Of a DNA stretch of 38,371 nucleotides, positions 1 to 38,371 are shown one piece after another (position 1 is the first letter of the stretch; every line of letters starts with the position of its first letter). The DNA is from Candidatus Heimdallarchaeota archaeon LC_2 (GTDB lineage: Archaea; Asgardarchaeota; Heimdallarchaeia; Heimdallarchaeales; Kariarchaeaceae): the NCBI GenBank assembly GCA_001940725.1, contig MDVR01000173.1, forward strand, positions 1-38,371, in the 5' to 3' direction. The notes under the pieces were generated by a model, which did no database searches, was not told the DNA's origin, and saw only the letters and a list, made by a program, of their open reading frames with translations. The position numbers and the translations under genes are program-made.

Positions 1-378
1 AGAGCCTCATCAATTGGTTACTGTAGCAGGAAAATTCTACTAAATAAAAACACAGATAAAATTTTGTCTCAAGACGACATAAAACTTCTTCCCGAATGGA
101 AACAAAGACAATAAAACCGAAAAGGGTGAATTCAGAGCCTCATCAATTGGTTACTGTAGCAGGAAAATTCTACTAAATAAAAACACAGATAAAATTTTGT
201 CTCAAGACGACATAAAACTTCTTCCCGAATGGAAACAAAGACAATAAAACCGAAAAGGGTGAATTCAGAGCCTCATCAATTGGTTACTGTAGCAGGAAAA
301 TTCTACTAAATAAAAACACAGATAAAATTTTGTCTCAAGACGACATAAAACTTCTTCCCGAATGGAAACAAAGACAAT
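1..378. repeat. 133-bp tandem direct repeat at contig edge (2 full copies plus 112 bp)
   Basis: Units start at 1, 134 and 267 and look identical; the third follows the unit for 112 bases (to 378) and then continues into the Cas4-like gene. Each unit carries the same piece of that gene, the part coding for ASSIGYCSRK and PEWKQRQ. In the first two copies the reading frame is closed by a TAA just after the latter motif. A period of 133 is not a multiple of three, so the copies cannot form one long protein. Exact tandem copies at the very edge of a contig are typical of an unresolved assembly loop, although a recent real duplication is possible. Confidence 0.9.
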
Positions 379-923
379 TAGAATCTCCTGCTGATGTTGA
401 GATAGAAACTGGTGCGCATATTTCTGGACAAGCAATTCATGAAATAGTTCAAACTGCTCTCGAAAAAGATGTTGTCGGAATGGAAGAGGAGGTTTCTTTT
501 GAGGGTCCTAATTTTAAACTGATTGGGCATTATGATCTTTTAATGACTGATGAGGAAGGAAATAAAATTGTCATTGATATCAAATCTACTGGGACATACA
601 GACACTTCTTGCCGAATCAGGCTCATTTAACTCAATTGATGGCATACCAAGGTATGCTTGATGGGATCAAGGGGGGACTATTTTACATAAGACGCAATAA
701 CTGGGAAATGACCTTTATTCCACAGGATTTCAATAAATCGGAGTTCTCAGCCATAATTACAAAACTATCTCATTTAGCACTTATGGAGGAAAAGATGGAG
801 TTACCAGTAATAGATCCAGGTATTTTTGAAACAGAATGCAAATCATACTTTCCATGTCCTTATTTTAATTATTGTTTTCCAGATTATGTTGAGCCTGAAG
901 AAGGAGAAGATGTAAAAGCTTAA
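267..923 (+). CDS. Cas4-like PD-(D/E)XK exonuclease, 5' truncated
   Basis: This is the C-terminal majority of a RecB/Cas4-type nuclease. Reading in frame from the third repeat copy gives RASSIGYCSRK, the Cas4-type N-terminal motif with the first iron-sulphur cysteine (codon at 288). Then come a histidine in GQAIHEIV, an acidic residue in IGHYDLL, the catalytic DIK in VIDIKSTG, a QLMAY motif, and a C-terminal cluster of three cysteines spaced CxxxxxC and CxxxxxC. Four cysteines would ligate a 4Fe-4S cluster, as known for Cas4. A TTG at 330 could be taken as the start but would delete the first cysteine, so the true start lies left of the repeats. No cas1, cas2 or CRISPR array is nearby, so this is best read as a stand-alone Cas4-like enzyme of DNA repair or defence, not as CRISPR adaptation. 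Confidence 0.8.
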   Translation, partial: RASSIGYCSRKILLNKNTDKILSQDDIKLLPEWKQRQLESPADVEIETGAHISGQAIHEIVQTALEKDVVGMEEEVSFEGPNFKLIGHYDLLMTDEEGNKIVIDIKSTGTYRHFLPNQAHLTQLMAYQGMLDGIKGGLFYIRRNNWEMTFIPQDFNKSEFSAIITKLSHLALMEEKMELPVIDPGIFETECKSYFPCPYFNYCFPDYVEPEEGEDVKA

Positions 924-989
924 CTTTTATCTAATGAACTACCGTTAGTACCAATAGCCCTTGATATATTGTATCAAGCAATTAAATGA

Positions 990-1241
990 TTACCATTTCA
1001 ATTCATTAGAACAATTAGGACAAAATGTCCATCCAGGGGAAATTGGATATTGACATTTTTCGCAATATTGTGGTCCAAACTGTTGATTATAATTTAAATT
1101 TTTCTTTCTTCCAGATCTAAAAAATAACGAGGGGAAAAATAAAAACAAAAATAAGAAAGGAAAATCAAAAACCAAAAAAGCTAATAAGCTTAGTACTGAA
1201 AGACTAATCAAACTAAGAGAAATTTTTCTTCGATTTTCCAT
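990..1241 (-). CDS. Small membrane protein with C-terminal zinc ribbon
   Basis: The protein has 83 residues. A basic N-terminus (MENRRK) is followed by a long hydrophobic stretch at about residues 8-42, rich in Leu and Phe, enough for one or two membrane helices. A basic patch (RSGRKK) follows, then a zinc-ribbon tail with CEKC and CPNC knuckles near the C-terminus. Archaeal genomes commonly encode such membrane-anchored zinc ribbons of unknown role. It stands alone between the Cas4-like gene and bud32, on the opposite strand. The start ATG is the first in the frame. I cannot assign a function. Confidence 0.7.
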   Translation of the reverse strand: MENRRKISLSLISLSVLSLLAFLVFDFPFLFLFLFFPSLFFRSGRKKNLNYNQQFGPQYCEKCQYPISPGWTFCPNCSNELKW

Positions 1242-1474
1242 ATTTAAATTCGCAAATGATACACTTATTTATTCTGTGATTGAGAACCTCATCTATTCTT
1301 TTCAAATGATCTGGATTTTACGTTAGTTAGACAAAGGCTGCGTTTTCTTAAAGAATTTTCTTTCCGTTTAAATTCCAATAAATTGTTTATCTAAATAATC
1401 CTCTTCTGATTATCGATAATATGAGATAATAAGTTAATTGTGACAATCTTTATCCTTTTTAAATTATAAATAAA

Positions 1475-2131
1475 ATGATTATTATGGCTTTATCCTTACC
1501 CAACCTTCTGATAGAAGAAGAAATTGCTCAGGGTGCGGAAGCCAGAATATCAGCTGGTACTTATTTTGATTATCCAGTTGTAATAAAACACAGATATGCT
1601 AAAACTTACAGAAATGTTGGAATTGACAACAAGCTGAGGAAAGAAAGAACCATTAAAGAGGTCAGATTACTTCAAAGTGCACGAGAACTTGGATTAAATG
1701 TCCCGTACGTACTTGACGTTGATAAAAAAGAATGGATCATAATTATGGACCGTTTAACGGCAGATCCTATCAAATTTAGATTGGAAGACAAAGATCTGTT
1801 GTCATATTTTTACAAAATTGGGGAGATGATCGCCACTTTGCATACCGGTGGCATAGTACATGGAGATCTTACAACTTCAAATTTATTTGTTGATAATAAT
1901 TGTAATGTTTGGTTAATTGATTTTGGTCTGGGATTTAATACAAAAAATATTGAAGATTTTGCTGTTGATAATTTAGTATTGAAACACATATTGGAAAGTT
2001 CTCATCCCCTTATTTATGAAAAAGCATTTGAATCATTCATGGACGCATATACAAGGAATTTTGCAAAAGGAAAACAAATTGTAAAACGAATGAAGGTAGT
2101 AGAATTAAGAGTAAGGTATCGAAGTCATTAG
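1475..2131 (+). CDS. bud32: KEOPS complex kinase/ATPase Bud32 (Kae1-associated)
   Basis: This small atypical kinase of the KEOPS complex supports Kae1 in making the t6A37 modification of ANN-decoding tRNAs. Hallmarks visible: GAEA in the N-lobe with the catalytic Lys in VVIKHRYAKTYR, then a KERTIKE segment. The C-lobe has HGDLTTSN (catalytic loop), IDFGLG (magnesium-binding DFG), a DFAVDNLVLK segment and the basic C-terminal tail ending VRYRSH. At 218 residues it matches free-standing archaeal Bud32. In many Euryarchaeota it is fused behind Kae1; here it is separate and no kae1 is next to it. Two ATGs (1475, 1484) could start it; the second fits conserved family length about as well. Confidence 0.93.
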   Translation: MIIMALSLPNLLIEEEIAQGAEARISAGTYFDYPVVIKHRYAKTYRNVGIDNKLRKERTIKEVRLLQSARELGLNVPYVLDVDKKEWIIIMDRLTADPIKFRLEDKDLLSYFYKIGEMIATLHTGGIVHGDLTTSNLFVDNNCNVWLIDFGLGFNTKNIEDFAVDNLVLKHILESSHPLIYEKAFESFMDAYTRNFAKGKQIVKRMKVVELRVRYRSH

Positions 2132-2153
2132 TTGTCCAGTTTAATTTGTTTTA

Positions 2154-2495
2154 TTATTCATTATTATTTCTTGACATGACATCATTCAATATTCTTGATA
2201 GAATTGCAGCTTCATCACTCACAATGATCCCATCATCTTCGGCAAGTTTAGTCAATGTCGGAATTATATCTCTTGCGATTAAGTTTACTCTTTTTATTAT
2301 TTCTTCTTGGGAAAGATCAACATCAATTAAATCAATTACTGGGAGCAATTCGGTTTCTATATTAATCAGGTGACCACCTAAACTTTCCAATAATGCTGCT
2401 TCATCACTTGTAATTTGTCCATCTCTAAATGCAATTTCTGTACTTGAATGAAGCAATTCAATCAGTGCCTGGTGAACGATTTTTATTTTATCCAA
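2154..2495 (-). CDS. Helical TerB-like protein, partner of the GTPase
   Basis: The 113-residue protein is predicted all-helical from its composition. It contains an internal duplication: residues around 25-35 read DGQITSDEAALLESL and around 87-100 read DGIIVSDEAAILSRIL. This DGxI-x-DE motif with following leucines recalls the TerB/tellurite-resistance fold, where paired acidic motifs sit at helix starts; that assignment is inference. It begins 11 bases after the stop of the upstream GTPase-roadblock gene on the same strand, so the two are very likely co-transcribed and may work together, for example as a regulator of the GTPase. It converges on bud32 with a short gap. Confidence 0.65.
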   Translation of the reverse strand: MDKIKIVHQALIELLHSSTEIAFRDGQITSDEAALLESLGGHLINIETELLPVIDLIDVDLSQEEIIKRVNLIARDIIPTLTKLAEDDGIIVSDEAAILSRILNDVMSRNNNE

Positions 2496-2506
2496 TTGAA
2501 TTTCAC

Positions 2507-3973
2507 CTATTCTAAGTCACTTAATCCTGATAATTTTTTCAATCTACTACGCAAATCTGATACCAAATCTTTTTTCCCAGGGGCTGCATCTGGTTCGGCT
2601 TCTTCACTAATTTCCATTGTGCCTAGACCTTGTCTAATAGAATCAACTATCCTTTGAGCATTTTGCAACATCAAAGTGCTGACATCGACAGCAAGAATTG
2701 CTATGGCAAATTCATTACTTGCTCTTGCAAAATAAATATCAAAATCCGATAATGTGAAGTGACCTAATCCTCTATATTCAATATCTGCTAATTCTTTATA
2801 AAATTGCTGTGGATTTAATGTAGCAACTACTTCTTTTAACGTTCCCAATCTTTCATAATCAATATCGCTTTTTCCTACTGCAAGAACTTGTTCACCATCC
2901 TGGGATAAAATTGAAATCGCAACAATTTCTTCTGATTCAGCCATTCTTTTAGCTATTACCTCAGTCAATTTTTCGACTATACTGTCCGACAGGTCAAAAA
3001 GACTTTTTGGGGTCGCATCCTCAAGAATTTCTTTATCGGTCTTTTTCTCAACTTTTTCCATATCTGGAGGAGGTGTCTCTTTTGATACTTCTTCAGTTAC
3101 AGCTTTTTCCTCAACCCTTGGTTCCGCTATCTTTGTGGGTAATGGTGGAATTGCAGGTTTTGTTTTAGGTTCTGGTGTTGTAGCAGGTGGGGGTGCTTTA
3201 TTTGCTGCTGGGGGAGGTGCTGGTGGTTTTGCACTGGGTGTTAATGAAGCTGCAGAGGAAGTCGTTGGTTGGGGAACTGTTTTTGTTTCTGAAATAGTTG
3301 TTGAAGGTGGAGGAGTCTGACTAGGTGCAGTTGATGCTGTGGCAGTTGGAACTCCGGATGGTTGAGGAACTGATTTACTATCCGCTTGTGGTTTGGCCGA
3401 TTTCATAGATAATTTTTGTGAAGGTTCATCAAAATCTTCAAAATTTTCAAATAGGATTCGTTTAACTGCCAAATCAATTGAATTTGAAAATATACTGGTT
3501 AAATAGAATTTGAATTTCTGTGGTGTAAGTTTATCTGCTTTTCGAAACAATCTAGCAGCTTTATAGAAATGAGACTTCAACCTCCCAGCTAATTCAGGAT
3601 CATATTTGTGGAATAACACATAAAGTTTTGGTGCGGGATCTACATTCTTCAAAATGCTAAGAATATCTACAAAATATTGATAGGATTCCTCGAGTCTGTC
3701 AATGTCTTGGATGTCGATGACAAATATCATCGCTTTTGTCTGATTAAAGACTTCAGGCTTTGATAAATAACTTTCTCTGTAATTTTGTTGGCCACCCATG
3801 TCCCAAACACTGAAGTCTTGATCTAAATAATTTGTAGAATGACGTTCTATCTGTTTGGTTGGAGCTAGGTCCTTCAAATCTTTTGCATCCATCTCTTCCA
3901 TAGTGGCTTTGTAAATGGTTGTTTTCCCTGCCTTGTCAAGACCTGCAAAAATTAATTTAGTTATCCCAGACAC
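2507..3973 (-). CDS. Rag/Gtr-type small GTPase fused to a roadblock/LC7-like domain
   Basis: The 488-residue protein has three parts. Residues 1-175 form a Ras-superfamily G domain: P-loop GLDKAGKT (11-18), PT switch threonine (38-39), WDMGGQ (57-62), HKYD (122-125) in place of NKxD, and TSIFSNSI near 159-166. The HKxD and TSI(W/F) motifs are those of eukaryotic Rag/Gtr GTPases. Residues about 190-320 are a Pro/Ala/Thr-rich, low-complexity linker. Residues about 325-465 resemble a roadblock/longin-type domain (ISILSQDGEQVLAVG, followed by a second half ending FAIAILAVDVS). In eukaryotes the Rag G domain is directly followed by a roadblock domain that drives dimerisation. Asgard archaea are known to encode many Rag-like GTPases and roadblock proteins; the long disordered linker is unusual. 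It lies upstream of the TerB-like gene. Confidence 0.85.
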   Translation of the reverse strand: MSGITKLIFAGLDKAGKTTIYKATMEEMDAKDLKDLAPTKQIERHSTNYLDQDFSVWDMGGQQNYRESYLSKPEVFNQTKAMIFVIDIQDIDRLEESYQYFVDILSILKNVDPAPKLYVLFHKYDPELAGRLKSHFYKAARLFRKADKLTPQKFKFYLTSIFSNSIDLAVKRILFENFEDFDEPSQKLSMKSAKPQADSKSVPQPSGVPTATASTAPSQTPPPSTTISETKTVPQPTTSSAASLTPSAKPPAPPPAANKAPPPATTPEPKTKPAIPPLPTKIAEPRVEEKAVTEEVSKETPPPDMEKVEKKTDKEILEDATPKSLFDLSDSIVEKLTEVIAKRMAESEEIVAISILSQDGEQVLAVGKSDIDYERLGTLKEVVATLNPQQFYKELADIEYRGLGHFTLSDFDIYFARASNEFAIAILAVDVSTLMLQNAQRIVDSIRQGLGTMEISEEAEPDAAPGKKDLVSDLRSRLKKLSGLSDLE

Positions 3974-4039
3974 GTTTTACAATTCACCCTTCTTTTACTT
4001 ATAAAAAATCTTTATTGAAATAACGTGGAATAACACATG

Positions 4040-4129
4040 GTACAAAATGATTGATGATCATTTGATCGAGTAAAATTGATGGTGTAACATTTTGTACATA
4101 CTTCTCAGCAAATTTGATCAATTGATCAA
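4040..4129. promoter_or_regulatory. Inverted repeat and 16-bp palindrome in the 3974-4344 gap
   Basis: The 371-bp gap between the divergent GTPase and surface-protein genes holds GTACAAAATG at 4040-4049 and its exact reverse complement CATTTTGTAC at 4088-4097, about 38 bases apart. A perfect palindrome, TTGATCAATTGATCAA, sits at 4114-4129. Between the arms are further GATCAT/GATC half-sites. These could be operator sites for a dimeric regulator or a cruciform. I see no open frame or RNA gene in the gap; the rest is plain AT-rich DNA. Confidence 0.5.
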
Positions 4130-4344
4130 TCTAAAAAGTCATCCGCAACAGTTGAGAAATCGGATAAAGAGCAAATAATTATTATATTAAAGATATGCTC
4201 AATATGATAAAACTAAATCAATCTCAATTTAATTATTGGATTGATTGGAGGTTAATCATTTTTTTTATTTTCAAGTATGTTTCCTTAAAATCTTATAAAC
4301 ATAAACTTTAAATTCTCAGTAATCAAGCATCATAGAACAGATTT

Positions 4345-5200
4345 ATGAAAGGGAAATTATCATATAAAGGGTTATACATAATTTTGGTATTTGCTCTGTT
4401 TTTGTTCCAAATCCAGTTAGAAGGAATACAATCTGTTTCAGGTGCGAATAATGAAGGAAAATTTATACCCTATAAATTGAATAGATTTGAATTTCAATCT
4501 ATAAATCAAGATTTTCCGTTGTTTCCAACAAGAAAGCAATAGTGGATTCACGGTAGCAGATGGTAATTTGAAATCTGCAAATTTATTGGCAGAAAATTAC
4601 AACAGCCAAACTAATTTTACACATGCTCAACAAAACACCAATGTTGTATATGGTACATGGAGTTTTGATTGGATAGTTAGTGATGATAAAAGAAGTTATG
4701 ATGTTGTAGAATTTATTTTTACAGATCATAAAGACAATTATAATTGGACGGGACAAAGATTGTCAACATTGCAATTTACGGGTTATTCATTACGAATGAT
4801 CTCTTATCTTGATGGGTATCACGGTCGTGGCATGGACTTGTTGAAATACTGACTTCCGCTTGAAGGTTTTGTCTGTGATACGAAAGGATTTAATTCAGAA
4901 ACTGACTTTGAGGGAACATACCATATAGAGATTACGAGAGATACGAGCGGGAAATTTAATATTTATGTGAATTCTGAATTAAAAATTGAGTATTTAGATA
5001 ATGATTATACATCATCAGAAAAATTTGCATTTACATCTTTTCAAGGAAGTTCTGCAATTGATAATATTGAGATACACGATGAAGTTCTATCCATTGAAGA
5101 GGTAAATCCTAATAATTCAGAAAGTGAAGAAAGTCCATTTTCAATAATATTTGGAATTGCAGCTATAATGGTCCCAGTTCTTATAAGGAAATACAAGTAA
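4345..5200 (+). pseudogene. Secreted/surface membrane-anchored protein, frameshifted and stop-interrupted
   Basis: Three pieces make one protein. 4345-4542 codes for an N-terminal signal peptide (MKGKLSYKG then a hydrophobic core ending near SVSGANN). A frame change between about 4515 and 4540 moves to frame +2, where GFTVADGNLKSANLL continues into a beta-rich stretch. That frame meets TGA at 4850-4852 and then runs on to 5200 without interruption. The end has an acidic Ser/Glu linker and one membrane helix (IIFGIAAIMVPVLI) followed by RKYK, a typical archaeal surface-protein anchor. The middle (TWSFDWIVSDD, FTSFQGSSAIDNIEI) recalls a concanavalin/LamG-like beta sandwich, with low certainty. 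Either the gene is recently dead or two sequencing errors split it; sequence decay is otherwise slight. Confidence 0.7.
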
Positions 5201-5351
5201 TAATATTAAATTAATAATATCAAGAATTCTAGTCTATCAATAATCAAGTAATCTTTATCAAAAGTAATTTACCGATAATATTCAAATAATTAATGTTGAA
5301 ATACATTTCTTATATATTATTTCACATTGAATATGTTGCGAGTATTGACCT

Positions 5352-6029
5352 TTGATAATTTACGATTATTCTTTTCAGTATCAAATAAAGCCAATCAAGG
5401 TTGTCGTTGAGCATGTTGAACTACGAGATCAGATTGATGAAATTACTACTGCAGAAAATCTTAAGGGGACTTCAGTTCGCATATTATTAACAGTAAATAG
5501 TGAGGAAATCGTAATACATTACCCATCACATGTTTCAGACGAAATCTTAGATGACATCGAGAAAGAATTAAGAAATTTACATGAGAAAATGAGCCTCTTT
5601 GTAGCAGATACTATAATCACACTAGATATCTTTGTCCAAGAAAATAGAGTTTCAAATAATCAATTCCGTGATTTAATAATAGTCGATTTAATAAGCTTTA
5701 ATGGGATAGATTATAGATCTACTGAATTAGGAATAAGAAGAAGATTATCTAGAACCTTTTTCCAAGGGTTTATTTCTTCTCCAAATTTAAAAATTTCAGA
5801 TTTACTTACAGTGTTTAATTCTCAACAAGAGTTGAATTCATCATCAAATCCGTCTATGGGGACTACTAAAAAGAATTTATTTGGAATTAGCCAGTCTGAT
5901 TCAATAGATAACGAAACTAGTTTTATATTAATTCGGGATGAGAAGTCATCGTACAATGAAGAAGATAATGATGAATGGGTATTGATTGATGTGCAAACAA
6001 TTCCAGACGATTTAAGAGTTCAATTTTAA
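5352..6029 (+). CDS. Conserved-looking protein of unknown function
   Basis: The 225-residue soluble protein is not recognised. The first 130 residues alternate strands and helices (KPIKVVVEHVEL, SVRILLTVNSEEIVIHYP, DEILDDIEKELRNLHEKM, DTIITLDIFV). A basic patch follows (ELGIRRRLSRTF), and then a low-complexity Ser/Asn/Glu tail at about 160-215. The proposed TTG start at 5352 lies roughly 35 bases after a TATA-like cttatatattat at 5309-5320, so the message would be short-leadered. No downstream partner on the same strand is closer than Tsr3. There is no signal peptide or membrane helix. Confidence 0.55.
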   Translation: MIIYDYSFQYQIKPIKVVVEHVELRDQIDEITTAENLKGTSVRILLTVNSEEIVIHYPSHVSDEILDDIEKELRNLHEKMSLFVADTIITLDIFVQENRVSNNQFRDLIIVDLISFNGIDYRSTELGIRRRLSRTFFQGFISSPNLKISDLLTVFNSQQELNSSSNPSMGTTKKNLFGISQSDSIDNETSFILIRDEKSSYNEEDNDEWVLIDVQTIPDDLRVQF

Positions 6030-6285
6030 ATAATTAGTAATTTAGTAGAGCTTTTCAACATAATTTTTCACTTTGTTTTTAATCTTGAGCTGTTATATCC
6101 TCTTAAACTGATTTTCCGTTAGTTTTTTAAAAGCTTGTAAACCAATAACTTGATTTCCTCTAGACTACAGCAATTTTGTCCTTCGTCGTTAGTATAAAAA
6201 AAAAGTGAGATTAAAGTGTAATGGTAATTTGATCACAAGAGTTAGATTAATTAATTCAATTAAAATTTTCAAGTTGAGAGATGAA

Positions 6286-6798
6286 ATGGATGTAAAAGTA
6301 GTTTATCTTGATCAGTGCAATAAAAAACGTTGTTCGGGGGCTAGACTTCTGAAACTAAATATTGCCAAGAGAATAGAAATTAGGCAAATCAGAAAATCGA
6401 TTTTACTTTCTCCATTTACATCAACTGCAATATCTCCAGCTGATCGATCATTAGCACAACAACATGGTTTAACTGTAATTGATGGATCTTGGAAACAAAT
6501 ACAATCCACAGACTCTTTGTTTACTTATGGTAGTCCTCGAGCCTTACCCTTCTTAATGGCTGCAAACCCAGTAAATTATGGAAAACCGACAAAACTTAAT
6601 TGTGCAGAGGCATTAGCAGCAACTTTATGGATTCTTGGTGAAAAAGAAAAAGCAGAAAAATTATTATTTCCATTTAATTGGGGAGAAGCTTTTTTTGATA
6701 TAAATTATGAGAGATTGGAAGGATATGCATCTTGTAAGGACTCCTCGGAAGTTGTAGACCTGCAAAACCAATTTATCGATGAAATTCTTGAGAAATAA
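6286..6798 (+). CDS. tsr3: Tsr3-type rRNA aminocarboxypropyltransferase
   Basis: Tsr3 transfers the aminocarboxypropyl group from S-adenosylmethionine to a small-subunit rRNA pseudouridine derivative; it is shared by archaea and eukaryotes. Motifs: LDQCNKKRCSGARLL (CSG motif), LSPFTSTAISPADRSLA, VIDGSWKQI (family: D-C-S-W), the diagnostic RALPFLMAANPVNYGKPTKL, NCAEALAATL, and FNWGEAFFDIN. The frame is open back to a GTG at 6205, but homology begins at MDVKVVYLDQ, so I set the start at the ATG at 6286 (171 residues, normal family length). A TATA-like gtataaaaaa near 6190 precedes it. A hairpin with T-run follows the stop. Confidence 0.92.
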   Translation: MDVKVVYLDQCNKKRCSGARLLKLNIAKRIEIRQIRKSILLSPFTSTAISPADRSLAQQHGLTVIDGSWKQIQSTDSLFTYGSPRALPFLMAANPVNYGKPTKLNCAEALAATLWILGEKEKAEKLLFPFNWGEAFFDINYERLEGYASCKDSSEVVDLQNQFIDEILEK

Positions 6799-6828
6799 CA
6801 AGACAGCCATTTTGATGGCTTTTTCTTG
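6799..6828 (+). terminator. Hairpin plus T-run after tsr3
   Basis: AGCCAT (6805-6810) pairs with ATGGCT (6815-6820) across a TTTG loop. It is followed by TTTTTC and flanked by an outer CAAG/CTTG pair (6799-6802, 6825-6828). It starts at the tsr3 stop codon and fits a transcription terminator. Confidence 0.6.
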
Positions 6829-6930
6829 TGTTGTATCCTAACGAAGATTAATATTCAAATTTATTCGATTATTTGTAAATTAATGCAGATGTAATTACTA
6901 ACATTAGTATGTAAGTTATACACCTTTTCA

Positions 6931-8274
6931 CTATTCCTCAATTTCAACATTCTTTTTTGTTTCTTGTTCTTGATTGAATTTCACCTGTTCATGGTCTATA
7001 CTTGAAAATAGATCATTAATGTTGGTTATGGAATTTAGAACATATAATTTCCTTTCTGATAATTTCTCCATTTCAATACCATATTTTTGAGCAATTGCCG
7101 AAGCAGTGTTCTCATCCATATTTTTCATTGAGTCTTGGAGATTCAATTGTTGCTTCTCTATTGTTTTTAAGGTACTTTCAAAATTACTTAATTTCTCTTT
7201 AAGAGATTCTCTAAAATATTGTAGTAGATAGAGCACGTTTGAGCTTTCAGATTTTAATGGATCAACAACATTCACATCAACTGCATCTGAATTAGAATTT
7301 CCATACCAATCTTCAACTGTTAAAACTATTCTGTGATATCCAATGGATAGATTATCCAAGGAGTAAATTATTTCATCTTCAGCTTCCCATTTCCCTTCTT
7401 TTTTTACTTGGCCGTTTACAATAATTGTATATGTATCTGGATTAGTATCACTAACTTTCCATTCGATGAATTTACCTATTTCACCATAAACAAATGCGAT
7501 ATCTGTTGGGGCTTCAATTTCCGGTGGTGTTTTATCAGGTGATTGCAATCTTAAAAAGGAAATAAACATTACTAAACCACCAAGTTGTCCCAATATAAAA
7601 AGTAACATAGCGGGATCATCAACACTATTGGGACTGAAATCTTGAATATATTGAAAAGAAAACGCTGCACCCCCAAAGAAGGCTATACCCATAAATAGAA
7701 ATGATAATTGCTCAGTTTTGAGGAATCTCCTCTTATAATCCTTCTGTGCAACAAGGAAAGAGTAAGGGATATATTTACTTATGAAAGAATCGATTCCTAA
7801 TACTGCACCATTATTTCCTATAAATAGAACCAATTGAATAACAATGTAAAATGCAGAAGGATTAACAGCACCAGAAAGAACAAAATTCAAGTTTAAAAAC
7901 AAACCGCCCAGCAAACCTAAATTTGTAAATGTACCGGTCATGATTGAAAAACCAATTAATAATTGAGCGATTATTACAATCCAAGATATGGTTGATGCAT
8001 TTGGGATAAAAACATCATTAATAATTTGTTCATAAAACGGAAATCTAAGTAGTCCCTCTTCTCCTTTCCCCTCAAAAAAGGCAATTAATGCAGTTCCATC
8101 ATGCCAATCCGTCTCAATTAATTTTTCAGTCGCGGCTCTTAACCATCCAATTCCAATAAAAATCCTTAATGGTAATAGATAAGCCCCTTCTTCATGTAAT
8201 TCTTTGTATACAAAACGAATAAGTCTATCAGTATTTAATCTCAGTCCACTTTGAATGCTATTTTGATTAGTCAC
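6931..8274 (-). CDS. DoxX/DoxD-type membrane protein with Ig-like domain and coiled-coil tail
   Basis: The 447-residue protein starts with a cytoplasmic segment and a DoxX-like membrane domain (about 30-240): LLPLRIFIGIGWLRAATEKL, several hydrophobic helices, and FFGGAAFSFQYI. DoxX-family proteins are small quinone/redox-linked membrane subunits; the exact role here is unknown. About residues 250-340 form an Ig-like domain beginning DKTPPEIEAPTDIAFVYGE and continuing through IEWKVSD, TYTIIVNGQ and HRIVLTVEDWYGN. The last 100 residues are charged and likely coiled coil (KLSNFESTLKTIEKQQ). The fusion suggests a membrane enzyme or scaffold with an extracytoplasmic partner-binding arm. It is monocistronic; the upstream gap to the methyltransferase is about 220 bp. 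Confidence 0.7.
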   Translation of the reverse strand: MTNQNSIQSGLRLNTDRLIRFVYKELHEEGAYLLPLRIFIGIGWLRAATEKLIETDWHDGTALIAFFEGKGEEGLLRFPFYEQIINDVFIPNASTISWIVIIAQLLIGFSIMTGTFTNLGLLGGLFLNLNFVLSGAVNPSAFYIVIQLVLFIGNNGAVLGIDSFISKYIPYSFLVAQKDYKRRFLKTEQLSFLFMGIAFFGGAAFSFQYIQDFSPNSVDDPAMLLFILGQLGGLVMFISFLRLQSPDKTPPEIEAPTDIAFVYGEIGKFIEWKVSDTNPDTYTIIVNGQVKKEGKWEAEDEIIYSLDNLSIGYHRIVLTVEDWYGNSNSDAVDVNVVDPLKSESSNVLYLLQYFRESLKEKLSNFESTLKTIEKQQLNLQDSMKNMDENTASAIAQKYGIEMEKLSERKLYVLNSITNINDLFSSIDHEQVKFNQEQETKKNVEIEE

Positions 8275-8494
8275 TTTTTACCTTATTCACATCATATTAT
8301 ATGAAATTATTTGGAGTATGGATAAATTGTGATTTGTCCAAAATTACGAATGAGCAATTGAACCTTTAAAATATACAAATTAAAGTAACTGAACTTTAAG
8401 TGAAAAAGTCAATCAAAGTGTAAATTTGCATAATACAGCTAACGGACGTGATGTTCTCAAATCTCTTACCTTAATTTAATTCGATATAATTTCT

Positions 8495-9229
8495 TTGTTA
8501 ATCATTAGATTATTAAGAAAATTTTGGTTGTTATTTGAGAAAATTGAAGTTGATCTATCTATTCATTCAAAAATAATTCCACAGGGTAGTGCCATCGTGA
8601 CTGATAAAAAATCAAGTCGAGAGGAATCAATTGCGAAACTGTTTGATGATATGTATAGTTCAAAACCAGAACCACCAAATTTCGATAACTTTGATCCAAG
8701 TGCTAAGCTTCAAATCAAACACATATTAGAAAACAAGGCTAAATCTGTGTTAGAGGTGGGAATGGGTGCTGGTGGTATGTTGCTTGTATTGCAGGAACGT
8801 GGAGTTGAATTTGTATATGGAGTTGAACTTTCTCATGAAGGGACCAAATTAGCTCAAGAAAGATTTGAATTGTTCGGTGATATCGATAGAGCTGTTTTTT
8901 TTGAAGGAAGCTTTTTAGACTACAAACCTCAAAAAGTTGATGTGGTTTCTTTTCATCAAGTTCTTCACTGTCATCCAGATATAGAAGGAATGGTATACAA
9001 ATCTTTAGAGGCATCTCCTAAAATAATAATAAACACAATGCCTCGTAAAACTTGGTATACAACATTATTATTTAATCTAATATCTCTTTTCAAATTCGCT
9101 GCAAAGGGATTTAAGCCATATTCGCATTCACCTAAAAAGGTTGAAACGATTTTACAAGAACATAATTATTCAAAAATTTTTACTGAAAAGGAGTTCATCT
9201 GGGAGACCAGTCTCTTTAAGTTGGAATAA
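8495..9229 (+). CDS. Class I SAM-dependent methyltransferase
   Basis: The 244-residue protein has the Rossmann SAM-binding core: motif I VLEVGMGAGGMLLVL, the acidic end of strand 2 in VYGVELSHEGTKLAQERF, then VDVVSFHQVLHCHPD at motif IV. This is the layout of generic small-molecule or O-methyltransferases. The late region contains a hydrophobic stretch (LLFNLISLFKFAAKGF) that may form a lid. The first ATG-like start is TTG at 8495; the first 30 residues look non-conserved, and the GTG at 8597 would also give an intact methyltransferase. Substrate cannot be told. It does not share an operon with gatD. Confidence 0.75.
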   Translation: MLIIRLLRKFWLLFEKIEVDLSIHSKIIPQGSAIVTDKKSSREESIAKLFDDMYSSKPEPPNFDNFDPSAKLQIKHILENKAKSVLEVGMGAGGMLLVLQERGVEFVYGVELSHEGTKLAQERFELFGDIDRAVFFEGSFLDYKPQKVDVVSFHQVLHCHPDIEGMVYKSLEASPKIIINTMPRKTWYTTLLFNLISLFKFAAKGFKPYSHSPKKVETILQEHNYSKIFTEKEFIWETSLFKLE

Positions 9230-9324
9230 AAATCATTGAAGTTTTCTGAAATCAAGAAGATTATGAAGTAATTTTGTTTTATTAAGTTTAATGATATTTA
9301 AGAAATTATTAGAATAATGATTTT

Positions 9325-9440
9325 TTATGCAGTTCCTTTAGTTGGTTCTTCATCTACTGTTGGCCGTATAATTGTTTTCCAGAGTACATAGGTTGAAATC
9401 CAGAAACCAATTAAGATTAATAATGCAAATGAATGCTTAA
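9325..9440 (-). pseudogene. Possible small single-pass membrane protein, start lost or frameshifted
   Basis: The 9230-9581 gap holds one protein-like stretch on the minus strand: a hydrophobic helix (FALLILIGFWISTYVLW), a basic KTIIRP stop-transfer and an acidic tail ending EPTKGTA, closed by TAA at 9325-9327. The frame has a TAG at 9441-9443 and no usable start codon before the helix. One frame over, a TTG reads LEDR just upstream, so a one-base slip would rebuild a protein of about 40 residues. It may be a real gene with a sequencing error or a recent pseudogene. I see nothing else in this gap. Confidence 0.35.
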
Positions 9441-9581
9441 CCTATCTTCCAAACTTACTACAATAATGATACGACTGTAAAATTCGCGTAAATTTTTCAT
9501 CATGAAAGTTCGTGGATACGAAGTTGAGAAAAATACGTATACTATTTCGTAAATATTTTCAACTAACGATTTAATTTCAGA

Positions 9582-10967
9582 ATGAATATGGCCAAAAAAA
9601 AGGCAACAATCTCAACTAGCGCCTCAACATATGCTAATTATTCAGAGGCGGTTGAGAAAAAGCTTACATCAATAAAAGCCACACCTGGGGATCGAATCCA
9701 TATCATCCAAGGTTTAAAAGATATAGAAGGAATTTTGATAGCTCAAAATGAGATGGGTAATCCTGATTCAATAAAGATCAAATTGGATAATGGTTATAAT
9801 ATTGGTATAAAATTCAATGAAGAGACAGAAATAAACAAATTAGAAGGTTCTATTGAATTAGAGAAATTCCAAATTAGGATTCCAAAACAAAATAAAAATC
9901 TACCAGAAGTATCATTATTAGCAACCGGCGGAACTATTGCTTCTAGAATTGATTATCAAACTGGAGGTGTTGTCATGGCGATGCAACCAGAAGAAATATT
10001 TGCATCATTACCTGAATTATTTGATGAAGTATCTTTTAAAACAGTTAAATCACTCTATAATCTTGGTTCGGAGGACATGAACCATAATGAATGGGGTACA
10101 ATTGCTGAAAACGTAGTTTCAGAATTGAATGGAGGAACAAAAGGGGTTATCATTTCTCATGGTACAGATACAATGGGATATACAGCTGCAGCACTGAGTT
10201 TTATGGTTTCCAATATCAATGCACCAGTTGTAATTACAGGAGCTCAAAGATCTTCAGACCGAGGATCATTTGATGGTGCTATTAATCTTATATCAGCTGC
10301 AAGAGTGGCGGCGAAATCCAATATCGCTTCAGTTATGGTGTGTATGCATGAAACATCAGATGATAATTATTGTAGATTATCTCGAGGAACCAAAGTTAGG
10401 AAAATGCACACATCAAGAAGAGATGCTTTCAAATCGATCAATGAAGACCCTTTGGCGAGAATAGATGTTGAGGGTAATTTAACAGAATTACATACATCAC
10501 TACCGAGAAGACATAATGGAGACACAGTACTCAAGAAAGATTTTGATGATCGAATTACATTAATTAAAATTTTCCCAGGAATTACTCCTGATATTCTTGA
10601 TTGGTATATTGATAAAGGAACTAAAGGAATTATTATTGAAGGTACAGGATTGGGGCATGTTCCATCATTTCCAACGAATAAAACTAAATCATGGCTGCCA
10701 TCTTTGAAACGAGCTGTGGAAGATGGAATTTTTGTAGGAATGACCAGTCAATGTCTTTACGGAAGAGTTCATCCATATGTATACCGTGCATTAAGAGCAA
10801 CCTATCAAACAGGTGTAACATATCTAGGTGACATGCTTCCAGAAACAGCTTTAATAAAAATTGGATGGGTACTTGGAAACTATACAGAAATTGAGAAAAT
10901 AAAAAATTCAATGCTGACAAATTATGCTGGAGAAATTTCTGATTCTAGCATGTATGTGGGGTATTAA
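9582..10967 (+). CDS. gatD: Glu-tRNA(Gln) amidotransferase subunit D
   Basis: GatD is the glutaminase half of the archaeal GatDE complex, which turns misacylated Glu-tRNA(Gln) into Gln-tRNA(Gln). It is archaea-specific. The 461 residues show an N-terminal small barrel domain (about 30-95: GDRIHIIQGLKDIEGILI) and then an L-asparaginase-type domain: LLATGGTIAS with catalytic Thr118, HGTDTMGYTAAALSFM with the second catalytic Thr-Asp pair, TGAQRSSDRGSFD, and GTGLGHVP near the C-terminus. The start ATG follows a long AT-rich leader. The stop is two bases before the gatE start, so the two subunits are translated from one message in matched amounts. Confidence 0.96.
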   Translation: MNMAKKKATISTSASTYANYSEAVEKKLTSIKATPGDRIHIIQGLKDIEGILIAQNEMGNPDSIKIKLDNGYNIGIKFNEETEINKLEGSIELEKFQIRIPKQNKNLPEVSLLATGGTIASRIDYQTGGVVMAMQPEEIFASLPELFDEVSFKTVKSLYNLGSEDMNHNEWGTIAENVVSELNGGTKGVIISHGTDTMGYTAAALSFMVSNINAPVVITGAQRSSDRGSFDGAINLISAARVAAKSNIASVMVCMHETSDDNYCRLSRGTKVRKMHTSRRDAFKSINEDPLARIDVEGNLTELHTSLPRRHNGDTVLKKDFDDRITLIKIFPGITPDILDWYIDKGTKGIIIEGTGLGHVPSFPTNKTKSWLPSLKRAVEDGIFVGMTSQCLYGRVHPYVYRALRATYQTGVTYLGDMLPETALIKIGWVLGNYTEIEKIKNSMLTNYAGEISDSSMYVGY

Positions 10968-10969
10968 TC

Positions 10970-12952
10970 ATGTCATCAACAATCAAAACCAAAGCTCCAG
11001 AAAATATAGACTTTACTAAAGAAGGGTTAATGGTAGGTCTCGAATTCCACCAGCAAGTGTTAGCTCCTTACAATGATCAAGATCGTTCAGTAACTTATGG
11101 AAGTAAATTATTTTGTCCTTGTCCTGCAATGTTACGGGATGATGATTCAGATATTCAAGTAACAAGGAAATTTAGAGCAGTATCCGGTGAAACAGGAGAT
11201 ATTGATATCACCGCTCAATTTGAGAAAAATAAACAATCCACTACTATATATGAGGCATTTACAGATACTACTTGCTTAATTGAATTGGATGAGGAACCAA
11301 TCTTACCAATTAATGAAGAGGCACTTTTTAGAACTCTGGCAATCTCAAAGAAAATATTTAATTTAGAATTGGTTGATGAAATTCTTGTAAATCGCAAAGC
11401 CATTATTGATGGTAGTAACACATCTGGATTTCAAAGAACTAGTCAAATTGCTTATGGAACAAAGGATTCTTTCATAACTGTTGATGGTAAAAAAATCGGG
11501 ATTTATCAAGCCAATTTGGAAGAAGATTCAGCCAAAAACGTCGGTAAGGAGGGTAAAACTAGAAAATTTAGATTGGATCGTTTGGGTATTCCATTAATTG
11601 AAATTGCAACCTCCCCTGATATTAGATCTCCAGAAGAAGCTCTTGCTACTGCTAAGAGAATAGGTGGTTTGCTAAGAACAACTGGATATGTAAAACGAGG
11701 ACAAGGTACAATTCGTCAAGATCTTAATGTTTCAATTACAAGAGGAACGAGAATAGAAATCAAAGGTGTTTCGGAATTAGATCTCTTACCATTATATGTA
11801 AAGAATGAAGCGATTAGACAAAGTCGAATGTTAGAATTACTTGACATTATGGAATCTAGACTCATTACTCCTAAAAAGATAAGAGCAGTCAAGCCTATTG
11901 ATGTATCAAAAATATTCAAAAAGTGTGAAGCTAAATTCGTGAAATCAGCTCTAAAAAAAGGAGAATCAATAACTGGATTTAGATTACCTCAATTTGCTGG
12001 CTTACTTGGTTTTGAGTTACAATCAGATTATAGATTAGGAACAGAATTCGCTGAAATTAGTAAAGTAACTGCAGGAGTTGGTGGGATCTTACATTCCGAT
12101 GAATTACCAAAATTCGGGATTACACAGGAGGAAGTAGATTCAGTTATAAAAATATTGAAAGTAAAGGATAACGATGGATTTATTCTAATAATTGGACCAA
12201 GGAATTTGGCTAATTTATCTATAGATGGCATAAAAGATATGATTTCAATGTGGATGACTAATGGAGGAATTGTTCCAGAAGTAAGGGCTCCAAGAGCAAA
12301 TGGTACGACAGGTTTCCTACGACCATTACCTGGGAAAGCAAGAATGTATCCAGAAACTGATTCAAAACCATTGCCATTAAGTGCAGAATTGTTAGATAGA
12401 ATTGAAAAAACTAAATTTGAGATGCCTGAAGACAGGGCAAAGAGATATACAAAGAATCTCAAATTATCAAAAGATCTTGCAGATCAACTAGTGTTACATC
12501 CTCAAAATACACTCTTTGAAGAAATTGTAAATAAATATAAAGTTGAACCAAAATTAGTTGCAAATACCTTAATTTCAACAATTGTTGATATTCGTAGACA
12601 GGGTTTTGATGTGACTTTGCTAACAAATGCTAAATACATTGAATTGTTTCAATTGGTCAGTGATTCATTAATTTCAGCTGATGCAATTTCTCAGATGATT
12701 ATAGGAATAATAGAAAATCCATCTAGCAAAGCTAAGGATCTTATTGAAACTTTGGGATTAACAAAAATGGATAGTTCTGAAATAGAGGACATTATTACAC
12801 AAATTATTGAAGAACATTTTGATCTCATAAAAGAAAGGGGTATGGGGGCAATGGGGAATTTAATGGGAAAAGCTATGGCTCAACTAACTGGAAAGGCAGA
12901 TGGAAAGCTAATTTCAGATCTCATCCGAAATGGGATTCAAAATCGATTATAG
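10970..12952 (+). CDS. gatE: Glu-tRNA(Gln) amidotransferase subunit E
   Basis: GatE is the kinase/transferase subunit of GatDE and binds tRNA(Gln). It belongs to the GatB/GatE family. Diagnostic pieces: MVGLEFHQQVLA (family: GLE-H-Q), LFCPCPAMLRDD, a DGSNTSGFQRTSQIAYGT stretch, EDSAKNVG, FRLDRLGIPLIEIATSPDI, and QGTIRQDLNVSI. An AspRS-like insert at about 280-400 is typical of GatE and absent from GatB. The C-terminal helical and YqeY-like tail ends with KADGKLISDLI, the tRNA-binding region. At 660 residues it is slightly longer than most GatE. It directly follows gatD. Confidence 0.96.
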   Translation: MSSTIKTKAPENIDFTKEGLMVGLEFHQQVLAPYNDQDRSVTYGSKLFCPCPAMLRDDDSDIQVTRKFRAVSGETGDIDITAQFEKNKQSTTIYEAFTDTTCLIELDEEPILPINEEALFRTLAISKKIFNLELVDEILVNRKAIIDGSNTSGFQRTSQIAYGTKDSFITVDGKKIGIYQANLEEDSAKNVGKEGKTRKFRLDRLGIPLIEIATSPDIRSPEEALATAKRIGGLLRTTGYVKRGQGTIRQDLNVSITRGTRIEIKGVSELDLLPLYVKNEAIRQSRMLELLDIMESRLITPKKIRAVKPIDVSKIFKKCEAKFVKSALKKGESITGFRLPQFAGLLGFELQSDYRLGTEFAEISKVTAGVGGILHSDELPKFGITQEEVDSVIKILKVKDNDGFILIIGPRNLANLSIDGIKDMISMWMTNGGIVPEVRAPRANGTTGFLRPLPGKARMYPETDSKPLPLSAELLDRIEKTKFEMPEDRAKRYTKNLKLSKDLADQLVLHPQNTLFEEIVNKYKVEPKLVANTLISTIVDIRRQGFDVTLLTNAKYIELFQLVSDSLISADAISQMIIGIIENPSSKAKDLIETLGLTKMDSSEIEDIITQIIEEHFDLIKERGMGAMGNLMGKAMAQLTGKADGKLISDLIRNGIQNRL

Positions 12953-13094
12953 CTGATTATGCGCAATAATTATGATCACAGTTATATGCAAATAGGTTTT
13001 CATATAACATATGAAATATTGATAATAGAGCTTGTTTTACCCGTATTTTAGTAATATTTAATAATTTAAAATATTCTTAAGAAACATATCGAGA

Positions 13095-13104
13095 TTTATA
13101 TATC
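13095..13104 (+). promoter_or_regulatory. TATA box for the winged-helix gene
   Basis: tttatatatc sits about 34 bases before the ATG at 13133, with a purine-rich cgaga just upstream in the BRE position. Spacing implies a leaderless or very short-leader message. Confidence 0.5.
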
Positions 13105-13132
13105 ATAATACCAATATTGTGTTAGAGTTAAA

Positions 13133-13630
13133 ATGGCAAAGGGGTCTATAATAAAACTTCCAAATGGAACTACCATAGAGATCTCTCCAAATATGACACC
13201 TGATCAAATCACTGCATTAGTAACTGCAGTTACAGCTACTGGAAGCATCGCCCCTCCATTACAAAATCAAGAAGTGGTTAATCAAACTGGAATTACATAT
13301 TCAAATGAATTAACACCTGCCGAAATTTGGCAATCTTCCAAACGGGAAAAAGTAGCTTTGTTTGTCAGATGGGCTTTCTCAGAGAACTTATGGTTTACTG
13401 CTAAAGAAGTATTGGAAGAACAGCTTAATTATACACCAACAATCATATTAGGAGAAACTTCCGCAATAGCCACCTATTTGGCAAGACTCTTTGATAATGG
13501 ATATCTTGACAGACAGAAAAGTGGTTCGAGAACAGTAAAATACAGAATTACAGATAAATTGTCGAATGATTATCCCTTGATTGAACAAAGAGAATTCACT
13601 GAATTAATAACATTAGAATTTACTCATTAA
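13133..13630 (+). CDS. Winged-helix DNA-binding protein
   Basis: The 165-residue protein begins with a short beta-hairpin motif (IIKLPNGTTIEISPNMTPDQI) resembling the N-terminal sensor-like tail of several archaeal regulators. A poorly conserved linker follows. A winged-helix domain spans about 75-150: KREKVALFVRWAF, FTAKEVLEEQLN, TSAIATYLARLFDNGYLDRQ as the recognition-helix region, and SRTVKYRIT as the wing. It is probably a small transcription regulator or DNA-binding accessory protein; target unknown. Its last 11 bases overlap the end of a convergent small gene. Confidence 0.65.
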   Translation: MAKGSIIKLPNGTTIEISPNMTPDQITALVTAVTATGSIAPPLQNQEVVNQTGITYSNELTPAEIWQSSKREKVALFVRWAFSENLWFTAKEVLEEQLNYTPTIILGETSAIATYLARLFDNGYLDRQKSGSRTVKYRITDKLSNDYPLIEQREFTELITLEFTH

Positions 13631-13787
13631 TACTTTTTAGATATTCAGTATAATCTTTTTCAGTGGCGGGACCAATACATTCAGAGATTACCCTTTTTCC
13701 CTTGCGTACGCTCTTGTACCAATAGTAGTAGATTTTTTTCATTTCTACTCCTGCCTTGGTCCGCCAAGCTCTTACTATTTTTCTCAC
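13620..13787 (-). CDS. Small conserved basic protein (YYYWYKS family)
   Basis: Reading the minus strand gives a 55-residue protein from a GTG at 13787, or 40 residues from an ATG at 13742, with stop at 13620-13622. The core reads KKIYYYWYKSVRKGKRVISE followed by CIGPATEKDY. Short archaeal proteins of the form Y-W-Y-K-S-x-R-x-G-K-x-V-x-x-x-x-I-G-P are common and usually unannotated; function unknown. They resemble the beta-hairpin start of IS1634-like transposases, so it may be a captured fragment of that domain. It is too short for most gene callers, but the open frame and composition support it. It converges on the winged-helix gene with an 11-base overlap. Confidence 0.55.
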   Translation of the reverse strand: MRKIVRAWRTKAGVEMKKIYYYWYKSVRKGKRVISECIGPATEKDYTEYLKSINE

Positions 13788-13943
13788 CCACACAAGACAT
13801 GTGAATGTGTATCAATTTATAATACTATTCCCGAGATAATCAATTAAAAAATTAAATTCGTAATAAATCAAATTTTTTATAAAAATAATAAAATTACCCG
13901 CCATGATCTAACCGTTATCTAATTCAATTTTAAATAAAGGTTT

Positions 13944-15590
13944 TCACGTTCCACAAACACTATCTGGTGTCGCCACCACTTCTTGCGAAGCTAATAATGT
14001 TCTCGATTCATTTGATAAATCCGTGTTTCTGTCATCTTCTCCCTCTTTCGATGTCTCGAAAAATGAGATCAACAAAGATGTGTTACCGTGATTTTTTACC
14101 GCCGTTTGATCACTGTTAACGGCGTTTCTGTTAGACAGATTAGAACTTCCTCTTATACGCTTTGGTGCTGTCGGAGTTTTCGGTTTCGCAAAACCTAGTT
14201 CTCTTACCTCAAATAAAGAAGACTTTAGATGAGAAGTAAGTTTAAAGTATTTAGCAGCTCGTTTGGCAATATTGGTTGCACCATTGAAATCAGCATCTCC
14301 CATCCATTTACAGGATACATTTTTACACTTGAAAAATTCCTGTTTGGGACGTTTACCTTTGGTATTACATTTCCAACATTTGATAGAGGTCCAACCCTCG
14401 GGGATAGTTAGGAATCTACGTTTATAGCCAGATTTGGATAATTTGTATTCCAACATCCAAGTAAGTTGACCATAAGCCCATCGATGAATTCTCTTTCGAT
14501 GTCGCTTGTTTCCATTGCCTCTTCTCTGTCCTCTACGGATTCCTTTTAACTTTCCAATACCAATCCACAGATCATATTGATCAGTCAAACTCAATAGATA
14601 TTTATTTATCTCAGCTGAAAGCTGATGACTAATCTCATATTTTAATTCTGATCTTTCGGATCGTAATTCTCTCAACAAACTATACAGACCGTCAGTCTGT
14701 TCATTATCTGTTGATCGTTTTGCTGCTTTGTGTTGTATTTCTGCAATCCTCTTATCTAATTTTAGGATTGCCAGTTTAGTATTTTCTATTCTTTCCAGCT
14801 TGATAAATTTATGACGAGATACTCCATGTGCAGTAATAATAGATATTACCGCATCACGATTAATACCCAGATCGATTCCTGCAATTGCTAACTCCTTATT
14901 TGATTTTTTAGGATAATATTTACTGGTTAATTGTTTTACCTTGTGTCGAATTGCAAAGATTGCATAATAATTCCTTCGAGATCTGATTATTCGTACTGCT
15001 TGGAGTGAACCTTCCATGGTTTTACAGATATGATATTTCTTAAGATCTAAATTTAAGGTCAATTTGTCATGTTGAATTTTCCTTTTTCCATTATTTATCA
15101 TAGAAGGATTTGTATCCATACTATCCATAATAGTTAGAGTTCTCTTGTGATAACGTAATTTAAATCTACGATATCCAATCGATCTAGGAACAGATGATTT
15201 GGCTGTAGGTATTGAAGCATTACCTTTCTCTTTCAATTCGAGATAGGATAGATACATACCAACTGCAGTATCCCTACATTCTTTCAGTTCATTCAAACTG
15301 ATGCGAGGAAATTGTATTTTCAAATCATGGTTAACTATATTACGATCTGAAGTTGTGCAGGTTAATTGATCCAATTTTCCTTTATCAATCTTAATGGAAA
15401 TCTTTCCATTTTTCTTCTCCCTATACTCAACCAATTCCTTTTGGTTATCTTCTATTACTCCAATATATCTCGATATAATACGAGAATCTCTACCTAGTAT
15501 TTGACGCAAGCGTTGTTTATGTTTATGACTCAATTTAGATGTATCAATTAATACTTTAACTGAGGTTGTAATTTTATTATTTCGAGTCAT
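13944..15590 (-). CDS. tnpB: TnpB (IS605/IS1341 OrfB) RNA-guided nuclease with displaced catalytic glutamate
   Basis: TnpB is the transposon-encoded RuvC-like, RNA-guided DNA nuclease ancestral to Cas12. The RuvC parts are: D240 in GIDLGIN, the RuvC-II strand DLWIGIGKLKGI where the usual Glu position is G346, the zinc ribbon C405xxC408 with C422 and C427, and D434 in DADFNGATNIA. The missing Glu is replaced by E398 in IPEGWTSIKCWKC, directly before the TSxxCxxC zinc motif; this is the rearranged layout reported for eukaryotic Fanzor and its TnpB relatives. At 548 residues it is long, with an extra 100-residue C-terminal tail, Ser/Asn-rich, after the RuvC-III motif. No tnpA lies next to it. 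A guide RNA gene would be expected to overlap the 3' end near 13860-13950. Confidence 0.9.
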   Translation of the reverse strand: MTRNNKITTSVKVLIDTSKLSHKHKQRLRQILGRDSRIISRYIGVIEDNQKELVEYREKKNGKISIKIDKGKLDQLTCTTSDRNIVNHDLKIQFPRISLNELKECRDTAVGMYLSYLELKEKGNASIPTAKSSVPRSIGYRRFKLRYHKRTLTIMDSMDTNPSMINNGKRKIQHDKLTLNLDLKKYHICKTMEGSLQAVRIIRSRRNYYAIFAIRHKVKQLTSKYYPKKSNKELAIAGIDLGINRDAVISIITAHGVSRHKFIKLERIENTKLAILKLDKRIAEIQHKAAKRSTDNEQTDGLYSLLRELRSERSELKYEISHQLSAEINKYLLSLTDQYDLWIGIGKLKGIRRGQRRGNGNKRHRKRIHRWAYGQLTWMLEYKLSKSGYKRRFLTIPEGWTSIKCWKCNTKGKRPKQEFFKCKNVSCKWMGDADFNGATNIAKRAAKYFKLTSHLKSSLFEVRELGFAKPKTPTAPKRIRGSSNLSNRNAVNSDQTAVKNHGNTSLLISFFETSKEGEDDRNTDLSNESRTLLASQEVVATPDSVCGT

Positions 15591-15604
15591 AAGACAATCA
15601 TCCG

Positions 15605-15766
15605 TATATTTAAAGCTGTGATCATATTGATTTTTCTAGTTCAATATTTATACTCAGAAGAAGCGAAAATAACAAATCACAACTAAGGCCTTTTCGAAAT
15701 TTTTTATTCTTCAAAGGATAATACTTCACATAATTATATAGAACACCGTTATATTTAAAGCTATGA
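15605..15766. repeat. Duplicated promoter-like element upstream of tnpB (gap 15591-15926)
   Basis: TATATTTAAAGCTGTGA at 15605-15621 recurs with one mismatch at 15750-15766, each preceded by ccgt. Read on the minus strand both give a TTTAAATATA TATA-like box; the first lies about 20 bases before the tnpB ATG. The second copy, 145 bases further out, has no gene behind it in this orientation. The rest of the 336-bp gap is very AT-rich and has a purine-rich aaagggag, a ribosome-binding site, at 15911-15918 just before the nuclease gene. I see no other feature. Confidence 0.5.
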
Positions 15767-15926
15767 AGAACATATTTCTAAAATACTTTATAAACGTCTA
15801 AAATGATCGTATAATTCAATATTAATATATTGTATTTCTCAGAAATATATTAAAAAATCGCTAATAATAAATATTACAAAGATTTAAACAGTTATAGAGA
15901 ATTTACATAAAAAGGGAGAATAATAA

Positions 15927-17486
15927 TTGTCCGATGACTTTGAAGATAAGTTCAGAAAGCGAACGAAGGAAAATCTTGATGTCTTAATCAGAAAAGCTAA
16001 ACCAAAGGAACAAACCGAATTTACAGATCCAGTTGATGAGTTAATTCATCATCCCTTGAGTCCAGAGATAGCAATCCAACCCATGAGTGAAACTTCATTA
16101 CAAATACTACACCCTCTAGGAATTGAATTCTCTGGATTTACTCCACTAGAACAAATTAAGTTCAGACCAGTTATCCCTTCCTCATATCGATTGATGAAAT
16201 TTATAGTATTATCACTAAAGCAAAAAATTCAAGGTTTGGCTATTATATCGAGGCAATTATTTTCTAACGACGTTTACAGTAAAGTACATGAGCATTACAA
16301 GAAAGCCAAGATTGAAACTGATTATAACAAATTAAAAATACTGGAGAGAATCCAAGCAAGATTGTTTTGGCAAAACATAAAAAAATATGCTCAGAGAAGA
16401 GGAGTGCCATTTAAACGTCGTTTATATCGCAAAGCAGGTCGATCTCAAATTGATTTATTGAATCACAGATTAAACATAGTTGGGAACCGATTGAGAAGAA
16501 AAACAATGGAAACAATAGGGACAGGAAAACTATTTTTTGAGGAAATTGAGACTGTTCATATAAATTTCTCTTCACTCGATTCAATAGAAGCAATTAGGCC
16601 AGTTTTGTATTTTATTGTTATTAGATCTCTTTCTGTTCCATTTTCACAAATTAGGGAACTGGTTGACAAAACAATTGAGATTGGGGTTCAATGGACCAAT
16701 AGTTGGATTGCTAGTATGGTATCAACGCAACACCATCCAAGAAAAATATCTTACTACAATTTATGCAATTTTGTCAATAGAACATTAAGAGAACTCGGAG
16801 TATTCCGATTCCGTCCCTTCCAGAGCAAGAAGGTAACAGGGTATTATTCTACGGAAGACTTTGATATGATATCAGACGTAGGAATTGTTTATTTAGGCAA
16901 GCAAACTCCAGAACAGAAAGCCGGAGAAAAGATACATCGTCAGGTTTTATCTAAATTCCCCCAACCAATTAATCTTCCACATTTTGAAAACATAGCACAT
17001 ACTGCTTATCCACAAATTATTGCCGAAACAATAATTAGAAACAAATTAGAGACATATAGTGGAAAGACTGATATTCTTATTTTCGGTGAAATTTCGGAGA
17101 AAGGAATTGAAAAACACAATAATTCTGATGTTATGCTCATTGCAGATATCAAAACATATGATTCCTCAAATATCCACATAAACCATCTTGAGACTACTCC
17201 CAATCAGGTATATCAGATCGAGCAATACTGTATGTTAATTGAAGGTCAAAATTATGACCTATCAAACACGATAAAAGCAATTATACATATAGACCGTCAA
17301 AATATACCATTTGAATTTATTGAATTTCTGTGGATCATTATCTCATTTAAGATTGAGGATCAACAGTATCAAAAAGAGCTCAATGAAGAAAATCATGATC
17401 TTGAACATCATTATTCCAATGATGATATGGCATTTTTCGATTTAGTAATTGCTGATAAGGGAATCAGGATCACATATTGGAAATGA
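15927..17486 (+). CDS. PD-(D/E)XK nuclease (RecB/Cas4-like) with long helical N-terminus
   Basis: The 519-residue protein carries a C-terminal nuclease core from about 325 to 500: AGEKIHRQVLSKF (the motif-I region with His), YSGKTDILIFGE (D382), ADIKTYD (D407-x-K409, the metal-binding D-x-K), and QIEQY (Q430xxxY434). This order matches RecB, Cas4 and AddB nucleases. The first 320 residues are basic and mostly helical, with KRRLYRKAGRSQIDLLNHRL and KTMETIGTG segments that could bind DNA; I recognise no known domain. There is no cysteine cluster, so it is not a Cas4 orthologue. A TTG start is preceded by a good gggag ribosome-binding site nine bases upstream. The next gene starts ten bases inside its 3' end, so the two proteins are translationally coupled. 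Confidence 0.8.
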   Translation: MSDDFEDKFRKRTKENLDVLIRKAKPKEQTEFTDPVDELIHHPLSPEIAIQPMSETSLQILHPLGIEFSGFTPLEQIKFRPVIPSSYRLMKFIVLSLKQKIQGLAIISRQLFSNDVYSKVHEHYKKAKIETDYNKLKILERIQARLFWQNIKKYAQRRGVPFKRRLYRKAGRSQIDLLNHRLNIVGNRLRRKTMETIGTGKLFFEEIETVHINFSSLDSIEAIRPVLYFIVIRSLSVPFSQIRELVDKTIEIGVQWTNSWIASMVSTQHHPRKISYYNLCNFVNRTLRELGVFRFRPFQSKKVTGYYSTEDFDMISDVGIVYLGKQTPEQKAGEKIHRQVLSKFPQPINLPHFENIAHTAYPQIIAETIIRNKLETYSGKTDILIFGEISEKGIEKHNNSDVMLIADIKTYDSSNIHINHLETTPNQVYQIEQYCMLIEGQNYDLSNTIKAIIHIDRQNIPFEFIEFLWIIISFKIEDQQYQKELNEENHDLEHHYSNDDMAFFDLVIADKGIRITYWK

Positions 17487-19447
17487 TTATAATGGAGCTT
17501 CATTCTGAAAATATCGTACCAAAAATTCTTTTCATTTACGATCATGATTTCTTATCTTTTAATAATCCAATAGATCCGAGAGCAAAGTACATTCAGATCT
17601 TAAGACATATCAGGCAAATAAAGGATGTAACCTCGGCCAAGAGTCATTCAATTCATTGGTTAGCATCGCATCTATTCCCATCCGTTCCCTTTATAGAGGC
17701 CATCTCTATGCATTCAACTGAAAACTTGGCTAAAGAAATTAAATATTTTAAGTTCGTAGATGTAGATACAGATTCATTTATTTCAAAGCGGAATCAATTT
17801 CTGAATTTGTTTGGCCATCTTGAAAGACAAATTAGTGATATTAAAGAAAATGAAGATCTAATTCAACTATTTGTTATCGATGACTTAAGAGAATTATATA
17901 CATGGAGTAAAGAAAATAATTTTGGTCTCTCACTGTTTTTTAATACTCTATTTCAAATTATCAATTTTCCGAATATTTATCTTATATGTATTTCAAGACC
18001 TCAGATTACAGATAGGGTAGATCAAAATGGTAATCGGGCTGTCAGGGCTTCTTTTCATAACTTACTAAGGATACAAGCTCAAGCTTCACAAATCGAGATT
18101 AAATTTCAGTGGTTAGTAAGACCCCCGGCAGGTGCTAAATTAAAATCAGAGTACAAAAAAGGTACAGATACTATTCTATCATTTTTTGTCAGTCCCCAAA
18201 ATTTCGAAGGATACGAACAGGATGGGCTTTTGATTAGCTCTGTATTGGATAATCCAGAAATTAGAGTTTGTGATATGAATTTAGCAATGGAGGAAAATCA
18301 GACTTTTTCAGTATCAAAAAAGGCTGAAATAATTGAATCAACAATGGCATTAATACAAAATTATCAACGTCAAGCTGAGAAAGAAAGAGAATTTAGTTTT
18401 TCAATTGTTGATGATTTTACTAATTATAGACTCTATACAAATTCAAAATTAAAAATGGCAACCTCTTCAACAAAGAGTGGGATAGATCGAAAAACACGTG
18501 CAGAGGATAAATTAGTCAATTTTATAGAATATTCCCTCAAATTGAAAGAAATTAAGGAGAAGAGAATATTCGCACTACAGGGGGATGAGGATAAATGGCA
18601 AGATCAAGTAGAAACCGTTAGCAAATTGATTGATGAGCATTATAAATTGGTGAGTATTACAAAAGAAACTCCAACTCTGTTAATTGGTAATATATTGAAT
18701 AAATATTATGATTTGTTGGGTTTGGATAAAGAGGAGATATTGGAGATCGAAATTCTATATAAATCTCAAGAGAACTGGCTTAGGCCTTTTTTAGCTCTTT
18801 TCCAATTTACCACTAAAATATTATATTCAAATGTAAAGATAAATGTTAAGGACAATCTTAAATTCGTTTTAAATCATCCCCAGGTCCAGAATTGGATATC
18901 CCAGTATCCGACATCCAGGATTTACTACAATACCTGGGATACAAAGAAAGCTGTTGTATTAGCAAGAAGAATTCCGTATACCCTAAATATTTTGCACCCA
19001 CATTTAGGAATATCGTACTCAAAACTAGATCAGATATTACTTGAAGCTCAGGAAGGAGATTTGGAGATATTAGTAAGCCCAGATAGAGATGATAAATATT
19101 CTATAACCTGTAGGATAACTACATCTAATTTTGAACCAGTAGTATTTTCAACGATTGGATTACATAGTTTTCAAATTTCAACTGATAATAAACCATTTCT
19201 TCCAACTGAATTCGAAACAATAATCAGTGTAGTTCCATTCATTAAATACAGGGACAGTACAATCTCTGAGAAATGGAAATTTAAAATTATTAATATAGAA
19301 TTTTCAAATTTTGATAGATCGCATGATCTTGAAAATATAAGCTGGAATAAACCATCCCGGCTGAAATTATATATAAGTGAAATTGATGCGGTGGTTGAAC
19401 TTAATGAAAAGGACAATTCTTATTTGTGGAAATTAAATCATTTATGA
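17477..19447 (+). CDS. Large protein of unknown function coupled to the nuclease
   Basis: I do not recognise this 656-residue protein. Residues about 10-260 look like an alpha/beta core: KILFIYDHDFLSF at the start, and LIQLFVIDDLRELYTW at 125-140 resembles a Walker B strand of RecA-like ATPases, followed by NIYLICISRPQI. No Walker A (GxxxxGKT) is present, so it would be a degenerate RecA fold at best. The middle (270-420) is charged and helical; the last 150 residues are beta-rich (LEILVSPDRDDKYSITCRI). The gene overlaps the nuclease gene by ten bases and runs into the convergent helicase gene with a six-base overlap at the stops. It is probably the recognition or scaffold subunit of the nuclease; that is inference from context. 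Confidence 0.7.
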   Translation: MEMIIMELHSENIVPKILFIYDHDFLSFNNPIDPRAKYIQILRHIRQIKDVTSAKSHSIHWLASHLFPSVPFIEAISMHSTENLAKEIKYFKFVDVDTDSFISKRNQFLNLFGHLERQISDIKENEDLIQLFVIDDLRELYTWSKENNFGLSLFFNTLFQIINFPNIYLICISRPQITDRVDQNGNRAVRASFHNLLRIQAQASQIEIKFQWLVRPPAGAKLKSEYKKGTDTILSFFVSPQNFEGYEQDGLLISSVLDNPEIRVCDMNLAMEENQTFSVSKKAEIIESTMALIQNYQRQAEKEREFSFSIVDDFTNYRLYTNSKLKMATSSTKSGIDRKTRAEDKLVNFIEYSLKLKEIKEKRIFALQGDEDKWQDQVETVSKLIDEHYKLVSITKETPTLLIGNILNKYYDLLGLDKEEILEIEILYKSQENWLRPFLALFQFTTKILYSNVKINVKDNLKFVLNHPQVQNWISQYPTSRIYYNTWDTKKAVVLARRIPYTLNILHPHLGISYSKLDQILLEAQEGDLEILVSPDRDDKYSITCRITTSNFEPVVFSTIGLHSFQISTDNKPFLPTEFETIISVVPFIKYRDSTISEKWKFKIINIEFSNFDRSHDLENISWNKPSRLKLYISEIDAVVELNEKDNSYLWKLNHL

Positions 19448-21559
19448 GGGATTCATGCGAATTATTTTATCAAAATGAGAATACGCTGAGGTTATTTGCA
19501 ATTGAAGGTGAGGGAGAATTTCAACGGTCTTGTCTGAAAATAAGTATCCGTCTGATATTTGTTCATTTACTACCTGCTGAAATCCATTAAGTAAATTCCT
19601 AATCTTTCTTAGTAATTGTAATTCAGCCTTGTTTGGCTTAATCGTTACTGAATCATTTGATAAATAATAATCAATGTGTTTTAGTTGTGATAAGATCTTG
19701 CTTAGCTGCTGAATATCTATATCATCATATCTGTTTTGACCAAATACTCGCTTCATTTTCGCCATTTCAGGTATTATCTTGGGATCAGTCTTAACAATTA
19801 ATTTTACAATCCCAGCAATATTATCAATTCTGATAAGACCCTGTGTATATAATCCATTAAATTCAACTAGGAAATCAAGAATTTGTTTAGGTGAAATAGA
19901 CATTTTTGAAAGATCACACATTGCTGGATTTAACGATATTTCCAACTCATCTAGGTTAACTTCTTGTATCAAATGCCGAATCATAAGTATTTTATTCTCT
20001 AGTATATTATTTTGATATTTAATCTGAATAAGGGGATTAGCAAGAAAATTATTAATCTCATCAATAAAGATACTTTTTCTCGTTGAAATTAAATCTTGAT
20101 TAGGTTCTAGGGTTCGCCTATCCTGTTGAGGTGATAGGAAAAAAGATAAATTACTAAAATCAATGAGATCTTGGAAATTATTAAACCAACCAGCAACACA
20201 CCCATCATTAAGAATTTGTTGAAATTTCATTTTCCCAAAATACGAATTGAAATTACTTACAAGACTTGGAGAGATTTCTATAGCCTTGTGATATATGTCA
20301 AATCCTTCTTCAAGTGTTTCCCCAATACAATATACCAAAGAAGTGGTGCTTGGTTGATGTCCCGTTCTACCAATTATTTGTTGTAACATTAAAATTTGAG
20401 AGATTGATAACTTTTCATTTTGTTTTATGTCATTATCTTTCCAATGAAATAGTTTATCATAAAGCGATCGAAATGTTAGAATTACGGCATCAAAAGGATA
20501 ATCAACCCCCATAGCAAATGTAGTTGTTCCAAAGATACAATCAATAGATCCTTCTCTACACAATAATTCCACTATCTTTTTTTGTTTTTCTGGAATATTT
20601 GCGTGGTGATATAAAGAATTTATTTTTAGCCAATTTAAAGTTTCAATACTCTGTAACAAATAAGAATTGAGAACTTTAGTTTCCAATTGAGTTGAACACA
20701 GTATCAATACACGTTGTTGCTTTTTAATTGATCGTAAACAAATTAAAATTGTTGTGATATATTTTTCGGGAATGATTTTCATTAGTTTTTCTAGATTAAA
20801 TATCGATGATTGGTGAGATAGTTCCCGGTCTATTAAAATACGGTCAGTAAGGAATTCATTTTCTTCATTATCCCTACTATAGAGTAGCAACTCATTGTTT
20901 TCAATATTTATGTCTGCCACATAAGCTAGATATGGATTTAACCTTTCATTAGAATGACTATATCCTGCTTTCATCCAACATGCAATTTGATTTGGATTAT
21001 GAATGGATCCACTCAAACCAAATATATTTCCGCCCCATCTATCTTGTTGCTGCAGATATAATAAAATAGAAATTATAAACTCGTATGATGGACCTCTATA
21101 AAGATCTGAAAGTAAATGAACTTCATCCACTATAATCAGTCCTACGTCATCTATAAAATTGGGATTTTTTCTTAATTCAATTTCAAACTTCTCTAGTGTT
21201 GACACAAGAACTTGAAAATTCTTGAGAGCTACACTTACGATTGATGGTTTCATTTTTCCCTGAACGTAATATGTATTAGAAAAAAAAGTTCGAAATTCTT
21301 CGTAAATTTGTTTATTTAATGCCCGAGTTGGGGTTAGATAAATAATTCGTTGATCTCTCTTTATTATTTCTTCTGATTTTATTATTGTTAGTAATGTCTT
21401 ACCGGAACCTGTCGGTATGGAAATAAGGAAATTTTGATCCTCTAGGAGCCCATCATTTATCACCTTGACTTGTAACTGGTTTAAGGAGGATAGACAACTT
21501 TGGCGCAGAATATTATCAACTGCATTAAAATCGCTTGGAGAATAGGATGGTGATATCAT
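19442..21559 (-). CDS. Ski2/Hel308-like superfamily 2 helicase
   Basis: The 705-residue protein has a full SF2 set: Q-like QLQVKVINDGLL, Walker A SIPTGSGKT with Lys54, Ia YLTPTRALNKQI, DEVHLL (motif II), GLSGSIHN (III), LILCSTQLE (IV), TTFAMGVDYPF (V) and QIIGRTGHQ (VI, with His where an Arg finger-type residue is usual). After motif VI the protein keeps winged-helix and ratchet-like helical regions as in Hel308. Such helicases unwind DNA in repair or in anti-phage systems. It converges on the nuclease/unknown pair (six-base stop overlap), so the three form a compact module. A partial, dead copy of its 5' end lies at 28400-28695. The gene has a TATA box placed for leaderless transcription. 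Confidence 0.9.
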   Translation of the reverse strand: MISPSYSPSDFNAVDNILRQSCLSSLNQLQVKVINDGLLEDQNFLISIPTGSGKTLLTIIKSEEIIKRDQRIIYLTPTRALNKQIYEEFRTFFSNTYYVQGKMKPSIVSVALKNFQVLVSTLEKFEIELRKNPNFIDDVGLIIVDEVHLLSDLYRGPSYEFIISILLYLQQQDRWGGNIFGLSGSIHNPNQIACWMKAGYSHSNERLNPYLAYVADINIENNELLLYSRDNEENEFLTDRILIDRELSHQSSIFNLEKLMKIIPEKYITTILICLRSIKKQQRVLILCSTQLETKVLNSYLLQSIETLNWLKINSLYHHANIPEKQKKIVELLCREGSIDCIFGTTTFAMGVDYPFDAVILTFRSLYDKLFHWKDNDIKQNEKLSISQILMLQQIIGRTGHQPSTTSLVYCIGETLEEGFDIYHKAIEISPSLVSNFNSYFGKMKFQQILNDGCVAGWFNNFQDLIDFSNLSFFLSPQQDRRTLEPNQDLISTRKSIFIDEINNFLANPLIQIKYQNNILENKILMIRHLIQEVNLDELEISLNPAMCDLSKMSISPKQILDFLVEFNGLYTQGLIRIDNIAGIVKLIVKTDPKIIPEMAKMKRVFGQNRYDDIDIQQLSKILSQLKHIDYYLSNDSVTIKPNKAELQLLRKIRNLLNGFQQVVNEQISDGYLFSDKTVEILPHLQLQITSAYSHFDKIIRMNPS

Positions 21560-21581
21560 CCTAGATATAATATCTTCAAAT

Positions 21582-21589
21582 CTTTATAA
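21582..21589 (-). promoter_or_regulatory. TATA box for the Ski2-like helicase
   Basis: TTATAAAG on the minus strand is centred about 26 bases before the ATG, so the transcript would be leaderless. The same box, with the same surrounding bases (acttataaagatttga), is kept in front of the dead copy at 28695. Confidence 0.7.
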
Positions 21590-21774
21590 GTAAACATTAG
21601 AATTTTATTCCATTTCAAATTTGGTGAAGTAAACAAATTTGATTTATCATAATATAACCTTTTGAAATAATCCAAATAAACTTGTATTCCCTTTTCAACT
21701 CATAAAAATTTAAGATTTGTAATTATTGCAGGCTATACAATATCGTTAAATATCATGTCTTTGGTCTACTAATT

Positions 21775-22545
21775 ATGTACATGATCTACATTGATGAATC
21801 AGGAACCACGCATCCATCTGATCGTACAAACTATATCTTGACTGCGGTATTGATTCATGAAAGTACATGGAGAAAGTTTGAAAGGCTTGTATTGCAAGCA
21901 AAAGAAGATTTTATTCAAGGTGAAAACAAGGATTCTATAGAATTCCATGCCTCCCCAATTGCAACTGGAAAGGATGATTTTAAAGATTATTCAATTGAGG
22001 ATAGACATAACATTTTGATCAGACTCTCAAATATAATAAAGAAAAATAGGTGTAGATTAATTTCGGTCATAATTGATAAAGCAAAAATCAAAAGTGAAAT
22101 TCGAACAAAACCTCTCGAGGAGCAAGCGGAGTGGACTCAATTGTGGGCATGGAGATTGTTACTTGAAAGAGTTGAAAAATTTCTCAACAAGAAAAATTTA
22201 TTACCAAAAACAAACTTTGGTTTATTGTGTGTAGACAATAACAGTGATAAAATTACTTCAGACATTACAAACATCATCCAACAATTCAGAAAGGCTGGAA
22301 CTATGTATCTCAACAGTAAATGGATAATTGAGAATCCATTTTTTGTAGATTCTGGGATGAGAAATTTAATTCAACTAGCTGATTTTGTAGCATGGGTAAC
22401 GAAACAATGGGATGATCGAAGAAACGGTTCTGAGAATGCTCATGATGAATTTAATGAAACATTATTTGATAATATTAAAATCCGTTTCGATCGAATTACA
22501 CCAGAGAAATTCATGGGATTCGGTCTCAAAATTCACCCCAAATAG
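21775..22545 (+). CDS. DUF3800 family protein
   Basis: The 256-residue protein begins MYMIYIDESGTTHPSDRTNY, the YIDESG hallmark of DUF3800, an RNase H-like fold protein family common in phages, mobile elements and defence islands. Further family signs are FHASPIATGKDDF (catalytic-side E/H region), VIIDKAK, LLCVDNNSD and the late LIQLADFVAWVTKQW. The acidic residues in YIDES, in VDNNSD and in QLADF would sit at the metal site if it is an active nuclease, which is not proven for the family. It stands between module A and module B, divergent from the helicase gene with a gap of about 215 bp. Confidence 0.85.
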   Translation: MYMIYIDESGTTHPSDRTNYILTAVLIHESTWRKFERLVLQAKEDFIQGENKDSIEFHASPIATGKDDFKDYSIEDRHNILIRLSNIIKKNRCRLISVIIDKAKIKSEIRTKPLEEQAEWTQLWAWRLLLERVEKFLNKKNLLPKTNFGLLCVDNNSDKITSDITNIIQQFRKAGTMYLNSKWIIENPFFVDSGMRNLIQLADFVAWVTKQWDDRRNGSENAHDEFNETLFDNIKIRFDRITPEKFMGFGLKIHPK

Positions 22546-22589
22546 TTATACCATTTAGCTATTTAATCGAACATTTTATTTATTTTGAT

Positions 22590-22880
22590 GGTGTAAACAT
22601 GTTGACCATTTTGGGAGCGTGTGTGTACGCTGATGCCAAACGGGTAAGTAAGTGTGAATTGTTCAATTCAACCATGCGTGCCCATCCGTCCATGCAAAGG
22701 CTTGCGTTCACGCTTTCAAAATCTTCAAGCGAGCTCTCGAGTCAGTTTCAAATACAAAAAAATGAGACTCCCAGAAGTTCAGAAACACTCCTATTAGTGG
22801 AGTGTCTTGCTCAGTATCCTGTCATCTTTGATGATTCATCAACAAAGGAGATAAAATGGTCACTTGCCGGTTATGGGTAG
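22590..22880. other. GC-richer island, probable mobile-element remnant with hairpin
   Basis: This block is visibly richer in G and C than its neighbours. On the + strand a 93-codon frame (22599-22880) is open but shows no recognisable domain. On the minus strand a protein-like sequence with four in-frame stops can be read: FISFVDESSKMTGY, then ARHSTNRSVSELLGVSF, then MDGWARMVELNNSHLLTRL. The minus-strand reading looks more like a decayed coding gene and the + frame its shadow, but I cannot name the family. A perfect hairpin, ACACTCC/GGAGTGT with a seven-base loop, sits at 22785-22805. Confidence 0.4.
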
Positions 22881-23185
22881 GGTACTGAGTTTTCCTCTTA
22901 TCGTCATATTCTCACTTTCGTAAAACAGAACTCCATTATATTCTGGACCAAACTAACTTTTTGTAACAACAATTTTCAAATGAGATTTCCAAAGTAAGCG
23001 CATACAATTCTTAAGCATCTCATGCCGGGGAGAAAGTATGAATGAAAGAATTATGGACGTTATACTAAGATTGCAAAAAATCTATGATAGATTGATCCAT
23101 TTCTGAAAATATTTTTAAATACATAATTATTCAGTTTAACAGGGGTGCGTCTTAAGATATATATGCTAAATGTATTATAGATTAA
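22881..23185 (+). promoter_or_regulatory. Gap before module B with a TATA box at 23156-23165
   Basis: The gap of about 305 bases holds no gene that I can see. Near its end gatatatatg at 23156-23165 is spaced 26-29 bases before the first start codons (GTG 23186, ATG 23189) of the 191-aa gene, so this is the likely promoter of the whole + strand series, giving a leaderless first gene. Confidence 0.55.
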
Positions 23186-23761
23186 GTGATGGAAGACAAA
23201 GAAACAGAATGTGAAATAAGTGTTGATTTCAGTAAGCCTTCATTCACTTTAAAAGGAACTAAATCATTCATCGAAGAAAATATTGAATCTATATTAGAAA
23301 AAATTCAAAATTTTGTAGTCCCAATAATTGTCCCTCAAACTCGTGGAGTAGAAGCTAGTTCTGAAAAGATTAATAAAAGTATAAAACAAGTTGAAAAGAG
23401 TTATTACTCTTCATTGGGGCAAAAAATCGATATTGATGATTATGAAAAAATCAAAACTAAAATAAAAATCACTGATGATGAGATAAAATTTCTTTCCCAA
23501 TTGGACTTTGGATCCCAAGTAGCGACAACTGCAAATCTAACTTATATGAGCACTTACTTAGCAACAATAATAGTTAAAAGAGATATTAAAAACGATGAAC
23601 TGAAGCGAATATGTATGGAATTTGGGAAGGACGTTTCTGATCCCAGAATCGGTCAATTCACAGATAAATCATTAATTGACAAAAAAAATGGATGTTATGT
23701 TTTGGAATTTCCTGGCGAATTAAGGGCAAAAGAACTAATTCAAGAATTGATCAACAGCTAA
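23186..23761 (+). CDS. Module B small protein 1, unknown function
   Basis: The 191-residue protein is not recognised as a named family. Its N-terminus (EISVDFSKPSFTLKGTKSF then IEENIESILEKI) is a beta-hairpin plus helix of the form x-V-x-F-...-LKGT-x-x-F-I-E. The 202-aa protein two genes downstream has the same pattern (IIKGSEEFVEK). The C-terminus YVLEFPGELRAKELIQEL aligns with the C-termini of two other genes in this series. The middle (ITDDEIKFLSQLDFGSQVATTANLTYMSTYLATII) is helical. Start may be the GTG at 23186 or the ATG at 23189. The helicase gene begins 13 bases after its stop, so the two are co-transcribed. It is probably a small adaptor or DNA-binding partner of the helicase. Confidence 0.65.
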   Translation: MMEDKETECEISVDFSKPSFTLKGTKSFIEENIESILEKIQNFVVPIIVPQTRGVEASSEKINKSIKQVEKSYYSSLGQKIDIDDYEKIKTKIKITDDEIKFLSQLDFGSQVATTANLTYMSTYLATIIVKRDIKNDELKRICMEFGKDVSDPRIGQFTDKSLIDKKNGCYVLEFPGELRAKELIQELINS

Positions 23762-23774
23762 CTAGGAATTTTTC

Positions 23775-25274
23775 ATGAAAGAAATAATACGAAGAAAAGT
23801 ATTTCCTGAAAAAAGAATGCTTAATGGTGAAGAAATTAATTTGTCTAAATCACTGATTGCAGTTGATCCAGGGATCTACTATGAACTTACCAACGAAAAA
23901 AATTTCAGCATATTTGCTAATGGCGAATTATTAGATTTTATCAAAGAACCATATTTGGTGATGCCCTATAAAGTAAATGAATATCTATTAATCGTACCTG
24001 CCTTCTTGGATATTTCATTTGGAATATTATATTTTGAGAACAAATCATATAAAGTTTATTTAGTCAATAAATACACAGCGTGGGTAAATGAAATCCCAAA
24101 AAAAATGCAAGAAAAATTTCCAAACATAGAAACAAATTATATTCAAATCAATGAAAATAATGAGATATCGAATTTCTCAATAATTGAAAATGAACTTCCA
24201 AAAATTAAATCATGGATTCACTTTCAAAGTGATGGTAAAATATTTGTGAAAGATAAATTTGAATATGATTTCAAGTTAAAACTCATAGATGAAGGATATT
24301 TACCATATAAATCAATTCCAGTATCCAAAATTGATTTGCATAATACTCTAACCATTAAATCAATCAACCTCAGAGATTATCAAATTCATGCATGGGAACG
24401 ATTTAACGAACATGGATCAATAGGTGTTTATTGGCCACCTTCCGCAGGTAAAACAATATTTGGTTTGTTTTTAGTTTCTAAAATCAGTGGTAACATTCTT
24501 ATTGTTGTACCCACAATTACGCTGAAAGAACAATGGAAAAACAAACTACTTGAGTACTTCGGAGATAAAATACTATCCAGAGTTGAAATCATAACCTATC
24601 ATGGACATGTCAAAGTCGCTAAAAACATATATTCATTGACAATTTATGATGAACATCAACATCTTCCGGCTAAAACATTCTATAAATTAGCTCTGCTAAA
24701 AACAAAATACAGGGTAGGATTAAGTGCGACTCCATTTAGGGAAGATGGTAAAACCAAACTTATATTTGCATTAACTGGGCTTCCCGTAGGTGTTAACTGG
24801 GATGTATTAAGAGAGAAACGCATTATAGAAAATCCAAATATTGAGGTTATTGTCGTGAAAAATCTCAGTAAGAAATTTGAAAAATTGGAAAAAATTATAA
24901 ATTTTGACAAAAAAACATTAATTTTTTCTGATAGTATCGAATTTGGAGAAAAAATTGGTAATAAATTAAATGTGCCTTTCATTTCTGGAAAATCAAAAAA
25001 TAGAATACAACAAATTTCAAACAATAAAGTCATTGTTGTGAGTAGAGTTGCAGATGAAGGAATATCAATAGATGATTTAGAAGTGATTATAGAATTTGAT
25101 TTTCTCTTTGGTTCTAGAAGACAAGAGTTACAAAGGTTAGGTAGACTCCTACATTCAAAATCTCGAGGTAATCACTATGTTTTAGTTACCACTATTGAAT
25201 TTCAAAAGTACGGGAAAAGGTTTGATAGCTTAAAAGAAAAAGGTTTTCAAATAAAATTAACGAAAGAAGAATAA
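23775..25274 (+). CDS. XPB/Rad25-like superfamily 2 helicase
   Basis: The 499-residue protein has a 190-residue N-terminal domain with no recognised motif. A compact SF2 core follows: RDYQIHAWERF (Q-like), Walker A PPSAGKT with Lys226, DEHQHLPA at 292-299 (the DExH form seen in archaeal XPB), VGLSATPFREDG, RVADEGISIDDLEVII near 424, and RRQELQRLGRLL (motif VI). Archaeal XPB helicases are 450-500 residues and often partner the Bax1 nuclease; no Bax1-like gene is here. Instead the gene sits between small proteins with shared motifs, a HEPN-like protein and a serine protease. I read this as a divergent XPB-like helicase recruited to a defence-type cassette; the ordinary repair role is the alternative. 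Confidence 0.85.
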   Translation: MKEIIRRKVFPEKRMLNGEEINLSKSLIAVDPGIYYELTNEKNFSIFANGELLDFIKEPYLVMPYKVNEYLLIVPAFLDISFGILYFENKSYKVYLVNKYTAWVNEIPKKMQEKFPNIETNYIQINENNEISNFSIIENELPKIKSWIHFQSDGKIFVKDKFEYDFKLKLIDEGYLPYKSIPVSKIDLHNTLTIKSINLRDYQIHAWERFNEHGSIGVYWPPSAGKTIFGLFLVSKISGNILIVVPTITLKEQWKNKLLEYFGDKILSRVEIITYHGHVKVAKNIYSLTIYDEHQHLPAKTFYKLALLKTKYRVGLSATPFREDGKTKLIFALTGLPVGVNWDVLREKRIIENPNIEVIVVKNLSKKFEKLEKIINFDKKTLIFSDSIEFGEKIGNKLNVPFISGKSKNRIQQISNNKVIVVSRVADEGISIDDLEVIIEFDFLFGSRRQELQRLGRLLHSKSRGNHYVLVTTIEFQKYGKRFDSLKEKGFQIKLTKEE

Positions 25275-25284
25275 ATATATAAAA
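25273..25284 (+). promoter_or_regulatory. Internal TATA box in module B
   Basis: aaatatataaaa overlaps the helicase stop codon and is centred about 26 bases before the ATG at 25305. It could drive the 202-aa gene and the following HEPN-like gene independently, as a leaderless transcript. Confidence 0.5.
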
Positions 25285-25304
25285 TCAATACTATTAACAT
25301 ACTA

Positions 25305-25913
25305 ATGGTTGAAGAAACTGGTGAATTTGCTGAGATACATTACAACAAAAAAATTGGACAAGTTATCATCAAAGGATCAGAAGAATTTGTTGAAAAAATG
25401 TTTGATAAATTAAATCAGGAAGGCTTGCTTGAATGGGATTTAGTAAATTTTACTGATGAGGAGTTAGTTACACCAAATGCCACTATCCAGAGCATACATG
25501 AACCTAAACAAACAACTGATGTTGAAGAAGCGGGAACCAATGATGGTGGTGCTATAAATAAAATAGCTGATAGTTTACAAATTCCAGTTGATAAATTTAG
25601 TGACGTTCTCGAGCTTATTGGAGAGGACATATATTTTCATGGGGATATTAAAGGGAGTAAAAATGAAATTGTAAGACAAATATCTTTTATGATCTTATAC
25701 ATTACTAATGTAATTGGGAATGGATGGGTAAAGAGTGCTTTTATCGCTGATACTGTCCAGAAGAGTAATTTTGATCATGTTCAGATTTCTAAAGCGCTTC
25801 AGTCAATAAGTTCAATGATAACTCAAAAAGGGAAGAAAAATGCTACAGAATACAAATTAAATAGGGAAGGACTGGACAAGGCTAAAGGTATTATGCGAGA
25901 ATATCTAAAATAA
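25305..25913 (+). CDS. Module B small protein 2, N-terminal hairpin plus winged-helix-like C-terminus
   Basis: The 202 residues start with a strand-strand-helix unit (AEIHYNKKIGQVIIKGSEEF, then VEKMFDKL) matching the first protein of the series at its KG(S/T)xxF(I/V)E motif. A variable acidic linker follows (about 55-85). The C-terminal 110 residues (KIADSLQIPVDKFSDVLELI through KSAFIADTVQKSNFDHVQISKALQSI) look like a winged helix, ending in EYKLNREGLDKAKGIMREYL. That ending is the shared tail of the series; the LNREG motif is typical of the wing of archaeal winged-helix domains. Probably a sensor or DNA-binding adaptor. No catalytic residues are evident. Confidence 0.65.
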   Translation: MVEETGEFAEIHYNKKIGQVIIKGSEEFVEKMFDKLNQEGLLEWDLVNFTDEELVTPNATIQSIHEPKQTTDVEEAGTNDGGAINKIADSLQIPVDKFSDVLELIGEDIYFHGDIKGSKNEIVRQISFMILYITNVIGNGWVKSAFIADTVQKSNFDHVQISKALQSISSMITQKGKKNATEYKLNREGLDKAKGIMREYLK

Positions 25914-25928
25914 TCTTGGTAATTATAA

Positions 25929-26717
25929 ATGACTAATATTGAAGTGATACTTTTAGATTTGATTAACGCAAATATTATATCAGAGAATGGATCAAGTATT
26001 GATGAAGACGACGCAAAAAAATTAATTGAGTTTTGGGTATCTTCTAAGAAACATTATTTTCTTCAGGAAAGATCCGCATCAATTACCGCAGCAGGACAGT
26101 TTTGTGAGAGATATTCAAAAATTCTTCATTTTATTTGTTACAATAACAAAGGAGAAGAATTTTCTTTCGGACCTCGCATTGAAAGAATTCAAAATAATTG
26201 TAGAAATTCACTACCTGATGAGATTCGAATGACTACGACCAGAGTTCTACGATCATGTTATCAAATACGAACAAAACGAGATGCTGCTCATGACAATGGA
26301 ATAACTAATAATACAGTAGATTTAATTATGACAGTTTCAATGATAAATTGGTTACTAATTGAACTTTTAATTAATTATGCCAACGTTCAAGAAGATGAGA
26401 TGAAGCAATTTGAATCCTATTTTTCAAATATTGACATACCAATAATAGAATACTTCGAGGGTAAACCTACAATTCTTAAACCTGATCTTGCAACAAATAA
26501 ACATATTTACCTTCATCTATTAGTAGCCAAAGAGAACAAATTGACTTTAAACGAACTTGATATTTTGATTAATCATACACGGAGGAGGATAGGTTCATCA
26601 CTCAATTATGAGAAAAATTTAGGTTGTCTCTATCAATCTACGGAAGGCTGGTATAAATTAAGTCGAGCAGGATTTGAAAAAGCTAAAATAATTATGATAG
26701 AATTAACTAATAAATAA
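25929..26717 (+). CDS. HEPN-like (abortive-infection type) protein with winged-helix-like tail
   Basis: The 262-residue protein starts 15 bases after the previous stop. Residues about 70-155 are helical and carry IRTKRDAAHDNGI: R114 and H121 fit the Rx4-6H motif of HEPN RNases. The surrounding pattern, Y-x-I-R-x-x-R-D-x-x-H-x-x-G followed by a helix MINWLLIELLINY, resembles the C-terminal HEPN of abortive-infection proteins. If active it would be a metal-independent ribonuclease. The C-terminal 70 residues end WYKLSRAGFEKAKIIMIEL, the tail shared with the other two small proteins, and suggest a winged-helix wing. HEPN identity is inferred from motif and helix pattern only. It precedes the protease gene by about 100 bp. 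Confidence 0.6.
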   Translation: MTNIEVILLDLINANIISENGSSIDEDDAKKLIEFWVSSKKHYFLQERSASITAAGQFCERYSKILHFICYNNKGEEFSFGPRIERIQNNCRNSLPDEIRMTTTRVLRSCYQIRTKRDAAHDNGITNNTVDLIMTVSMINWLLIELLINYANVQEDEMKQFESYFSNIDIPIIEYFEGKPTILKPDLATNKHIYLHLLVAKENKLTLNELDILINHTRRRIGSSLNYEKNLGCLYQSTEGWYKLSRAGFEKAKIIMIELTNK

Positions 26718-26818
26718 TGGTGGATTAACCCCTTCGGGTCTAAAAAAAACCTTACTTCTAACCTTATGCTTATATTGAATCTTGAAACAATATTTTTTCA
26801 GATAAGGTATATTTAACA

Positions 26819-27739
26819 ATGTCAAAAGACAATTCTAGTAATCATCATTATTACAAGGAAACTGATGGAGGATTGACAGATTCATGGTTACCGAATAATT
26901 CAAGAAAAATTACCATCGCAATTTTAAATAAGCTCCCCGATGATCCTATTTTGATAAACCAAAACAGTATATTCGGAACATCATTTTTAATTAATTACAA
27001 GAAGAGAATATACTTAATCACAGCGAAACATATTCTTGAAAATTTGTCTGAAAAGCCATTTTATTTAACGTTTTCATATATTGATCCAATTTCTGACGTT
27101 CCAACTATTTTTACATTAAAGGGGAAAGATTTGGACGGACATTCTTTAGAATGGCATTTTCCAAAGAGTGAGTATGATGATTTTGCATTTCTTCATTTAT
27201 GCCAACAGGAACTTGAATTACTTACAAGACAAGAAGCTAAAGTTGATTTCGGAGCCTATGTAGTTGAAAAGGACTTTGGAAATCCGCTAAAAATAAAAAA
27301 TATGGTAGGGGAATTAACTGCGGCCTTAGGTTACCCTGAAAAGGGCACTTCCATTTACGCCGATGGAAGAAGATCATTTTTTTCACAATCTATGATTTCC
27401 AAGTTAGAAATGTATGATCTCAGAAATGGTAAAATTGTATTGCGTGTTTCTACAAATAATCCTGAACAACCATACGTTGCATTGAAAACTAAACCACATG
27501 GGCTTAGCGGTGGTCCAATCTTCATTAGATATTTAGATGTCCCTGAGAGACCTTTCTCTCTGATCGGAATAGTGACAGATGTAACTCCCGCGGCTCAAGA
27601 TGAAGAAAATGATAATGGAGATGTAGCGGACAGACCCTACTTAAATTGTATAAAGGGAATAACATTCAACAAAATTCTAGCGTTTATTGACCAAGTTGAA
27701 ATCGATTGTGAGTGTATGTATAACACTAATTTTGATTAA
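26819..27739 (+). CDS. Trypsin-like serine protease
   Basis: The 306-residue protein has a chymotrypsin-fold catalytic triad: His71 in LITAKHIL, an Asp in EYDDFAFLHL (D120 or D121) and Ser230 in PHGLSGGPIF (the GxSGGP motif). Upstream of the His are FGTSFLINYKKRIYL strands that open the first barrel. It lacks a signal peptide and membrane helix, so it should act in the cytoplasm, unlike most HtrA-type proteases; no PDZ domain follows. Intracellular trypsin-like proteases encoded beside helicases and HEPN or winged-helix genes are known from bacterial anti-phage systems; whether this belongs to module B is inference. Between it and the HEPN-like gene are about 100 bp with a small hairpin and a TATA-like cttatattg, so it may have its own promoter. 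Confidence 0.8.
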   Translation: MSKDNSSNHHYYKETDGGLTDSWLPNNSRKITIAILNKLPDDPILINQNSIFGTSFLINYKKRIYLITAKHILENLSEKPFYLTFSYIDPISDVPTIFTLKGKDLDGHSLEWHFPKSEYDDFAFLHLCQQELELLTRQEAKVDFGAYVVEKDFGNPLKIKNMVGELTAALGYPEKGTSIYADGRRSFFSQSMISKLEMYDLRNGKIVLRVSTNNPEQPYVALKTKPHGLSGGPIFIRYLDVPERPFSLIGIVTDVTPAAQDEENDNGDVADRPYLNCIKGITFNKILAFIDQVEIDCECMYNTNFD

Positions 27740-27925
27740 TATACTTTCTTCTGCTTAAGAGCTAGATCTCATTTTGTTTTTTCTTAATGATTGATAAGAT
27801 GTCAGCGAGGGAAAATGATCAGAAACTAATCTTAAATATGTGATTAAATCCAAAAGAGACTATTTATTATATTATTTTGTATATAACCTCATTATCCTTT
27901 AACCCCCTCATCCATTGCGACAGAC

Positions 27926-28209
27926 GAAATTCCAATGCATGAATCGTTCAAGTGATTGACCATTACAGCAACATTGTGTTATCCGGTGGATCAACAATGT
28001 TCCCAGGTTTGAAGGAGAGATAGAGTAAAGAGCTTATCTCCCTTGTTCCAGAAGGAGTGGAAGTTAAGGTAGTCGCACCCCCAGAAAGAAGATATTCAGT
28101 CTGGATTGGTGGATCAATCTTAGCATCCCTTAAAACCTTCGGCAAGATGTGGGTTGCCAAGAAAGAATATTCAGACTCAGGTCCTAAAACAGTCTACCGA
28201 TGCATTTAA
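27926..28209 (+). pseudogene. Decayed actin gene 3' end
   Basis: The frame starting at 27961 reads SNIVLSGGSTMFPGLKER, then a stop (TAG at 28021-28023), then [54 protein letters not shown] and KTVYRCI with a natural stop at 28207-28209. This is the conserved C-terminal third of actin ([27 protein letters not shown], the final helix). Just upstream, in another frame, PMHES matches the actin HE(S/T) segment, with about ten codons missing after it. No intact actin gene is in the window. The fragment is eukaryote-like enough to place the host among Asgard archaea with an actin homologue. The 27740-27925 stretch before it shows no gene. Confidence 0.88.
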
Positions 28210-28399
28210 GTCTAAAACCTAAAAAAATTACAAATTAATTAAATAGATTTATTCAAATTATCATTATTAAGTACCATAATTCACATTTTATCTTGTATAT
28301 TTATGACAGGTAACAATAGAAAATAAGTTAAACAAGAAAGGCCTTATAATTAAAAGGTGTGCTCAACATTTATAAAAATACATTACACCAACTTGAATT

Positions 28400-28695
28400 C
28401 TGTACGTATGGAAATATATATTTCGAAATAAATGATAAATTTGTTTATTCAACGCACGTGTTGGAGTGAGATAGATTATTTTTTGACCTCTTTTAATGAT
28501 CTCCTCCGATTTTATTATTGTTAGTAATGTCTAACCCGATCCAGTTGGGAGTGCTATGACAAAATTTTGATCTTCTAATAGTCCAGCATTTATTGAGTCA
28601 ATTTGTAGTTGATTTAAATGTGTTAAATTAATATATTGAAGAGTTTTGGTTACGGTGTCTTGTTCATTAGTTGAAATGATATTTGCTACCATCAT
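28400..28695 (-). pseudogene. Dead duplicate of the 5' end of the Ski2-like helicase gene
   Basis: On the minus strand the frame from an ATG at 28692 or 28695 reads HLNQLQIDSINAGLLEDQNF, then VIALPTGSG, a stop (TAG at 28531-28533), then TLLTIIKSEEIIKR, IIYLTPTRALNKQIY and FRNIYF. It aligns residue for residue with the helicase at 19442-21559 (NQLQVKVINDGLLEDQNF, LTPTRALNKQIY). The stop falls exactly on the Walker A lysine. Homology ends near 28400; the rest of the gene is missing. The promoter copy upstream is retained. It is a relic of a second helicase gene, in the same orientation as the intact one. Confidence 0.9.
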
Positions 28696-28714
28696 GGATA
28701 TAATATGTTCAAAT

Positions 28715-28722
28715 CTTTATAA
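28715..28722 (-). promoter_or_regulatory. TATA box of the dead helicase copy
   Basis: TTATAAAG with flanks acttataaagatttga identical to those before the intact helicase gene, again 24-27 bases before the ATG. Confidence 0.65.
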
Positions 28723-28819
28723 GTAAAAATTCAGATTCTTTTCTGTAGTGAATTAACTGAAAAAATAATAACAATCCGTATAATTTGGAAATCAAACTTA
28801 AATTAAAATTGTTTAACGG

Positions 28820-29098
28820 TCACCCGCCATGTAAAATAGGTACGATTCGTAATTCAATGTCTTCATTCATCAGTTCTTCTAATAATCCTAAACTAGATAA
28901 TTCAGTTCTTCCTGATAAATACAATATTCCTGGTTTACGGCCTTTATCAGATAAACACAAATCTGAGATAGTCGGACTATTCTTCAACAAATCTCTTATG
29001 TTTTCAATTAAAGTTCCAGACTCAAACTCTCCCTCAAATTCAAACGGCTCCTTTTCAACTCTCAAACTTTGATGAAGTTTTAGTCTTAGATTAACCAT
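28820..29098 (-). CDS. MoaD/Urm1-like ubiquitin-fold protein ending in Gly-Gly
   Basis: This is a 92-residue beta-grasp protein (103 residues if an earlier ATG at 29131 is used; the later start fits where the first strand VNLRLKLHQSL begins). The C-terminus reads IELRIVPILHGG and stops immediately after the two glycines, the layout of MoaD, ThiS, Urm1 and archaeal SAMPs, where the terminal glycine is adenylated by an E1-like enzyme. Strand-helix-strand features: GTLIENIRDLLKNSP helix, GILYLSG strand. Role could be sulphur carrier for molybdopterin/thiamine/tRNA thiolation or protein modifier; context (GAPDH next) does not decide it. No E1-like gene is in the window. Confidence 0.75.
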   Translation of the reverse strand: MVNLRLKLHQSLRVEKEPFEFEGEFESGTLIENIRDLLKNSPTISDLCLSDKGRKPGILYLSGRTELSSLGLLEELMNEDIELRIVPILHGG

Positions 29099-29131
29099 TA
29101 TTTTTCCATTTATTGTTCTCAAATTAATCAT

Positions 29132-29449
29132 AACTATTGATACATTGGAAATTTATTTGTAACTAAAATAATTTTTCCCATTTGCCAAAAAATAATGTGA
29201 TTTCTTAGATCACTAATACTGAATTATTTGCTGAAATAATCATAATTACCATCTTCACCTGATATTCCCCATTTTCCTCACTCATAGATCAAGCATAATT
29301 TATATTTCAATCCGTTTATTTATATTAGGAATATGAATGTGAAGTGTATTCAATTTATTACTTTAATTTGATGTAAAATTTAATCTTTGTTAGGTCCCAA
29401 TAAACACACATGTTTTCAATATTATTCTTAATAGAACTAATAGAAGTTT
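29132..29449 (+). other. Promoter-containing gap before gap gene
   Basis: These 318 bases carry no visible gene. A TATA-like tttatttatatta lies near 29314-29326, about 125 bases before the GAPDH ATG, which would leave a long leader, and a second AT-rich patch lies closer in. The GAPDH gene and the ubiquitin-like gene diverge from here. Confidence 0.35.
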
Positions 29450-30484
29450 ATGACAGTAAAAGTTGGCGTTAATGGCTTTGGAAGAATTGGTAGACTAGTT
29501 CTAAGGGCATTATTGGAGATGGAAGAAAAAATCGATATTGTAGCAATTAATGATATTGCACCTAATGAAGCTCTGGCACATATGTTTGAATTTGATTCTA
29601 TTCATGGTCATTTTGGCGGGACTGTAGAGGTTACTGATGAGGCTCTATTTTTTAACGGTGATGAATTTGTTGCTCTCTCAGAAAAAAATCCTGCTGATCT
29701 CCCGTGGGATGAATTTGATACTGATATTGTGATTGAGTGTACCGGTCGATTCCGAACTCGAGAAGATTTATCCAAGCACATAGATGCAGGCGCTAAGCGA
29801 GTCATCTTATCAGCTCCAGCAAAGAACGGAGCTGAAGTTGATTTAACGGTTGTTAAAGGTGTAAATGATAATTTATTGGATGTGAAAAATCAAATATTAA
29901 TTAGCAATGCTTCTTGTACAACTAACTGTTTAGCACCTGTAGTGAAGGTGTTAGATGATAATTTTGGATTTGCTTTCGGAACAATGACAACAATTCACTC
30001 TTATACAAATGATCAGAGATTATTGGATTCGATACACACTGATTTTCGAAGAATGCGAGCAGCCGGCATTAACATGTTCCCAACAACTACGGGGGCTTCA
30101 AAAGCCATTGGACTAGTATTACCAAAATTGGCAGGAAAAATAGATGGAGTTGCTCTTAGAGTTCCTATTCCAAATGTCGCAATCGTTGATTTGACTGCAC
30201 GTTTGGAGTCTGAATTATCAATGGACCAATTAAAAGAAGCTTACATAAAGGCTGCAGAGGGAGAAATGAAAGATATTCTAGGATATGAGACTCGACCTCT
30301 TGTAAGTTCAGATTATAATCATAATCCCCTAAGTGCCATAGTTGACTTTCCTGCCATGAAAATGGTTGATGATTGTATGCCGAAAATTATGGCCTGGTAT
30401 GATAATGAATGGGGATATGCTAACAGGGTAGCAGAATTAGTTCATGATGTATATTCCAATGGAAATGTAGATGGCGTTTTTTAA
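29450..30484 (+). CDS. gap: Glyceraldehyde-3-phosphate dehydrogenase, bacterial/eukaryotic type
   Basis: This enzyme oxidises glyceraldehyde-3-phosphate with phosphate and NAD(P) in glycolysis, or the reverse in gluconeogenesis. The 344 residues are the class I form: VGVNGFGRIGRLVLRA with the Rossmann loop, AINDIA with an Asp that favours NAD, catalytic Cys156 in SNASCTTNC, the following HSYTNDQRLLD, MFPTTTGASKAIG, ALRVPIPNVAIVDLT, and WYDNEWGYANRV at the C-terminus. Typical archaeal GAPDH is a class II enzyme with a different sequence; the class I type suggests ancient or horizontal acquisition from bacteria. It stands as a single gene. Confidence 0.96.
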   Translation: MTVKVGVNGFGRIGRLVLRALLEMEEKIDIVAINDIAPNEALAHMFEFDSIHGHFGGTVEVTDEALFFNGDEFVALSEKNPADLPWDEFDTDIVIECTGRFRTREDLSKHIDAGAKRVILSAPAKNGAEVDLTVVKGVNDNLLDVKNQILISNASCTTNCLAPVVKVLDDNFGFAFGTMTTIHSYTNDQRLLDSIHTDFRRMRAAGINMFPTTTGASKAIGLVLPKLAGKIDGVALRVPIPNVAIVDLTARLESELSMDQLKEAYIKAAEGEMKDILGYETRPLVSSDYNHNPLSAIVDFPAMKMVDDCMPKIMAWYDNEWGYANRVAELVHDVYSNGNVDGVF

Positions 30485-30643
30485 TGTGAATGCTCACAAA
30501 ATTACCTAATAACTTGAATGTTTGTTTAAACCTGTTATAAAATCGAAATGCTTAATATTCTAATTATCGATATTACCTAAATGAATTTCAAATATCTTAC
30601 AATATTTCAATTGACTTAAAACCCGTGAATAAACGATTAAGAT

Positions 30644-31414
30644 ATGGCAGAACCAGCAAAACAGTCAGGTTCCATATTAAGTAAATCTCATGTTGAATTT
30701 GTTATAACATCAGGTGAAGAGGAATTATCAGGTTGCACATTGATTTCTGGTTTTTACGGAATTGGAAAGGTTGGTTTCATTGCAGTAAATCATATGGTTG
30801 CAGCATTAAATGCTCGACTAATTGGATATATTGTAACTGATTTTCTACCTCCGTTCCTTAGCGTTAAAGATGAGAGACTTGTCCTTCCTTTTGAAATATA
30901 TCGGTATGAAGATATTATTTTCATTAACGCATATTTTGAACCATATAAATTGGAACACAGATCCTTTGCAGAGCAAGTTGTTAACTGGTGTGAAGCTAAT
31001 AAATTTGAACAACTGTTATTGGTTGGTGGATTAGATTCTAGGTTAAGAGTCGACGAAGAAGTACTAGCTAAAGGAGTTTTTACTTCTAAGTATAAAAAAT
31101 TGCATCCAGATGTTAAGCTTGATTTAATGGATGAAGGCTTATTCATAACTGGACCAATGGCTTTAATTCTCATGTATTCTGAAATTAGGCAATATCCAGC
31201 CATTGGTATTATGCCTTATGCAGAAAGATCTCGACCCGATCCTATTGCCGCATCTCATGCAGTTGAGTTAATCAACGATCTATTGGGTTTGGACTGTGGG
31301 ATTGATGAATTAATTCAAGAAGCAGAATCGATTGAAAATGAAATTCAGAGTATGGAAGGTGTCTTAGAAGAGGATAGAGAAGAAGAAGATAGAAATCGGG
31401 GAATGTTTTTATAA
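30644..31414 (+). CDS. PAC2-family protein (proteasome-assembly-chaperone-like)
   Basis: The 256 residues match PAC2-family archaeal proteins: a GCTLISGFYGIGKVGFIAVN start, LPPFLSVKDERLVLPFEIY, LLVGGLDSR, then GLFITGPMALILMY and YPAIGIMPYAERSRPDPIAA, with a final acidic coiled-coil tail (EAESIENEIQSMEGV). The family folds like purine nucleoside phosphorylase and some members act as proteasome assembly chaperones (PbaA/PbaB), others are of unknown role. The frame and length are normal for the family. The gene follows gap with a 160-bp gap and precedes the zinc-finger gene by about 85 bp. Confidence 0.8.
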   Translation: MAEPAKQSGSILSKSHVEFVITSGEEELSGCTLISGFYGIGKVGFIAVNHMVAALNARLIGYIVTDFLPPFLSVKDERLVLPFEIYRYEDIIFINAYFEPYKLEHRSFAEQVVNWCEANKFEQLLLVGGLDSRLRVDEEVLAKGVFTSKYKKLHPDVKLDLMDEGLFITGPMALILMYSEIRQYPAIGIMPYAERSRPDPIAASHAVELINDLLGLDCGIDELIQEAESIENEIQSMEGVLEEDREEEDRNRGMFL

Positions 31415-31497
31415 GCTTCGACTAATAATATTTGACTTCAAAATTCCATCATCTATTAGAAAGAATTATGATTTAAGCGATTCAAAACTATTATAGA

Positions 31498-31716
31498 ATG
31501 ACTGAGAGCCAAATTATGAGATGCAATAATTGTGATCGCCCCCATCAAGTGAATATCTTGGACCCAAAATCTACTAGAGAATTTTCATTTCAATGTCGTT
31601 GTTTATCAAAGATCACAGGTAGTTACAAGGCTGGTTCTTGGGAAGTAGTTAATGCAACAGTGGCCAAAAGAGATCCAACAGAAGCTGTTTTCTTACATGA
31701 ACCTCTTGCTACTTAA
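31498..31716 (+). CDS. Small zinc-finger-like protein
   Basis: The 72-residue protein carries CNNC near its start and CRC about 17 residues later, enough for a zinc knuckle (C-x2-C...C-x-C). The remainder is strand-rich (GSYKAGSWEVVNATVA). Such small archaeal proteins are often annotated hypothetical; function unknown. The gene overlaps the end of the convergent threonine synthase by four bases. It follows the PAC2 gene in the same orientation and might be co-transcribed. Confidence 0.6.
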   Translation: MTESQIMRCNNCDRPHQVNILDPKSTREFSFQCRCLSKITGSYKAGSWEVVNATVAKRDPTEAVFLHEPLAT

Positions 31717-32855
31717 TAATTCCATAATTCAGGAGTAGTCAACCCTGAACCCGTAGCTAAGAGCAAAGTAATTTCATCTCGATCTAACCATCCATCATTT
31801 TTTAGATGCTTTACTGCGGCATAGGTTGCAGCAGCTTCAGGAGCTAATGCTATACCGTTTGTTTTCGCAAGTTGTTTCATTGCATATATTATCTCTTCAT
31901 CTGGAACTGAAATTGCAGTTCCAGAAGTTTGATAGATAGTTTTTAGAATTAAGTAATCCCCAATGGCGACAGGAACCCGTAATCCCGGAGCAATTGTAGA
32001 TGCATTTTCCCAAGGAATTGCTTCTTCTTGTTTATTGTTAAACGCATCGACAATGGGTGCACAAGTTGATGATTGAACAGCAACCATCCGGGGTCTCTTT
32101 GAGTCTATAAATCCAATTTTTTCCAATTCATTGAAAGCTTTGTGGATACCAATAATTCCAGTACCTCCACCTGTTGGATAAATAATAACATCAGGAACTT
32201 CCCAATTGAGTTGTTCCGCTATTTCTAGACCCATGGTTTTTTTGCCTTCAACTCGGTAAGGTTCCTTTAAAGTTGAGACATCATGCCATCCGAAAGTAAT
32301 TGAATTTTGTTTGGCAATCTTTCCAGCATCGGATATTAATCCATCAACCAAAACCAATTCAGCTCCGAATGCGTGAACTTCAGATTTGATTGTTTGTGGT
32401 GTATCGCTAGGCATGAAAACATGTGCATTAGTTTTAGTATATGCACAATATGCAGCTAAAGCCGCACCAGCATTTCCTGCAGTGGGAATTACAAAATCGG
32501 TTATTCCTAATTCCACTGATTTGGACACCGCTGCACACAACCCTCTTGATTTGAATGTTCCTGTGGGATTGTACCCTTCGTGTTTTAAGGTAATATTAAA
32601 ATCATCATTTAAATTAATAATAGGTGTGTATCCTTCTCCCAATGAATATTGATATCTAGAATTGCATGGCATTATTTCATGCATTCGCCAGATATTATGT
32701 GATCGATTTTGTAGATCTTTTGTCAAAGTTTCTTTCGTTTTTTCAATATCATAATTTGCAAAAAGGACTTTTCCACACGTGCATAGAGTTTGTACGTGAT
32801 TTGCATCAAATTTCTTATTACAAGATGTGCATTGTAAATCTACTAAATTGGTCAT
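31713..32855 (-). CDS. thrC: Threonine synthase
   Basis: This PLP enzyme makes threonine from O-phosphohomoserine. The 380 residues begin with a zinc-ribbon (CTSCNKKF, LCTCGK) as in archaeal ThrC, then LGEGYTPI, the PLP-lysine motif NPTGTFKSRG, the PTAGNAGAALAAYCA phosphate-side loop, YPTGGGTGIIG (PLP phosphate-binding), and LLLATGSGLTTPELW at the end. The stop overlaps the neighbouring small gene by four bases. No other threonine gene is adjacent. Confidence 0.92.
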   Translation of the reverse strand: MTNLVDLQCTSCNKKFDANHVQTLCTCGKVLFANYDIEKTKETLTKDLQNRSHNIWRMHEIMPCNSRYQYSLGEGYTPIINLNDDFNITLKHEGYNPTGTFKSRGLCAAVSKSVELGITDFVIPTAGNAGAALAAYCAYTKTNAHVFMPSDTPQTIKSEVHAFGAELVLVDGLISDAGKIAKQNSITFGWHDVSTLKEPYRVEGKKTMGLEIAEQLNWEVPDVIIYPTGGGTGIIGIHKAFNELEKIGFIDSKRPRMVAVQSSTCAPIVDAFNNKQEEAIPWENASTIAPGLRVPVAIGDYLILKTIYQTSGTAISVPDEEIIYAMKQLAKTNGIALAPEAAATYAAVKHLKNDGWLDRDEITLLLATGSGLTTPELWNY

Positions 32856-33006
32856 AAGGTAGCATTGTTAGTTGATTTAAGAAAATGTTCAATTAAGAAT
32901 AAATGAATGTAATTGGGTTTTGAGGATTTGTTAATAATAAGGATAGCGTAAACCTAACATTATCTTGAAAGTTGATTTTTTCTTTTTCAAATATCGATAA
33001 TTGTCT

Positions 33007-33441
33007 TTATTCTTCTATTGAACCTGCGAACTCTTCTTTTAGAGATTGCCAAATTCTTCTGATCCTATCTGCTACTGGACCTTCTCCTTCTACGGATTCT
33101 TCAGTCACTTTATATCTATCCATGACTAAAATTGTTCTGGTATCATCGAAATATCTTACTCCAGTCTTTTTGAACACTCTCTCCAATTCCATCTTTAATT
33201 TGTTCATATCAAATGGTCTTTCTCCAAGAGTTATTTCAGCTACTTGAGTTCCTGCTAAAAACATGCGATGGTGTTGTTCGCCTTCAACAACGACATCACC
33301 AAGTATAAGATTCATATCTTCTGCGTTCAATCCGATCAGGATTGCTTTAATAGTTCTTCCAGATGTGGTCTTAACAATTATATTCTTTGATGCAAATGCA
33401 TTCAATTCTGATGAATATGATCTAGTTAGGTTTGCTGACAT
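33007..33441 (-). CDS. LSm/Sm-like RNA-binding protein with C-terminal extension
   Basis: The 144-residue protein has an Sm-fold core at about 12-70: KNIIVKTTSGRTIKAILIGL (Sm1 strands), NAEDMNLILGDVVV (Sm1 end, N-L-x-L-x-D motif) and FLAGTQVAEITLG (Sm2-type end). The C-terminal 75 residues (LKMELERVFKKTGVRYFDDTR) form an extra domain as in archaeal SmAP3-type proteins. Such proteins form rings that bind U-rich RNA. It faces the divergent tgtA gene over a gap of about 150 bp. Confidence 0.82.
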   Translation of the reverse strand: MSANLTRSYSSELNAFASKNIIVKTTSGRTIKAILIGLNAEDMNLILGDVVVEGEQHHRMFLAGTQVAEITLGERPFDMNKLKMELERVFKKTGVRYFDDTRTILVMDRYKVTEESVEGEGPVADRIRRIWQSLKEEFAGSIEE

Positions 33442-33589
33442 TCTTTTATCCTCTAAACCATTGGAATTATTAGTATAATAATAACTTTTGATATCAAACT
33501 CAATTCAATCTTTTTCAAATTAAATTAATAATCTAATTTTGTGTGAATCTAAAGAAGGGATTAAATGAGTTCTGAATTAAAATATTTTA

Positions 33590-35206
33590 GTGTTTTCAAG
33601 CTCCAAATGGGAAGGATTAGCTAAGATTGGTAGATTTGATGTGAATTCAAAATCTATTACAACTCCTACATTATTCCCAGTTGTCGATCCTTTTCAACAG
33701 AATATTGATATTCAAAGAATGAAATCAGATTTTGGATTTGATCAAGTTATCACATCTTCATATCTAATGAGCAAACGATTCTCAAATTCAGAGAACGGAA
33801 TATTCAAACTCCCAAATTTGCAAGAATTACCTTCAATTGAATCATATCTGAATTACGATGGGGTAATCATGATGGACTCAGGGGCTTATCAAGTAATGTT
33901 ATATGGGGATATTGAGTTGGGTGTAATTGATACTTTAGAATTACAAATGAATGTAGGACCTGATATTGGCGTTATTATGGATCATCCAATTGGATATAAT
34001 GTGCCTTATAATTCGGCTAAGAAGAGGATCGAAACAACTTTAACTAATTTGAAAACATCCATTGACTATTTTCGTGAGTCAAAAGTACATTGGACGTTAC
34101 CTATCCAAGGTGGAAAATATATTGATTTGATTGATTATTATTTGGACAAGGTCTTGAATGAAGATACTCTTAGGCATTTTTCCATGTTCGCTCTCGGATC
34201 TGTAGTACCAGTAATGATAAATCAAGATTACGATACTTTAGTTAAAATGATCGCGACTGCTCGATCTAAATTACCAGTGACATATCCTTTACATCTATTT
34301 GGAGCAGGACACCCTGCAATGTTTGCGTTAGCTACTTTTTTGGGATGTGATACATTTGATTCAGCTGCTTATGCATTGATGGCTAAAGATGGCCGATATT
34401 TGACGGTTGATGGAACATTACAATTAGAAAATATTGATGAATTTCCGTGTTCTTGTAGAATTTGTAGTTCTTATACTGTTAAAGAATTCAAAGCTCTTGA
34501 AAAGACAATAAAATTTCAATTTTTATCTGAACATAATTTATGGGAATCTGCTGCTGAAATTAAGCGAATAAGAGAAGCAATTAAAATGGGACGATTGTGG
34601 GACCTTGTACACCAAAGAGCAAACAGTGTTCCAAGATTAGGAAGAGCTACAAGACTTGCAACGGATTTTGTAAGTACCGGTAATCTAGCAAAACTCCATC
34701 AAGCAGGGACCCCCAGTTCCTTACAATTTGCTCCTCGTATTACTAAAAAAGCAGATCTTCAAAAAGTCGATTATCAACGGATTAAATCTGTCTCAAAACG
34801 AATTATTTTTGATAATAGTTGCACACGAGTTATAATAATTGCCTATACAATGATTGATTCTATTTTCAATAAACTTGTCGATGATCAAATTTCAAAAGTA
34901 ATGAAAGATGAAAATGATTATCAAATCTTACTTCTCCTTCCTCCATTTGGTTTAGTTCCAATTGGGCTTAATGAACTATTTCCAGTTGCTCAATTAGTAC
35001 ATGAATTAGAAATAGAGAGTTTTGATTTTGATGATGAAATCCGACAAATTACTAATTTATTTTCTGACAAAACAAAAAGAATAGATATCATCTTGCCTGA
35101 AACTTGGCCAAGTAAATTTTATGAGAAAGTTGTTCAAATTACTGGAGAAATTTTTTTTCATATAAATAACAAACCGTTGAGTGTTTTAAAAGAATTATTT
35201 AATTAA
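33590..35206 (+). CDS. tgtA: Archaeal tRNA-guanine transglycosylase with ArcS-like C-terminal domain
   Basis: TgtA exchanges G15 in archaeal tRNAs for preQ0, the first step of archaeosine synthesis. Catalytic features: MMDSGAYQVM with D96, MDHPIGY, IPIQGG-like WTLPIQGGKY, FGAGHP and GCDTFDSAAYA with the active-site Asp (D257 region), and the zinc motif CSCRIC near 287-292. From about residue 400 a further domain reads ILLLLPPFGLVPIGLNELF, which resembles the DUF5591/ArcS-type domain; a PUA domain is not obvious at the end. Start: GTG at 33590 (MFSSSKWEGLAKIGRFDV). An ATG at 33565 is in another frame and stops early. Confidence 0.9.
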   Translation: MFSSSKWEGLAKIGRFDVNSKSITTPTLFPVVDPFQQNIDIQRMKSDFGFDQVITSSYLMSKRFSNSENGIFKLPNLQELPSIESYLNYDGVIMMDSGAYQVMLYGDIELGVIDTLELQMNVGPDIGVIMDHPIGYNVPYNSAKKRIETTLTNLKTSIDYFRESKVHWTLPIQGGKYIDLIDYYLDKVLNEDTLRHFSMFALGSVVPVMINQDYDTLVKMIATARSKLPVTYPLHLFGAGHPAMFALATFLGCDTFDSAAYALMAKDGRYLTVDGTLQLENIDEFPCSCRICSSYTVKEFKALEKTIKFQFLSEHNLWESAAEIKRIREAIKMGRLWDLVHQRANSVPRLGRATRLATDFVSTGNLAKLHQAGTPSSLQFAPRITKKADLQKVDYQRIKSVSKRIIFDNSCTRVIIIAYTMIDSIFNKLVDDQISKVMKDENDYQILLLLPPFGLVPIGLNELFPVAQLVHELEIESFDFDDEIRQITNLFSDKTKRIDIILPETWPSKFYEKVVQITGEIFFHINNKPLSVLKELFN

Positions 35207-35349
35207 TATTTTTGAATTATAAATGTCCGAATTTATCTCTAAATTCTATATCGATAATCTATTTACTTAGAAGTTAAGCGGATTTAAAATCATTAATACA
35301 TTGAAAATACAGTGATTTTATAACGGACGTATAATATTTTCAATCAATC

Positions 35350-36228
35350 TTGACGATTCTGTATAAATCTCGTGAGACAGTGGGGGCACTCAGTGGCATT
35401 GCATATATCGTTTTTATGTCTACAATAATTCCTATTCTCATTTACTTGGACCCTGACTATTCGACATCTCTTTCAGAATTTGATCCACTGAGTAAATTAA
35501 GTGAAACTGATTTTTCAAAAAACTATTATCGCTTTCTGCATATTGTTGCTGGTTTGTTGGCACTTATTTATTTCGAATTAAGATTTTTTTTAAATAGAAC
35601 CATATATCATAAACTGAATAATTGGAATCTTATTGTTCTAACGGGACGAATCGGTGCATTTGGTCAAATTTCGACCGGAATAATACCCCGAGGAGTTCAT
35701 CCTCTCCACTTATTTGCAGCAATGGCTTTTGCTTCTGGATATGTTGGATGTTTAGTTTTTACATGTTTCAATTTGGATAATCAATTAAGTTCAAAAGGTC
35801 TGTTTAGCCGCATTATTAACCCAGGATATATTATTTCCATAATCGCAATGATGAATGCTCTGTATTTTAGATATTCAGGGATTAGAGGCATTTGGCAATT
35901 TTTTGTAATTATTACAGTAATGTCTTGGTATGTTACAGAAGCTTTTGTGTATCATAAAGAAAAGAAGGTGGCTAGTAAATATATCCAGGATAATTCAGAA
36001 GTTTTGAAAATAAATAATATTTCCTATTTGATGATTGGATTTGGTATTTATCTAATAATATTTGGATTTTTGCTTTATGCTTTACCCACAATGTGGCCTT
36101 GGCAGTGTAAAGATAATAGTGAAACCTGTGATACCTCAAATATAATATCATTATTGGTTGCAGGAGTGGTATTAGTCTCTTATTCTCTATACTATCAATA
36201 TAAGATTAAACAAAAAAGACAAACTTAA
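35350..36228 (+). CDS. Multi-pass membrane protein (DUF998-like)
   Basis: The 292-residue protein has about seven or eight hydrophobic helices: IAYIVFMSTIIPILIYL, FLHIVAGLLALIYFEL, then GRIGAFGQISTGIIPRGVHP between helices 2 and 3 (a conserved polar loop), PLHLFAAMAFASGYVGCLVF, FVIITVMSWYVTEAF and two at the end. The order and the GRIGA-F-Q-x-x-x-G-I-x-P loop recall DUF998 and Frag1/DRAM-like families; function is unknown. The last loop has two cysteines (WQCKDNSETC) that may be outside. A TTG start is used if the frame is right. No operon partner on its strand. Confidence 0.65.
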   Translation: MTILYKSRETVGALSGIAYIVFMSTIIPILIYLDPDYSTSLSEFDPLSKLSETDFSKNYYRFLHIVAGLLALIYFELRFFLNRTIYHKLNNWNLIVLTGRIGAFGQISTGIIPRGVHPLHLFAAMAFASGYVGCLVFTCFNLDNQLSSKGLFSRIINPGYIISIIAMMNALYFRYSGIRGIWQFFVIITVMSWYVTEAFVYHKEKKVASKYIQDNSEVLKINNISYLMIGFGIYLIIFGFLLYALPTMWPWQCKDNSETCDTSNIISLLVAGVVLVSYSLYYQYKIKQKRQT

Positions 36229-36237
36229 TGTATATAT

Positions 36238-36669
36238 TCATATATCCTTTAAATGTAGTATTGCAGCATCTGGATAATGAATAAGGACTTTATTATAAAA
36301 AATACCATCTGCTGTTAGTAGTTGACAATTATAAAATTCCGAGAGTGCCAAATAGAATGTTTCGAATAATGAACTATTACTCCTACTAGTCATATTTATT
36401 GCAGTTTGAAGTACATAACCCGAAAAATTATCAAGTTGAATAATAAAAGATAATAATGAATCACCAATCTCTATAAGGTTATTTTTTGAGAAATTACCTA
36501 ATTTTGTTAAAGTGTTTATTACCTCAAATATCAAAATATTCGGTGCATATAAATTAATTTTCCCATTAATATAATTGTTCCGGATTTCAATCGCCTCTGA
36601 TGTTAAATCTTCTTCTATATACCATTTCAACACTACCGATGCATCAATAACATATTGATTTTCTGACAT
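36238..36669 (-). CDS. vapC: PIN-domain toxin VapC-like
   Basis: The 143-residue PIN-domain ribonuclease carries VIDASVVLKWY (first acidic residue D9), APNILIFEVINTL (E49-like second acid) and LLTADGIFYN near the C-terminus (last acid). The third acid, usually Asp in a YDAxYxALA motif, is here Glu in SLFETFYLALSEF; activity should survive but is worth noting. VapC toxins cleave tRNA or rRNA when not held by VapB. The ATG begins one base beyond the antitoxin stop, so the two genes form a standard VapBC operon. Confidence 0.85.
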   Translation of the reverse strand: MSENQYVIDASVVLKWYIEEDLTSEAIEIRNNYINGKINLYAPNILIFEVINTLTKLGNFSKNNLIEIGDSLLSFIIQLDNFSGYVLQTAINMTSRSNSSLFETFYLALSEFYNCQLLTADGIFYNKVLIHYPDAAILHLKDI

Positions 36670-36670
36670 T

Positions 36671-36898
36671 TCAATTCCTCCAAGTTCTCAAAATAGACAA
36701 TGCATCCATTGAAGGCTCATTTCCTTTTTTTTGTCTGAGTAAATCAGATATAATAACTGCTTTTGCCAAATCTTGATGTTTTAAACTAGGAATAAGATCT
36801 TCTATTGTAGATCTAATTATTTCACTCCAATTTATCCATTTCATATTCTCCATATCTTTTTTTTGTTTGTCAGAAACTCTTAGACTTATTATGGGCAT
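36671..36898 (-). CDS. vapB: VapB-type antitoxin
   Basis: The 75-residue protein starts MPIISLRVSDKQKKDMENM, the ribbon strand and helix of a ribbon-helix-helix DNA-binding domain, followed by WSEIIRSTIEDLI. The C-terminal half (LAKAVIISDLLRQKKG to ALSILRTWRN) would wrap the VapC toxin. It precedes vapC by one base and should autoregulate the pair by binding its promoter. The start ATG is preceded by an AT-rich region. Confidence 0.8.
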   Translation of the reverse strand: MPIISLRVSDKQKKDMENMKWINWSEIIRSTIEDLIPSLKHQDLAKAVIISDLLRQKKGNEPSMDALSILRTWRN

Positions 36899-37032
36899 GT
36901 TAAATCAACTAAATTTTATGTATCATATATGTAATAAAAATATTACATTATATAGACTGTTAAATTGCCATTTATCTGTATGTAGTACAAATATTACAAA
37001 AAAACTTCAATATCCATATCTTTTTTTGTTTG

Positions 37033-37491
37033 TTAATGAAATTCAGAAAAACGATCTCCCTTCCGAAGTGTTAAATCTTTTAAAATATCATTCGGAAGTG
37101 GTTTTGATTTTAAATTTCCATAATCGTAAGCAATATGGGAAGTTTGAGCAATAACAACAACATCTTCATTTTCGTTGACCATCATATAACTGAAATCCCA
37201 AGACTTTCTTCCAATTCGCGAACACCACATTATTACAACCAATTTATCAGATAGGTAAGCTTCTTTCATAAATCGTATTCTGATTTCTCCCAATATCCAA
37301 TCCCATTTTCCGTTATCCAAGAATTCCCTACTTTCTTTGACATGAGCATGCCATTCAGTTCTAGCCGTCTCAAGGAATTCAATGTATGCTACATTATTCA
37401 AATGCCCTAAATTGTCTGTATCTGCTAATCTCAATTGAACATTTAGGATGAAGGGATTGTGATTGTTTTGTATGTCTTGATAGTTAACCAT
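37033..37491 (-). CDS. Hotdog-fold acyl-CoA thioesterase (YbgC/FcbC type)
   Basis: The 152-residue protein has the 4HBT-type signature RLADTDNLGHLNNVAYIEFL, where the Asp in the D-x-x-GH-x-NN turn is catalytic, then TARTEWH. Following strands include WILGEIRIRFMKEAYLSDKL and KSWDFSYMMVNENEDVVVIA. It hydrolyses acyl-CoA thioesters, substrate unknown. A 204-bp block that includes its 5' part and the upstream gap is repeated exactly at the end of the contig. Confidence 0.87.
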   Translation of the reverse strand: MVNYQDIQNNHNPFILNVQLRLADTDNLGHLNNVAYIEFLETARTEWHAHVKESREFLDNGKWDWILGEIRIRFMKEAYLSDKLVVIMWCSRIGRKSWDFSYMMVNENEDVVVIAQTSHIAYDYGNLKSKPLPNDILKDLTLRKGDRFSEFH

Positions 37492-37552
37492 ACGTGATTA
37501 TTAAATTTCATAATTAAATTATTTCTAAAGATAAATGAAAAACATACTAAAT
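37349..37552. repeat. Direct repeat, internal copy (204 bp)
   Basis: This block, the 5' part of the thioesterase gene plus its upstream region, recurs at 38168-38371, at an offset of 819 bases, ending exactly at the last base of the window. An apparently exact copy at the contig edge is best explained by assembly, but cannot be separated from a true duplication here. Confidence 0.85.
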
Positions 37553-37579
37553 TTATTTATTTGATTTTAATATTTCAGA

Positions 37580-38173
37580 TTAGGAATTCAAATTGTAAAT
37601 TACCGCAACTACAATATTTAAGACAAAAAATGAGATTTCAGGTATATATTGAGCTTCGAGCATATCGACCTGTACAACATTCTGTTCATAAATTCTAGAA
37701 TGTTGAATAATTGCATAGCTTATATTTAGAGTCTGCCACATTGTTACTTCAAATGGGAGTTCCAGTACAAGCAGAAAAATGAGATCTGAACGCCCATAAT
37801 ATTCGGCAACAACCGGGATATGGGTTGCAATTATTGAATTCAATGGAGCTTTACTATTGAGATATTCAATGGCTTCACGAAATTGATAATCATAAACACT
37901 ATCTTGAGGAAAATAATATCCAGCTCTTTCCTCTCCTCCTCCAATTTCATTGACATACATACGGTAATAAGGTGATGTGGCAAATCCTGAAATTAATAAA
38001 TTCAAAACGATAAATAATGTTAGCACATAAGAAATTATTATTTTGTTTTTCAATTTAGAAAAAACGCTAATATTGTCTGAGATGGATACAATAATAGTTG
38101 CAAATTTACAAATTCCAATTGAACTGATGTAGAAAAATGCAGGCATTATTATCATTAAATATCTTGTTGCCAT
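37580..38173 (-). CDS. C-terminal part of a multi-pass membrane protein, truncated by the repeat
   Basis: The 197 residues begin MATRYLMIIMPAFFYISSIGI, the R-Y-L-x-x-x-x-P pattern seen near the C-termini of GT39/ArnT-type glycosyltransferases. A second helix (VLTLFIVLNLLISGFATSPYY) and a soluble stretch with AIEYLNSKAPLNSIIATHIPV and YYGRSDLIF follow; this soluble domain is typical after the last helices of such enzymes. The first M overlaps the edge of the contig-end repeat, so its start is not the real one and an N-terminal membrane region is missing. The family is suggested, not certain. Confidence 0.6.
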   Translation of the reverse strand: MATRYLMIIMPAFFYISSIGICKFATIIVSISDNISVFSKLKNKIIISYVLTLFIVLNLLISGFATSPYYRMYVNEIGGGEERAGYYFPQDSVYDYQFREAIEYLNSKAPLNSIIATHIPVVAEYYGRSDLIFLLVLELPFEVTMWQTLNISYAIIQHSRIYEQNVVQVDMLEAQYIPEISFFVLNIVVAVIYNLNS

Positions 38174-38371
38174 TCAGTTCTAGCCGTCTCAAGGAATTCA
38201 ATGTATGCTACATTATTCAAATGCCCTAAATTGTCTGTATCTGCTAATCTCAATTGAACATTTAGGATGAAGGGATTGTGATTGTTTTGTATGTCTTGAT
38301 AGTTAACCATACGTGATTATTAAATTTCATAATTAAATTATTTCTAAAGATAAATGAAAAACATACTAAAT
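38168..38371. repeat. Direct repeat, contig-end copy (204 bp)
   Basis: This is the second copy of 37349-37552. It replaces the expected upstream part of the membrane-protein gene, whose reading frame runs into it a few bases inside the boundary. No complete gene is in this copy. Confidence 0.85.

Follow-up and report, generated by a model that had tools for sequence, protein, structure and literature searches.

Why does a heimdallarchaeal contig carry an XPB-like helicase gene tightly packed among genes for small proteins and a HEPN-like protein, and do these genes form a functional unit? The whole 38,371-nt stretch analysed here (the window), from Candidatus Heimdallarchaeota archaeon LC_2, had been proposed in an initial annotation to contain a cassette of five genes, here termed g1 to g5. 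The gene layout was as claimed, with five open reading frames (ORFs) on the + strand and all gaps confirmed. The intergenic gaps within g1-g4 are 13, 30 and 15 nt, and this close spacing suggests that the four genes constitute one operon. Among the five proteins, g2 alone was named by Pfam; g1, g3, g4 and g5 stayed under the Pfam and NCBIfam cut-offs and, like two further island proteins of 519 and 656 aa, below every family cut-off. A DUF3800 gene (21775..22545, + strand; PF12686, E 2.7e-16) is an island neighbour whose membership in the module is not supported. Judging from the comparisons below, the module resembles an antivirus or toxin-antitoxin system of a kind as yet undescribed.

GatD/GatE, a Rag-type GTPase, GAPDH and TGT are encoded in the window, and among 227 Asgard-phylum genomes the closest full-length matches to the window GatE come from G035-G037 (63-64%), with a partial copy in G039 reaching 73% over ~467 residues. 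GatE is followed by a conserved wHTH gene (13133-13630), whereas a gene that we interpret as ubiquitin-like/MoaD-like stands at 28820-29131. These two flank genes are adjacent in three of the five relatives compared, spaced by tblastn ends at ~410 bp (L096), ~560 bp (L175) and 44 bp (L176); the other two (L177 and L178) are without the shared junction, with GatE alone, or GatE and GatD, matched, so that the comparison rests on three relatives. Because the flank genes sit side by side in those relatives, the ~15.2 kb between them (13631..28819, no strand assigned) is most simply read as an inserted genomic island, an insertion in the window being simpler than three losses in the three comparable relatives. 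The island cargo comprises TnpB, two unknown proteins, a Hel308/HamB-like helicase, the DUF3800 protein, g1-g5 and gene remnants. Its G+C content does not stand out (0.316 vs 0.326 and 0.324), no Rep, Par or integrase family was found among the scanned island proteins, and tRNA and Rfam scans of the window gave no match.

The candidate effector is g4 (25929..26717, + strand), a 262-aa protein with a HEPN-like helical N-terminal domain and a C-terminal winged helix (~183-262). When 5.8 billion proteins were searched with the single sequence, g4 retrieved itself alone; a six-row profile recovered 64 proteins, including g4 and some of the query rows, and a six-frame search of 227 Asgard genomes yielded five clear, divergent relatives. 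In the resulting alignment (A4; 41 rows, namely six proteins from the loci described below and 35 of the 63 database proteins other than g4), residues E60, R114 and H121 are invariant in all 41 rows, and all 40 ungapped rows retain D131 and W141. The stretch R114-TKRDAA-H121 matches the HEPN motif R-x(4-6)-H. The AF2 model (mean pLDDT 85.5) is helical at the N-terminus, with residues 118-125 at the motif below 50. By Foldseek, the C-terminus matches winged-helix proteins, and lower-ranked hits include 1ufb, which we take to be a HEPN protein (prob 1.00, TMt 0.63, E 0.2), as well as Csm6 chains (E 0.2-0.3); neither the g4 nor the g3 model had a Foldseek match at E≤0.001, and the same held for BFVD. 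VIA rows for g4 mainly span residues 169-262, with no recognised HEPN chain among the 50 rows. Mainly on the strength of the motif, g4 is probably a HEPN RNase whose C-terminus forms a winged helix.

Strong relatives of g4 (E≤1e-40) were found in 18 of 1053 archaeal genomes: 5/227 in the Asgard phylum (centred on G001, a Thorarchaeota record), 6/256 in the class of a Bathyarchaeota record, 4/194 in the phylum of a Pacearchaeota record, 2/186 in the phylum of a Halobacteriales record and 1/190 in the class of a Nitrosopumilus record, the last three tallies being samples from larger groups. Weak partial Asgard matches in G132, G054 and G048 (E 9.9e-14 to 8.6e-8) are uncounted; with them, the total is 21/1053. 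Viral-contig scans gave no g4 relatives. The HEPN protein of one locus (L143) had a single, haloarchaeal match among plasmids (L152; 59% covered, no partner upstream), the partner protein of L143 had none, and the accompanying phage search likewise gave no match.

The stretches around the matches at E≤1e-40, together with the plasmid, make up 19 loci, all outside the window. A same-strand gene lies directly 5' of the HEPN gene in 16 of them, with stop-to-start distances of -38 to +64 nt (weak HEPN pieces at L142:3-251 and L173:7883-8059, E >1e-5, were left out of this tally). The two genes overlap in 11 of the 16 loci; the overlaps were computed on the longest ORFs, so that true starts may lie further in. 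The upstream genes encode 129-210 aa, and 456 aa in L121; g3 occupies this position in the window, and the layout is that of type II toxin-antitoxin pairs. A profile of g3-type partners (A5) matches 13 of the 16 upstream genes at E≤1e-3, ten of which are seeds of the profile, the other three being L172 (8e-30), L173 (8e-10) and L121 (2.4e-5); those of L158, L159 and L174 had no match at this threshold. The three loci left without an upstream partner are L122, where the contig starts inside the gene, L149, where the neighbour is divergent, and L152, the haloarchaeal plasmid. At the same threshold, A5 also matches the gene after HEPN in L122 and genes distant from HEPN in L159 and L121, and it matches further partner genes in L119, L123, L142 and L148, the maximum being three different partner-like genes in L119. 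Its specificity is limited, and it also picks up two HEPN proteins, of L174 and L172, through the common winged helix (1.2e-5 and 1.1e-4, next to 2.4e-5 for L121). Given how often a same-strand gene precedes HEPN and matches A5, the recurring unit is 'winged-helix partner(s) + HEPN', distributed patchily across several archaeal groups.

The window counterpart of these partners is g3 (25305..25913, + strand). The AF2 model of this 202-aa protein (mean pLDDT 68) shows a beta-beta-alpha head (8-38), a low-confidence linker and a winged helix (119-201). Searched alone against Asgard genomes, g3 gave a best E of 0.009; by phmmer, it found the gene directly 5' of HEPN in L148 (E 3.2e-7 among 327 ORFs). 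Its scores against three partner profiles, 20.2, 21.4 and 26.6 bits (the last with the all-partner profile), exceed those of 500/500 shuffles for each profile (best shuffles 12.5, 8.4 and 8.7). It is these scores and the L148 match that place g3 in the partner family, an assignment tempered by a control: the product of the 13133 flank gene, a winged-helix protein by appearance, also surpasses 500/500 shuffles with the all-partner profile (16.1 bits), but not with the two other profiles. More generally, we interpret the neighbours of g4 relatives as carrying a winged helix after either a strand-strand-helix head or a helical head; a profile of the former finds nine proteins in 8 of the 19 loci, the non-seed one in L172 (E 2e-14).

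The remaining small protein, g1 (23186..23761, + strand; 191 aa, or 190 from the ATG at 23189), with the head ISVDFSKPSFTLKGTKSFIEE, is a possible partner paralogue. As a firm member of the family it was rejected: shuffles scored at least as high in 1/500, 84/500 and 55/500 cases with the X, Y and ALL profiles, respectively, the head profile gave a score of -2.0 that 1463/2000 shuffles reached, and hhalign against the partner profile returned a probability of 2.3. In comparison with A5, the 13133 flank protein (E 0.0043) comes out ahead of g1 (0.021). In comparisons of g1 with 16 partners or partner halves, g3, L123b and L158b alone stand out by the local as well as the glocal score (0-2/500), L160 stands out by the glocal score alone (2/500) and the remaining ones do not. 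g1 thus fails most tests; it is possibly a third partner copy and is the weakest member of the module.

The five-gene set was rejected as a conserved unit: no homologue of g1, g2 or g5 was detected at E≤0.01 in the 19 loci (327 ORFs). The partner + HEPN pair does recur, with HerA, OLD or restriction-modification genes near some loci. In L173, where HEPN is split in two frames, a HerA-like ATPase starts a few nt past them; in L122, one follows HEPN with one gene between, and an OLD/GajA-like nuclease is encoded ~110 nt 3' of HEPN in L121. The genes flanking L157 encode a type II restriction enzyme and a methylase, and those flanking L160 encode an Eco57I-type methylase and an HsdR-N protein; L119 has a type III-like methylase gene at a distance of ~2.8 kb. 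Among the neighbours typed, 16/19 loci had no confirmed adjoining NTPase and 13/19 had neither an NTPase nor a restriction-modification gene. An integrase was found near L143 (E 2.9e-12) and near L149 (below its cut-off). The protease proposed as a cassette component, g5 (26819..27739, + strand; 306 aa, a trypsin-like candidate with a His/Asp/Ser pattern), follows after a 101-nt gap and, with no homologue in these loci, is probably a neighbour and not a core part.

What, then, is the helicase doing in the operon? Pfam, homologues, a structure-profile match and motifs identify g2 (23775..25274, + strand; 499 aa) as an XPB-like SF2 helicase/translocase. Pfam assigned the XPB C-terminal helicase, ResIII and Helicase_C families (PF16203 above cut-off), and the SF2 core motifs and RED stretch (positions 221, 292, 317, 425 and 453) are present, as are the residues for ATP use. 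Among 7994 scored candidates, 1258 homologues have E≤1e-3, with 38-45% identity among the 120 listed. The g2 sequence alone found no relative in a genome-contig scan; an alignment-based scan found 48 genome-contig loci and 45 IMG/VR loci, the lower-ranked of those fetched matching the helicase core alone. In a family tree (72 rows, 68 different), rows from viral and genome contigs are intermixed, and supported branches force at least 11 changes between the two. g2 itself sits on a long branch (1.24), and its joining with a viral clade (support 31/30) was flagged as long branches meeting. Our reading is that g2 would be a mobile DNA motor, not a repair subunit retained by descent.

Two of the 30 genomes with fetched helicase loci also carry a strong g4 relative, on separate contigs. 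At E≤1e-3, the 327 ORFs of the 19 g4 loci, some of which lie on short contigs, include no XPB-like helicase, and none of the 93 helicase loci (8932 ORFs, flanks ≤6-8 kb, many of the helicases distant) contained a g4-like or partner protein at E≤0.01. The helicase thus appears to be an addition found in the window only. Since helicase and module occur together in the window only, the placement of g2 could be chance; since g2 sits between two partner-like genes with gaps of 13 and 30 nt, we retain it as a likely working part of the module.

What the analysis supports of the initial interpretation is a cassette of conflict type, centred on a HEPN-like effector and located on an inserted island. 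With moderate confidence, we favour a partner-controlled HEPN RNase module on mobile islands, of the abortive-infection or toxin-antitoxin type, here with a helicase trigger. In this model, g4 would be a HEPN ribonuclease effector, restrained and possibly aimed by winged-helix partners (g3, possibly g1), which would be made from the gene or genes 5' of g4 and would either recruit it to DNA or keep hold of it. In the window variant, the partners flank g2, which would most likely sense or remodel DNA that is foreign or aberrant. The movement of g2, powered by ATP, would release or activate g4, and the released g4 would cut cellular or viral RNA so that growth stops, by analogy with HEPN toxins. 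A bolder version, which we put forward only tentatively and consider doubtful, is a new archaeal immune system in which a HEPN-winged-helix RNase with one to three partners would use HerA-, OLD- and XPB-like NTPases as interchangeable sensors of foreign DNA.

The strongest competitor, although in our judgement rather unlikely, is a plain toxin-antitoxin addiction module of an integrated mobile element, with the partner as antitoxin and autorepressor, g4 as toxin and the helicase as a replication gene caught by chance. This would account for the partner gene coming first and commonly overlapping the HEPN gene, the integrase near two loci, the sharing of the helicase family with virus contigs and its absence from the other 19 loci. 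However, multiple partner genes, up to three in L119, and a winged helix on the toxin itself are unusual for a simple toxin-antitoxin pair, and g2 has a partner-like gene on either side and so is not in an edge position. Less probable still is an operon that serves an integrated plasmid or virus in partition or replication control, in which the winged helices would bind element DNA, g2 would aid replication and the HEPN-like domain would be an inactive assembly part. The helicase family of viral contigs would fit, as would the match of the winged helices to the pNOB8 centromere-binding AspA, but MarR-type and other regulators are matched as well, these matches being generic and close in Z; the motif R and H are kept in every A4 row, and the island scan for Rep, Par and integrase families was negative. 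A DNA-repair XPB operon with unrelated neighbours, the alternative offered initially, is highly improbable, for although XPBII and Rad25 are the best structure matches of the g2-family profile, g2 scores 131.8 bits against the NCBIfam repair_heli_XPB cut-off of 610, its type is sporadic in Asgard (6/227 genomes at E≤1e-30, none of them G033-G042, the nearest by GatE), its family mixes viral and cellular members and the locus lies on an insertion.

The favoured partner-controlled RNase module would bear on the defence repertoire of the lineage. According to the excerpted text of an Asgard survey (PMC11291487), known defence systems are fewer in four of the five Heimdallarchaeia groups, and its authors see in this a hint that uncharacterised systems exist. 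The recurring HEPN module is a direct candidate for such defence, small enough for cloning and testing, and its window variant raises the question of whether an XPB-type motor can set off an RNase effector.

No model of the module exists in Pfam, NCBIfam, PADLOC or PHROGs, and it corresponds to none of the systems catalogued in the scanned libraries. Archaeal XPB pairs with the nuclease Bax1 (DUF790). g2 resembles this XPB in its SF2 core with the RED stretch; unlike it, the g2 family is sporadic and shared with virus contigs, and g1-g5 include no Bax1-like partner, the Bax1-type Pfam family being absent from g1, g3, g4, g5 and the DUF3800 protein at E≤10 (the XPB-Bax1 pair is named in the excerpt of PMC5797428). 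g5 is weakly similar to the LmuA effectors of Lamassu (PADLOC, E 2.4e-6), but no LmuB SMC-like ATPase lies beside it (none among the PADLOC families listed for nine window proteins, for one of them the best 25 of 39), nor was g5 found with the module elsewhere. Excerpts of the open-licence PMC literature (including PMC10853773, PMC6393860 and PMC6563490) contain no description of a HEPN module with winged-helix partners. The DUF499-centred, BREX-related Hma systems, described in part of PMC12839542 as comprising HEPN, helicase and methylase, likewise combine a HEPN effector with a helicase, whereas g1-g5 have neither the DUF499 ATPase nor a methylase and g4 is a separate small HEPN protein with its own winged helix. 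HEPN-wHTH fusions exist according to the excerpt of PMC3710099, in which no HEPN-wHTH protein that stands alone and has wHTH partners encoded upstream is described; what it does describe, HEPN proteins tied to restriction-modification systems or SF2 helicases as back-up suicide RNases near DNA-acting enzymes, is similar to the present arrangement. HEPN-MNT toxin-antitoxin pairs (PDC-M05), as presented in part of PMC12988326, differ in their partner, the one in the present module having a winged helix and in many cases a beta-beta-alpha head (Pfam and NCBIfam find no nucleotidyltransferase family in g1 or g3), and share with the module the combination, common in archaea, of a HEPN protein and a small cognate partner gene.

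The left end of the island, a probably inserted stretch of the window, is marked by a TnpB-like gene (13944-15590, - strand) with a Cas12f1-like TNB domain (E = 3.7e-10). Close to the right end lies the C-terminal remnant of an actin gene (~27970-28210, + strand), which contains an in-frame stop and of which the piece 28024-28206 matches PF00022 (E = 3.6e-20). In a second remnant (28393-28692, - strand), the first 100 residues (N-terminus) of the Hel308/HamB-like helicase encoded at 19442-21559 recur at 61% identity, interrupted in the Walker A region by an in-frame stop. The helicase and this remnant form duplicate ends bracketing the block from the DUF3800 gene to g5, the protease candidate.

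A stand-alone PIN-domain gene (36238-36669, - strand; PIN domain E = 5.7e-6) lies outside the island. In L159, a fetched stretch carrying a relative of the probable HEPN RNase gene g4, a 280-aa protein resembling the winged-helix g3-type partner (234-1073, + strand; partner profile Y, E = 1.6e-12) is encoded ~7-8 kb away from the HEPN gene.

Convergent with the island's - strand helicase gene are two + strand genes (15927-19447) encoding proteins of 519 and 656 aa, neither of which has a Pfam match at E<=0.01. Together with the helicase, which scores to both Hel308 and HamB (Hachiman) models, these two proteins possibly constitute a second conflict module that shares the island with g1-g5.
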